A stretch of 64,000 bases of DNA from Sycon ciliatum. Its lineage: Eukaryota > Porifera > Calcarea > Leucosolenida > Sycettidae. Shown piece after piece: positions 1 through 64,000 of the stretch. The number at the start of each line of letters is the position of its first letter. Within the stretch, counting starts at the first letter, position 1. A model generated the notes under the pieces. The model was given only the letters and a program-made list of their open reading frames with translations, was not told the origin of the DNA and did no database searches. The stretch lies in assembly GCF_964019385.1 (NCBI RefSeq), contig NC_088655.1, positions 25,292,477 through 25,356,476 of the forward strand, written 5' to 3'. The translations under genes and the position numbers were made by a program.

Positions 1-532
1 AACAAGCGGTCACGTGCTCCTGGGTGCCCAAATCACCTGGTCACCACGCTAGCGGGCGACAACTTTCACACCAAGATTCAACTCGAGTTCAACTCGAGTG
101 ACAGGACTGCACCCAAAAAAGGTCAAACAGGCTAGTAAGTTGTACCCTGCAGGCACGGTGACCAGGTGACTGGTGTACGCAGGAGCACGTGACCACTTGT
201 TCGACCATGTTCGATTGGGAATAAAGGAGGAACGCTGCATCGCAGCCTTTTCGGACCAAAACCAGTCGACTCAGCATCCAAAAGACTACAACATATGGGC
301 CAATCGCGGTCATCCGTGCTTTTATAAGAACGAAAGGGCGCTTTTAGTGACATTTTGCATACAAATCCCCATCTAGCAGGGCGCAGTCACCCAGTTTCGG
401 TGGAAGTGCGCGAGTTCGATTGGGATTCAAGTAGGAAGGGAGCGTCTCAGCTTCCTCGGACCAAGACCATTCGACTCAGCACCCCGAAGACTACAACTGG
501 TGAAATTTTAATTTTTGCCTTAACTTCCCCTT
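1..532. mobile_element. Foldback element, right half (unit 1)
   Basis: Right part of an 863-bp inverted repeat that is seen whole at 14067-14929. Only this part lies in the window. It ends in CTTCCCCTT followed by TA. No coding capacity was recognised. Confidence 0.75.
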
Positions 533-534
533 TA

Positions 535-1024
535 AGGCTTTGTTTACATAAGGTGTTTCAATCAGGGTTGAGTTCGGGCCAAGTTTCAACCCGGGTTGAG
601 TCGGGCCAAGTTACAACCTGCCATGAACACCGATTGACTGCCATGTTTACATGACGCCCTGCGCTTGACCCGAGTTGAATATTTGCCCCGGGCTGATTCC
701 AACCCTCCCCCAAGGAGAGGACTGAAATCAACCCGGGCAAGAAATCGTACTAAGGGGAGGGTTGAAATCAACCCCGAGTCAGAAATCGCACTAACGTACT
801 TCTTTGTGTGTCTCGTGCCAGGTTTGAATCACTGCACATGCAAATTTCGCGCGAAAGGATTCAAGTGACCATACAGGACTCTAGAAGTGGACTTTTGGCA
901 GCAAATCAGTAATTTACCTGGGTCAACTGTCTTCATGCAAACACACACCTATTTTTCCATCATAAAGACTTTCAACCCGGGCTGAACTCGACCCGGGTTC
1001 AAAATTCTCATGTAAATGCAGCCT
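535..1024. mobile_element. MITE with TA target duplication (unit 1)
   Basis: The ends AGGCTTTGTTTACAT (left) and the reverse complement of ATGTAAATGCAGCCT (right) form imperfect terminal inverted repeats, and TA flanks both ends (533-534, 1025-1026). The interior is rich in AACCCGGGTTGA-like palindromic motifs. No ORF of note. It fits a non-autonomous DNA transposon with a TA target, but the superfamily is not determined. Confidence 0.6.
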
Positions 1025-1026
1025 TA

Positions 1027-1634
1027 GTGGATGGCAATATAGAAGAGTGATGAACCCGATGCGCTAAGGTTTATATTTCACGTAAAAGCGTACTAGTGGA
1101 ATGTATTCTACTTATGCTGACCGTCTTACAAACTGACAGTCAACTCCTCTTAGGCCAGCTTTAACCCCGGGGCAACGGTATATATGGGGTTTATACGAGG
1201 TTTATATTGAGCTGGGGTTTATATGCCCAATATAAATCAGGAGCATGATGGAGAAGTTGCCTGGACGTTTGTATGAAAGGTCAATAAAACGACTCCCACA
1301 AGCAGCATACCGTCTAACACATCTAGAGAAGAATACAATCTACAGCTCTGGGTGGAATGAATAGAACGTATCAACCAAAAGAGGAAGTTTCTACCAAGAT
1401 CTGATAGGTCAAAAGCAGACGTCACCCTGCTTTTCCCTGTGAAACAACTGGCCAAAACTCGGCACCGGGAAAAAAACAATACCAAACCCAAAGCCCACGT
1501 AAAAGTGGAAAAAAACTGTGGCAATAGGGGTGGGGTGGAATTCTATCGTTGTCATACTATTGTCATACTTACGTATAGTTGGCGAGGCATCAAAGAACGA
1601 GGCTGTACATACAGGAGAGCAGAAAATGAGCTTT
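1027..1634. other. Unassigned spacer
   Basis: I see no gene, RNA or repeat signature here beyond its presence in all four units. A short stretch near 1170-1230 repeats GGTTTATA-like words. Confidence 0.4.
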
Positions 1635-1646
1635 ACTATTATTATT

Positions 1647-1850
1647 GTAGAAAGGAAAAGGACATATGGATACGAGTTAAGAGTAACTCTCCATCACTGT
1701 ATCTCTCCATCACTGTGCCTAGTTATTGTACTTTCTGACTGTATATAGTATCATGTTACAGTGATGGAGAGTTACTCTTAACTCGTATCCATAATGTCCT
1801 TTTCCTTTCCACATTTATTTATGGCTCAACATCCGAGTTTCAAATTGCAC
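1647..1850. mobile_element. Small foldback element, family F1 (unit 1)
   Basis: Inverted arms at about 1655-1702 and 1757-1812 surround a ~55-bp centre. The right side carries a further ~38-bp tail ending TTTCAAATTGCAC. A 12-bp direct repeat ACTATTATTATT flanks it (1635-1646 and 1851-1862), a target duplication inside an ATT tract. A larger family member lies at 43216-43788. The long duplication and one-sided tail fit a retrotransposed inverted dimer better than a cut-and-paste element. Confidence 0.65.
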
Positions 1851-1881
1851 ACTATTATTATTATTATTATTATTATTATAT
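1851..1881. repeat. (ATT)n tract
   Basis: ATT microsatellite joining the F1 element to a truncated non-LTR fragment. Equivalent tracts lie at about 16248-16281 and 33852-33884, with small length differences. Confidence 0.9.
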
Positions 1882-1882
1882 C

Positions 1883-2459
1883 TCCACCAAGCTCTCGCAG
1901 CCTTATCCCCTCGTGATGGGAAAGCTGCGGACGGACCTGGCTTTCAGCCTTGTCCGCGACTCCGTCCTGATGGTTCGTGGGAGTCGCCGTGCATTCCGTG
2001 CACCTGGTCTGGCGGCGGATGTGGATGCTGTTTCTGTGGAGGCCCGCATTCCCGCCACTACGTGACGCTAAGTCCTCCTGGGGTTTGCCGCTCTCCGGTC
2101 CTCTTTCATCCCGTTCTCCCCTCTTTTTTGGGGATTCTTTGTACTTCGCCTTTCTTGTTTTCCTTGTTCCTTTGTTTTTTGTAGGACAGATTTTTGGTGT
2201 ACTGATTTCGGTCGTTGTTGTGTCTGACTCTATTCCCAATATCTAATTCTGTGGTTGGTTTTCCAACTCATTGGGTTGTAGTTTCCATCATGAGTTTGAT
2301 TCCATCGTGAGTTTGATTCCATCGTGAGTTTTGATTCTATTTGCTATTTTTCGTTCCATTTTTGAGCTCATATTTTATTTTCCTGATTTCTTCTCCAGTG
2401 TATGTTGTATTGCATTTTAATACATTGTGTTAATTTTTGCCCGTAAAAGAGGCTTGCAC
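1883..2459 (+). pseudogene. 3' fragment of REL-type non-LTR element (unit 1)
   Basis: Nearly identical to 57080-57590 plus 60241-60299 in unit 4. It holds the last ~59 codons of that element's ORF (stop at 2063-2065) and its 3' UTR, ending at GGCTTGCACC before an ATT tract. It is a dead 5'-truncated copy, with the truncation at the preceding (ATT)n. Confidence 0.75.

Positions 2460-2490
<31 letters not shown>
2460..2490. repeat. (ATT)n tract
   Basis: Microsatellite between the non-LTR fragment and the ribozyme palindrome. In unit 2 (about 16864-16891) a single tract occupies this place because the palindrome is absent. Confidence 0.9.
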
Positions 2491-2493
<3 letters not shown>

Positions 2494-2547
2494 CTCATAA
2501 AAAGGACACACTTCAGGCTCATTACAAACATCTTGAAAGTTTTTGTC

Positions 2548-2584
2548 TTCACAAGTATACTTTCAAGCCTTCTCATCAGGTGAA
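2548..2584 (-). ncRNA. Hammerhead ribozyme, type I-like, left arm (unit 1)
   Basis: Mirror copy of the motif at 3001-3037, with core and stems identical. Transcription through the palindrome from either side would produce one ribozyme in sense. Confidence 0.65.
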
Positions 2585-3000
2585 ATACAGGCAAGGGAAA
2601 AGGAACAGGAACAGTGGATGAAATACAGTAAGAAGGTGGTAAAACAGCGCAAAAAGAAAGAAAGAAAGAAAGAAGATAGCTAAAGTAAACAGCGAAAATT
2701 GCAATAATGACACAAAGGTGCAAATGCGAGAAAACTCAATAAGCGCGACATGTAGTGCGACAACAAGAGACAACCACTGGACCGTTAGTTACATGTATGT
2801 CCAGTGGTTGTCTCTTGTTGTCGCACTACATGTCGCGCTTATTGAGTTTTCTCGCATTTGCACCTTTGTGTCATTATTGCAATTTTCGCTGTTTACTTTA
2901 GCTATCTTCTTTCTTTCTTTCTTTCTTTCTTTTTGCGCTGTTTTACCACCTTCTTACTGTATTTAATCCACTGTTCCTGTTCCTTTTCCCTTGCCTGTAT

Positions 3001-3037
3001 TTCACCTGATGAGAAGGCTTGAAAGTATACTTGTGAA
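3001..3037 (+). ncRNA. Hammerhead ribozyme, type I-like, right arm (unit 1)
   Basis: Stem I is TTCAC (3001-3005) with GTGAA (3033-3037). The core CTGATGA is at 3006-3012, followed by a very short stem II in 3013-3020, GAAA at 3021-3024, and stem III formed by GT..AC around AT (3025-3030) with A15.1-U16.1. The predicted cleavage triplet is CUU, after 3032. All conserved core positions are present. The 2-bp stem II predicts weak activity or a need for dimerisation, as proposed for minimal retroelement hammerheads. Confidence 0.7.
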
Positions 3038-3517
3038 GACAAAAACTTTCAAGATGTTTGTAATGAGCCTGAAGTGTGTCCTTTTTATGAGTATTATCGC
3101 ATTTTTGTCTCAGAGGAAACTGTATTATTATTATTATTATTATTATTTTACAAGAAGTCGGAGGCGGATAATACTTTAGTAACGAAGGTACGTGTTGGGT
3201 CGTAAGTATCCACGCAAACACACATCCAGTCAAAATAAGGCACTTGTCTAAGTATCCGAACGTTTTCGGTCCCTTCTCATCAAGGATTATACAGGGAATG
3301 GCTCAAGTTGGAAAGACTAAAACTTATATAGCGTAAAGATATGAGATAACAACACTCGTGACAAGGTGGAAAAAGTATCAAGTTCAGTACGACACAAAAA
3401 CTCGAAGGAAATAATAATAGCGACAAGAACATAGTGAGCAAATTAAGTTACATTGTTAACACCTCGACGAGGAGTAACACCAAACAATTGTAGCGACAAC
3501 ACATTTTCTTTCTGTAC

Positions 3518-4672
3518 TCAAAGTTCAGGATCTAACTTACGGATATACATAGCTTCTAACACAGCCAGATGCAACGCACATCTACCACGTGACAATATTG
3601 AGAACACATTATCACTGTACAACTCACGACAATTGGTACGGGCTGACAGATGTTGCTTAATGGACGAAGTGCAATTCTTAGCTCCGTTGGGTGTAGTCTC
3701 CTCCAATGTCCCGTCATCTCGCCTCTTCGCGGCATCACCACTATCCGCCTCTTTGCTTTTCCGCGGCCTTCCACGTTTTCTGACACCAGCCGTTGTGTGC
3801 GCTATGCCCAGTGTCCTTTCAGCTACGTCTCCTCCATTGCGGATTTCTATTGATCTTCTTACTCCAACTTGTCCGGTGCTCGATATTGAGGTTCGTTTTC
3901 GCGGTCTACCACGTTTTCGAATATTGACTGTTGTTGTCACTTCCGTTGTCGTTGTACGTGCGTCCTCACCAGTCCGTATTTTTACTTGGCTTCGCGTAAC
4001 CCTTCCCGACGCAGACAGATCCTTTGTCAATTTCGGTGGTTTACGTGTCGGTCTTTCACCATCTTTCACGCTGTTCTCAGCTGGACCCTGCGCTATACAC
4101 GCGGAGGAGGACGGGCATGCAGTGATATCTTCACAGGAAGGGGAAGATCCACCGATGGACTGGACAGCACATTTTGGAGGACGATAACGGCGAGGACGAC
4201 ACTCACGCGCATCAAGCGGAACAAAACTTAACGGCACATGTTGACGAATGCGCACGCCCAGGGGCTGAAGGGTTCTACCTACATACCGATCTTCACATTG
4301 TCGGCATTGAAAGAAATAGATAAGGTTACTTTTACTAAGGGTAGGTAGAACATCCTTCTTCACACTGAACGCACGCACTGTCCCAAATATGACGTACAGC
4401 TTGACGCACGGATAAGATGGACATACGATACCACGAACATCCTTCTCCACGCGCGCAGAACCGGCGCCAACCCAGGGTAAACGGAGCACCACTGGGCAAA
4501 GGTCAGGTCCAAATTGGATCGGCTTGTCTGTCGCCGGTTTTTCGTTGATAAGCTTGGCCAGAAATTCCTTTGGATAGCCGTTGTTCGTAAATATTGACGT
4601 CAGTCTGTCTAATTCGTCCTGCAATAGATGAGGGGAACATATTCTATGCGCACGATAAACTAGCGCTTTCAC
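3518..4672 (-). pseudogene. PLE C-terminal RT plus AT-hook GIY-YIG endonuclease, truncated (unit 1)
   Basis: The 384-residue reading frame begins in the C-terminal part of a PLE reverse transcriptase and runs into a GIY-YIG endonuclease (NLIYFF, then RYVGRTLQ). The nuclease is interrupted by about 180 residues rich in Arg/Thr with AT-hook cores (KRGRPRK and related), then resumes with the helix carrying the likely catalytic Glu (LAVLEAMYI). GIY-YIG nucleases nick target DNA for PLE integration. Here a TGC to TGA change stops the frame 25 residues before the end seen in units 2 and 3. The palm of the RT is absent, so this copy is dead. One AT-hook-like site reads RRYRPPK rather than RRGRPPK. 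Confidence 0.75.
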
Positions 4673-4706
4673 AAGATGTTTCTTCGATTTCGTTGGAGTA
4701 TAGCGA

Positions 4707-5620
4707 AGGATGTTCTACCTACCCTAAGTAAAAGTAACCTTATCTATTTCTTTCAATGCCGACATTGTGAAGATCGGTATGTAGGTAGAACCCTTCAGCA
4801 CCTGGGCGCGCGCATTCGTCAACATGTGCCGTTAAGTTTTGTTCCGCTTGATGCGCGTGAGTGTCGTCCTCGCCGTGGTCGTCCTCCAAAATGTGCTGTC
4901 CAGTCCATCGGTGGATCTTCCTCTTCCTGTGAAGATATCACTGCATGCCCGTCCTCCTCCGCGTGTATAGCGCAGGGTCCAGCTGAGAACAGCGTGAAAG
5001 ATGGTGAAAGACCGACACGTAAACCACCGAAATTGACAAAGGATCTGTCTGCGTCGGGAAGGGTTACGCGAAGCCAAGTAAAAATACGGACTGGTGAGGA
5101 CGCACGTACAACGACAACGGAAGTGACAACAACAGTCAATATTCGAAAACGTGGTAGACCGCGAAAACGAACCTCAATATCGAGCACCGGACAAGTTGGA
5201 GTAAGAAGATCAATAGAAATCCGCAATGGAGGAGACGTAGCTGAAAGGACACTGGGCATAGCGCACACAACGGCTGGTGTCAGAAAACGTGGAAGGCCGC
5301 GGAAAAGCAAAGAGGCGGATAGTGGTGATGCCGCGAAGAGGCGAGATGACGGGACATTGGAGGAGACTACACCCAACGGAGCTAAGAATCGCACTTCGTC
5401 CATTAAGCAACATCTGTCAGCCCGTACCAATTGTCGTGAGTTGTACAGTGATAATGTGTTCTCAATATTGTCACGTGGTAGATGTGCGTTGCATCTGGCT
5501 GTGTTAGAAGCTTTGTATATCCGTAAGTTAGATCCTGAACTTTGCGTACAGAAAGAAAATGTGTTGTCGCTACAATTGTTTGGTGTTACTCCTCGTCGAG
5601 GTGTTAACAATGTAACTTAA
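4707..5620 (+). pseudogene. PLE GIY-YIG endonuclease with AT-hooks, right copy (unit 1)
   Basis: Open from the inverted junction to the native stop. An in-frame ATG at 4676 lies in the opposing copy, so the first ~10 codons are junction sequence. It encodes the complete GIY-YIG region with its insertion and three AT-hook-like cores, and ends GVTPRRGVNNVT. It lacks all RT sequence and can only be a nuclease fragment if expressed at all. Confidence 0.7.
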
Positions 5621-5770
5621 TTTGCTCACTATGTTCTTGTCGCTATTATTATTTCCTTCGAGTTTTTGTGTCGTGCTGAACTTGATACTTTTTCCACCTT
5701 GTCACGAGTGTTGTTATCTCATATCTTTACGCTATATAAGTTTTAGTCTTTCCAACTTGAGCCATTCCCT

Positions 5771-5812
5771 GTATAATCCTTGATGAGAAGGGACCGAAAA
5801 CGTTCGGATACT
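5771..5812 (+). ncRNA. Degenerate hammerhead-like motif in PLE 3' region (unit 1)
   Basis: TTGATGAGAAGGGACCGAAA aligns with the core of the motif at 3006-3024, but the first core base is T instead of C and the following CCGAAAACGTTCGG folds into its own hairpin. The mirror copy is at 3251-3292 on the minus strand. It may be a decayed or divergent hammerhead, or just a structured 3' recognition hairpin. Confidence 0.35.
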
Positions 5813-5910
5813 TTGACAAGTGCCTTATTTTGACTGGATGTGTGTTTGCGTGGATACTTACGACCCAACACGTACCTTCGTTACTAAATTATTATTATTA
5901 TTATTATTCA

Positions 5911-7276
5911 AAGGATCAGTCGGGGAAGTGAACTGCCTGAAAAGAGAAAAGAACGCCAGACCCACCAGGACTCGAACCTGGGACCCTGCTTGTCATGAGC
6001 AATGCTCTAACCACTGAGCTATGGGACCAGGCTGAACCTAGAAGGCGCTGACAAGTTTTTCACTCCAAAGGCAGCTCACAACACGTGCCACACATACTGA
6101 TGGCACTTGGGTCTTTTTCCCTCCCCCAGGGGACCAACCACGGTCAGTTTCTGGAAACTACCAGAGGTGAAAGAAAGTGATTAAATTTGGAAAGGATGGG
6201 AGAACTTCAAATTCAAAGGATCAGTCGGGGAAGTGAACTGCCTGAAAAGAGAAAAAAACGCCAGACCCACCAGGACTCGAACCTGGGACCCTGCTTGTCA
6301 TGAGCAATGCTCTAACCACTGAGCTATGGGACCAGGCTGAACCTAGAAGGCGCTGACAAGTTTTTCACTCCAAAGGCAGCTCACAACACGTGCCACACAT
6401 ACTGATGGCACTTGGGTCTTTTTCCCTCCCCCAGGGGACCAACCACGGTCAGTTTCTGGAAACTACCAGAGGTGAAAGAAAGTGATTAAATTTGGAAAGG
6501 ATGGGAGAACTTCAAATTCAAAGGATCAGTCGGGGAAGTGAACTGCCTGAAAAGAGAAAAAAACGCCAGACCCACCAGGACTCGAACCTGGGACCCTGCT
6601 TGTCATGAGCAATGCTCTAACCACTGAGCTATGGGACCAGGCTGAACCTAGAAGGCGCTGACAAGTTTTTCACTCCAAAGGCAGCTCACAACACGTGCCA
6701 CACATACTGATGGCACTTGGGTCTTTTTCCCTCCCCCAGGGGACCAACCACGGTCAGTTTCTGGAAACTACCAGAGGTGAAAGAAAGTGATTAAATTTGG
6801 AAAGGATGGGAGAACTTCAAATTCAAAGGATCAGTCGGGGAAGTGAACTGCCTGAAAAGAGAAAAAAACGCCAGACCCACCAGGACTCGAACCTGGGACC
6901 CTGCTTGTCATGAGCAATGCTCTAACCACTGAGCTATGGGACCAGGCTGAACCTAGAAGGCGCTGACAAGTTTTTCACTCCAAAGGCAGCTCACAACACG
7001 TGCCACACATACTGATGGCACTTGGGTCTTTTTCCCTCCCCCAGGGGACCAACCACGGTCAGTTTCTGGAAACTACCAGAGGTGAAAGAAAGTGATTAAA
7101 TTTGGAAAGGATGGGAGAACTTCAAATTCAAAGGATCAGTCGGGGAAGTGAACTGCCTGAAAAGAGAAAAAAACGCCAGACCCACCAGGACTCGAACCTG
7201 GGACCCTGCTTGTCATGAGCAATGCTCTAACCACTGAGCTATGGGACCAGGCTGAACCTAGAAGGCGCTGACAAGT
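5911..7276 (-). repeat. SINE-1 tandem array, 305-bp units (unit 1)
   Basis: Four complete 305-bp units start at 5911, 6216, 6521 and 6826, and a fifth partial unit starts at 7131. Each holds a 71-nt tRNA-like head on the minus strand (5958-6028, 6263-6333, 6568-6638, 6873-6943, 7178-7248) with a perfect T stem and good A and B boxes. The anticodon loop CATGACA lacks U33, so these are SINE heads, not working tRNA genes. Near-identity points to tandem expansion, not repeated insertion. Confidence 0.8.
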
Positions 7277-7283
7277 TTTCTAC

Positions 7284-7457
7284 TTGTCAGCGCCTTCTAG
7301 GTTCAGCCTGGTCCCATAGCTCAGTGGTTAGAGCATTGCTCATGACAAGCAGGGTCCCAGGTTCGAGTCTTGGTGGGTCTGGCGTTTTTTTCTCTTTTCA
7401 GGCAGTTCACTTCCCCGAATGATCCTTTGAATTTGAAGTTCTCCCATCCTTTCCAAA
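7284..7457 (+). mobile_element. SINE-1 copy in inverted orientation (unit 1)
   Basis: Inverted copy closing the array. Its tRNA-like head is at 7310-7380 and it ends in (ATT)n. The array/inverted-copy junction is a short hairpin around ACAAGTTTTCTACTTGT. Confidence 0.8.
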
Positions 7458-7482
7458 TTATTATTATTATTATTATTATTAT

Positions 7483-7562
7483 TTGAAACTTTGACAAGTG
7501 CCTTATTTTGACTGGATGTGTGTTTGCGTGGATACTTACGACCCAACACGTACCTTCGTTAT
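7483..7562 (+). mobile_element. 80-bp PLE 3'-end remnant (unit 1)
   Basis: Matches the last ~80 bp of the PLE at 5808-5888 and sits between two (ATT)n tracts. It is a drastically 5'-truncated insertion, or a product of recombination between ATT tracts. Confidence 0.75.
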
Positions 7563-7586
7563 TAAATTATTATTATTATTATTATT

Positions 7587-7840
7587 AGCATCGCTGGCTT
7601 CAAGCGAAGGTCCCTGGTTCGAGTCCTGGTGGTGACAGTCAATTTTTTCTTCAGACTTTTCCCGTTTGTCTCTTCCCCTCAAACCAGTTAATATTTTTTG
7701 ACTTGGGGCTCCCCGCGTGCTAGTTTGTACGTGAAGTGTGGGGGGTTACAGTGAGGGCTGCGTCCCATCCGCCTGTGTGGATTCACAGGAAGTGTGAGTT
7801 ACAAAGTCTGAAGAAAATGTTGAACGGCACGAAGGTTCTC
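7587..7840 (+). mobile_element. SINE-2 fragment (unit 1)
   Basis: Starts inside a tRNA-like head (B box GGTTCGAGTCC) straight after (ATT)n and continues into the SINE-2 body found as a 281-bp tandem repeat at 51919-52761. Confidence 0.65.
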
Positions 7841-8467
7841 ACATCGTACAAACTTAGTAGCATTCTGCCATACGATTTTCTTTCCTTGGCTGTAAATCAA
7901 GGTGGGGCGCTCTCGCGAGACGGGGCGCTCTGGCGGTACTTTACGGTAGTTCCAACAAATCTACGAAGCATTAACCTACACCCCTCCAACTTGAAAGACT
8001 CAGGTGCGGAAAGTTCCAATGAGGGGAATGGATGTGCCACGAAAATGTGCACGGGCTACGTGCCTTGGCGACAAAGAATTTCGAACGTTACGGGATGATG
8101 ATGGCGAGACTAGTAACACCATTGGACAAACTGATCTAACGAGAACTCGAAAACGCAAGGCAACTTGGGAGGCACAAAGGTATGTACAAATACGTCAACA
8201 GGGGAAGGTAAGCGAAGACAAACTGTCACAAACCGAAAGTACGTCGTGCGAAACCACTTGCTCATGTACAAAACTTGTCCATCATCGTTACATCAACATG
8301 GAGTTTAGTGATTAATTCGGGGTGTCCATACCAACTTTAGCATTACTGCACTGTGTAGGATAAAGTCATCCAAAATCACCAAAAAATGGGAGCTAACCAG
8401 AGCCATACATGATCGTTTTTGTATGAATGGAATGCTGTACTCGATCTGATGTGCTGTCATTGTGCAG
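7841..8467. other. Unassigned sequence upstream of lectin-like exon (unit 1)
   Basis: No confident gene. Positions about 7990-8165 show weak word-by-word similarity to the centre of the F1 element in unit 3 (43405-43560), for example near GACGAGACCAGTA / GGCGAGACTAGTA. It may be old element sequence. Confidence 0.3.
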
Positions 8468-8826
8468 AACACCCTTGTCAGGGAGACGTGAAACTCTATT
8501 ACCTGGCTAATTCTCCCTCGTCAGAAGGTCGCACTATGAAGGAGGCTCAGGATGCATGTCAGGAGAGGGCAACTGACGTGCCAGGACCGCTACTTAAGCC
8601 CTGCATGCAAGAGTTCCTCCAACTCATCGTTGTTGATAAAGCTCAGTGCGAACAGCCCGATTCTTCCCCTTACGAATACGCCACGTGCGTGATCAAGGCG
8701 TTCAGAAGTGGAATTGCCTGGTTTGGATTCACCCGTTCCGGATACGACCAGACGGCCCTTGCCACAGATGGGGTATCATACCCTACTGACACGCTGCTTC
8801 CAAAAACCATCTGTACATCGGGCTGA
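8468..8826 (+). CDS. C-type-lectin-like terminal exon (unit 1)
   Basis: A good acceptor (TGCTGTCATTGTGCAG) precedes a phase-1 exon of 359 nt ending in TGA. The 118 residues have a lectin-like layout: KEAQDACQ resembles the first CTLD helix with its Cys, AWFGFTRSG fits the hydrophobic WIGL-like core, and a Cys occurs near the end (TICTSG). Such domains bind glycans or proteins, mostly extracellularly. I could not find the upstream exons. An AATAAA at 9111 could serve as its polyadenylation signal. Two similar exons lie on the opposite strand further on. Family assignment is by pattern only. Confidence 0.45.
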
Positions 8827-9111
8827 GTGGAAACCGCGATTGTTTGCATGGAGTTCCGCATGTAGTTCACGGAACTCAGTCCACCACATCCGCATGTTTT
8901 CCTTTGTGCACTAATGTTAAGTCAATATGCTGCTTACTAGTACATAAATTCTCTTTGCTAATTATACGTACAGCTGTTGTCGGTTGCTAATGAAGCTGAT
9001 GTTGTATTGCAATCTTACCTGATCATACCTGATCAACTCACATTGAACAGGCGATGAGATCGCTCACTGACCTACATTGTATGTATCTATTATTGTAATA
9101 ATAATGAACGA

Positions 9112-9144
9112 ATAAAAGACCTCGGCGAAGCCGAGGTCTTTTAT
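9112..9144. other. Perfect 15-bp hairpin overlapping AATAAA (unit 1)
   Basis: ATAAAAGACCTCGGC and its exact reverse complement flank GAA. It abuts the 3' end of the gag/protease fragment. In unit 2 the left arm is deleted (near 22551); in unit 3 it is intact at 41103-41135. Confidence 0.75.
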
Positions 9145-9161
9145 GAGGTCTGGTACTCCGC

Positions 9162-10208
9162 TTAGTTGATTATTGTTATTGCCGCTCCGGTGTCTATCTC
9201 AAACACAACAGGATTGCCAGCAAGACTCACACTCCACCTATAAGGATCCACGTTGGAACGCACATGACCCGAGCAACTGGTGTGATGCAGCTCAACGCTG
9301 TATTCCGCCGTCTGGTCAGGTGATGCGAACTCAGAGGCTCTCTGCTCAGAAAACTGACGCACAGCCTTCGTCCGGCATACCTTTGCGAAATGATTCGACC
9401 TGCTGCAGGACTTGCACGTCTTGCCCCATGCTGGGCAATCCGAGCGGTTGTCGTGCCATTTCCCCCCGCATCCGCTACATTTGCGAACGGTCTTACTGGA
9501 AGGACTGGGCTGGTCACGACTTGATGGGTGTCGCCTCTCCACCTTATTGACTTGGGGATGTTCAGGCTTGCTGAAGCTGCTGGCCCCGGCCATGGCTGCC
9601 ACAGACGACATTGTGACTTCCACTGACTGCGCATAAGTAAGGAGGTCTGCCAATGACATGCTGCTCTCCCTGAAAGCCTTTTCACGTACCTTCGACGACA
9701 CACAGTGCTGTACGACCTGAGACTTTAGCTCTGTGTCCATATCTGCAAACTGACAGTGCTTGCCCAAACGCCTAAGACGAGTTACGTAGCTATCAAGGGT
9801 CTCCGACTGAGATTGTTTCTCACGGCGGAACAAGGAGATCTCGTATTCCCTATTGCGCTTCGGACTGAAGTGAGCCGTCAGAGCATCCTTCAAGTCGTCG
9901 TAACTTGTAATACTACTGCTGTCAAAGGTGAGGTAGACATCAAACACCTCCTCACCGCCACCGTGCAAGAGCTGGGCTCTCTGCCGCTGGTCTTCCGTGA
10001 TGTTTGCAGCAATCAAATAATTATCGAAACGAGCCAGCCATTTCTCCCAACGAGGGCCAACTGACTCAGGCGGTTCCAGATCAAACGGGTTCAATGATTT
10101 TACTGTGCTCATCATGGCAGCTGAATCAAGAACTTCGTCGCCAAATATTATGATCACACCAGAGCAGTTCAGGACAAGACAAAAGGGAACTGTTGACTTT
10201 AACATCAA
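9162..10208 (-). CDS. Retroelement Gag with protease start (unit 1)
   Basis: The frame of 348 residues has a Gag-type capsid region (PRWEKWLARFDNYLIAANI near the N terminus) and two zinc-knuckle-like motifs: CSGC..H..C, with an unusual last spacing, and a canonical CKSCSRSNHFAKVC. It ends just after an aspartic protease active site (EIDTGAAITI). The likely start is the internal MMSTVKSLNPFDL. It resembles the 5' part of a Ty3/gypsy-like gag-pol; no RT, integrase or LTR is visible nearby. The stop directly follows the protease motif. It is probably a retroelement fragment; a captured gag gene is a weaker option. Confidence 0.7.
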   Translation of the reverse strand: MMLKSTVPFCLVLNCSGVIIIFGDEVLDSAAMMSTVKSLNPFDLEPPESVGPRWEKWLARFDNYLIAANITEDQRQRAQLLHGGGEEVFDVYLTFDSSSITSYDDLKDALTAHFSPKRNREYEISLFRREKQSQSETLDSYVTRLRRLGKHCQFADMDTELKSQVVQHCVSSKVREKAFRESSMSLADLLTYAQSVEVTMSSVAAMAGASSFSKPEHPQVNKVERRHPSSRDQPSPSSKTVRKCSGCGGKWHDNRSDCPAWGKTCKSCSRSNHFAKVCRTKAVRQFSEQRASEFASPDQTAEYSVELHHTSCSGHVRSNVDPYRWSVSLAGNPVVFEIDTGAAITIIN

Positions 10209-10950
10209 AGCTAGAACGCCGAACTAGAACGACAGGGAAGCTCAGCAGCACAACGGAAATGCATGCGCGGCTGATACAAACTTAGAGTAGAGGAGTAGAA
10301 AGATAATGATCTATCACTTGAGGTAGCTCACTAGTAAGGATATCACACAATGTATGTGATGACATGCGCTAGCCAAACGTGCCTGCCGGTGAGCTGTGTA
10401 CCTTGTAAAAATACCCCAAAAAACAGCTTTGTGAAGAAGCATTGAACAGAATGCTTTTGAAAAAGGCGCAACTTTCCTCAAGAGCCCTATACTTGCTCAA
10501 GTGGAGTCGGTTAACGTATGCACACAAATGGTGTTGCTATATATGGCCTCAGTGTAGCGACTTGTCTTTACGATCTTCCTATAACCTACGTTTTAAAAGT
10601 CGATATCCAGGAGGACTGAGGAGCTGGGGAGCTCAAAATCCCATTTTAGAGTAAAATTCTGAGATGGTTTCCCTTCATAGGGGCACTAAAACAAGAAATT
10701 GTTCTTTGCTGCCATACTGTACAAGTACAAATTTGCGTTCACGAAATCGTTCGTTATATCACTCCACCAGGAGATTTATTACGTACTAAATTCCGTTTTT
10801 GGTCGAGGTCTGTCACCCCGAACGTTCAGAAAAAAACTTCAGTTTGGCACAAACTTTAGTGACTTCATGCCTCCTAATGAATATAGCGAAAGATAATTCC
10901 AAACGAAATTTTGTACTTATCCAGTAGTCAATAGGTCAGTTAAATCATGG
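10209..10950. other. Unassigned spacer (unit 1)
   Basis: Conserved among units but with no convincing gene, RNA or repeat. Confidence 0.4.
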
Positions 10951-10952
10951 TA

Positions 10953-11470
10953 GTACACTCAGATGTCTCTTATCCGGGCACCTTGGGACCGGGCACTGCC
11001 CGTATCTCAGATTTGCCCGTATCTCAGATTTGCCCGTATCTCAGATTTGCCCGTATCTCAGATTTGCCCGTATCTCAGATTTGCCCGTATCTCAGATTTG
11101 CCCGTATCTCAGATTTGCCCGTATCTCAGATTTGCCCGTATCTCAGATTTGCCTGTATCTCAGATTTGCCCGTATCTCAGGATAACTCATCTACCATGTA
11201 CTTTATCATAATAATAATTATTATTATTATCATTTTTTAAAGAAATTTATTTGGCAGGCATTGCACATGTTCAGGTTACAGGAAGAATCCATTGATAAAA
11301 ATGGGTGGATTTCACAGGTTGGTAGTGACAAAAAAAGCACTTGCGCATACGAAAAAAGTTCAAATCCCCCAAATTCCAAGCTTTTTTGCCATAGGAACTC
11401 GAGCTGAAGGTGCCCGGTAGAGAGACGTGCCCGTATCTGAGGCGTCCGGATAAGAGACATTCGGGTGTAC
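10953..11470. mobile_element. TIR element containing a minisatellite (unit 1)
   Basis: Ends GTACACTCAGATGTCTCTTA and the reverse complement of the right end (GTACACCCGAATGTCTCTTA) match over ~27 bp, and TA flanks both sides. No ORF; the interior has the 17-bp minisatellite and an AAT/ATT tract. Non-autonomous DNA element of unknown superfamily. Confidence 0.6.
10999..11180. repeat. 17-bp minisatellite (unit 1)
   Basis: About 10.7 copies of CCCGTATCTCAGATTTG, one with a C to T change. A related word, GCCCGTATCTGAGG, occurs near the right TIR, so the array may have grown from element-internal sequence. Confidence 0.95.
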
Positions 11471-11870
11471 TAGGTTCTTCATTTGACCAGGCGAGAGTCT
11501 TTTCAGGAGTACTGTGAAAGCCATTATTCTAACCAGGCGCATATATAACGATTTCCCAAAATCGACTAGTTCACGTGTACCAAAGGTAACGATTTTCACT
11601 CATTCTCAACGCTCAATAGGACAGTATATGTATCGATTTCTGTATAACGATGTCTATTTACACGACAGATTTCTCCTCGTTAACTCGTTAGAGTTAGCAC
11701 TTCGTCATATATATGGCTTTTACAGTAACATTTCCTGCTATCGTGGAGTGTGGCAGGTGAACTGTTCATGCAGTCGTCGGCAAGCGTCATGTGGTCCCGT
11801 CTCGTCAAATACAAACAAATCTACAACTGCTAAAACGAGAAATTCTGATGAACACATATGGTTGACTTAC

Positions 11871-12191
11871 TCAGATTGAAAGCACATGCCACAGTGTGCA
11901 TTTGTCGTGCGACATGCCACTTCGCTCTCTCCTTGCTGTCATGCAAAGTGTAGCTGGGTGATGCCACATTGAGTGGTTGTTCATCATATTTCTCTACCCA
12001 TGGCTTGTTTCCCTTGGCTGGAGAACCTCCCCTCATTGTAGTCAAAGCGTGATTTAGGCAGTCGACCTCATCACCTCCAGCGGGTAACCGTCCGCCTAGG
12101 CGCCTGCACTGCTCCTTCGCCTGTGACAAAGTTGCCGTATTGGCATACACAGCAATGTGAGCTCTGCTTTTCTCACACATGTAGCTACTCT
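11871..12191 (-). CDS. C-type-lectin-like exon B (unit 1)
   Basis: A 321-nt exon bounded by an acceptor (TTTTCTGTGCATAG) and a strong donor (GTAAGT), phase 1 at both ends. The 107 residues read like a CTLD: SQAKEQCRRLGGRLPAG for the first helix and Cys, KPWVEKYDE in the core, and VACAFNL at the end. It lies downstream of exon A on the same strand, and the matching phases make a tandem-CTLD protein plausible. No calcium-binding EPN or QPD motif is apparent, so carbohydrate binding is uncertain. The 3' exons were not found. Confidence 0.55.
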
Positions 12192-12558
12192 CTATGCACA
12201 GAAAACAGCCCGTACACATATACACATTCAGACACATTTGAGCGAGAAGGAGGGAGATATGTACTTCCTCCAGAAACAAAAACTTTGTTACTTTCTTGCA
12301 CTAAATTCCCATGCACAGAAAAGAGCAAGTGCACATAAACACGTACAGACAGATTTGAGCGAGAAGGAGACAGATATGTGGATAAAGCATTGGGTGTGTA
12401 GGCACGCATATGTATAACAATTACATTATCCTAGTTCCGTTGTGCGAGCGTGGATTTATTTAAAAAAAACAGTGAAGAGAACCGCTCAGGCCCACACGTG
12501 CACGCAAACACATACACGCACATGCCTATGCACACATACGCGCGCATGCATGCATGCT

Positions 12559-12564
<6 letters not shown>

Positions 12565-12602
<38 letters not shown>
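12565..12602. repeat. (CA)n microsatellite (unit 1)
   Basis: CA dinucleotide run next to a GCATGCATGC palindrome, which is the insertion point of the LINE in unit 2. Confidence 0.95.
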
Positions 12603-12605
<3 letters not shown>

Positions 12606-12712
12606 ACATCAGAATAAACAATAACAAAACAGCAAGGAGAGTAGGGGGTGCAAAGCAAGCCTGTGCTGGTGAGGCAAGCGAACAACACTGACCTATGGTT
12701 AAAGTAGCTTAC

Positions 12713-12982
12713 CCGATTCAAGTTCACACACAACCTTGTGCTTGGGTGCTGGGTCAGATGTTAGATCATAAAGTTTTTCGTCACTCGCATACTGTAAATG
12801 GCCGTGTTGGGTGGCCAACCAGGCAAAGCTGCCCCTGGGACGCAGGAAGTCCTGCACGCACGAGGTCTTAGATGCGATCTTTGCATTGAACGTCTTGCAA
12901 TGTAAGGTTGCTTTGGCAAATGTCATATCCACGGGGAAGTACTTGATGATAGTCGATGGGTGGTAGGGACATCTGATTCCGG
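12713..12982 (-). CDS. C-type-lectin-like exon A (unit 1)
   Basis: A 270-nt exon from acceptor ACTGGACAG to donor GTAAGC, phase 1-1. The 90 residues start GIRCPYHPS, contain MTFAKATLHCKTFNAKIAS, FAWLATQHG and end KVVCELESG: a compact CTLD with the expected Cys pattern. A GC-rich stretch at 13050-13280 could hold an upstream exon ending GCAG before GTGTGC, again phase 1, but its protein is not convincing. CA repeats flank it on both sides. Confidence 0.6.
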
Positions 12983-13003
12983 CTGTCCAGTTTGAAAAAG
13001 AGC

Positions 13004-13047
13004 ACGCACACGCACACGCACGCACGCACGCACGCACGCACGCACAC
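13004..13047. repeat. CGCA/CACG microsatellite (unit 1)
   Basis: Tetranucleotide-type run directly upstream of lectin-like exon A; its length differs among units. Confidence 0.9.
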
Positions 13048-13284
13048 CTGCCCTGTCCTGTCCTCTAGAGCCACTGCCACAGGGGTCACGTGGGCCCCGG
13101 AGGGGCATCAGAGAGGAAGATGGAGCACGCAGCCTGATGACGCCGTAGATGGTGGGGCAAACGGAACCGGCGAGAACACACGCATACATGGCTGAACGAA
13201 TTACGCTGCTGGGCAGTCGGGCGCGGGCCAGTCCTCGAGCACCGGTGACGACCGCGGCCTTGCACAGACCGAAAGCAGCGGGCA

Positions 13285-13285
13285 C

Positions 13286-13347
<62 letters not shown>
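13285..13347. repeat. (CA)n microsatellite (unit 1)
   Basis: Long CA run; a further interrupted run is at 13403-13450. The lengths vary among units. Confidence 0.95.
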
Positions 13348-13714
13348 GCATGCCTCAGACCTTAGCCATGCCCATCGCGGAAGCAATGATAGCGAACAGC
13401 TATGACACACACACAAGCACACACACACACATACACACACACACGCACATCCATGTTGAATACCTACGGTAGAATATTTGTCGGAAATCAGCTTTATTGT
13501 TTTACCAACAAACAAGTCGAGGTCAATATCCTATTTATCACGATTCGGTCCTTCGGCCCTTTCTATTTTCTATAAATTTTCATGATTGCCATATCCCCTA
13601 AATTTGATTCTTGGGAGCTATTATAGCCATTTTAGTATAGCTTTGTACCATAGTGTACACAGGATGTTGCATAATTTAGGTTCAAGACTGTAAGAACAAC
13701 ATAGTTCAGCATCT

Positions 13715-13781
13715 GCGGCACAGTGGCTGGGTGGTATATGCGGTTGCTTAAGATAGATACTTTTGTGGGTTCGAATTCTGC
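13715..13781 (+). repeat. tRNA-like (SINE-head) sequence (unit 1)
   Basis: TGGCTGGGTGG resembles an A box and GGGTTCGAATTC a B box, at tRNA-like spacing. The arms pair poorly, so it is a decayed tRNA-derived sequence rather than a gene. It is the only thing recognised between 13450 and 13960. Equivalents are at 31319-31385 and 47372-47438. Confidence 0.4.
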
Positions 13782-13962
13782 TTGTTCTCTTCCTTTGTCT
13801 TCTTTCTTTCAAATTTTCTTGCTGAAGTGGAGAGAAAATTTTTAAGTCCCTACAAAGTCGAAGGATTTCAATGCCTGAGTGGTCGATATAAACAGTCGAT
13901 ACAAGCGGTCGATATTACGGCAATATGGGTAATATAGGACCAGCCAAGGATCACACGAATTA

Positions 13963-14064
13963 AGGTCGATTCATACGTCATTTCGAGTACCGGAAAAGCG
14001 TTGCAAATAAAGTTGATCTGAGCTCAACTATTTCCTGTACGCGAAATGAAGTATGAATCGGCCT
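13963..14064. mobile_element. 102-bp mini-MITE (unit 1/2 border)
   Basis: TIRs AGGTCGATTCATACGTCATT and, from the right end, AGGCCGATTCATACTTCATT; TA on both sides. Copies are at 31567-31668 and 47620-47721. Confidence 0.65.
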
Positions 14065-14066
14065 TA

Positions 14067-14929
14067 AAGGGGAAGTTAAGGCAAAAATTAAAATTTCACC
14101 AGTTGTAGTCTTCGGGGTGCTGAGTCGAATGGTCTTGGTCCGAGAAAGCTGAGACCTTCCGTTCCTACTTGAATCCCAATCGAACTCGCGCACTTCCACC
14201 GAAACTGGGTGACTGCGCCCTACTAGATGGGGATTTGTATGCAAAATGTCACTAAAAGCGCCATTTCGTTCTTATAAAAGCACGGATGACCACGATTGGC
14301 CCATATGTTGTAGTCTTTTGGACGCTGAGTCGACTGGTTTTGGTCCGAAAAGGCTGCGATGCAGCGTTCCTCCTTTATTCCCAATTGAACATGGTTGAAC
14401 AAGCGGTCACGTGCTCCTGGGTGCCCAAATCACCTGGTCACCACGCTAGCGGGCGACAACTTTCACACCAAGATTCAACTCGAGTTCAACTCGAGTGACA
14501 GGACTGCACCCAAAAAAGGTCAAACAGGCTAGTAAGTTGTACCCTGCAGGCACGGTGACCAGGTGACTGGTGTACGCAGGAGCACGTGACCACTTGTTCG
14601 ACCATGTTCGATTGGGAATAAAGGAGGAACGCTGCATCGCAGCCTTTTCGGACCAAAACCAGTCGACTCAGCATCCAAAAGACTACAACATATGGGCCAA
14701 TCGCGGTCATCCGTGCTTTTATAAGAACGAAAGGGCGCTTTTAGTGACATTTTGCATACAAATCCCCATCTAGCAGGGCGCAGTCACCCAGTTTCGGTGG
14801 AAGTGCGCGAGTTCGATTGGGATTCAAGTAGGAAGGGAGCGTCTCAGCTTCCTCGGACCAAGACCATTCGACTCAGCACCCCGAAGACTACAACTGGTGA
14901 AATTTTAATTTTTGCCTTAACTTCCCCTT
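14067..14929. mobile_element. Foldback element, complete
   Basis: Arms of ~375 bp (from AAGGGGAAGTTAAGGC to its complement) surround a ~110-bp centre with repeated CTCGAGTT words. TA lies at both ends and is shared with the mini-MITE on the left and the MITE on the right. Confidence 0.75.
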
Positions 14930-14931
14930 TA

Positions 14932-15421
14932 AGGCTTTGTTTACATAAGGCGTTTCAATCAGGGTTGAGTTCGGGCCAAGTTTCAACCCGGGTTGAGTCG
15001 GGCCAAGTTACAACCTGCCATGAACACCGATTGACTGCCATGTTTACATGACGCCCTGCGCTTGACCCGAGTTGAATATTTGCCCCGGGCTGATTCCAAC
15101 CCTCCCCCAAGGAGAGGACTGAAATCAACCCGGGCAAGAAATCGTACTAAGGGGAGGGTTGAAATCAACCCCGAGTCAGAAATCGCACTAACGTACTTCT
15201 TTGTGTGTCTCGTGCCAGGTTTGAATCACTGCACATGCAAATTTCGCGCGAAAGGATTCAAGTGACCATACAGGACTCTAGAAGTGGACTTTTGGCAGCA
15301 AATCAGTAATTTACATGGGTCAACTGTCTTCATGCAAACACACACCTATTTTTCCATCATAAAGACTTTCAACCTGGGCTGAACTCGACCCGGGTTCAAA
15401 ATTCTCATGTAAATGCAGCCT
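14932..15421. mobile_element. MITE (unit 2)
   Basis: Second copy of the element at 535-1024 with a few substitutions. Confidence 0.6.
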
Positions 15422-16043
15422 TAGTGGATGGCAATATAGAAGAGTGATGAACCCGATGCGCTAAGGTTTATATTTCACGTAAAAGCGTACTAGTGGAATG
15501 TATTCTACTTATGCTGACCGTCTTACAAACTGACAGTCAACTCCTCTTAGGCCAGCTTTAACCCCGGGGCAACGGTATATATGGGGTTTATACGAGGTTT
15601 ATATTGAGCTGGGGTTTATATGCCCAATATAAATCAGGAGCATGATGGAGAAGTTGCCTGGACGTTTGTATGAAAGGTCAATAAAACGACTCCCACAAGC
15701 AGCATACCGTCTAACACATCTAGAGAAGAATACAATCTACAGCTCTGGGTGGAATGAATAGAACGTATCAACCAAAAGAGGAAGTTTCTACCAAGATCTG
15801 ATAGGTCAAAAGCAGACGTCACCCTGCTTTTCCCTGTGAAACAACTGGCCAAAACTCGGCACCGGGAAAAAAACAATACCAAACCCAAAGCCCACGTAAA
15901 AGTGGAAAAAAACTGTGGCAATAGGGGTGGGGTGGAATTCTATCGTTGTCATACTATTGTCATACTTACGTATAGTTGGCGAGGCATCAAAGAACGAGGC
16001 TGTACATACAGGAGAGCAGAAAATGAGCTTTACTATTATTATT

Positions 16044-16247
16044 GTAGAAAGGAAAAGGACATATGGATACGAGTTAAGAGTAACTCTCCATCACTGTATC
16101 TCTCCATCACTGTGCCTAGTTATTGTACTTTCTGACTGTATATAGTATCATGTTACAGTGATGGAGAGTTACTCTTAACTCGTATCCATAATGTCCTTTT
16201 CCTTTCCACATTTATTTATGGCTCAACATCCGAGTTGCAAATTGCAC
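16044..16247. mobile_element. F1 foldback element (unit 2)
   Basis: Copy of 1647-1850; the arms are retained. Confidence 0.65.
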
Positions 16248-16249
16248 AC

Positions 16250-16281
<32 letters not shown>

Positions 16282-16284
<3 letters not shown>

Positions 16285-16863
16285 CTCCACCAAGCTCTCC
16301 CAGCCTTATCCCCTCGTGATGGGAAAGCTGCGGACGGACCTGGCTTTCAGCCTTGTCCGTGACTCCGTCCTGATGGTTCGTGGGAGTCGCCGTGCATTCC
16401 GTGCACCTGGTCTGGCGGCGGATGTGGATGCTGTTTCTGTGGAGGCCCGCATTCCCGCCACTACGTGACGCTAAGTCCTCCTGGGGTTTGCCGCTCTCCG
16501 GTCCTCTTTCATCCCGTTCTCCCCTCTTTTTTGGGGATTCTTTGTACTTCGTCTTTCTTGTTTTCCTTGTTCCTTTGTTTTTTTGTAGGACAGATTTTTA
16601 GTGTACTGATTTCGGTCGTTGTTGTGTCTGACTCTATTCCCAATATCTAATTCTGTGGTTGGTTTTCCAACTCATTGGGTTGTAGTTTCCATCATGAGTT
16701 TGATTCCATCGTGAGTTTGATTCCATCCTGAGTTTTGATTTTATTTGCTATTTTTCGTTCCATTTTTGAGCTCATATTTTATTTTCCTGATTTCTTCTCC
16801 AGTGCATGTTGTATTGCATTTTAATACATTGTGTTAATTTTTGCCCGTAAAAGAGGCTTGCAC
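16282..16863 (+). pseudogene. 3' fragment of REL-type non-LTR element (unit 2)
   Basis: Copy of 1883-2459. In this unit it runs through one ATT tract directly into the PLE pair. Confidence 0.75.
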
Positions 16864-17186
16864 CATTATTATTATTATTATTATTATTATTTTACAAGAA
16901 GTCGGAGGCGGATAATACTTTAGTAACGAAGGTACGTGTTGGGTCGTAAGTATCCACGCAAACACACATCCAGTCAAAATAAGGCACTTGTCAAAGTATC
17001 CGAACGTTTTCGGTCCCTTCTCATCAAGGATTATACAGGGAATGGCTCAAGTTGGAAAGACTAAAACTTATATAGCGTAAAGATATGAGATAACAACACT
17101 CGTGACAAGGTGGAAAAAGTATCAAGTTCAGTACGACACAAAAACTCGAAGGAAATAATAATAGCGACAAGAACATAGTGAGCAAA

Positions 17187-18416
17187 TTAAGTTACATTGT
17201 TAACACCTCGACGAGGAGTAACACCAAACAATTGTAGCGACAACACATTTTCTTTCTGTACGCAAAGTTCAGGATCTAACTTACGGATATACAAAGCTTC
17301 TAACACAGCCAGATGCAACGCACATCTACCACGTGACAATATTGAGAACACATTATTACTGTACAACTCACGACAATTGGTACGGGCTGACAGATGTTGC
17401 TTAATGGACGAAGTGCGATTCTTAGCTCCGTTGGGTGTAGTCTCCTCCAATGTCCCGTCATCTCGCCTCTTCGCGGCATCACCACTATCCGCCTCTTTGC
17501 TTTTCCGCGGCCTTCCACGTTTTCTGACACCAGCCGTTGTGTGCGCTATGCCCAGTGTCCTTATGGCTACGTCTCCTCCATTGCGGATTTCTATTGATCT
17601 TCTTACTCCAACTTGTCCGGTGCTCGATATTGAGGTTCGTTTTCGCGGTCTACCACGTTTTCGAATATTGACTGTTGTTGTCACTTCCGTTGTCGTTGTA
17701 CGTGCGTCCTCACCAGTCCGTATTTTTACTTGGCTTCGCGTAACCCTTCCCGACGCAGACAGATCCTTTGTCAATTTCGGTGGTTTACGTGTCGGTCTTT
17801 CACCATCTTTCACGCTGTTCTCAGCTGGACCCTGCGCTATACACGCGGAGGAGGACGGGCATGCAGTGATATATTCACAGGAAGAGGAAGATCCACCGAT
17901 GGACTGGACAGCACATGTTGGAGGACGACCACGGCGAGGACGACACTCACGCGCATCAAGCGGAACAAAACTTAACGGCACATGTTGACGAATGCGCGCG
18001 CCCAGGTGCTGAAGGGTTCTACCTACATACCGATCTTCACATTGTCGGCATTGAAAGAAATAGATAAGGTTACTTTTACTAAGGGTAGGTAGAACATCCT
18101 TCTTCACACTGAACGCACGCACTGTCCCAAATATGACGTACAGCTTGACGCACGGATAAGATGGACATACGATACCACGAACATCCTTCTCCACGCGCGC
18201 AGAACCGGCGCCAACCCAGGGTAAACGGAGCACCACTGGGCAAAGGTCAGGTCCAAATTGGATCGGCTTGTCTGTCGCCGGTTTTTCGTTGATAAGCTTG
18301 GCCAGAAATTCCTTTGGATAGCCGTTGTTCGTAAATATTGACGTCAGTCTGTCTAATTCGTCCTGCAATAGATGAGGGGAACATATTCTATGCGCACGAT
18401 AAACTAGCGCTTTCAC
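17187..18416 (-). pseudogene. PLE C-terminal RT plus AT-hook GIY-YIG endonuclease (unit 2)
   Basis: Longest form, 409 residues. Residues 1-100 are RT C-terminal and linker sequence (CSPHLLQDELDRL, NGYPKEFL). The GIY-YIG nuclease starts near 117 (NLIYFF) with YVG at 130-132. A segment of about 150-335 interrupts it with AT-hook cores near 160-166 (RRGRPPT), 252-259 (RKRGRPRK) and 298-305 (RKRGRPRK). The nuclease resumes with the probable catalytic Glu at 373. AT-hooks bind the minor groove of A/T-rich DNA, and both ends of this element are in (ATT)n. The RT palm is missing, so the copy cannot move by itself. Confidence 0.75.
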
Positions 18417-18450
18417 AAGATGTTTCTTCGATTTCGTTGGAGTATAGCGA

Positions 18451-19364
18451 AGGATGTTCTACCTACCCTTAGTAAAAGTAACCTTATCTATTTCTTTCAA
18501 TGCCGACAATGTGAAGATCGGTATGTAGGTAGAACCCTTCAGCACCTGGGCGCGCGCATTCGTCAACATGTGCCGTTAAGTTTTGTTCCGCTTGATGCGC
18601 GTGAGTGTCGTCCTCGCCGTGGTCGTCCTCCAAAATGTGCTGTCCAGTCCATCGGTGGATCTTCCTCTTCCTGTGAAGATATCACTGCATGCCCGTCCTC
18701 CTCCGCGTGTATAGCGCAGGGTCCAGCTGAGAACAGCGTGAAAGATGGTGAAAGACCGACACGTAAACCACCGAAATTGACAAAGGATCTGTCTGCGTCG
18801 GGAAGGGTTACGCGAAGCCAAGTAAAAATACGGACTGGTGAGGACGCACGTACAACGACAACGGAAGTGACAACAACAGTCAATATTCGAAAACGTGGTA
18901 GACCGCGAAAACGAACCTCAATATCGAGCACCGGACAAGTTGGAGTAAGAAGATCAATAGAAATCCGCAATGGAGGAGACGTAGCTGAAAGGACACTGGG
19001 CATAGCGCACACAACGGCTGGTGTCAGAAAACGTGGAAGGCCGCGGAAAAGCAAAGAGGCGGATAGTGGTGATGCCGCGAAGAGGCGAGATGACGGGACA
19101 TTGGAGGAGACTACACCCAACGGAGCTAAGAATTGCACTTCGTCCATTAAGCAACATCTGTCAGCCCGTACCAATTGTCGTGAGTTGTACAGTGATAATG
19201 TGTTCTCAATATTGTCACGTGGTAGATGTGCGTTGCATCTGGCTGTGTTAGAAGCTTTGTATATCCGTAAGTTAGATCCTGAACTTTGCGTACAGAAAGA
19301 AAATGTGTTGTCGCTACAATTGTTTGGTGTTACTCCTCGTCGAGGTGTTAACAATGTAACTTAA
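18451..19364 (+). pseudogene. PLE GIY-YIG endonuclease with AT-hooks, right copy (unit 2)
   Basis: Open frame to the native stop; an upstream ATG at 18420 lies in junction sequence. All three AT-hook-like cores and the catalytic Glu region are intact. Confidence 0.7.
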
Positions 19365-19654
19365 TTTGCTCACTATGTTCTTGTCGCTATTATTATTTCC
19401 TTCGAGTTTTTGTGTCGTGCTGAACTTGATACTTTTTCCACCTTGTCACGAGTGTTGTTATCTCATATCTTTACGCTATATAAGTTTTAGTCTTTCCAAC
19501 TTGAGCCATTCCCTGTATAATCCTTGATGAGAAGGGACCGAAAACGTTCGGATACTTTGACAAGTGCCTTATTTTGACTGGATGTGTGTTTGCGTGGATA
19601 CTTACGACCCAACACGTACCTTCGTTACTAAATTATTATTATTATTATTATTCA

Positions 19655-20715
19655 AAGGATCAGTCGGGGAAGTGAACTGCCTGAAAAGAGAAAAGAACGC
19701 CAGACCCACCAGGACTCGAACCTGGGACCCTGCTTGTCATGAGCAATGCTCTAACCACTGAGCTATGGGACCAGGCTGAACCTAGAAGGCGCTGACAAGT
19801 TTTTCACTCCAAAGGCAGCTCACAACACGTGCCACACATACTGATGGCACTTGGGTCTTTTTCCCTCCCCCAGGGGACCAACCACGGTCAGTTTCTGGAA
19901 ACTACCAGAGGTGAAAGAAAGTGATTAAATTTGGAAAGGATGGGAGAACTTCAAATTCAAAGGATCAGTCGGGGAAGTGAACTGCCTGAAAAGAGAAAAA
20001 AACGCCAGACCCACCAGGACTCGAACCTGGGACCCTGCTTGTCATGAGCAATGCTCTAACCACTGAGCTATGGGACCAGGCTGAACCTAGAAGGCGCTGA
20101 CAAGTTTTTCACTCCAAAGGCAGCTCACAACACGTGCCACACATACTGATGGCACTTGGGTCTTTTTCCCTCCCCCAGGGGACCAACCACGGTCAGTTTC
20201 TGGAAACTACCAGAGGTGAAAGAAAGTGATTAAATTTGGAAAGGATGGGAGAACTTCAAATTCAAAGGATCAGTCGGGGAAGTGAACTGCCTGAAAAGAG
20301 AAAAAAACGCCAGACCCACCAGGACTCGAACCTGGGACCCTGCTTGTCATGAGCAATGCTCTAACCACTGAGCTATGGGACCAGGCTGAACCTAGAAGGC
20401 GCTGACAAGTTTTTCACTCCAAAGGCAGCTCACAACACGTGCCACACATACTGATGGCACTTGGGTCTTTTTCCCTCCCCCAGGGGACCAACCACGGTCA
20501 GTTTCTGGAAACTACCAGAGGTGAAAGAAAGTGATTAAATTTGGAAAGGATGGGAGAACTTCAAATTCAAAGGATCAGTCGGGGAAGTGAACTGCCTGAA
20601 AAGAGAAAAAACGCCAGACCCACCAGGACTCGAACCTGGGACCCTGCTTGTCATGAGCAATGCTCTAACCACTGAGCTATGGGACCAGGCTGAACCTAGA
20701 AGGCGCTGACAAGTT
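19655..20715 (-). repeat. SINE-1 tandem array (unit 2)
   Basis: One 305-bp unit fewer than units 1 and 3. tRNA-like heads are at 19702-19772, 20007-20077, 20312-20382 and 20616-20686. Confidence 0.8.
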
Positions 20716-20721
20716 TTCTAC

Positions 20722-20895
20722 TTGTCAGCGCCTTCTAGGTTCAGCCTGGTCCCATAGCTCAGTGGTTAGAGCATTGCTCATGACAAGCAGGGTCCCAGGT
20801 TCGAGTCCTGGTGGGTCTGGCGTTTTTTTCTCTTTTCAGGCAGTTCACTTCCCCGACTGATCCTTTGAATTTGAAGTTCTCCCATCCTTTCCAAA
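20722..20895 (+). mobile_element. SINE-1 inverted copy (unit 2)
   Basis: tRNA-like head at 20748-20818 with a perfect T stem (CCAGG/CCTGG), unlike the copies in units 1 and 3, which have one T-stem change. Confidence 0.8.
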
Positions 20896-20921
20896 TTATT
20901 ATTATTATTATTATTATTATT

Positions 20922-21000
20922 TGAAACTTTGACAAGTGCCTTATTTTGACTGGATGTGTGTTTGCGTGGATACTTACGACCCAACACGTACCTTCGTTAT
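20922..21000 (+). mobile_element. PLE 3'-end remnant (unit 2)
   Basis: Copy of 7483-7562 between two ATT tracts. Confidence 0.75.
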
Positions 21001-21024
21001 TAAATTATTATTATTATTATTATT

Positions 21025-21278
21025 AGCATCGCTGGCTTCAAGCGAAGGTCCCTGGTTCGAGTCCTGGTGGTGACAGTCAATTTTTTCTTCAGACTTTTCC
21101 CGTTTGTCTCTTCCCCTCAAACCAGTTAATATTTTTTGACTTGGGGCTCCCCGCGTGCTAGTTTGTACGTGAAGTGTGGGGGGTTACAGTGAGGGCTGCG
21201 TCCCATCCGCCTGTGTGGATTCACAGGAAGTGTGAGTTACAAAGTCTGAAGAAAATGTTGAACGGCACGAAGGTTCTC
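21025..21278 (+). mobile_element. SINE-2 fragment (unit 2)
   Basis: Copy of 7587-7840. Confidence 0.65.
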
Positions 21279-21905
21279 ACATCGTACAAACTTAGTAGCA
21301 TTCTGCCATACGATTTTCTTTCCTTGGCTGTAAATCAAGGTGGGGCGCTCTCGCGAGACGGGGCGCTCTGGCGGTACTTTACGGTAGTTCCAACAAATCT
21401 ACGAAGCATTAACCTACACCCCTCCAACTTGAAAGACTCAGGTGCGGAAAGTTCCAATGAGGGGAATGGATGTGCCACGAAAATGTGCACGGGCTACGTG
21501 CCTCGGCGACAAAGAATTTCGAACGTTACGGGATGATGATGGCGAGACTAGTAACACCATTGGACAAACTGATCTAACGAGAACTCGAAAACGCAAGGCA
21601 ACTTGGGAGGCACAAAGGTATGTACAAATACGTCAACAGGGGAAGGTAAGCGAAGACAAACTGTCACAAACCGAAAGTACGTCGTGCGAAACCACTTGCT
21701 CATGTACAAAACTTGTCCATCATCGTTACATCAACATGGAGTTTAGTGATTAATTCGGGGTGTCCATACCAACTTTAGCATTACTGCACTGTGTAGGATA
21801 AAGTCATCCAAAATCACCAAAAAATGGGAGCTAACCAGAGCCATACATGATCGTTTTTGTATGAATGGAATGCTGTACTCGATCTGATGTGCTGTCATTG
21901 TGCAG

Positions 21906-22264
21906 AACACCCTTGTCAGGGAGACGTGAAACTCTATTACCTGGCTAATTCTCCCTCGTCAGAAGGTCGCACTATGAAGGAGGCTCAGGATGCATGTCAG
22001 GAGAGGGCAACTGACGTGCCAGGACCGCTACTTAAGCCCTGCATGCAAGAGTTCCTCCAACTCATCGTTGTTGATAAAGCTCAGTGCGAACAGCCCGATT
22101 CTTCCCCTTACGAATACGCCACGTGCGTGATCAAGGCGTTCAGAAGTGGAATTGCCTGGTTTGGATTCACCCGTTCCGGATACGACCAGACGGCCCTTGC
22201 CACAGATGGGGTATCATACCCTACTGACACGCTGCTTCCAAAAACCATCTGTACATCAGGCTGA
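21906..22264 (+). CDS. C-type-lectin-like terminal exon (unit 2)
   Basis: Same acceptor, phase and stop as 8468-8826; no disabling change. The AATAAA-bearing hairpin arm downstream is deleted in this unit, so a different polyadenylation signal would be needed. Confidence 0.45.
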
Positions 22265-22582
22265 GTGGAAACCGCGATTGTTTGCATGGAGTTCCGCATG
22301 TAGTTCACGGAACTCAGTCCACCACATCCGCATGTTTTCCTTTGTGCACTAATGTTAAGTCAATATGCTGCTTACTAGTACATAAATTCTCTTTGCTAAT
22401 TATACGTACAGCTGTTGTCGGTTGCTAATGAAGCTGATGTTGTATTGCAATCTTACCTGATCATACCTGATCAACTCACATTGAACAGGCGATGAGATCG
22501 CTCACTGACCTACATTGTATGTATCTATTATTGCAATAATAATGAACGAATCCGAGGTCTTTTATGAGGTCTGGTACTCCGC

Positions 22583-23629
22583 TTAGTTGATTATTGTTAT
22601 TGCCGCTCCGGTGTCTATCTCAAACACAACAGGATTGCCAGCAAGACTCACACTCCACCTATAAGGATCCACGTTGGAACGCACATGACCCGAGCAACTG
22701 GTGTGGTGCAGCTCAACGCTGTATTCCGCCGTCTGGTCAGGTGATGCGAACTCAGAGGCTCTCTGCTCAGAAAACTGACGCACAGCCTTCGTCCGGCATA
22801 CCTTTGCGAAATGATTCGACCTGCTGCAGGACTTGCACGTCTTGCCCCATGCTGGGCAATCCGAGCGGTTGTCGTGCCATTTCCCCCCGCATCCGCTACA
22901 TTTGCGAACGGTCTTACTGGAAGGACTGGGCTGGTCACGACTTGATGGGTGTCGCCTCTCCACCTTATTGACTTGGGGATGTTCAGGCTTGCTGAAGCTG
23001 CTGGCCCCGGCCATGGCTGCCACAGACGACATTGTGACTTCCACTGACTGTGCATAAGTAAGGAGGTCTGCCAATGACATGCTGCTCTCCCTGAAAGCCT
23101 TTTCACGTACCTTCGACGACACACAGTGCTGTACGACCTGAGACTTTAGCTCTGTGTCCATATCTGCAAACTGACAGTGCTTGCCCAAACGCCTAAGACG
23201 AGTTACGTAGCTATCAAGGGTCTCCGACTGAGATTGTTTCTCACGGCGGAACAAGGAGATCTCGTATTCCCTATTGCGCTTCGGACTGAAGTGAGCCGTC
23301 AGAGCATCCTTCAAGTCGTCGTAACTTGTAATACTACTGCTGTCAAAGGTGAGGTAGACATCAAACACCTCCTCACCGCCACCGTGCAAGAGCTGGGCTC
23401 TCTGCCGCTGGTCTTCCGTGATGTTTGCAGCAATCAAATAATTATCGAAACAAGCCAGCCATTTCTCCCAACGAGGGCCAACTGACTCAGGCGGTTCCAG
23501 ATCAAACGGGTTCAATGATTTTACTGTGCTCATCATGGCAGCTGAATCAAGAACTTCGTCGCCAAATATTATGATCACACCAGAGCAGTTCAGGACAAGG
23601 AAAAAGGGAACTGTTGACTTTAACATCAA
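22583..23629 (-). CDS. Retroelement Gag with protease start (unit 2)
   Basis: 348 residues, uninterrupted. It differs from unit 1 by a handful of substitutions (for example WLARFD to WLACFD). Confidence 0.7.
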   Translation of the reverse strand: MMLKSTVPFFLVLNCSGVIIIFGDEVLDSAAMMSTVKSLNPFDLEPPESVGPRWEKWLACFDNYLIAANITEDQRQRAQLLHGGGEEVFDVYLTFDSSSITSYDDLKDALTAHFSPKRNREYEISLFRREKQSQSETLDSYVTRLRRLGKHCQFADMDTELKSQVVQHCVSSKVREKAFRESSMSLADLLTYAQSVEVTMSSVAAMAGASSFSKPEHPQVNKVERRHPSSRDQPSPSSKTVRKCSGCGGKWHDNRSDCPAWGKTCKSCSRSNHFAKVCRTKAVRQFSEQRASEFASPDQTAEYSVELHHTSCSGHVRSNVDPYRWSVSLAGNPVVFEIDTGAAITIIN

Positions 23630-24394
23630 AGCTAGAACGCCGAACTAGAACGACAGGGAAGCTCAGCAGCACAACGGAAATGCATGCGCGGCTGATACAA
23701 ACTTAGAGTAGAGGAGTAGAAAGATAATGATCTATCACTTGAGGTAGCTCACTAGTAAGGATATCACACAATGTATGTGATGACATGCGCTAGCCAAACG
23801 TGCCTGCCGGTGAGCTGTGTACCTTGTAAAAATACCCCAAAAAACAGCTTTGTGAAGAAGCATTGAACAGAATGCTTTTGAAAAAGGCGCAACTTTCCTC
23901 AAGAGCCCTATACTTGCTCAAGTGGAGTCGGTTAACGTATGCACACAAATGGTGTTGCTATATATGGCCTCAGTGTAGCGACTTGTCTTTACGATCTTCC
24001 TATAACCTACGTTTTAAAAGTCGATATCCAGGAGGACTGAGGAGCTGGGGAGCTCAAAATCCCATTTTAGAGTAAAATTCTGAGATGGTTTCCCTTCATA
24101 GGGGCACTAAAACAAGAAATTGTTCTTTGCTGCCATACTGTACAAGTACAAATTTGCGTTCACGAAATCGTTCGTTATATCACTCCACCAGGAGATTTAT
24201 TACGTACTAAATTCCGTTTTTGGTCGAGGTCTGTCACCCCGAACGTTCAGAAAAAAACCCCGAACGTTCAGAAAAAAACTTCAGTTTGGCACAAACTTTA
24301 GTGACTTCATGTCCCCTAATGAATATAGCGAAAGATAATTCCAAACGAAATTTTGTACTTATCCAGTAGTCAATAGGTCAGTTAAATCATGGTA

Positions 24395-24911
24395 GTACAT
24401 TCAGATGTCTCTTAGTCCGGGCACCTTGGGACCGGGCACTGCCCGTATCTCAGATTTGCCCGTATCTCAGATTTGCCCGTATCTCAGATTGCCCGTATCT
24501 CAGATTTGCCCGTATCTCAGATTTGCCCGTATCTCAGATTTGCCCGTATCTCAGATTTGCCCGTATCTCAGATTTGCCCGTATCTCAGATTTGCCCGTAT
24601 CTCAGATTTGCCCTGTATCTCAGGATTACTCATCTACCATGTACTGTATCATAATAATAATTATTATTATTATCATTTATTAGAAATTTATTTGGCAGGC
24701 AATTGCACATGTTCAGGTTACAGGAAGAATCCATTGATAAAAATGTGTGGATTTCACAGGTTGGTAGTGACAAAAAAAGCACTTGCGCATACAAAAAGTT
24801 CAAATCCCCCAATTTCCAAGCTTTTTTGCCATAGGAACTCGAGCTGAAGGTGCCCGGTAGAGAGACGTGCCCGTATCTGGAGGCGTCCGGATAAGAGACA
24901 TTCGGGTGTAC
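24395..24911. mobile_element. TIR element with minisatellite (unit 2)
   Basis: Copy of 10953-11470 with small indels; TA at both ends. Confidence 0.6.
24442..24623. repeat. 17-bp minisatellite (unit 2)
   Basis: Same repeat as at 10999, with one 16-bp unit near 24490 and a CCCTG variant at the end. Confidence 0.95.
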
Positions 24912-25311
24912 TAGGTTCTTCATTTGACCAGGCGAGAGTCTTTTCAGGAGTACTGTGAAAGCCATTATTCTAACCAGGCGCATATATAACGATTTCCCAA
25001 AATCGACTAGTTCACGTGTACCAAAGGTAACGATTTTCACTCATTCTCAACGCTCAATAGGACAGTATATGTATCGATTTCTGTATAACGATGTCTATTT
25101 ACACGACAGATTTCTCCTCGTTAACTCGTTAGAGTTAGCACTTCGTCATATATATGGCTTTTACAGTAACATTTCCTGCTATCGTGGAGTGTGGCAGGTG
25201 AACTGTTCATGCAGTCGTCGGCAAGCGTCATGTGGTCCCGTCTCGTCAAATACAAACAAATCTACAACTGCTAAAACGAGAAATTCTGATGAACACATGT
25301 GGTTGACTTAC

Positions 25312-25632
25312 TCAGATTGAAAGCACATGCCACAGTGTGCATTTGTCGTGCGACATGCCACTTCGCTCTCTACTTGCTGTCATGCAAAGTGTAGCTGGGT
25401 GATGCCACATTGAGTGGTTGTTCATCATATTTCTCTACCCATGGCTTGTTTCCCTTGGCTGGAGAACCTCCCCTCATTGTAGTCAAAGCGTGATTTAGGC
25501 AGTCGACCTCATCACCTCCAGCGGGTAACCGTCCGCCTAGGCGCCTGCACTGCTCCTTCGCCTGTGACAAAGTTGCCGTATTGGCATACACAGCAATGTG
25601 AGCTCTGCTTTTCTCACACATGTAGCTACTCT
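25312..25632 (-). pseudogene. C-type-lectin-like exon B with nonsense mutation (unit 2)
   Basis: Same splice sites as 11871-12191, but a GAG codon is TAG here (25372-25370), truncating the domain about 20 residues before the exon end and removing the last Cys. This copy of the lectin gene is probably inactive; it also has a LINE in its upstream neighbourhood. Confidence 0.6.
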
Positions 25633-25985
25633 CTATGCACAGAAAACAGCCCGTACACATATACACATACAGACACATTTGAGCGAGAAGGAGGGAGATA
25701 TGTACTTCCTCCAGAAACAAAAACTTTGTTACTTTCTTGCACTAAATTCCCATGCACAGAAAAGAGCAAGTGCACATAAACACGTACAGACAGATTTGAG
25801 CGAGAAGGAGGCAGATATGTGGATAAAGCATTGGGTGTGTAGGCACGCATATGTATAACAATTACATTATCCTAGTTCCGTTGTGCGAGCGTGGATTTAT
25901 TTAAAAAAAACAGTGAAGAGAACCGCTCAGGCCCACACGTGCACGCAAACACATACACGCACATGCCTATGCACACATACCCGCG

Positions 25986-25987
<2 letters not shown>

Positions 25988-26024
<37 letters not shown>
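25988..26024 (-). other. LINE poly(A) tail
   Basis: Uninterrupted run of 37 T on the plus strand. Confidence 0.95.
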
Positions 26025-26027
<3 letters not shown>

Positions 26028-26214
26028 AAGGCCACAGCTTCCAATCATGACATGCAAAGCAGCGGTGCAGCATCGCAGGCATGAATCGTGGACGTGGTGA
26101 CGGGGTCTGATGTGCTCCACCGACCTAGGGTCTCGGCTTCACTGCACAGCAAACGCGTCGAAAGAAAACGGGGGCTAATAATTATCGGGAGATGGGGGGG
26201 GGGGAGAAGAAGAG

Positions 26215-26946
<732 letters not shown>

Positions 26947-27112
26947 GAGCTGGGAGATAGAAGAGCACAGTGCTCTTGGTGATGGGGGCTGCGAAGGATA
27001 GCAGGTTCTGGGATATGTGCATGAGAATCAGAATATTGGTGATGATGGCAGCAGGGTTATAAGGTAAGCAGCTGAACACTCATAAGAACAGGGAAAGCGT
27101 TGGCGAGCAGAT

Positions 27113-30034
27113 TCAAAGTGCATCAGTAGCAGAGAGCCAGTCCTGAGCAAGAAGGTGACGGTACACCTTTTTCTTAAAGCTTTGCATGTGGGGCTGGGCG
27201 GGTGGGTGGTGGAACAGGTCTGGTGGCAGGGCATTCCATGTTGCAACGGTGCAAGCAGGGAATCCTTGGAGACAGCTATTCCGGGTGTTGGCAGGCAGGC
27301 CAGTTGTCATCTGGTATGGATGGGAATCCTGCAGCTGGAGAGACTGACGGGTAGGTCTTGTCTCGGGGGCACGGTGAGTGGCTGGTTTAGGCAGCATCTG
27401 CTTCAGAGGGCTGGACGCATCTAGATAGCAGAGCTTGTAGGTATAGGCAAGTGCAGCTACCAGGCGACGGAGTGCCAGGCTAGGGAGCCAGGTACCTGCT
27501 CCGATGATGTGGAGGGCCCTTCGCTGGATCTGGTCCAGCTTCTTAAGATGGGACGAGGGTGAGCCCATCCACACTAAGGGGCAATACTCGAGTGTGGGTC
27601 GCACAAAGCCGTTGTAGACGCGTTGGCGGCTCTCGGCGTCCAGAATGGGAGACGCTCGCTTCAGGAAGCCAATCCGCTGGTTAGCACGGGAAGCTAGGGA
27701 GCGGAGGTGGAAGGAGTAGCTCAGGGTGTCGTCAAAGGTGACTCCCAGGAGTTTCAGCCGACTCTCTTCACTGACCGGTGTGCCGTCAAATGTTGCTCGA
27801 GGGAGCTCCCAGGGCTGGCGATGGTGGCCTATAGACATAGCCTGCGTCTTGGAGGGCTCAAATTTGATCCTCCACTTATGTCCCCAACGGGAAAACGCAT
27901 CAATGCCCTGCTGGAGGAGCTCGGAGCCACAGTCAATGTCAGCTCTTGATGTGAGGCAGTGGAAGAGAGTGGTGTCGTCAGCGTAGGCTGCTAGCTCCAT
28001 ACCTGGTGGGAGGTGGTCCTCGCCATCATTGGTGTAGAGGATGAACAGGGTGGGACCAAGGATACTGCCCTGCGGCACGCCAGCTTTGGTCGGGTACGGA
28101 CTGGAAAGTTCACCTCCAACTGCAACCCTCAAGTGACGATCAGTCAGGTAATCCCTCAGCCAAGCGAGAAGTGGACCAGTTACACCATAGCATTGTGCCT
28201 TGTGCAAAACGCCTACATGAGAGACGCGGTCGAATGCGCCAGCCACATCAACTGCAATGACTCGAACCACACCACCTCTGGCTGCAACGCGACTCCATTG
28301 GTAGTTGAGTAGCGTGAGTATGTCCTGGGTGCCGAGTTGGCTGCGGAAGCCATACTGACTTTTCGATAGGATGTTGTGTGCCTCCAGGAACTGTCGGATT
28401 GAGTGGTTAATAATGGCCTCCATGACTTTCGACAGAATAGAGAGGAGGGAGATCGGGCGGTAGTTCTTAACATCAGACTTGGATTTTTTCTTGTGCACCG
28501 GCACAACCATTGCCGTCTTCCACATTGTAGGTTGCCGACCTTGGTGGAAGGCCTGCGAAAAGAGCCGCGACACGGGTGCAGCCAGCTCTTTGCTGCATTG
28601 CCGGAGTACACGCCCGGGGATGCCGTCTGGACCCGTGGCTTTGGCGGGGTGGAGTTGCCTCAGCTTCCGCTCAACCGTGTTTGGCCGAAAGTGGACATTG
28701 CGGAGTTGAGCTTGAGATCGGGGGCGGACTGGAGGGAGGCTGTTGGCTTGCAAGTCGTTGTCACCAAGACTGCACTTTGCGGAGAAATACTGCCCGAATG
28801 CTTCGGCCTTTTCGCTGCAGGTGGTGTGCTCAGTTCCGTTCGACGCACGCAGAACAGGTATGTCTGCAGAGCGGTGTCCTTGCCCACCTGCTCGCTTGAC
28901 GGTTGTCCACCATTGTCGGCTGGAAAGGGCACCTTCTCTTATCTTTCGGCGGATACTGGTAGTGTGCGCTTGCTTGGCTCTGTGCAGACAGTTTGTTGCT
29001 TCACCTGTTGCCATAGAGTAGGCCAGCCGCAGGTGTGCATTGTTGGGCGAAGATCGGTGACGTCGCCAGGCCCGTTGCTTCCTGTCAACAGCTTCCTGGC
29101 ACTCAGGTGACCACCAGGCTGGGTCTCCCTGGCGTAGCTTCAGGGTTTTGGATGGAATGAACATCTGCATGCCCTCTTTGATCTTCTGTGTGAGTTTCAC
29201 ACAAGATACGTCAATGCTGTTGTCATCAGTCAACACCCAGTTTGTGGACCGAAAGAAAGCCCGTAGCCGAGGCCAGTCAGCATGCTGGTAGCGCCACACG
29301 GTTCGCTTACTGGGACGGTCACAGGAGGGGGCAACTTCAAAGTCAGTTATCACAATTGCGTGGTCAGATTTCCCTAGAGGTGGATGGAGAGTTGAGATGA
29401 CGCTTCCAGGGATATCTGACATTATGAGGTCGAGGATATTATTGCCACGTGTTGGCTCATGGACATGCTGATCGAGGCAATGGTGGTAACACAGATCTTC
29501 AGCAGCTTCACCAGCAGGGGAAGTTCTACTGCTGCCTAGCCATTCCCGGTTGTGAACATTTAGGTCACCTGCAACGATGATATTCTGGCAGCATTGCCTA
29601 GCATCATCTATGCCAGAGCTGATGCTGTTTAGGGCAGAGATGTCCCCATCAGCGGATGAACCTGAGCGATACACAGCACATACTCCAATGGATGGGCCAG
29701 CTGCTGTCTTGAGGCGAACCCACAGGATTTCATTTCCACCAGTATCAATACATTCTAGTTCTGTGAAAGCCAGGTCGGCCCGAATCCAGATAGCAACACC
29801 GCCCCCCTGGGCCGTACGGTCCCTTCGAACTGGTGGGAAGTATCCAGGGAATGTGAGGTCAGCAGGCGTGGCCTTGTCCTCCGTGACTTTTGTCTCCGTG
29901 ACGATGACAATGTCAGGGTGGTGGGCATTGAGAGAAGCTTGGAACTCCCCAAGTTTTGACAAGATACCGAAAGCATTTGTCAGCATGAGGCGGAGCATTC
30001 TAGGTGGTTGCCGTGCACGTGTTGGAGCCATCAT
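27113..30034 (-). CDS. LINE ORF2: APE endonuclease and reverse transcriptase
   Basis: 973 residues without interruption. Residues ~1-230 are an APE-type endonuclease (TETKV with the catalytic Glu, GDLNVHNREW, and LGKSDHAIV near its end). The RT follows with ATGPDGIPG, NYRPISLLSILSKVMEAII, VDVAGAFDRVSH carrying the first catalytic Asp, AGVPQGSILGPTLF and the YADD box (AAYADDTTLF). The C-terminal region has the LGVTFD and EYCPLVW motifs usual in this group. Endonuclease and RT together perform target-primed reverse transcription. Domain order and motifs fit the CR1/Jockey group. No ORF1 was found upstream, so a separate ORF1 may have been lost or may not exist. Potentially active. Confidence 0.9.
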   Translation of the reverse strand: MMAPTRARQPPRMLRLMLTNAFGILSKLGEFQASLNAHHPDIVIVTETKVTEDKATPADLTFPGYFPPVRRDRTAQGGGVAIWIRADLAFTELECIDTGGNEILWVRLKTAAGPSIGVCAVYRSGSSADGDISALNSISSGIDDARQCCQNIIVAGDLNVHNREWLGSSRTSPAGEAAEDLCYHHCLDQHVHEPTRGNNILDLIMSDIPGSVISTLHPPLGKSDHAIVITDFEVAPSCDRPSKRTVWRYQHADWPRLRAFFRSTNWVLTDDNSIDVSCVKLTQKIKEGMQMFIPSKTLKLRQGDPAWWSPECQEAVDRKQRAWRRHRSSPNNAHLRLAYSMATGEATNCLHRAKQAHTTSIRRKIREGALSSRQWWTTVKRAGGQGHRSADIPVLRASNGTEHTTCSEKAEAFGQYFSAKCSLGDNDLQANSLPPVRPRSQAQLRNVHFRPNTVERKLRQLHPAKATGPDGIPGRVLRQCSKELAAPVSRLFSQAFHQGRQPTMWKTAMVVPVHKKKSKSDVKNYRPISLLSILSKVMEAIINHSIRQFLEAHNILSKSQYGFRSQLGTQDILTLLNYQWSRVAARGGVVRVIAVDVAGAFDRVSHVGVLHKAQCYGVTGPLLAWLRDYLTDRHLRVAVGGELSSPYPTKAGVPQGSILGPTLFILYTNDGEDHLPPGMELAAYADDTTLFHCLTSRADIDCGSELLQQGIDAFSRWGHKWRIKFEPSKTQAMSIGHHRQPWELPRATFDGTPVSEESRLKLLGVTFDDTLSYSFHLRSLASRANQRIGFLKRASPILDAESRQRVYNGFVRPTLEYCPLVWMGSPSSHLKKLDQIQRRALHIIGAGTWLPSLALRRLVAALAYTYKLCYLDASSPLKQMLPKPATHRAPETRPTRQSLQLQDSHPYQMTTGLPANTRNSCLQGFPACTVATWNALPPDLFHHPPAQPHMQSFKKKVYRHLLAQDWLSATDAL

Positions 30035-30172
30035 TGTGAGGATTGGTTATCCTGCCGGGGTGGCTGCGCACCAGGCTGGGCAGAACGCTTCGCATCGTGC
30101 GACAGCGAATCAGGTGACCGCTCGGCAGAAGAACGTTTGTGGCTGCAGAAGAACGTTTGTGGCATGCATGCT

Positions 30173-30177
<5 letters not shown>

Positions 30178-30214
<37 letters not shown>
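30178..30214. repeat. (CA)n microsatellite (unit 2)
   Basis: Immediately right of the LINE. Further CA runs are at about 30887-30950 and 31012-31050. Confidence 0.9.
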
Positions 30215-30219
<5 letters not shown>

Positions 30220-30326
30220 ACATCAGAATAAACAATAACAAAACAGCAAGGAGAGTAGGGGGTGCAAAGCAAGCCTGTGCTGGTGAGGCAAGCGAACAAC
30301 ACTGACCTATGGTTAAAGTAGCTTAC

Positions 30327-30596
30327 CCGATTCAAGTTCACACACAACCTTGTGCTTGGGTGCTGGGTCAGATGTTAGATCATAAAGTTTTTCGTCACTC
30401 GCATACTGTAAATGGCCGTGTTGGCTGGCCAACCAGGCAAAGCTGCCCCTGGGACGCAGGAAGTCCTGCACGCACGAGGTCTTAGATGCGATCTTTGCAT
30501 TGAACGTCTTGCAATGTAAGGTTGCTTTGGCAAATGTCATATCCACGGGGAAATACTTGATGATAGTCGATGGGTGGTAGGGACATCTGATTCCGG
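30327..30596 (-). CDS. C-type-lectin-like exon A (unit 2)
   Basis: Same donor and acceptor as 12713-12982, uninterrupted, with one W-to-S type change region (LASQHG for LATQHG). It is separated from the damaged exon B by the LINE. Confidence 0.55.
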
Positions 30597-30883
30597 CTGT
30601 CCAGTTTGAAAAAGAGCACGCACACGCACACGCACGCACGCACACCTGCCCTGTCCTGTCCTGTAGAGCCACTGCCACAGGGGTCACGTGGGCCCCGGAG
30701 GGGCATCAGAGAGGAAGATGGAGCACGCAGCCTGATGACGCCGTAGATGGTGGGGCAAACGGAACCGGCGAGAACACACGCATACATGGCTGAACGAATT
30801 ACGCTGCTGGGCAGTCGGGCGCGGGCCAGTCCTCGAGCACCGGTGACGACCGCGGCCTTGCACAGACCGAAAGCAGCGGGCAC

Positions 30884-30951
<68 letters not shown>

Positions 30952-31566
30952 GCATGCCTCAGACCTTAGACATGCCCATCGCGGAAGCAATGATAGCGAA
31001 CAGCTATGACACACACACAAGCACACACACACACATACACACACACACGCACATCCATGTTGAATACCTACGGTAGAATATTTTTCGGAAATCAGCTTTA
31101 TTGTTTTACCAACAAACAAGTCGAGGTCAATATCCTATTTATCACGATTCGGTCCTTCGGCCCTTTCTATTTTCTATAAATTTTCATGATTGCCATATCC
31201 CCTAAATTTGATTCTTGGGAGCTATTATAGCCATTTTAGTATAGCTTTGTACCATAGTGTACACAGGATGTTGCATAATTTAGGTTCAAGACTGTAAGAA
31301 CAACATAGTTCAGCATCTGCGGCACAGTGGCTGGGTGGTATATGCGGTTGCTTAAGATAGATACTTTTGTGGGTTCGAATTCTGCTTGTTCTCTTCCTTT
31401 GTCTTCTTTCTTTCAAATTTTCTTGCTGAAGTGGAGAGAAATTTTTTAAGTCCCTACAAAGTCGAAGGATTTCAATGCCTGAGTGGTCGATATAAACAGT
31501 CGATACAAGCGGTCGATATTACGGCAATATGGGTAATATAGGACCAGCCAAGGATCACACGAATTA

Positions 31567-31668
31567 AGGTCGATTCATACGTCATTTCGAGTACCGGAAA
31601 AGCGTTGCAAATAAAGTTGATCTGAGCTCAACTATTTCCTGTACGCGAAATGAAGTATGAATCGGCCT
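31567..31668. mobile_element. Mini-MITE (unit 2/3 border)
   Basis: Copy of 13963-14064. Confidence 0.65.
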
Positions 31669-31670
31669 TA

Positions 31671-32533
31671 AAGGGGAAGTTAAGGCAAAAATTAAAATTT
31701 CACCAGTTGTAGTCTTCGGGGTGCTGAGTCGAATGGTCTTGGTCCGAGAAAGCTGAGACCTTCCGTTCCTACTTGAATCCCAATCGAACTCGCGCACTTC
31801 CACCGAAACTGGGTGACTGCGCCCTACTAGATGGGGATTTGTATGCAAAATGTCACTAAAAGCGCCATTTCGTTCTTATAAAAGCACGCATGACCACGAT
31901 TGGCCCATATGTTGTAGTCTTTTGGACGCTGAGTCGACTGGTTTTGGTCCGAAAAGGCTGCGATGCAGCGTTCCTCCTTTATTCCCAATTGAACATGGTT
32001 GAACAAGCGGTCACGTGCTCCTGGGTGCCCAAATCACCTGGTCACCACGCTAGCGGGCGACAACTTTCACACCAAGATTCAACTCGAGTTCAACTCGAGT
32101 GACAGGACTGCAGTCAAAAAAGGTCAAACAGGCTAGTAAGTTGTACCCTGCAGGCACGGTGACCAGGTGACTGGTGTACGCAGGAGCACGTGACCACTTG
32201 TTCGACCATGTTCGATTGGGAATAAAGGAGGAACGCTGCATCGCAGCCTTTTCGGACCAAAACCAGTCGACTCAGCATCCAAAAGACTACAACATATGGG
32301 CCAATCGCGGTCATCCGTGCTTTTATAAGAACGAAAGGGCGCTTTTAGTGACATTTTGCATACAAATCCCCATCTAGCAGGGCGCAGTCACCCAGTTTCG
32401 GTGGAAGTGCGCGAGTTCGATTGGGATTCAAGTAGGAAGGGAGCGTCTCAGCTTCCTCGGACCAAGACCATTCGACTCAGCACCCCGAAGACTACAACTG
32501 GTGAAATTTTAATTTTTGCCTTAACTTCCCCTT
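31671..32533. mobile_element. Foldback element (unit 2/3 border)
   Basis: Copy of 14067-14929. Confidence 0.75.
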
Positions 32534-32535
32534 TA

Positions 32536-33025
32536 AGGCTTTGTTTACATAAGGTGTTTCAATCAGGGTTGAGTTCGGGCCAAGTTTCAACCCGGGTTGA
32601 GTCGGGCCAAGTTACAACCTGCCATGAACACCGATTGACTGCCATGTTTACATGACGCCCTGCGCTTGACCCGAGTTGAATATTTGCCCCGGGCTGATTC
32701 CAACCCTCCCCCAAGGAGAGGACTGAAATCAACCCGGGCAAGAAATCGTACTAAGGGGAGGGTTGAAATCAACCCCGAGTCAGAAATCGCACTAACGTAC
32801 TTCTTTGTGTGTCTCGTGCCAGGTTTGAATCACTGCACATGCAAATTTCGCGCGAAAGGATTCAAGTGACCATACAGGACTCTAGAAGTGGACTTTTGGC
32901 AGCAAATCAGTAATTTACCTGGGTCAACTGTCTTCATGCAAACACACACCTATTTTTCCATCATAAAGACTTTCAACCCGCGCTGAACTCGACCCGGGTT
33001 CAAAATTCTCATGTAAATGCAGCCT
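32536..33025. mobile_element. MITE (unit 3)
   Basis: Copy of 535-1024. Confidence 0.6.
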
Positions 33026-33647
33026 TAGTGGATGGCAATATAGAAGAGTGATGAACCCGATGCGCTAAGGTTTATATTTCACGTAAAAGCGTACTAGTGG
33101 AATGTATTCTACTTATGCTGACCGTCTTACAAACTGACAGTCAACTCCTCTTAGGCCAGCTTTAACCCCGGGGCAACGGTATATATGGGGTTTATACGAG
33201 GTTTATATTGAGCTGGGGTTTATATGCCCAATATAAATCAGGAGCATGATGGAGAAGTTGCCTGGACGTTTGTATGAAAGGTCAATAAAACGACTCCCAC
33301 AAGCAGCATACCGTCTAACACATCTAGAGAAGAATACAATCTACAGCTCTGGGTGGAATGAATAGAACGTATCAACCAAAAGAGGAAGTTTCTACCAAGA
33401 TCTGATAGGTCAAAAGCAGACGTCACCCTGCTTTTCCCTGTGAAACAACTGGCCAAAACTCGGCACCGGGAAAAAAACAATACCAAACCCAAAGCCCACG
33501 TAAAAGTGGAAAAAAACTGTGGCAATAGGGGTGGGGTGGAATTCTATCGTTGTCATACTATTGTCATACTTACGTATAGTTGGCGAGGCATCAAAGAACG
33601 AGGCTGTACATACAGGAGAGCAGAAAATGAGCTTTACTATTATTATT

Positions 33648-33851
33648 GTAGAAAGGAAAAGGACATATGGATACGAGTTAAGAGTAACTCTCCATCACTG
33701 TATCTCTCCATCACTGTGCCTAGTTATTGTACTTTCTGACTGTATATAGTATCATGTTACAGTGATGGAGAGTTACTCTTAACTCGTATCCATAATGTCC
33801 TTTTCCTTTCCACATTTATTTATGGCTCAACATCCGAGTTTCAAATTGCAC
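33648..33851. mobile_element. F1 foldback element (unit 3)
   Basis: Copy of 1647-1850. Confidence 0.65.
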
Positions 33852-33853
33852 AC

Positions 33854-33885
<32 letters not shown>

Positions 33886-34464
33886 CTCCACCAAGCTCTC
33901 GCAGCCTTATCCCCTCGTGATGGGAAAGCTGCGGACGGACCTGGCTTTCAGCCTTGTCCGCGACTCCGTCCTGATGGTTCGTGGGAGTCGCCGTGCATTC
34001 CGTGCACCTGGTCTGGCGGCGGATGTGGATGCTGTTTCTGTGGAGGCCCGCATTCCCGCCACTACGTGACGCTAAGTCCTCCTGGGGTTTGCCGCTCTCC
34101 GGTCCTCTTTCATCCCGTTCTCCCCTCTTTTTTGGGGATTCTTTGTACTTCGTCTTTCTTGTTTTCCTTGTTCCTTTGTTTTTTGTAGGACAGATTTTTG
34201 GTGTACTGATTTCGGTCGTTGTTGTGTCTGACTCTATTCCCAATATCTAATTCTGTGGTTGGTTTTCCAACTCATTGGGTTGTAGTTTCCATCATGAGTT
34301 TGATTCCATCGTGAGTTTGATTCCATCGTGAGTTTTGATTCTATTTGCTATTTTTCGTTCCATTTTTGAGCTCATATTTTATTTTCCTGATTTCTTCTCC
34401 AGTGTATGTTGTATTGCATTTTAATACATTGTGTTAATTTTTGCCCGTAAAAGAGGCTTGCACC
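33886..34464 (+). pseudogene. 3' fragment of REL-type non-LTR element (unit 3)
   Basis: Copy of 1883-2459. Confidence 0.75.
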
Positions 34465-34545
34465 ATTATTATTATTATTATTATTATTATACTCATAAAA
34501 AGGACACACTTCAGGCTCATTACAAACATCTTGAAAGTTTTTGTC

Positions 34546-34582
34546 TTCACAAGTATACTTTCAAGCCTTCTCATCAGGTGAA
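34546..34582 (-). ncRNA. Hammerhead ribozyme, left arm (unit 3)
   Basis: Mirror of the right-arm motif; the core TCATCAG (plus strand) is intact. Confidence 0.65.
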
Positions 34583-34998
34583 ATACAGGCAAGGGAAAAG
34601 GAACAGGAACAGTGGATTAAATACAGTCAGAAGGTGGTAAAACAGCGCAAAAAGAAAGAAAGAAAGAAAGAAGATAGCTAAAGTAAACAGCGAAAATTGC
34701 AATAATGACACAAAGGTGCAAATGCGAGAAAACTCAATAAGCGCGACATGTAGTGCGACAACAAGAGACAACCACTGGACCGTTAGTTACATGTATGTCC
34801 AGTGGTTGTCTCTTGTTGTCGCACTACATGTCGCGCTTATTGAGTTTTCTCGCATTTGCACCTTTGTGTCATTATTGCAATTTTCGCTGTTTACTTTAGC
34901 TATCTTCTTTCTTTCTTTCTTTCTTTCTTTTTGCGCTGTTTTACCACCTTCTTACTGTATTTAATCCACTGTTCCTGTTCCTTTTCCCTTGCCTGTAT

Positions 34999-35035
34999 TT
35001 CACCTGATGAGAAGGCTTGAAAGTATACTTGTGAA
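34999..35035 (+). ncRNA. Hammerhead ribozyme, right arm (unit 3)
   Basis: All core and stem bases identical to 3001-3037; predicted cleavage after 35030. Confidence 0.7.
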
Positions 35036-35443
35036 GACAAAAACTTTCAAGATGTTTGTAATGAGCCTGAAGTGTGTCCTTTTTATGAGTATTATCGCAT
35101 TTTTGTCTCAGAGGAAACTGTATTATTATTATTATTATTATTATTATTTTACAAGAAGTCGGAGGCGGATAATACTTTAGTAACGAACGTACGTGTTGGG
35201 TCGTAAGTATCCACGCAAACACACATCCAGTCAAAATAAGGCACTTGTCAAAGTATCCGAACGTTTTCGGTCCCTTCTCATCAAGGATTATACAGGGAAT
35301 GGCTCAAGTTGGAAAGACTAAAACTTATATAGCGTAAAGATATGAGATAACAACACTCGTGACAAGGTGGAAAAAGTATCAAGTTCAGTACGACACAAAA
35401 ACTCGAAGGAAATAATAATAGCGACAAGAACATAGTGAGCAAA

Positions 35444-36673
35444 TTAAGTTACATTGTTAACACCTCGACGAGGAGTAACACCAAACAATTGTAGCGACAA
35501 CACATTTTCTTTCTGTACGCAAAGTTCAGGATCTAACTTACGGATATACAAAGCTTCTAACACAGCCAGATGCAACGCACATCTACCACGTGACAATATT
35601 GAGAACACATTATCACTGTACAACTCACGACAATTGGTACGGGCTGACAGATGTTGCTTAATGGACGAAGTGCGATTCTTAGCTCCGTTGGGTGTAGTCT
35701 CCTCCAATGTCCCGTCATCTCGCCTCTTCGCGGCATCACCACTATCCGCCTCTTTGCTTTTCCGCGGCCTTCCACGTTTTCTGACACCAGCCGTTGTGTG
35801 CGCTATGCCCAGTGTCCTTTCAGCTACGTCTCCTCCATTGCGGATTTCTATTGATCTTCTTACTCCAACTTGTCCGGTGCTCGATATTGAGGTTCGTTTT
35901 CGCGGTCTACCACGTTTTCGAATATTGACTGTTGTTGTCACTTCCGTTGTCGTTGTACGTGCGCCCTCACCAGTCCGTATTTTTACTTGGCTTCGCGTAA
36001 CCCTTCCCGACGCAGACAGATCCTTTGTCAATTTCGGTGGTTTACGTGTCGGTCTTTCACCATCTTTCACGCTGTTCTCAGCTGGACCCTGCGCTATACA
36101 CGCGGAGGAGGACGGGCATGCAGTGATATCTTCACAGGAAGAGGAAGATCCACCGATGGACTGGACAGCACATTTTGGAGGACGACCACGGCGAGGACGA
36201 CACTCACGCGCATCAAGCGGAACAAAACTTAACGGCACATGTTGACGAATGCGCGCGCCCAGGGGCTGAAGGGTTCTACCTACATACCGATCTTCACATT
36301 GTCGGCATTGAAAGAAATAGATAAGGTTACTTTTACTAAGGGTAGGTAGAACATCCTTCTTCACACTGAACGCACGCACTGTCCCAAATATGACGTACAG
36401 CTTGACGCACGGATAAGATGGACATACGATACCACGAACATCCTTCTCCACGCGCGCAGAACCGGCGCCAACCCAGGGTAAACGGAGCACCACTGGGCAA
36501 AGGTCAGGTCCAAATTGGATCGGCTTGTCTGTCGCCGGTTTTTCGTTGATAAGCTTGGCCAGAAATTCCTTTGGATAGCCGTTGTTCGTAAATATTGACG
36601 TCAGTCTGTCTAATTCGTCCTGCAATAGATGAGGGGAACATATTCTATGCGCACGATAAACTAGCGCTTTCAC
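35444..36673 (-). pseudogene. PLE C-terminal RT plus AT-hook GIY-YIG endonuclease (unit 3)
   Basis: 409 residues with the native end retained, as in unit 2; the first AT-hook-like core reads RRGRPPK. It lacks the RT palm like its relatives. Confidence 0.75.
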
Positions 36674-36707
36674 AAGATGTTTCTTCGATTTCGTTGGAGT
36701 ATAGCGA

Positions 36708-37620
36708 AGGATGTTCTACCTACCCTTAGTAAAAGTAACCTTATCTATTTCTTTCAATGCCGACAATGTGAAGATCGGTATGTAGGTAGAACCCTTCAGC
36801 ACCTGGGCGCGCGCATTCGTCAACATGTGCCGTTAAGTTTTGTTCCGCTTTTGCGCGTGAGTGTCGTCCTCGCCGTGGTCGTCCTCCAAAATGTGCTGTC
36901 CAGTCCATCGGTGGATCTTCCTCTTCCTGTGAAGATATCACTGCATGCCCGTCCTCCTCCGCGTGTATAGCGCAGGGTCCAGCTGAGAACAGCGTGAAAG
37001 ATGGTGAAAGACCGACACGTAAACCACCGAAATTGACAAAGGATCTGTCTGCGTCGGGAAGGGTTACGCGAAGCCAAGTAAAAATACGGACTGGTGAGGA
37101 CGCACGTACAACGACAACGGAAGTGACAACAACAGTCAATATTCGAAAACGTGGTAGACCGCGAAAACGAACCTCAATATCGAGCACCGGACAAGTTGGA
37201 GTAAGAAGATCAATAGAAATCCGCAATGGAGGAGACGTAGCTGAAAGGACACTGGGCATAGCGCACACAACGGCTGGTGTCAGAAAACGTGGAAGGCCGC
37301 GGAAAAGCAAAGAGGCGGATAGTGGTGATGCCGCGAAGAGGCGAGATGACGGGACATTGGAGGAGACTACACCCAACGGAGCTAAGAATCGCACTTCGTC
37401 CATTAAGCAACATCTGTCAGCCCGTACCAATTGTCGTGAGTTGTACAGTGATAATGTGTTCTCAATATTGTCACGTGGTAGATGTGCGTTGCATCTGGCT
37501 GTGTTAGAAGCTTTGTATATCCGTAAGTTAGATCCTGAACTTTGCGTACAGAAAGAAAATGTGTTGTCGCTACAATTGTTTGGTGTTACTCCTCGTCGAG
37601 GTGTTAACAATGTAACTTAA
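36708..37620 (+). pseudogene. PLE GIY-YIG right copy, frameshifted (unit 3)
   Basis: A 1-base loss near 36850 (CTTTTGCG where other copies have CTTGATGCG) shifts the frame after the YVG motif. The first frame stops at 36970 and the native frame resumes until 37620. Confidence 0.7.
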
Positions 37621-37910
37621 TTTGCTCACTATGTTCTTGTCGCTATTATTATTTCCTTCGAGTTTTTGTGTCGTGCTGAACTTGATACTTTTTCCACCTT
37701 GTCACGAGTGTTGTTATCTCATATCTTTACGCTATATAAGTTTTAGTCTTTCCAACTTGAGCCATTCCCTGTATAATCCTTGATGAGAAGGGACCGAAAA
37801 CGTTCGGATACTTTGACAAGTGCCTTATTTTGACTGGATGTGTGTTTGCGTGGATACTTACGACCCAACACGTACCTTCGTTACTAAATTATTATTATTA
37901 TTATTATTCA

Positions 37911-39276
37911 AAGGATCAGTCGGGGAAGTGAACTGCCTGAAAAGAGAAAAGAACGCCAGACCCACCAGGACTCGAACCTGGGACCCTGCTTGTCATGAGC
38001 AATGCTCTAACCACTGAGCTATGGGACCAGGCTGAACCTAGAAGGCGCTGACAAGTTTTTCACTCCAAAGGCAGCTCACAACACGTGCCACACATACTGA
38101 TGGCACTTGGGTCTTTTTCCCTCCCCCAGGGGACCAACCACGGTCAGTTTCTGGAAACTACCAGAGGTGAAAGAAAGTGATTAAATTTGGAAAGGATGGG
38201 AGAACTTCAAATTCAAAGGATCAGTCGGGGAAGTGAACTGCCTGAAAAGAGAAAAAAACGCCAGACCCACCAGGACTCGAACCTGGGACCCTGCTTGTCA
38301 TGAGCAATGCTCTAACCACTGAGCTATGGGACCAGGCTGAACCTAGAAGGCGCTGACAAGTTTTTCACTCCAAAGGCAGCTCACAACACGTGCCACACAT
38401 ACTGATGGCACTTGGGTCTTTTTCCCTCCCCCAGGGGACCAACTACGGTCAGTTTCTGGAAACTACCAGAGGTGAAAGAAAGTGATTAAATTTGGAAAGG
38501 ATGGGAGAACTTCAAATTCAAAGGATCAGTCGGGGAAGTGAACTGCCTGAAAAGAGAAAAAAACGCCAGACCCACCAGGACTCGAACCTGGGACCCTGCT
38601 TGTCATGAGCAATGCTCTAACCACTGAGCTATGGGACCAGGCTGAACCTAGAAGGCGCTGACAAGTTTTTCACTCCAAAGGCAGCTCACAACACGTGCCA
38701 CACATACTGATGGCACTTGGGTCTTTTTCCCTCCCCCAGGGGACCAACCACGGTCAGTTTCTGGAAACTACCAGAGGTGAAAGAAAGTGATTAAATTTGG
38801 AAAGGATGGGAGAACTTCAAATTCAAAGGATCAGTCGGGGAAGTGAACTGCCTGAAAAGAGAAAAAAACGCCAGACCCACCAGGACTCGAACCTGGGACC
38901 CTGCTTGTCATGAGCAATGCTCTAACCACTGAGCTATGGGACCAGGCTGAACCTAGAAGGCGCTGACAAGTTTTTCACTCCAAAGGCAGCTCACAACACG
39001 TGCCACACATACTGATGGCACTTGGGTCTTTTTCCCTCCCCCAGGGGACCAACCACGGTCAGTTTCTGGAAACTACCAGAGGTGAAAGAAAGTGATTAAA
39101 TTTGGAAAGGATGGGAGAACTTCAAATTCAAAGGATCAGTCGGGGAAGTGAACTGCCTGAAAAGAGAAAAAAACGCCAGACCCACCAGGACTCGAACCTG
39201 GGACCCTGCTTGTCATGAGCAATGCTCTAACCACTGAGCTATGGGACCAGGCTGAACCTAGAAGGCGCTGACAAGT
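37911..39276 (-). repeat. SINE-1 tandem array (unit 3)
   Basis: Same count as unit 1. tRNA-like heads are at 37958-38028, 38263-38333, 38568-38638, 38873-38943 and 39178-39248. Confidence 0.8.
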
Positions 39277-39283
39277 TTTCTAC

Positions 39284-39457
39284 TTGTCAGCGCCTTCTAG
39301 GTTCAGTTGGGTCCCATAGCTCAGTGGTTAGAGCATTGCTCATGACAAGCAGGGTCCCAGGTTCGAGTCTTGGTGGGTCTGGCGTTTTTTTCTCTTTTCA
39401 GGCAGTTCACTTCCCCGACTGATCCTTTGAATTTGAAGTTCTCCCATCCTTTCCAAA
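39284..39457 (+). mobile_element. SINE-1 inverted copy (unit 3)
   Basis: tRNA-like head at 39310-39380; followed by a shorter ATT tract than in units 1 and 2. Confidence 0.8.
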
Positions 39458-39474
39458 TTATTATTATTATTATT

Positions 39475-39553
39475 TGAAACTTTGACAAGTGCCTTATTTT
39501 GACTGGATGTGTGTTTGCGTGGATACTTACGACCCAACACGTACCTTCGTTAT
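39475..39553 (+). mobile_element. PLE 3'-end remnant (unit 3)
   Basis: Copy of 7483-7562. Confidence 0.75.
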
Positions 39554-39577
39554 TAAATTATTATTATTATTATTATT

Positions 39578-39830
39578 AGCATCGCTGGCTTCAAGCGAAG
39601 GTCCCTGGTTCGAGTCCTGGTGGTGACAGTCAATTTTTTCTTCAGACTTTTCCCGTTTGTCTCTTCCCCTCAAACCAGTTAATATTTTTTGACTTGGGGC
39701 TCCCCGCGTGCTAGTTTGTACGTGAAGTGTGGGGGGTTACAGTGAGGGCTGCGTCCCATCCGCCTGTGTGGATTCACAGGAAGTGTGAGTTACAAAGTCT
39801 GAAGAAAATGTTGAACGGCACGAAGGTTCT
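39578..39830 (+). mobile_element. SINE-2 fragment (unit 3)
   Basis: Copy of 7587-7840. Confidence 0.65.
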
Positions 39831-40458
39831 CACATCGTACAAACTTAGTAGCATTCTGCCATACGATTTTCTTTCCTTGGCTGTAAATCAAGGTGGGGCG
39901 CTCTCGCGAGACGGGGCGCTCTGGCGGTACTTTACGGTAGTTCCAACAAATCTACGAAGCATTAACCTACACCCCTCCAACTTGAAAGACTCAGGTGCGG
40001 AAAGTTCCAATGAGGGGAATGGATGTGCCACGAAAATGTGCACGGGCTACGTGCCTCGGCGACAAAGAATTTCGAACGTTACGGGATGATGATGGCGAGA
40101 CTAGTAACACCATTGGACAAACTGATCTAACGAGAACTCGAAAACGCAAGGCAACTTGGGAGGCACAAAGGTATGTACAAATACGTCAACAGGGGAAGGT
40201 AAGCGAAGACAAACTGTCACAAACCGAAAGTACGTCGTGCGAAACCACTTGCTCATGTACAAAACTTGTCCATCATCGTTACATCAACATGGAGCTTAGT
40301 GATTAATTCGGGGTGTCCATACCAACTTTAGCATTACTGCACTGTGTAGGATAAAGTCATCCAAAATCACCAAAAAATGGGAGCTAACCAGAGCCATACA
40401 TGATCGTTTTTGTATGAATGGAATGCTGTACTCGATCTGATGTGCTGTCATTGTGCAG

Positions 40459-40817
40459 AACACCCTTGTCAGGGAGACGTGAAACTCTATTACCTGGCTA
40501 ATTCTCCCTCGTCAGAAGGTCGCACTATGAAGGAGGCTCAGGATGCATGTCAGGAGAGGGCAACTGACGTGCCAGGACCACTACTTAAGCCCTGCATGCA
40601 AGAGTTCCTCCAACTCATCGTTGTTGATAAAGCTCAGTGCGAACAGCCCGATTCTTCCCCTTACGAATACGCCACGTGCGTGATCAAGGCGTTCAGAAGT
40701 GGAATTGCCTGGTTTGGATTCACCCGTTCCGGATACGACCAGACGGCCCTTGCCACAGATGGGGTATCATACCCTACTGACACGCTGCTTCCAAAAACCA
40801 TCTGTACATCGGGCTGA
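40459..40817 (+). CDS. C-type-lectin-like terminal exon (unit 3)
   Basis: Same acceptor, phase and stop as in unit 1; uninterrupted. Confidence 0.45.
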
Positions 40818-41152
40818 GTGGAAACCGCGATTGTTTGCATGGAGTTCCGCATGTAGTTCACGGAACTCAGTCCACCACATCCGCATGTTTTCCTTTGTGC
40901 ACTAATGTTAAGTCAATATGCTGCTTACTAGTACATAAATTCTCTTTGCTAATTATACGTACAGCTGTTGTCGGTTGCTAATGAAGCTGATGTTGTATTG
41001 CAATCTTACCTGATCATACCTGATCAACTCACATTGAACAGGCGATGAGATCGCTCACTGACCTACATTGTATGTATCTATTATTGCAATAATAATGAAC
41101 GAATAAAAGACCTCGGCGAAGCCGAGGTCTTTTATGAGGTCTGGTACTCCGC

Positions 41153-42199
41153 TTAGTTGATTATTGTTATTGCCGCTCCGGTGTCTATCTCAAACACAAC
41201 AGGATTGCCAGCAAGACTCACACTCCACCTATAAGGATCCACGTTGGAACGCACATGACCCGAGCAACTGGTGTGGTGCAGCTCAACGCTGTATTCCGCC
41301 GTCTGGTCAGGTGATGCGAACTCAGAGGCTCTCTGCTCAGAAAACTGACGCACAGCCTTCGTCCGGCATACCTTTGCGAAATGATTCGACCTGCTGCAGG
41401 ACTTGCACGTCTTGCCCCATGCTGGGCAATCCGAGCGGTTGTCGTGCCATTTCCCCCCGCATCCGCTACATTTGCGAACGGTCTTACTGGAAGGACTGGG
41501 CTGGTCACGACTTGATGGGTGTCGCCTCTCCACCTTATTGACTTGGGGATGTTCAGGCTTGCTGAAGCTGCTGGCCCCGGCCATGGCTGCCACAGACGAC
41601 ATTGTGACTTCCACTGACTGTGCATAAGTAAGGAGGTCTGCCAATGACATGCTGCTCTCCCTGAAAGCCTTTTCACGTACCTTCGACGACACACAGTGCT
41701 GTACGACCTGAGACTTTAGCTCTGTGTCCATATCTGCAAACTGACAGTGCTTGCCCAAACGCCTAAGACGAGTTACGTAGCTATCAAGGGTCTCCGACTG
41801 AGATTGTTTCTCACGGCGGAACAAGGAGATCTCGTATTCCCTATTGCGCTTCGGACTGAAGTGAGCCGTCAGAGCATCCTTCAAGTCGTCGTAACTTGTA
41901 ATACTACTGCTGTCAAAGGTGAGGTAGACATCAAACACCTCCTCACCGCCACCGTGCAAGAGCTGGGCTCTCTGCCGCTGGTCTTCCGTGATGTTTGCAG
42001 CAATCAAATAATTATCGAAACGAGCCAGCCATTTCTCCCAACGAGGGCCAACTGACTCAGGCGGTTCCAAATCAAACGGGTTCAATGATTTTACTGTGCT
42101 CATCATGGCAGCTGAATCAAGAACTTCGTCGCCAAATATTATGATCACACCAGAGCAGTTCAGGACAAGGCAAAAGGGAACTGTTGACTTTAACATCAA
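41153..42199 (-). CDS. Retroelement Gag with protease start (unit 3)
   Basis: 348 residues, uninterrupted; both zinc-knuckle-like motifs and the DTGA protease motif are present. Confidence 0.7.
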   Translation of the reverse strand: MMLKSTVPFCLVLNCSGVIIIFGDEVLDSAAMMSTVKSLNPFDLEPPESVGPRWEKWLARFDNYLIAANITEDQRQRAQLLHGGGEEVFDVYLTFDSSSITSYDDLKDALTAHFSPKRNREYEISLFRREKQSQSETLDSYVTRLRRLGKHCQFADMDTELKSQVVQHCVSSKVREKAFRESSMSLADLLTYAQSVEVTMSSVAAMAGASSFSKPEHPQVNKVERRHPSSRDQPSPSSKTVRKCSGCGGKWHDNRSDCPAWGKTCKSCSRSNHFAKVCRTKAVRQFSEQRASEFASPDQTAEYSVELHHTSCSGHVRSNVDPYRWSVSLAGNPVVFEIDTGAAITIIN

Positions 42200-42943
42200 A
42201 GCTAGAACGCCGAACTAGAACGACAGGGAAGCTCAGCAGCACAACGGAAATGCATGCGCGGCTGATACAAACTTAGAGTAGAGGAGTAGAAAGATAATGA
42301 TCTATCACTTGAGGTAGCTCACTAGTAAGGATATCACACAATGTATGTGATGACATGCGCTAGCCAAACGTGCCTGCCGGTGAGCTGTGTACCTTGTAAA
42401 AATACCCCAAAAAACAGCTTTGTGAAGAAGCATTGAACAGAATGCTTTTGAAAAAGGCGCAACTTTCCTCAAGAGCCCTATACTTGCTCAAGTGGAGTCG
42501 GTTAACGTATGCACACAAATGGTGTTGCTATATATGGCCTCAGTGTAGCGACTTGTCTTTACGATCTTCCTATAACCTACGTTTTAAAAGTCGATATCCA
42601 GGAGGACTGAGGAGCTGGGGAGCTCAAAATCCCATTTTAGAGTAAAATTCTGAGATGGTTTCCCTTCATAGGGGCACTAAAACAAGAAATTGTTCTTTGC
42701 TGCCATACTGTACAAGTACAAATTTGCGTTCACGAAATCGTTCGTTATATCACTCCACCAGGAGATTTATTACGTACTAAATTCCGTTTTTGGTCGAGGT
42801 CTGTCACCCCGAACGTTCAGAAAAAAACTTCAGTTTGGCACAAACTTTAGTGAGTTCATGCCTCCTAATGAATATAGCGAAAGATAATTCCAAACGAAAT
42901 TTTGTACTTATCCAGTAGTCAATAGGTCAGTTAAATCATGGTA

Positions 42944-44045
42944 GTACACTCAGATGTCTCTTATCCGGGCACCTTGGGACCGGGCACTGCCCGTATCTCA
43001 GATTTGCCCGTATCTCAGATTTGCCCGTATCTCAGATTTGCCCGTATCTCAGATTTGCCCGTATCTCAGATTTGCCCGTATCTCAGATTTGCCCGTATCT
43101 CAGATTTGCCCGTATCTCAGATTTGCCCGTATCTCAGATTTGCCTGTATCTCAGATTTGCCCGTATCTCAGGATAACTCATCTACCATGTACTTTATCAT
43201 AATAATAATTATTATGTGGAAGAGAAAAAGACATATGGATACGAGTTAAGAGTAACTCTCCATCACTGTAACATGATACTATATACAGTCAGAAAGTGCA
43301 ATAACTAGGCACAAAACTGACAGAGTACTGAAACATTCGACGTCCTGACACCTAGCTTCAACACATCTCCGTAGCGCTAACCGACAGCCTTCCAACTTGG
43401 AAGGTTCAAGGTTATGGAAAAGACCAAAGAGGGGAAGGCAAGCGCAACGAAAACGAGCAAAAGCTACAGTCCCAACGGAACAAAGAATGTCGATTGTTAC
43501 TGGACGATGACGAGACCAGTACGATATTTGACAAAGCGGTCTAACTACAATTCGAAGCAGCAAAGCAGCACACCACCCAACTTGGGTGTCGGTTAGCGCT
43601 ACGGAGATGTGTTGAAGCTAGGTGTCAGGACGTCGAATGTTTCAGTACTCTGTCAGTTTTGTGCCTAGTTATTGCACTTTCTGACTGTATATAGTATCAT
43701 GTTACAGTGATGGAGAGTTACTCTTAACTCGTATCCATATGTCTTTTTCTCTTCCACATTTATTTATGGCTCAACATCCGAGTTTCAAATAATTATTATT
43801 ATTATCATTTTTTAAAGAAATTTATTTGGCAGGCATTGCACATGTTCAGGTTACAGGAAGAATCCATTGATAAAAATGGGTGGATTTCACAGGTTGGTAG
43901 TGACAAAAAAAGCACTTGCGCATACGAAAAAAGTTCAAATCCCCCAAATTCCAAGCTTTTTTGCCATAGGAACTCGAGCTGAAGGTGCCCGGTAGAGAGA
44001 CGTGCCCGTATCTGAGGCGTCCGGATAAGAGACATTCGGGTGTAC
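42944..44045. mobile_element. TIR element with minisatellite, interrupted (unit 3)
   Basis: Copy of 10953-11470 with a 573-bp F1 element inserted into its AAT/ATT tract. The minisatellite is at 42990-43171. Confidence 0.6.
43216..43788. mobile_element. F1 foldback element, long form (unit 3 only)
   Basis: Inverted arms of ~190 bp enclose ~190 bp of unrelated sequence, and the right end has an extra tail ending GAGTTTCAA. The arms and tail match the 204-bp F1 element at 1647-1850. An 11-bp target duplication, ATAATTATTAT, is at 43205-43215 and 43789-43799, and the empty site is seen in units 1 and 2. No long ORF. Confidence 0.8.
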
Positions 44046-44399
44046 TAGGTTCTTCATTTGACCAGGCGAGAGTCTTTTCAGGAGTACTGTGAAAGCCATT
44101 ATTCTAACCAGGCGCATATATAACGATTTCCCAAAATCGACTAGTTCACGTGTACCAAAGGTAACGATTTTCACTCATTCTCAACGCTCAATAGGACAGT
44201 ATATGTATCGATTTCTGTATAACGATGTCTATTTACACGACAGATTTCTCCTCGTTAACTCGTTAGAGTTAGCACTTCGTCATATATATGGCTTTTACAG
44301 TAACATTTCCTGCTATCGTGGAGTGTGGCAGGTGAACTGTTCATGCAGTCGTCGGCAAGCGTCATGTGGTCCCGTCTCGTCAAATACAAACAAATCTAC

Positions 44400-44631
44400 A
44401 ACTGCTAAAACGAGAAATTCTGATGAACACATGTGGTTGACTTACTCAGATTGAAAGCACATGCCACAGTGTGCATTTGTCGTGCGACATGCCACTTCGC
44501 TCTCTCCTTGCTGTCAACTGCTAAAACGAGAAATTCTGATGAACACATGTGGTTGACTTACTCAGATTGAAAGCACATGCCACAGTGTGCATTTGTCGTG
44601 CGACATGCCACTTCGCTCTCTCCTTGCTGTC
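44400..44631. repeat. 116-bp tandem duplication (unit 3 only)
   Basis: Copies at 44400-44515 and 44516-44631. The block contains the 3' end and donor site of lectin-like exon B, so the donor is duplicated. Confidence 0.95.
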
Positions 44632-44882
44632 ATGCAAAGTGTAGCTGGGTGATGCCACATTGAGTGGTTGTTCATCATATTTCTCTACCCATGGCTTGTT
44701 TCCCTTGGCTGGAGAACCTCCCCTCATTGTAGTCAAAGCGTGATTTAGGCAGTCGACCTCATCACCTCCAGCGGGTAACCGTCCGCCTAGGCGCCTGCAC
44801 TGCTCCTTCGCCTGTGACAAAGTTGCCGTATTGGCATACACAGCAATGTGAGCTCTGCTTTTCTCACACATGTAGCTACTCT
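44562..44882 (-). CDS. C-type-lectin-like exon B (unit 3)
   Basis: Uninterrupted, same splice sites as unit 1. A second copy of its last ~70 nt and donor follows downstream, which need not disturb splicing. Confidence 0.55.
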
Positions 44883-45154
44883 CTATGCACAGAAAACAGC
44901 CCGTACACATATACACATACAGACAGATTTGAGCGAGAAGGAGGGAGATATGTACTTCCTCCAGAAACAAAAACTTTGTTACTTTCTTGCACTAAATTCC
45001 CATGCACAGAAAAGAGCAAGTGCACATAAACACGTACAGACAGATTTGAGCGAGAAGGAGACAGATATGTGGATAAAGCATTGGGTGTGTAGGCACGCAT
45101 ATGTATAACAATTACATTATCCTAGTTCCGTTGTGCGAGCGTGGATTTATTTAA

Positions 45155-46126
45155 CCCTTTATGTACCAGCCATCTAATGTATGTAAGGGGCTATCGCAGC
45201 CAAAGAAGCAACCATGGTATGAAATCTAGACGACTTTTGTATATGCAAGTTGTGTTTTCCTGACTCCATATGTATCACTGCACCCAGGTAAGCATGGATA
45301 TTGGTACAGTATGCAGTAGTATATGAAGGTCATAGGTGGAATACCAAAGATACACGCCAATTGTGCATATTTCTGACCAACCAGGGTATCACAAAAAAAT
45401 AGACTGAGAATTAGCTTGTGCTCATGTACTGGGAACATAGGGACAAAACAACCTCAAAAGCGTTGTCTCAGTGCATGAAGAGCAACAACATACCAGGGAT
45501 ATGGTCATATTGTCACACATTTGAGGTAAAACAATTGGTTCAAAATTGCAAATTTTGAATTCTTGTGTCAGATACGAAATCTATGTTTTTCTTCATCTAC
45601 TTACATCCAGCGTAAGGTAAGTGAAAGAGAAGACAAGAAGCAGTCGCTGGCTGGTGAATTACGCCTGCCTTGACGATTTTAGGCCATCGCTGCCCTCCCT
45701 CTCGCTCCTGTTTTGAGAGCGAATACTGCGATGAGATCAGCGATACAAATTTTCAATTTTGAGTTGCATTCCGCGATGATATCGCCACAGCCGATCTCTC
45801 CAATCGTCCACCACATGTAGAAGACGTCGACATGACCTAGAACAAGCTACATCTTTGCTACAAGCAGAGAAACTGAGCGAGAACACGATCGAAACAGCGA
45901 CAATTGTTTGCGCTGAAAAGCATATTTTTGAACGCGTTCGTTCTCCATACTTTCAAATGGCAACCTGCCAATATCATACATCAAAATTTTCAGTGGGATC
46001 CCAGCTGTCGAGCGCAAAAAACCGCGGCTCGATAGGAGCTACGGCGGCGGGGAACGGCGCGCTTGATTGGAGTGCAGCGAACCGTACCATATGGTACGGT
46101 TCGAGATGGGGCTGGTACACAAAGGG
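45155..46126. mobile_element. piggyBac-like non-autonomous transposon (unit 3 only)
   Basis: 972 bp between duplicated TTAA (45151-45154, 46127-46130). Ends are CCCTTTATGTACCAG and, reversed, CCCTTTGTGTACCAG. Units 1 and 2 show the single TTAA. TTAA targets and CCC-starting TIRs are typical of the piggyBac superfamily. A perfect 20-bp palindrome lies at 46081-46100. No transposase is encoded, so it depends on a helper. Confidence 0.8.
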
Positions 46127-46225
46127 TTAAAAAAAACAGTGAAGAGAACCGCTCAGGCCCACACGTGCACGCAAACACATACACGCACATGCCTATGCAC
46201 ACATACGCGCGCATGCATGCATGCT

Positions 46226-46227
<2 letters not shown>

Positions 46228-46268
<41 letters not shown>
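46228..46268. repeat. (CA)n microsatellite (unit 3)
   Basis: CA run; others are at about 46950-47003 and 47066-47103. Confidence 0.9.
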
Positions 46269-46272
<4 letters not shown>

Positions 46273-46379
46273 ACATCAGAATAAACAATAACAAAACAGC
46301 AAGGAGAGTAGGGGGTGCAAAGCAAGCCTGTGCTGGTGAGGCAAGCGAACAACACTGACCTATGGTTAAAGTAGCTTAC

Positions 46380-46649
46380 CCGATTCAAGTTCACACACAA
46401 CCTTGTGCTTGGGTGCTGGGTCAGATGTTAGATCATAAAGTTTTTCGTCACTCGCATACTGTAAATGGCCGTGTTGGGTGGCCAACCAGGCAAAGCTGCC
46501 CCTGGGACGCAGGAAGTCCTGCACGCACGAGGTCTTAGATGCGATCTTTGCATTGAACGTCTTGCAATGTAAGGTTGCTTTGGCAAATGTCATATCCACG
46601 GGGAAGTACTTGATGATAGTCGATGGGTGGTAGGGACATCTGATTCCGG
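46380..46649 (-). CDS. C-type-lectin-like exon A (unit 3)
   Basis: Same boundaries and sequence class as 12713-12982; uninterrupted. The piggyBac-like element lies between exons A and B, probably in an intron. Confidence 0.6.
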
Positions 46650-46952
46650 CTGTCCAGTTTGAAAAAGAGCACGCACACGCACACGCACGCACGCACGCAC
46701 GCATGCACGCACACCTGCCCTGTCCTGTCCTGTAGAGCCACTGCCACAGGGGTCACGTGGGCCCCGGAGGGGCATCAGAGAGGAAGATGGAGCACGCAGC
46801 CTGATGACGCCGTAGATGGTGGGGCAAACGGAACCGGCGAGAACACACGCATACATGGCTGAACGAATTACGCTGCTGGGCAGTCGGGCGCGGGCCAGTC
46901 CTCGAGCACCGGTGACGACCGCGGCCTTGCACAGACCGAAAGCAGCGGGCAC

Positions 46953-47004
<52 letters not shown>

Positions 47005-47619
47005 GCATGCCTCAGACCTTAGACATGCCCATCGCGGAAGCAATGATAGCGAACAGCTATGACACACACACAAGCACACACACACACATACACACACACA
47101 CGCACATCCATGTTGAATACCTACGGTAGAATATTTGTCGGAAATCAGCTTTATTGTTTTACCAACAAACAAGTCGAGGTCAATATCCTATTTATCACGA
47201 TTCGGTCCTTCGGCCCTTTCTATTTTCTATAAATTTTCATGATTGCCATATCCCCTAAATTTGATTCTTGGGAGCTATTATAGCCATTTTAGTATAGCTT
47301 TGTACCATAGTGTACACAGGATGTTGCATAATTTAGGTTCAAGACTGTAAGAACAACATAGTTCAGCATCTGCGGCACAGTGGCTGGGTGGTATATGCGG
47401 TTGCTTGAGATAGATACTTTTGTGGGTTCGAATTCTGCTTGTTCTCTTCCTTTGTCTTCTTTCTTTCAAATTTTCTTGCTGAAGTGGAGAGAAAAATTTT
47501 AAGTCCCTACAAAGTCGAAGGATTTCAATGCCTGAGTGGTCGATATAAACAGTCGATACAAGCGGTCGATATTACGGCAATATGGGTAATATAGGACCAG
47601 CCAAGGATCACACGAATTA

Positions 47620-47721
47620 AGGTCGATTCATACGTCATTTCGAGTACCGGAAAAGCGTTGCAAAAAAAGTTGATCTGAACTCAACTATTTCCTGTACGCG
47701 AAATGAAGTATGAATCGGCCT
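47620..47721. mobile_element. Mini-MITE (unit 3/4 border)
   Basis: Copy of 13963-14064. Confidence 0.65.
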
Positions 47722-47723
47722 TA

Positions 47724-48586
47724 AAGGGGAAGTTAAGGCAAAAATTAAAATTTCACCAGTTGTAGTCTTCGGGGTGCTGAGTCGAATGGTCTTGGTCCGA
47801 GAAAGCTGAGACCTTCCGTTCCTACTTGAATCCTAATCGAACTCGCGCACTTCCACCGAAACTGGGTGACTGCGCCCTACTAGATGGGGATTTGTATGCA
47901 AAATGTCACTAAAAGCGCCATTTCGTTCTTATAAAAGCACGGATGACCACGATTGGCCCATATGTTGTAGTCTTTTGGACGCTGAGTCGACTGGTTTTGG
48001 TCCGAAAAGGCTGCGATGCAGCGTTCCTCCTTTATTCCCAATTGAACATGGTTGAACAAGCGGTCACGTGCTCCTGGGTGCCCAAATCACCTGGTCACCA
48101 CGCCAGCAGGCGACAACTTTCACACCAAGGTTCAACTCGAGTTCAACTCGAGTGACAGGACTGCACCCAAAAAAGGTCAAACAGGCTAGTAAGTTGTACC
48201 CTGCAGGCACGGTGACCAGGTGACTGGTGTACGCAGGAGCACGTGACCACTTGTTCGACCATGTTCGATTGGGAATAAAGGAGGAACGCTGCATCGCAGC
48301 CTTTTCGGACCAAAACCAGTCGACTCAGCATCCAAAAGACTACAACATATGGGCCAATCGCGGTCATCCGTGCTTTTATAAGAACGAAAGGGCGCTTTTA
48401 GTGACATTTTGCATACAAATCCCCATCTAGCAGGGCGCAGTCACCCAGTTTCGGTGGAAGTGCGCGAGTTCGATTGGGATTCAAGTAGGAAGGGAGCGTC
48501 TCAGCTTCCTCGGACCAAGACCATTCGACTCAGCACCCCGAAGATTACAACTGGTGAAATTTTAATTTTTGCCTTAACTTCCCCTT
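47724..48586. mobile_element. Foldback element (unit 3/4 border)
   Basis: Copy of 14067-14929 with more substitutions than the others. Confidence 0.75.
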
Positions 48587-48588
48587 TA

Positions 48589-49078
48589 AGGCTTTGTTTA
48601 CATAAGGCGTTTCAATCAGGGTTGAGTTCGGGCCAAGTTTCAACCCGGGTTGAGTCGGGCCAAGTTACAACCTGCCATGAACACCGATTGACTGCCATGT
48701 TTACATGACGCACTGCGCTTGACCCGGGTTGAAATTTTGCCCCGGGCTGATTCCAACCCTCCCCCAAGGAGAGGACTGAAATCAACCCGGGCAAGAAATC
48801 GTACTAAGGGGAGGGTTGAAATCAACCCCGAGTCAGAAATCGCACTAACGTACTTCTTTGTGTGTCTCGTTCCAGGTTTGAATCACTGCACATGCAAATT
48901 TCGCGCGAAAGGATTCAAGTGACCATACAGGACTCTAGAAGTGGACTTTTGGCAGCAAATCAGTAATTTACCTGGGTCAACTATCCTCATGCAAACACAC
49001 ACCTATTTTTCCATCATAAAGACTTTCAACCCGGGCTGAACTCGACCCGGGTTCAAAATTCTCATGTAAATGCAGCCT
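48589..49078. mobile_element. MITE (unit 4)
   Basis: Copy of 535-1024. Confidence 0.6.
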
Positions 49079-49700
49079 TAGTGGATGGCAATATAGAAGA
49101 GTGATGAAACCGATGCGCTAAGGTTTATATTTCACGTAAAAGCGTACTAGTGGAATGTATTCTACTTATGCTGACCGTCTTACAAACTGACAGTCAACTC
49201 CTCTTAGGCCAGCTTTAACCCCGGGGCAACGGTATATATGGGGTTTATACGAGGTTTATATTGAGCTGGGGTTTATATGCCCAATATAAATCAGGAGCAC
49301 GATGGAGAAGTTGCCTGGACGTTTGTATGAAAGGTCAATAAAACGACTCCCACAAGCAGCATACCGTCTAACACATCTAGAGAAGAATACAATCTACAGC
49401 TCTGGGTGGAATGAATAGAACGTATCAACCAAAAGAGGAAGTTTCTACCAAGATCTGATAGGTCAAAAGCAGACGTCACCCTGCTTTTCCCTGTGAAACA
49501 ACTGGCCAAAACTCGGCACCGGGAAAAAAACAATACCAAACCCAAAGCCCACGTAAAAGTGGAAAAAAACTGTGGCAATAGGGGTGGGGTGGAATTCTAT
49601 CGTTGTCATACTATTGTCATACTTACGTATAGTTGGCGAGGCATCAAAGAACGAGGCTGTACATACAGGAGAGCAGAAAATGAGCTTTACTATTATTATT

Positions 49701-49904
49701 GTAGAAAGGAAAAGGACATATGGATACGAGTTAAGAGTAACTCTCCATCACTGTATCTCTCCATCACTGTGCCTAGTTATTGTACTTTCTGACTGTATAT
49801 AGTATCATGTTACAGTGATGGAGAGTTACTCTTAACTCGTATCCATAATGTCCTTTTCCTTTCCACATTTATTTATGGCTCAACATCCGAGTTTCAAATT
49901 GCAC
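49701..49904. mobile_element. F1 foldback element (unit 4)
   Basis: Copy of 1647-1850; collinearity with the array stops just after it. Confidence 0.65.
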
Positions 49905-49910
49905 ACTATT

Positions 49911-51887
49911 AATATTTCTCCTTTATTCACTTCTTTCGAAGGCGATAAGCCAGACCCACCGGGAAATATTTCCATGGGTGGGACAGCAAAAAGAAAGTGA
50001 AAAAACAAAAACAAAAATAAATAAATAAATAAAACCTAAAAACCAAAGGGACAAGAACTAGTTGAAGGAAGAGGAAGAAAGGAAAGAAACTCAATCCGAA
50101 CTCCAACATCAAAACAACAATAAAGTATTTGCAGCGACAGGCAAAATACATCAACCAATGAAGGGAGTAGTAACAAAGGAAATATCAGTCTTTATCAGTC
50201 GTTATTCAAGTCTCTTAGCTATTGAACATGCAAACGCAGCAGAGGTGCATCTACATGTTAAGGATAGTTCTCAGTATTTTAATCGAACCTTGTATAGCCT
50301 CCTGTTGCACAATAGCCAGGTCTCCTCCCTGCACAGTCCGAAGGCATTGAGGAGTCTCGCCCACCAAGCCTCCCAGGGCACCGACAACCACAGGGACCAC
50401 GTCAACCTGGTTGAGGGACCAAATCCTCGAAATCTCCCGCTTCAAATCATAATATTTCGAGCGCTTTTCAGCCATTTTCTTATTGATGTTGTTCTCACCA
50501 GGAACGCTGATGTCTATAATGTAGGCGATGCGCTCCTTGTCATCAACAAGGAGCAGATCGGGCCTGTTTGCTGATAGTTTCAGGTCAGTTGGGACCGAAT
50601 ACTCCCAATAGAGGCGATACTGATTACTCTTGACCAATGCCTTGAGCTGGTGGTCGAATCGTGAAGCACCAGTAGGTAGATCTCGTGCTTTACACATTTC
50701 GAAGTGCACATACTTTACTATCCGGTTATGTCGTTCAATGTAACTGGTCCGAGCCAGAACTGGGCAGGCACTGACAATGTGGTCAATTGTTTCTAAGCTG
50801 CCCTTGCAAAGCCTGCAATTGGCATCAGTTCGAGGAATTGACTTCATTATGGCGTATTGGTAATTTTTCGTTTTGAGGGATTGGTCTTGTGCTGCCATAA
50901 TCATGCCTTCAGTTGAAGGTTTCAGTGCCCTTGATTTCAACCACATGAAGGTAAGCTCCTTATCTAGGCGATTCTCCTCCAATCGGCTCCAATACCTCCC
51001 ATGCAGCGGCATAGTGGAAAGTGTTTTGGATTTTCGCTCAGCGCACGCTTGTTTAATGGTATGCTTATTGGGTAAAGCTGGTCCAGCTGCTGGCAGATCC
51101 AAACTCGACAGGAACTTAGCGGCCTTTGCAGTTATTGAGTGGCTTTTTGTTGTAGGTTTTTGTTGATGATACTGATAAAGCAGGCTTATTCTGTCTATTG
51201 GGCTGGTACTCATGTAGCGGGCCAGGCCACACATGCTCCGGCCGTGCATATCCTCACAAGAGACCAAGCCCCGGCCTCCATCTCCCCTCTTCATGTAGAG
51301 CCTGTTGACTGAGGCTTTGGGGTGGTGAAATCCAGACGCAGTCAAGGCTGATCTTGTCACTCGATCTGTGGTCTTGATTTCAGCCTCGGTCCAATTTACG
51401 ATTCCATAACTATATGTCATAACCGGCAGAGCATACGTATTGATGGCCTTGATCATGTTTCGCGCATTCAATCCACTGTTAAGAAGCAAATACAATCTCT
51501 TTTTGTATTCTGCAGTGAGTTGCGTCTTGAGCTTCGGGTGAGGTATCATGGCTGCTTGCACTACTCCAAGGTACTTGTATGTTTCATTGAGTCGTAGCGA
51601 CTCTGCAATGGTCTCATCGCCAACCTGGATAGAGCATCCTTCATCTGGTTTTCCTCTCCTGACGTGCAGCACGGCACACTTGGCCGGGTTGAGATTCATG
51701 CCGATGTCATCACCAACGCCACACACGGTAGACACGAGGGTAGTCACATCCTTTGTAGTTTTCCCATAGAGTTTAATGTCGTCCATGTACCAAGAGTGAT
51801 TGATAGACAACTCGGCGTCTCTGCAGCTGACTCTGTATCCCAAAGGCAATCGGTTGAGCTCAAAACTGATTGGGTTTAGCGCCAGGA

Positions 51888-51888
<1 letters not shown>
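49911..51888 (-). mobile_element. 5'-truncated REL-type LINE
   Basis: The coding part (to 50251) is followed by a ~340-bp 3' UTR without a clear poly(A). Truncated at its 5' side exactly at an ATT tract. Confidence 0.75.
50251..51888 (-). pseudogene. LINE RT C-terminus, zinc finger and REL endonuclease
   Basis: About 545 codons open from the ATT tract to the stop; the frame upstream of 51888 is microsatellite and unrelated sequence. It begins inside the RT palm just before the catalytic YMDD (SWYMDDIKLYGK). Near the middle is the CCHC finger CRLCKGSLETIDHIVSACPV, and near the C terminus a restriction-like endonuclease signature (RPDLLLVDDKERIAYIIDIS). Order RT, CCHC, REL is that of R2/NeSL-type non-LTR elements, which are often site-specific. 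The missing N-terminal half makes this copy inactive. Confidence 0.8.

Positions 51889-51918
<30 letters not shown>
51889..51918. repeat. (TTA)n tract
   Basis: Microsatellite at the truncation point of the LINE and the start of the SINE-2 array. Confidence 0.9.
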
Positions 51919-51920
<2 letters not shown>

Positions 51921-52771
51921 TAGTGAAGATTTTATGACTTGGGGCTCCCCGCGTGCTAGAGTGTACGTGAAGTGTGTGGGTACAGTGAGGGCTGCGTCCC
52001 ACCCGCCTGTGTGGATTCAAAGGAAGTGTGAGTTATGAAGTCTGAAGAAAATGTTGAACAGTCTCTGCTGGGATGACGACTACACCATAGCTCAGTGGTT
52101 AGAGCATCGCTGGCTACAAGCGAGGGTCCCTGGTTCGAGTCCTGGTGGTGACAGTCAATTTTTTTCTTCAGACTTTTCCCGTTTGTCTCTTTCCCTCAAA
52201 CTAGTGAAGATTTTATGACTTGGGGCTCCCCGCGTGCTAGAGTGTACGTGAAGTGTGTGGGTACAGTGAGGGCTGCGTCCCACCCGCCTGTGTGGATTCA
52301 AAGGAAGTGTGAGTTATGAAGTCTGAAGAAAATGTTGAACAGTCTCTGCTGGGATGACGACTACACCATAGCTCAGTGGTTAGAGCATCGCTGGCTACAA
52401 GCGAGGGTCCCTGGTTCGAGTCCTGGTGGTGACAGTCAATTTTTTTCTTCAGACTTTTCCCGTTTGTCTCTTTCCCTCAAACTAGTGAAGATTTTATGAC
52501 TTGGGGCTCCCCGCGTGCTAGAGTGTACGTGAAGTGTGTGGGTACAGTGAGGGCTGCGTCCCACCCGCCTGTGTGGATTCAAAGGAAGTGTGAGTTATGA
52601 AGTCTGAAGAAAATGTTGAACAGTCTCTGCTGGGATGACGACTACACCATAGCTCAGTGGTTAGAGCATTGCTGGCAACAAGCGAGGGTCCCTGGTTCGA
52701 GTCCTGGTGGTGACAGTCAATTTTTTTCTTCAGACTTTTCCCGTTTGTCTCTTTCCCTCAAACTAGTGAAG
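51919..52771 (+). repeat. SINE-2 tandem array, 281-bp units
   Basis: Units start at 51919, 52200 and 52481, followed by a stub at 52762 that runs into (TTA)n. Each has a tRNA-like head (about 52076-52153 in the first) with A box TAGCTCAGTGG and B box GGTTCGAGTCC; the T stem has one mismatch. Another SINE family than SINE-1, though both heads share the D-arm sequence. Confidence 0.75.
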
Positions 52772-52797
52772 ATTATTATTATTATTATTATTATTAT

Positions 52798-52878
52798 TTG
52801 AAACTTTGACAAGTGCCTTATTTTGACTGGATGTGTGTTTGCGTGGATACTTACGACCCAACACGTACCTTCGTTATT
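52798..52878 (+). mobile_element. PLE 3'-end remnant
   Basis: Same 80-bp remnant between ATT tracts as at 7483-7562, so the block 52772-53287 is related to 7457-7840. Confidence 0.7.
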
Positions 52879-52902
52879 AAATTATTATTATTATTATTAT
52901 TA

Positions 52903-53287
52903 GCATCGCTGGCTTCAAGCGAAGGTCCCTGGTTCGAGTCCTGGTGGTGACAGTCAATTTTTTCTTCAGACTTTTCCCGTTTGTCTCTTCCCCTCAAACC
53001 AGTTAATATTTTATGACTTGGGGCTCCCCGCGTGCTAGTTTGTACGTGAAGTGTGGGGGTTACAGTGAGGGCTGCGTCCCACCCGCCTGTGTGGATTCAC
53101 AGGAAGTGTGAGTTACAAAGTCTGAAGAAAATGTTGAACGGCCTCTGCTGGGGTGACGACTACACCATAGCTCAGTGGTTAGAGCATCGCTGGCTTCAAG
53201 CGAAGGTCCCTGGTTCGAGTCCTGGTGGTGACAGTCAATTTTTTCTTCAGACTTTTCCCGTTTGTCTCTTCCCCTCAAACCAGTTAA
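52903..53287 (+). mobile_element. SINE-2 partial plus full copy
   Basis: Starts within a tRNA-like head as at 7587 and continues through a second head at about 53153-53232, ending at (ATT)n. Confidence 0.65.
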
Positions 53288-53309
53288 TATTATTATTATT
53301 ATTATTATT

Positions 53310-53750
53310 CAAATGATCAGTCGGGGAAGTGAACTGCCTGAAAAGAGAAAAAAACGCCAGACCCACCAGGACACGAACCTGGGACACTGCTTGTCATGAG
53401 CAATGCTCTAACCACTGAGCTATGGGACCAGGCTGAACCTAGAAGGCGCTGACAAGTTTTTCACTCCAAAGGCAGCTCACAACACGTGCCACACATACTG
53501 ATGGCACTTGGGTCTTTTTCCCTCCCCCAGGGGACCAACCACGGTCAGTTTCTGGAAACTACCAGAGGTGAAAGAAAGTGATTAAATTTGGAAAGGATTG
53601 GGAGAACTTCAAATTCAAATGATCAGTCGGGGAAGTGAACTGCCTGAAAAGAGAAAAAAAACGCCAGACCCACCATGTTTTTTTTCTCTTTTCAGGCAGT
53701 TCACTTCCCCGACTGATCATTTGAATTTGAAGTTCTCCCAATCCTTTCCA
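53310..53750. mobile_element. SINE-1 copy and inverted partial copy
   Basis: One minus-strand SINE-1 (tRNA-like head at 53359-53429) followed by a partial unit that meets its own inverted copy. The arms of ~76 bp lie on either side of about 53670-53678. It ends in an ATT tract. Confidence 0.75.
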
Positions 53751-53775
53751 AATTATTATTATTATTATTATTATA

Positions 53776-53992
53776 CAGTGTAATAATAATAATAACTAGT
53801 GAAAATTCTTCGTCTCCGTCTCGTCTCCGTCTCCGTCGCCATCGGGACGTGGAGAGTCGACGCCAGGAGGGTCGCTGCCCTCCTCGGGACGTGGAGAGTC
53901 GACGCCAGAGGGGTCTCTGCCCTCCTCGGGGGTGTCCTCCCCGTCGGCGCTGGCTGCGGCGACACGAGCACGATAATAATAATATTATAGCT
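53776..53992 (+). other. GC-rich leader with 43-bp direct repeat
   Basis: Two copies of a 43-bp block containing GGACGTGGAGAGTCGACGCC (about 53842 and 53885), flanked by AAT runs. It lies just upstream of the next ORF and may be its 5' UTR or promoter; this is a guess from position. Confidence 0.4.
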
Positions 53993-56900
53993 ATGCCGCC
54001 ATGCTGCACGTGCGGAAAGGCCTCGACCTGTTCAGGCTGTAAATGCGCCAAAGCTGGACGTCAATGTACTAACTGCTCCGCCAATCGCCATGGAACGTGT
54101 CGTAACTCCTGTTGCTTAGCGTCGTCACAGACAGCCGGCAGCGCTGCTGCCGCCTCTCATCTGGCTTTCTCTTCATCGTGCCCAGTACCCTCCGCCGTTA
54201 ATACTCGAAATTCAAGAACTCGAAATTCGAATGTTCAAGGAGTATCTCAAATATCGGCCTCCTCTTCCTGCCACGATGGTCGCGGAAACCCTTCTACCAC
54301 GTCCTCACAACCCAGCGGTGCTGCCGCGGAGACGTCTGTTTCATCCTCATGCCCCGCTGCGGCTTCTGGCTCAGGCACTCAAACTCCCCAGGTTCGAAAC
54401 TCCCAAGAGAATTCTCAGCCGCCTTCCGGTACGCACAGCACTGGGGATGCGCACGCCCTGGACTACTCTGCCATTTCATCCCAGGACATTGACCTGCTTG
54501 CGAACTTGGACGCCTCTCAGCCACCTGAGCGACTCCCCGACGCTGCACCAGCCCTAAACTGCCAGCCGTTCACCTGGGCTTCCGTCCCATCATCGCAGTT
54601 TGAGCAAGCCCTGGAGCACGCGAGAGAAGTTGTCGTCAACTGGCGCCGCAACATTTTTGCAATACCATCTGGAAAAGCAGGCTGTGCGTTCGTGGAGGAG
54701 CAGGCTCGTCTCCTGCAACTCCTGTCCCTGACACACCTCAGGAACGCATTGCTCTGAAAGCTGCTATGGTGTTTCCGCCGCTTCTCCTGCAGAAACCTTT
54801 CCGGACATCAAAGGCTGCTGATCATGTCCGCTGCTTGCAGCGTCGACTCCAACTATGGAAAGATGGTGATATCACTTCCCTGCTCCACGAGGGTCGGCAG
54901 ATCCAAGACCAACTACCATCTGGTCCTCTCCAGCGGTCTGATGACGCAGCGGTGAAAGGCTTTACCCGTCTCATGCTCACGGGCAAAGTGAAAGCAGCAA
55001 TTCGTTGCCTGCACACCTCAGGCAAGGGGGGCGTCCTTCCCTTGCAGGCTGACTGCGGTGGTGGCCAGTCCACCATAGATATTCTGAAAGCCAAACACCC
55101 ATCACCGGACTTGGATGGCCCTCATCCGATGTACTGCTACAGGGTCCGTGCCGCCCAACGCATCCCGTGCTGTTCGAACCGGTGAATGCTGCATTTGTCC
55201 GGGCTACCTCTCTTTCCCTGTCTGGTGCGGCAGGGGAGTCTGGGCTGGATGCAGATGCCTGGCGGAGGATGTGTTGTTCATTTGGAAGATCTTCCACGGG
55301 CATATGCAACGCTGTAGCAATGCTGACGAAGCGCCTCGCCACCTCTCCTGTCGACTCGGGTGCTTTGGCGCCGCTGCTGGCTGGAAGGCTTGTGCCCCTG
55401 GATAAGAATCCTGGTGTGCGCCCGATCGGCATTGGGGAGACCCTCCGTCACCTCATTGCCAAGGTGGTCCTCCGCATCACGCGTCAGGACATTGTTGAGG
55501 CCGCGGGGGCACTTCAAACCTGTGCTGGGCAGGAGGGTGGGGCGGAGGCCGCTGCACATGCCCTGTGTCGCCACTTTGACAGCAGCAACACAGAGGGAGC
55601 ACTCCTGGTCGATGCTACCAACGCGTTCAACTCCCTGAACCGTGCAGCTATGCTCCACAACATCCACCTACTATGTCCATCAATAGCAACAATTTCGAAA
55701 AACTTTTACCGCAGCACAGTACCTCTCCACGTCAGCGGTACGGTCATCTGGTCTGCTGAAGGCACCACGCAAGGCTGCCCACTAGCCATGCCCCTCTACG
55801 CTATTGCCATTACGCCACTTGTCACTAATCTCGCCACCGCTGCCAAGACTTGGCTGGTTGTCAAGCCCGAGCATCTCGATGCTGCCAACGCTGCATTCGC
55901 CGACACCGATGTCCACATCACCACTGAGGGCCGCCCCTACCTGGGTGCTCCTCTGGGCTCGGAAGCCTTCAAGACAACATTTTGCAATGCTCGAGTGGAG
56001 GCTTGGGCATCTGAGATGCGTGAGCTGGCGAACGTGGCCGAGGCCGAGCCCCAAGCCGTGTATGCCGCACTGGTCTTTGGGTACCGTCACCGCTGGACAT
56101 TCCTGATGCGCGTGTCGAGCTGTGCACCAGACGTCTTCGAGCCTCTCGAGTCCTCTCTTCGCTCCGTCTTGTTTCCAGCTCTATTGGGTGTGCCAGTCGT
56201 CCCTGCCAATCTACGCAACCTTCTTGCTCTGCCTGTGCGTCATTGTGGCCTTGCAGTGCTCAATCCAGTTGAGGCTACCCCGCAACAGCGGACAGCATCA
56301 CGATCAGTCTCCAGCAACTTATCGCGGACCAGTCCTCCCTCTACAGCGTAGACCCAGCAGCCATTTGCGCCGCCAAGGCTGCTGCCAAGCAAGCCCAGTC
56401 TGTGACTACCAAGACCGTCCTGCAGACAGCTGGCCCAGAGGCCCTACCACCAATGGTTCTGGAGCACCTCGAGGCCAAGGGAACAGGTGCATGGCTGACC
56501 TGTCTTCCTGTTCGCGAGCATGGATACTCCCTCGACCGGCGGTCCTTCGTTGATGCCCTATGCATTCGGTATGGCCTCACCATCCACGGTTCACCTACCG
56601 AGTGTCCATGCGGCCGGCCGTTCACCATCGACCACGCAATGATCTGCAAGTTGGGCGGCTATCCCATCCACCGGCACAACCATGTCCGTAACTACCTGAG
56701 CCAACTTCTTTCTCAAGTGTCTGAGGATGTGCAGCTGGAGCCACCGCTGCAACCTCTACCGACGGTCCGCACGTTTGACCATGGTCCTGCCCTGCTCACT
56801 GCGGACGACGCCGGACCGGACATCAAGGCCAGGGGTTTTTGGTCGGTACAGACTGATGCATTTTTTGATGTAAGGGTGTTCTATCCCAACGCACAGTCGT

Positions 56901-57259
56901 ACCGATCTCGCCCGCTGGCTGAGGTGTTCCAATGGCACGAGCGTCAGAAGCAGTCGGCATACGGTGCCCGGATCCGGGAAGTTGATCACGCGTCGTTCAC
57001 CCCGATCGTCCTGTCTTCTGCTGGTGCCCTGGCGAAGGAGGCCACCCGGTTCCTGAAGCTGCTCGGAACGAAGCTCTCCACCAAGCTCTCGCAGCCTTAT
57101 CCCCTCGTGATGGGAAAGCTGCGGACGGACCTGGCTTTCAGCCTTGTCCGCGACTCCGTCCTGATGGTTCGTGGGAGTCGCCGTGCATTCCGTGCACCTG
57201 GTCTGGCGGCGGATGTGGATGCTGTTTCTGTGGAGGCCCGCATTCCCGCCACTACGTGA
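53993..57259 (+). pseudogene. REL-type non-LTR element ORF, frameshifted and RT-deleted
   Basis: Starts MPPCCTCGKASTC with a Cys-rich N terminus, then a Ser/Ala-rich linker to a stop at 54757. The same protein continues in other frames (about 54750-55130, 55150-56340, 56350-57259), so at least three frameshifts are present. The RT part has VRPIGIGETLRHLI, LLVDATNAFNSLN (catalytic Asp) and EGTTQGCPLAMPLYAIA. It then passes from NLATAA straight to KTWLVVKPEHL, where a YADD box is expected, so an internal deletion seems to have removed the active site. The C terminus has a zinc-finger-like CPCGRPFTIDHAMICK and a nuclease-like DAFFDVRVFYPNA. The element cannot be active. Its 3' end was the source of, or shares origin with, the fragments in units 1-3. 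Confidence 0.75.
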
Positions 57260-57593
57260 CGCTAAGTCCTCCTGGGGTTTGCCGCTCTCCAGTCCTCTTT
57301 CATCCCGTTCTCCCCTCTTTTTTGGGGATTCTTTGTACTTCGTCTTTCTTGTTTTTCTTGTTCCTTTGTTTTTTGTAGGACAGATTTTTGGTGACATGAT
57401 TTCGGTCGTTGTTGTGTCTGACTCTATTCCCAATATCTAATTCTGTGGTTGGTTTTCCAACTCATTGGGTTGTAGTTTCCATCATGAGTTTGATTCCATC
57501 GTGAGTTTGATTCCATCGTGAGTTTTGATTCTATTTGCTATTTTTCGTTCCATTTTTGAGCTCATATTTTATTTTCCTGATTTCTTCAGTGTA
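57260..57593 (+). other. 3' UTR of the non-LTR element, first part
   Basis: Matches 2066-2405 of unit 1 and is interrupted by the next element. It resumes at 60241-60299. Confidence 0.75.
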
Positions 57594-59248
57594 CACGGCT
57601 GTTATGCATGCATAATCCAGCGACATTATGTACGGTACGACATTTTCCCGTCGCCCCAGTGATCCATGATGCTGTCGTACGCGACCTTGCTGCCTTTTTC
57701 AAATCTCTGGAAATATTCGGCAAGGTTTCGCCTATGTTTCTGTCGATTCCAGCCGTTTTCTACGCTGGATTCGCGAAGTCTAAGCGAATTCACCTTCCTG
57801 CTTTCAAGCTGCGCATGCAGATATTTTGATCGTCAAAATGCGCAATGGGAAAGTGAAGTTACGATCTTTTTCGTTTCGTTCTTCCTCGTCGTGCCGGCCA
57901 TTGGTGTTTATCAGAATTGGCTCGCATTCGAGGCTTCCTCCTAAGGGGTGCAGAATTTTTGGCAGCCTTCACGCCAATTTTCATTGAAAGGTTTGTCCTT
58001 TTCCTACGTCGTAGTTATATTTTCATTGCCGCCCAGATTATCGTTTTCGTGCCCAAGTCGATTTGCGTGGCGTACTTGGACGTCAATTGCAAGTGTTTGC
58101 TGATATATGCAGGACGAGTGGAGGTGTGTTCTCCTGCCTCAATGTCTAACGAAGACCCCGGTTTCGTCCGCCATAGGAGGGATCCGTGCATGCTTCGTTC
58201 TGGATGTTAGCAAGTACAAATCAGACATGCATCCAATGAACATTTTTTGAAATTCATGCTTTCGAAATGTATGTAGAAACAGGACATTGTGTGGAGATTT
58301 TAAATGTCAGAGATGCAAGATTCCCCATCTGTCTGAGGCCTTACGTGTAGACACATAGGCATGGGCGTTTTGTATTACTAGTGTTACTGCAGATTTAGGC
58401 CACGCACACTGATGTAGTCTTTCGACGATCCTGCTGAAAAGCACACACTTGCATGCGTAAAGACCATACTGAAATACTTCAAGTAATTGAACAACAACAA
58501 ACGACAACCATGATGCAGCTTATATATCTTGCACTACATCAGCACCAAGCACAGCATGGCACCCAGGACAGGGCCGCAGCCGCTGGTGATGGCCGTACCC
58601 GGTTTTACCACTCTCGGCGTTCATGATAATTACATGTAACATGTTCAATATGCAAATGATTATGTAGAACACTAATAGGCTATCCTCGTACACTCCTCAC
58701 TAGAGTCCCTCCTAAACTGCTTTCTTCTTTAGTGAGGACTACTGTACAAGCTGCATTATGCAGAGTATCTGTTGCTACCGGAGTGTGTAGCCGAAACAAC
58801 CAGGTTATTATTCTGATGCGAATAAGATACACAGCATCACGCATCTTCATGACCGTGCCATTCCTATGGAGCTGACTCAGGGCTTGATGGCAATGCAGTT
58901 CACCTGCTGAATTGACAGATGTCCATGAATTCATTTTAAAATAACAAGTCGGTCAAGTGAGAATTCAAGTCGGCAGGAATAGCGCAAGCTTCGACGTAGG
59001 GAGCAACACACAATTCCCCAAGTATCGCCGAAGTCGCATCAACCTCTTCTTCACATTAATTACAATACGGCGAATTAAATCAAAGCTGTAAGAAGCTAAA
59101 TAATTCTGTGACTTGAAACAAGCATTGATAGAAGAATAACACCTATAGCAGGTCCATGTGCTTTAAAAGTTGGAGACTAGAAGATATCCTCTATTTGTAC
59201 ACTAACGACACCAACATGGAAGCGTTGCGGGCAACCAACTCCGCCATG

Positions 59249-59412
59249 CTATGACTTTTGATGATGTATTGTGGTACTTTGCTTATCACTGCAAGCCCAC
59301 TGGTTGACTTGATCATCATCCATTGCTTCTTTCATGACGAAGATCAGCAGTGCAACTGTGGCAATAAATATTACCGCCTCCAATGCCGCACTTATTGGAG
59401 GAGCACATTCTA
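59249..59412 (-). CDS. Transmembrane and cytoplasmic terminal exon
   Basis: Acceptor TGTTTCATTTCCAG with a branch-site-like CTAAC upstream precedes 54 codons ending in TAG. The peptide has a clear membrane segment (ALEAVIFIATVALLIFVM) followed by an acidic/polar tail (KEAMDDDQVNQ). Together with the upstream exon it looks like the end of a type I membrane protein. It lies inside the TIR element, so it may be a captured host gene fragment. Confidence 0.45.
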
Positions 59413-59487
59413 CTGGAAATGAAACACTTCAATGTTCAGTTAGTGCTGATCTGGAATAATATGGAGAGTAGGGTGGTGAAGGTTTAC

Positions 59488-59638
59488 ACGCAAATTCAAC
59501 ATCCTTGCCGATGAGCACTGTGGAGCATGTGCAATGCAGAAACTGCTGTCCAATAGTACACAGAATCTGATTTCCAGCAATCCTAAAATCCTCACATTGA
59601 TCCCAAGGTGAAGAGCACACGCATGAAGAGACGTACAT
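59488..59638 (-). CDS. Cys-rich extracellular exon of a membrane protein (partial)
   Basis: About 50 codons beginning around MYVSSCVCSSPWDQC, with seven Cys in the readable part, ending in a phase-1 donor (T then GTAAAC). The true 5' boundary is unclear; acceptor-like AG sites occur around 59646-59652. It joins in frame to the exon at 59249-59412 through a 75-nt intron. I do not recognise the domain. Confidence 0.4.
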
Positions 59639-60240
59639 GTAGCTGCTATGTCATCAACTTTGCGTTGAGAGAGTAGCAGACGATCGAATTCTATCCTTCT
59701 CCTTCTCCAAGATGAATTGCAATCAGTGTAACGATTTATTTGTGCTCTTTTCTTATGCACGGAAATCTGGCTGTAAGCTGTCCTCAGGGGAGAACATGTT
59801 CTAGAATAAGAGCAGTGGGTTTCCATCTGTTCACGTCATGATGGTAGTGAGTCAAGCAAACGTGCCCCCCTTCTTGTTCCGAAGTTTCAAACACAACTAA
59901 TTCCATGATGCACTACATTACTAGAATTTATTACACTGCATCGTCTTGAAAACAATTCCTGTATTGACTGTATTGACTCCAGGACATACTAACTTCAGTA
60001 CTTTGCCGAAGGGAGGCTTCCAGGTCTTGGTAGACTTATTCTCCTCCAGCATGGCCTCATACGAGCTCTCCAAAGCACGAATCCATCGCCCCAAAAACAA
60101 AAACTTTCTTCGATAAATTTGAAAAATGTGCGGAAAGACTGCAAGCGTCGGCACGCTGTGCGTACGCGAGCTGTTGCGATGCGGGTTGCTACGGTACGCC
60201 GCCATATTGATAAATGTCGCACTCGGAACAGCCGTGTGTA

Positions 60241-60299
60241 TGTTGTATTGCATTTTAATACATTGTGTTAATTTTTGCCCGTAAAAGAGGCTTGCACCC
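60241..60299 (+). other. 3' end of the non-LTR element, resumed
   Basis: Continues 57593 after the TIR insertion and matches 2403-2459; ends GGCTTGCACC. Confidence 0.75.
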
Positions 60300-60302
60300 C
60301 CC

Positions 60303-60332
60303 AAAAAAAAAAAATATATATATATATATATA
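60303..60332. repeat. A-run and (TA)n tract
   Basis: Follows the non-LTR 3' end and forms the border with PLE family 2. Here a TA microsatellite takes the place of the usual ATT tract. Confidence 0.85.
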
Positions 60333-60338
60333 CTCAAT

Positions 60339-60384
60339 CTGCGGACAGCATGCTGTTTCGTTCTTTTTGAACTCATCAGCGCAG
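60339..60384 (-). ncRNA. Hammerhead ribozyme of PLE family 2 (canonical)
   Basis: Minus strand: stem I CTGCG/CGCAG (60384-60380 with 60343-60339), core CTGATGA (60379-60373), stem II GTTC-AAAAA-GAAC, GAAA, stem III CAGC-AT-GCTG closed by A-U, and a GUC cleavage triplet with the cut between 60344 and 60343. Every conserved hammerhead position is satisfied and all stems pair. It lies ~640 bp downstream of the PLE nuclease stop, matching the published association of hammerheads with PLEs. Confidence 0.9.
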
Positions 60385-61027
60385 CACAGAGAAAATGAGG
60401 CCGAACCTGATAGCAATGAAAATAAAAATTTCCAATCAGGCCCGAACGTAACTTGCCAGAGTGCTCAAACTGACAAGTCAGTGAGCTCTGCATAACGCAA
60501 ACAGCAAAGGCACTACCCCACGCAAGAGTGCTCAACTGCTACAAGAGCTACAAGAGAGATATATATACAGGGGGAAGTGGTCCCGTCCACCGCAAAGAGG
60601 GCTCAACAGCGCTGGGGTGCACTGGAGCTAGTACACAATGGAAGCGGTCCTCACCAAGAAAACACAATCCGTTGCTACTCCGAGTTTCTTGAGTTTTTCA
60701 ATCGTCAGGCAACTTTTCTAACTAAAACAGGGCTGTCAGGTCCACTAAAGAAATACACAACCACACAGCAAGGCGCACAAAAAAGAAAGCGTGAAGTGTG
60801 AAGAGTGAAGAGTTACCGCTAGGTGCAGGCAGTGTAAAATATTGATATCAATTGTCCATTACTGTAACAAGCGCTGAATGGAGCATGTAAATCTGGAGTT
60901 AACTAGCGCATGTCTGGCGTCAGGGGTGTAAGGCCATTACGATGCTATATTTGGCGTTAATCATAACAATAATGGTGCAGTGTGTCTGGTTTCATTGGGC
61001 ATCAGGTTGCTCTGCCCATGTCCGGTT
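60385..61027 (-). other. PLE family 2 3' region
   Basis: Non-coding sequence between the ribozyme and the ORF stop. I see no other gene in it. Confidence 0.55.
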
Positions 61028-62431
61028 TTACGTGATTCCGTTATACTTAGCGAGCCGGTATTTGTTTGCATGACGACATTTGGCGATGATTTCACTTCGC
61101 TTGTTGAGGCTTTTGGTCTTGTCAGCAGTGAGTATACGCACCTTCTCCGTGGTGCAAAGGCAACATCTCTTCGTTGCGGGGTTGTAGGAGCTGGCCTTGT
61201 CCTTGATTCTCCAGGACAGGTGATACTCTTTGTCGTCGTTTTTCTTTTTCCAGAGGTGTTTGGAGAGCTCCGTGTTAGTGCGGTACTTTTCGTGGCGGAA
61301 GGACATCGTGTGGTTGTTGTATCTTGTTTTGAACGTTGTCTCTGCTGAGCCGATGTATGTCCTGAGCTCATCCTGGCTGGTGACGTGTGCTTCATAGATG
61401 ATGTGAGAGGCCTGGCAACGTCCTTCCATGGGGCATTCCTGCTTTTTTCTACAATTGCAAGGCTTTTCAGGAGGTTCTTGTATCAGTTGCCGCTTGTTGT
61501 GCCCACTGATAATCGCTGCGATGTTGGGCATACATGAATAGCTAACCTTCACGTTATGTCGGTTGAAGATCTTTTTCAGGGGGGTGTTTTTGAAATGCCG
61601 GTCGATCATTGTGAGGAAGGCAGCAGCGACGTTTGTTCTCACGCTACGGCTGAAAGGAGGGTTGAACCATGTTATTTTTCTTTTTCGGTTTCGCTTTCTG
61701 TTTTTCTTTGCTGGTTGCCCCATGTACTCGATACCTTCCGCGTATCCACTGGCCAATAATGCGTTGTTGTACATAGGCGCAGCTTCGTTAAATGCTTCCT
61801 CACTTGATGAGTTGGTTGACACGCGTCGGCTTATTCCTGCTGGCAGTTGCTTTATTATGGACGGTGGGTGGTTTGAGTGAGTGTTGATGTACTGCGGTGT
61901 GTCGCCTGGCTTTCGGTGTGGCATGTATCCTCCAGTTGACAGGTTGAACGTCACGTCGAGGAAATTTACGACTTTTAGGTTGGTGTCAATCGTTACCTTT
62001 AGTCCATGCCCTGCAAACACCGCCGTCAAACTCTTCCGTATGCGCTCTGCCGCGCTGCCGGTGGTGTTTCTCAGCACAGCCAAGCCGTCGTCCCTGTACA
62101 GGCCAATCTGCGCTCTGCCGACGTGGGCTGTTAGTTCGTGGAGCATATATACGCCAACCAGCTCACACACTTCCGCGCCATCGAACGAGCCCATGGTGAC
62201 ATCGAACGTGCTGGCGTTGTTCTTCTTCACCCAAGGTTCGCCGTCTTTGAACAACACTGATTTTCGTGCGTGCATGACAATCTCCCTTTCCCCGTCCTCG
62301 ATGTTAGTGTACGTGGACGCAAAATCCAGGGCCTTCGCGAGGAGTGCTTCTGTGATGGAGGGATAATACTCTACAACGTCAAAGCATATGAATGTGTGCT
62401 GTTGCTTGTCCTGGATGTTTTCGTACCACTC
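61028..62431 (-). pseudogene. PLE family 2 RT (C-terminal part) and GIY-YIG endonuclease
   Basis: 468 codons in frame from the inverted junction to the native stop; the RT N-terminal part is absent. It starts with the palm strand FDVVEYYPSITEALL and has the second catalytic box as YRDDGL, then NFLDVTFNL and a basic KKNRKRNRKRK stretch. A Cys-rich linker (CNCRKKQECPMEGRC) leads into the GIY-YIG nuclease (HIIYEA, YIGSAETTFKTRYNNH), ending KCRHANKYRLAKYNGIT. No AT-hook insertion. Motifs are as expected for EN-bearing PLEs; RDD in place of the common ADD is a feature of this lineage rather than damage, since both copies share it. Confidence 0.8.
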
Positions 62432-62496
62432 GATGACTGTGACTGTGTGAAGGCTCTCTTTTATAGATTGAGCACTCTTTCTCAGATACCGCAGCT

Positions 62497-64000
62497 ATGG
62501 ACCCACCAAGACGGACGGACCTCGGCTATTCCCTCGGCAATATACCCATCCCATCAGCAGACTCCTACCGAAAGCGTCTGGTGGAGAAAGTGGAGAGTGT
62601 AATACGCCGGATGAGGTGGAAGGCGTTCTTCTTTCTCAACGGCGAGACCAGAGCGCAGGAGACCGAGACATATGGTTTCCCAAGCCAGAAGACGCCACCG
62701 CTAGTGCCGCAGCTAAAGGCATTCGAAGACGAACTTTTGAACCTGGTAGCGAACCTGGAATTCAGAAATGTGTCGGATCCATTCCAGCGGCAATTGAAGG
62801 AGGACGTCAAAGCGCTAACAGACACGGACGACATCATAGTGAAAGCCGACAAAACAAAAAACCTATACAAAGTAAACAAGCGTCAATACGAGAAACTGCT
62901 GAGAGACAACGTCACGGCCAATTATAGACAAGCACCGGACACAACATACACCGACATTAATCAAGAAGCACAGCAGTTGGCGGAGCGCCTGAATATCAGC
63001 GACCGGGTCGACGCAATGGCAAAGTCAGAGGCATTTGTGAGTTTGAAGGACCACAAGGATCGCTTCGCCAACAACCTCCCGTGCAGGCTTATCAACCCCG
63101 CAAAGTCTGAACTTGGAGTCGTGAGTAAATCCATACTGGACAGAATTGTGAGAGCCGTCAGGTCGGCAACGGACGTCAACCTTTGGAGGAGAACGGCATC
63201 AGTCATCGAGTGGTACGAAAACATCCAGGACAAGCAACAGCACACATTCATATGCTTTGACGTTGTAGAGTATTATCCCTCCATCACAGAAGCACTCCTC
63301 GCGAAGGCCCTGGATTTTGCGTCCACGTACACTAACATCGAGGACGGGGAAAGGGAGATTGTCATGCACGCACGAAAATCAGTGTTGTTCAAAGACGGCG
63401 AACCTTGGGTGAAGAAGAACAACGCCAGCACGTTCGATGTCACCATGGGCTCGTTCGATGGCGCGGAAGTGTGTGAGCTGGTTGGCGTATATATGCTCCA
63501 CGAACTAACAGCCCACGTCGGCAGAGCGCAGATTGGCCTGTACAGGGACGACGGCTTGGCTGTGCTGAGAAACACCACCGGCAGCGCGGCAGAGCGCATA
63601 CGGAAGAGTTTGACGGCGGTGTTTGCAGGGCATGGACTAAAGGTAACGATTGACACCAACCTAAAAGTCGTAAATTTCCTCGACGTGACGTTCAACCTGT
63701 CAACTGGAGGATACATGCCACACCGAAAGCCAGGCGACACACCGCAGTACATCAACACTCACTCAAACCACCCACCGTCCATAATAAAGCAACTGCCAGC
63801 AGGAATAAGCCGACGCGTGTCAACCAACTCATCAAGTGAGGAAGCATTTAACGAAGCTGCGCCTATGTACAACAACGCATTATTGGCCAGTGGATACGCG
63901 GAAGGTATCGAGTACATGGGGCAACCAGCAAAGAAAAACAGAAAGCGAAACCGAAAAAGAAAAATAACATGGTTCAACCCTCCTTTCAGCCGTAGCGTGA
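62497..64000 (+). CDS. PLE family 2 reverse transcriptase (continues past window end)
   Basis: ATG at 62497 opens 501 codons with no stop before the window ends. N-terminal region ~1-190 is PLE-specific (IIVKADKTKNLYKV), followed by RT motifs: KDHKDRFANNLPCRLINP, FDVVEYYPSI with the first catalytic Asp, and YRDDGL near 348-353. The nuclease should follow outside the window. It is the fuller copy and overlaps in content with the minus-strand copy, forming a head-to-head pair with a junction near 62443. Potentially intact. Confidence 0.8.
   Translation, partial: MDPPRRTDLGYSLGNIPIPSADSYRKRLVEKVESVIRRMRWKAFFFLNGETRAQETETYGFPSQKTPPLVPQLKAFEDELLNLVANLEFRNVSDPFQRQLKEDVKALTDTDDIIVKADKTKNLYKVNKRQYEKLLRDNVTANYRQAPDTTYTDINQEAQQLAERLNISDRVDAMAKSEAFVSLKDHKDRFANNLPCRLINPAKSELGVVSKSILDRIVRAVRSATDVNLWRRTASVIEWYENIQDKQQHTFICFDVVEYYPSITEALLAKALDFASTYTNIEDGEREIVMHARKSVLFKDGEPWVKKNNASTFDVTMGSFDGAEVCELVGVYMLHELTAHVGRAQIGLYRDDGLAVLRNTTGSAAERIRKSLTAVFAGHGLKVTIDTNLKVVNFLDVTFNLSTGGYMPHRKPGDTPQYINTHSNHPPSIIKQLPAGISRRVSTNSSSEEAFNEAAPMYNNALLASGYAEGIEYMGQPAKKNRKRNRKRKITWFNPPFSRSV

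What the first reader, a model, noticed from the sequence alone, without database searches (positions are those of the whole stretch)
2491..3120. Palindromic, ORF-less element with a hammerhead in each arm
The arms (291 and 295 bp) each carry a complete hammerhead core with short stems, oriented outward. Any read-through transcript would contain one ribozyme, and the RNA could fold into a long hairpin. It is flanked by (ATT)n, present in units 1 and 3 and absent in unit 2. It resembles the idea of small non-autonomous ribozyme retroelements, but the inverted-dimer form is unusual and I do not know a named family.
Basis: partly seen in the sequence, partly recalled or inferred. Interest (0 to 1): 0.88.

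Follow-up and report, generated by a model that had tools for sequence, protein, structure and literature searches.

The report
Inverted pair of Penelope retrotransposon ends
The palindrome is two shortened copies of a young Penelope-type jumping gene joined head to head, each carrying that gene's usual small ribozyme motif; the type is known, but the many copies in this genome give a clue to how such mirror-image insertions are made.

Summary
In detail: window 2491-3122 is a near-perfect palindrome with one hammerhead-like core per arm, facing outward, present in units 1 and 3 and absent in unit 2. It is not an unnamed ribozyme element. The same genome holds its parent: L016 has a 963-codon open frame (weak but ordered matches to reverse transcriptase, then GIY-YIG endonuclease) that holds the ATG inside CUGAUGA and continues exactly as the palindrome's 3' end reads. 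The palindrome is two 5'-truncated 3' ends of a Penelope-like element (PLE), joined head to head. The exact 39-nt hammerhead occurs 435 times in the genome; of 30 neighbouring pairs among the 100 places listed, 28 are head to head and none direct. In 27 of 29 inverted pairs with both ends visible, one end carries a ~28-nt 'tail' and the other lacks it; 19 of 20 such pairs outside (ATT)n share 9-14-nt target repeats. Best explanation: two-sided target-primed reverse transcription from two start sites. Inverted pseudo-LTRs, tail and hammerhead are published PLE features; the near-strict one-tail rule argues against the published self-priming idea. The motif varies 3-4 times less than its immediate flanks (twice less than the tail); cleavage is untested.

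The parts
2461..2490 (.). (ATT)n target microsatellite, left copy
   Evidence: empty-site counterpart 16865-16891 in unit 2
2491..2782 (-). Left arm: 5'-truncated PLE 3' end in inverted orientation, tail-less outer end
2547..2585 (-). Hammerhead-like motif, left arm (core 2553-2579)
2783..2798 (.). 16-nt centre; belongs to the longer (right) arm, the arms abut with no filler
   Evidence: same event read at L009: arms meet at 1792/1793
2799..3094 (+). Right arm: pseudo-LTR, hammerhead and start of the PLE reading frame
3000..3038 (+). Hammerhead-like motif, right arm: stem I 3000-3005/3033-3038, CUGAUGA 3006-3012, helix II 3013-3020, GAA 3021-3023, helix III 3024-3031, U17 at 3032 (predicted cleavage after it)
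3009..3122 (+). First 38 codons of the PLE reading frame (MRRLESILVKTKTFKM...SQRKL)
   Evidence: continues into the 963-codon frame in L016
3095..3122 (+). 28-nt 'tail', present at this outer end only
3123..3146 (.). (ATT)n, right copy of the target
34489..35120 (.). Same insertion in unit 3 (2 differences over 635 nt)
16865..16891 (.). Empty site in unit 2
3148..5887 (.). Neighbouring inverted pair of a second PLE family (endonuclease-encoding arms), tail on the left end
   Evidence: weak GIY-YIG match E=0.15

Best explanation
The palindrome is one integration event of a Penelope/Poseidon-type PLE. Shown: both arms are 3' ends of the same young family; both 3' ends face outward; the outer ends differ by the ~28-nt tail; the arms meet in the middle with no filler; the whole lies between two (ATT)n stretches where unit 2 has one (a target duplication can be measured only in sister insertions outside microsatellites). 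Inferred: the PLE protein cuts both strands of an AT-rich or (ATT)n target, and each cut 3' end primes reverse transcription of an element RNA inside the start of its reading frame, one at the upstream (tail-less) start site and the other at the downstream (tail) site. Both cDNAs stop early and their inner ends are joined, often at 1-6 shared letters, giving a head-to-head dimer. The hammerhead comes along because it overlaps the ORF start, just upstream of the RT start sites. In the dimer it is probably silent, since a transcript across it would fold into a ~290-bp hairpin. Confidence by step: PLE identity ~0.97; two-sided priming ~0.7; the figure below is for the whole.
For: Parent element: L016, 963 codons open stop to stop; RVT_1 E=1e-4 and GIY-YIG E=0.027 in the order RT then EN, both below Pfam's cut-offs; 42% identity to the endonuclease frames of the PLE next door. 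The ATG lies in CUGAUGA; U17 is 24 nt, tail-less end 86 nt and tail end 114 nt from that A. PMC11167929 (main text read) reports for the Anolis PLE: HHR cut site 26 bp past the start codon, RT start 111-118 bp into the ORF, two RT start sites bounding the tail, cleavage and extension on both strands, 5'-ATT-3' preferred. One tailed and one tail-less end in 27 of 29 pairs (binomial against p=0.5 8e-7). Shared target strings of 9-14 nt, microhomology included, in 19 of the 20 rule-obeying pairs outside (ATT)n; in the other (L039) a local repeat confounds the search; no shuffle control was run. Arms meet with -1 to +6 nt overlap in 23 of 26 pairs. Arm lengths not significantly correlated (P=0.14). 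Of 30 neighbouring exact cores within 10 kb among the 100 listed, 28 head to head, 2 tail to tail (both in one complex locus), 0 same strand.
Against: Two of 29 pairs break the rule: L025 (both ends tail-less, no target repeat, interrupted by another element) and L041 (both tailed, with the flank itself in inverted copies). The Anolis assay saw no strand difference in start site, so why the ends differ is unexplained. Variants shared between insertions are mixed: the arms agree in L031 (3 sites), L019 and L020 and disagree in L027, L010 and the window copy; two further disagreeing columns (852, 853) sit at the tail-less junction and were not weighed. So two separate RNA templates are not proven. 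Arm-arm divergence (0.0030, 15 pairs) equals that between insertions (0.0032), which a single master source would give under either model. Three of the 20 first-fetch loci look like single-copy insertions (L015, L018, L024, read by eye). L016 and L025 hold partial direct tandems. The GIY-YIG and RT matches are sub-threshold and no RT tree was built.
Confidence: 0.75

Rival explanations
1. Same element, different route: self-priming. An element RNA (antisense, as proposed for rotifer Penelope) or a cDNA folds back and copies itself, giving a head-to-head hairpin that is then integrated.
For: Proposed in PMC3846280 from palindromes at inverted junctions (passages read). Five of 26 pairs have arms within 32 nt of each other in length; 18 of 26 junctions show 1-6 nt overlap; the two arms share variants in L031, L019 and L020.
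Against: A copied arm should end where its template ends, so both outer ends should match; they differ by the tail in 27 of 29 pairs. Arms disagree at variants shared with other insertions in L027, L010 and the window copy.
Confidence: 0.2
2. A small non-autonomous hammerhead retroelement (metazoan retrozyme) that moves through circular RNA.
For: Type I-like hammerhead, short arms, high copy number (435 exact cores).
Against: Same sequence is the end of a 3.07-kb element with an open frame; 0 same-strand neighbours within 10 kb among the 100 listed cores, and the direct tandems seen in L016 and L025 have full-element spacing. [quoted passage not shown]
Confidence: 0.03
3. Assembly or amplification artefact (fold-back chimera).
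For: Palindromes are a known artefact class (recalled).
Against: Many independent loci, unequal arms, one-sided tail, target repeats and an empty site in a paralogous unit. L041, whose flank is also inverted, could be one such case.
Confidence: 0.01
4. Fold-back DNA transposon (MITE with TTA-type target duplication).
For: Palindromic, flanked by (ATT)n.
Against: Target repeats of 9-14 nt with microhomology rather than 3, variable 5' truncation, parent with an RT-like frame.
Confidence: 0.01

Closest known systems
Penelope/Poseidon PLE of Anolis carolinensis (PAc), PMC11167929 (main text read)
   Same: RT-GIY-YIG frame, hammerhead overlapping the ORF start, RT start 111-118 nt into the ORF (here tail end at 114), tail between two start sites, AT/ATT targets.
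   Different: PAc is described in tandem arrays; here head-to-head inverted pairs predominate among loci read. PAc ribozyme cleavage was shown (only with protein added); here untested.
Penelope elements of the rotifer Adineta vaga (e.g. Pen2a_Av), PMC3846280 (passages read)
   Same: Inverted pseudo-LTRs, 31-bp tail optionally on one of them, 8-10-bp target duplications, pseudo-LTR includes the first 12 codons (22 with tail), head-to-head arrangement.
   Different: The word hammerhead does not occur in its main text. The tail is called optional there; here exactly one end carries it in 27 of 29 pairs.
Minimal hammerheads of PLEs (reviewed in PMC6155905; passages read)
   Same: Full catalytic core with reduced helix III inside the pseudo-LTR.
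   Different: Here helix III is 2 bp and its 8-mer AGUAUACU is self-complementary, so a two-molecule form is conceivable (inference).
Metazoan retrozymes, PMC7229834 (abstract and one section read)
   Same: Type I hammerhead in a short repeated element.
   Different: Retrozymes are reported as non-autonomous short direct tandems; here inverted pairs of an element with an open frame.

Membership tests
Penelope-like element | Single frame with RT followed by GIY-YIG endonuclease | tested here: met
   L016 963-codon frame; RVT_1 (E=1e-4) and GIY-YIG (E=0.027) in that order, both below curated cut-offs, so met on weak scores
Penelope-like element | Telomerase-related RT phylogeny | not tested
   No tree built
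Penelope-like element | Pseudo-LTRs, direct or inverted | tested here: met
   L016 has a direct repeat of period 3070 plus an inverted partial copy; 17 of 20 first-fetch loci are inverted pairs
Penelope-like element | ~30-nt tail on one end | tested here: met
   27 of 29 pairs
Penelope-like element | Short target duplications, AT-rich targets | tested here: met
   19 of the 20 rule-obeying pairs outside (ATT)n; none in L025; 7 of the 27 rule-obeying pairs lie in (ATT)n; AT-richness judged by eye
Penelope-like element | Hammerhead at the ORF start | tested here: met
Hammerhead ribozyme | Catalytic core CUGANGA...GAAA...UH closed by three helices | tested here: met
   helices II and III are only 2 bp
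Hammerhead ribozyme | Match to an Rfam hammerhead model | tested here: not met
   none at E<=10
Hammerhead ribozyme | Conservation beyond the surrounding sequence | tested here: met
   26/1022 mismatches in the motif against 89/1072 (5' flank), 160/1496 (3' flank) and 25/481 (tail) in 27 of 28 diverged copies read; gap cells dropped; L061 left out because most of its motif is deleted. Copies are not independent and the motif is partly coding
Hammerhead ribozyme | Self-cleavage | not testable with these tools
   Minimum-energy folds did not show the hammerhead
Retrozyme | Short direct tandem copies | tested here: not met
   0 same-strand neighbours within 10 kb among the 100 listed of 435 cores; L016 and L025 have direct copies only at full-element spacing
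Retrozyme | Non-autonomous, no coding capacity in the family | tested here: not met
   open 963-codon frame in L016
Retrozyme | Circular RNA | not testable with these tools
   no expression data

The most novel reading that the evidence does not exclude
PLE integration is an obligately asymmetric two-ended reaction: a dimeric RNP cuts both target strands and the two reverse transcriptases start at two different fixed sites ~28 nt apart, so each insertion gets exactly one tail. The same reaction moves unrelated passengers in this genome (tRNA-containing tandem arrays, the 43214-43785 element), which show the same one-sided ~27-32-nt extension. The standard insertion product would then be a head-to-head dimer, not a single copy.
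Probability: 0.5. Interest if true: 0.68.

Novelty: new member of a known kind. Interest (0 to 1): 0.45.

Why it matters
How PLEs integrate is an open question: one 2024 in vitro study shows internal initiation at two sites and extension of both strands, while an earlier structural study proposed self-priming. A very young PLE family with hundreds of near-identical copies in one assembled genome, where one tail per insertion can be counted, makes the choice between two-sided priming and self-priming testable. It also gives a warning: ribozyme-bearing palindromes in animal genomes can be ordinary truncated PLE pairs rather than a new ribozyme element class.

Tried and rejected
Rfam scans gave no hammerhead for the focal motif. 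Viral-contig scans with a 20-nt core piece and with the second family's endonuclease frame found no relative. Pfam at E<=0.001 gave nothing for the two PLE-like frames of the window; a laxer run gave weak RT and GIY-YIG matches for L016, a weak GIY-YIG for 3521-4714 and nothing for 61031-62494. A sequence search of solved structures gave only two weak RT matches (E~0.009) and unrelated ones. Arm-versus-arm polymorphism was meant to separate the two integration models and came out mixed. Retrozyme, MITE and artefact readings were put aside for the reasons under rivals. No structure prediction or RT tree was run. The species was not identified; 'animal' is inferred. Five more (L037-L041) came, also because a partner was visible, so the second set favours compact pairs. 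One search's length test uses 26 pairs (L016, L025, L041 left out). One search covers 20 pairs outside (ATT)n (L025 and L041 left out). One search leaves out L061. One search lists only the first 100 of 435 places, so speaks for those (C1 and part of C2).

Full report
What is there. The window is eukaryotic, probably animal, DNA with several paralogous units spaced ~14-18 kb apart. In unit 1 a palindrome occupies 2491-3094 (arms 292 and 296 nt, 16-nt centre), followed on the right by a 28-nt extension and (ATT)n. Unit 3 has the same insertion at 34489-35120 with 2 differences over 635 nt. A further copy of the insertion lies about 24 kb upstream of unit 1's (L009). Unit 2 has only (ATT)9 at the site.

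The hammerhead. Each arm has all fixed core letters, a 6-bp stem I, a 2-bp helix II and a 2-bp helix III with loop UAUA, then U17. With thresholds set with the motif in view, 3 of 200 whole-window shuffles and 0 of 2000 local ones gave any hit. Rfam does not see it, although a like scan does see another hammerhead at 60322-60396, 32.6 bits, below its gathering score. Minimum-energy folding does not show the hammerhead shape. The exact 39-nt motif occurs 435 times in the 538-Mb genome, with 0 for the reversed-pattern control; in the 20 first-fetch loci 37 of 39 copies found at up to 6 mismatches are exact. In 27 of 28 diverged copies read (L061, with most of the motif deleted, left out) the motif differs from the focal sequence at 26 of 1022 cells, against 89 of 1072 in the 5' flank, 160 of 1496 in the 3' flank and 25 of 481 in the tail region. 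GAAA never varies (0 of 108); of the CUGANGA segment the free position N7 varies most (3 of 27, against 3 of 162 for the other six). The copies are related and the motif is also coding, so this supports but does not prove selection for a ribozyme.

What the palindrome belongs to. Searching the genome with one arm gave 54 matches (40 of 1353 candidates scored), 42 of them over at least 292 of its 300 letters at 99-100% identity by the tool's rounding. One locus, L016, holds a 3.07-kb unit in partial direct tandem plus an inverted fragment with a 963-codon open frame. That frame holds the ATG within CUGAUGA and reads MRRLESILVKTKTFKM..., which is exactly what the palindrome's right end encodes. 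It carries RT and GIY-YIG matches in that order, both below Pfam's cut-offs, and is 42% identical to the endonuclease frames of a second PLE next door in the window. The palindrome is therefore two 5'-truncated 3' ends of a Penelope-like element. Positions match the studied Anolis PLE: predicted cut 24 nt and RT starts 86 and 114 nt from the ATG here, against 26 bp and 111-118 bp there (PMC11167929, main text read).

The ends. I fetched 20 loci in the order of the match list. Seventeen are inverted pairs (L009 is the window's own event in a further copy) and three (L015, L018, L024) look like single copies, read by eye. Thirteen further short loci were chosen because partner hits were visible; L040's left end fell outside the stretch. 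Of the 29 pairs with both ends visible, 27 have one tailed end (position 321-332 of the reference by exact matching in the 20 pairs; up to 336 by looser matching) and one tail-less end (293-306 by exact matching; ~285 in L027, 309 for L034 by looser matching). The exceptions are L025 (two tail-less ends, no target repeat, interrupted by another element) and L041 (two tailed ends, flanks in inverted copies). Shared target strings of 9-14 nt, microhomology included, flank 19 of the 20 rule-obeying pairs outside (ATT)n; in the twentieth (L039) the program picked a local repeat; no shuffle control was run. Seven of the 27 lie in (ATT)n, so (ATT)n is a frequent target, not part of the element. Arms meet with -1 to +6 nt overlap in 23 of 26 pairs; L017, L030 and L032 have filler. 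Arm lengths are not significantly correlated (P=0.14). Among the 100 listed exact cores, 30 neighbours lie within 10 kb: 28 head to head, 2 tail to tail in one complex locus, none on the same strand; random placement gives 0.7 neighbours.

Other families in the window follow the same pattern. The PLE pair at 3148-5887 (tail left), the element at 1647-1852, the unit-3-only insertion at 43215-43785 (flanked by TAATTATTAT, absent from units 1 and 2) and the tRNA-containing arrays at 5909-7456 and 53309-53751 each show one end extended by about 27-40 nt, measured by eye on the printed ends.

Mechanism. Best supported is two-sided target-primed reverse transcription from two start sites, followed by joining of the inner cDNA ends. 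The Anolis enzyme cuts and extends both strands and has two start sites. Self-priming on an antisense template, proposed for rotifer Penelope (PMC3846280, passages read), predicts identical outer ends, contrary to 27 of 29. Not settled: whether two RNAs are used (arms share variants in L031, L019, L020 and differ in L027, L010 and the window copy; columns 852-853 at the tail-less junction not weighed), and why the ends are nearly always unlike.

Known or new. Inverted pseudo-LTRs, tail, target duplications and minimal hammerheads are published PLE features. New here are the family, its youth (arm divergence 0.30% over 15 pairs), and the counted one-tail rule. I found no statement of that rule in what I saw of the papers opened (PMC11167929 main text; PMC7229834 abstract and one section; passages of PMC3846280, PMC6155905 and PMC12910113) or in the listings of the searches. 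Most subscription papers on Penelope are not held, so it may be in print elsewhere.

Noticed in passing
60322-60396, minus strand: Canonical hammerhead (Rfam Hammerhead_HH9, 32.6 bits, E 8e-7, below its gathering score of 52) on the 3' side of the frame 61028-62494, which I take for another PLE by eye (no Pfam match at E<=10); that copy is itself one half of an inverted pair running past the window end (61639-62439 / 63200-64000).
   Followed up: partly
5906-7456, 19650-20897, 37906-39459, 53307-53754: Arrays of a ~305-bp unit with an Rfam tRNA match (anticodon region CAT read by eye), ending in an inverted unit and (ATT)n; the two arrays whose ends were compared (5906 and 53307) show the same one-sided ~27-28-nt extension as the PLE pairs; possibly PLE-mobilised tRNA passengers.
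   Followed up: partly
51919-52779: Direct tandem of a 281-bp unit with Rfam tRNA matches between (TTA)n and (ATT)n, no inverted unit seen.
   Followed up: no
43214-43785: Insertion present in unit 3 and absent from units 1 and 2, inverted pair with one-sided ~32-nt extension and a TAATTATTAT duplication; same family as 1647-1852.
   Followed up: yes
1881-2393 and 53717-57587: 3' end and longer copy of an RT-like element (RVT_1 E=0.0014, below cut-off), followed by (ATT)n in unit 1; several element classes here end in or sit in (ATT)n.
   Followed up: no
26211-26949: About 740 bp of (AG)n next to a frame with RT and endonuclease/exonuclease/phosphatase domains at 27113-30046.
   Followed up: no
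L021 5237-5266: The last 15 nt of the tail occur twice in direct order at the outer end, as if reverse transcription slipped or restarted.
   Followed up: no
L041 and L017: L041: PLE pair whose flanks are also inverted copies; L017: 1,091 nt between the arms, including a 127-nt element piece.
   Followed up: no
L025 3080-5077: The PLE copy is interrupted by a stretch with a 596-aa open frame that looks RT-encoding by eye.
   Followed up: no
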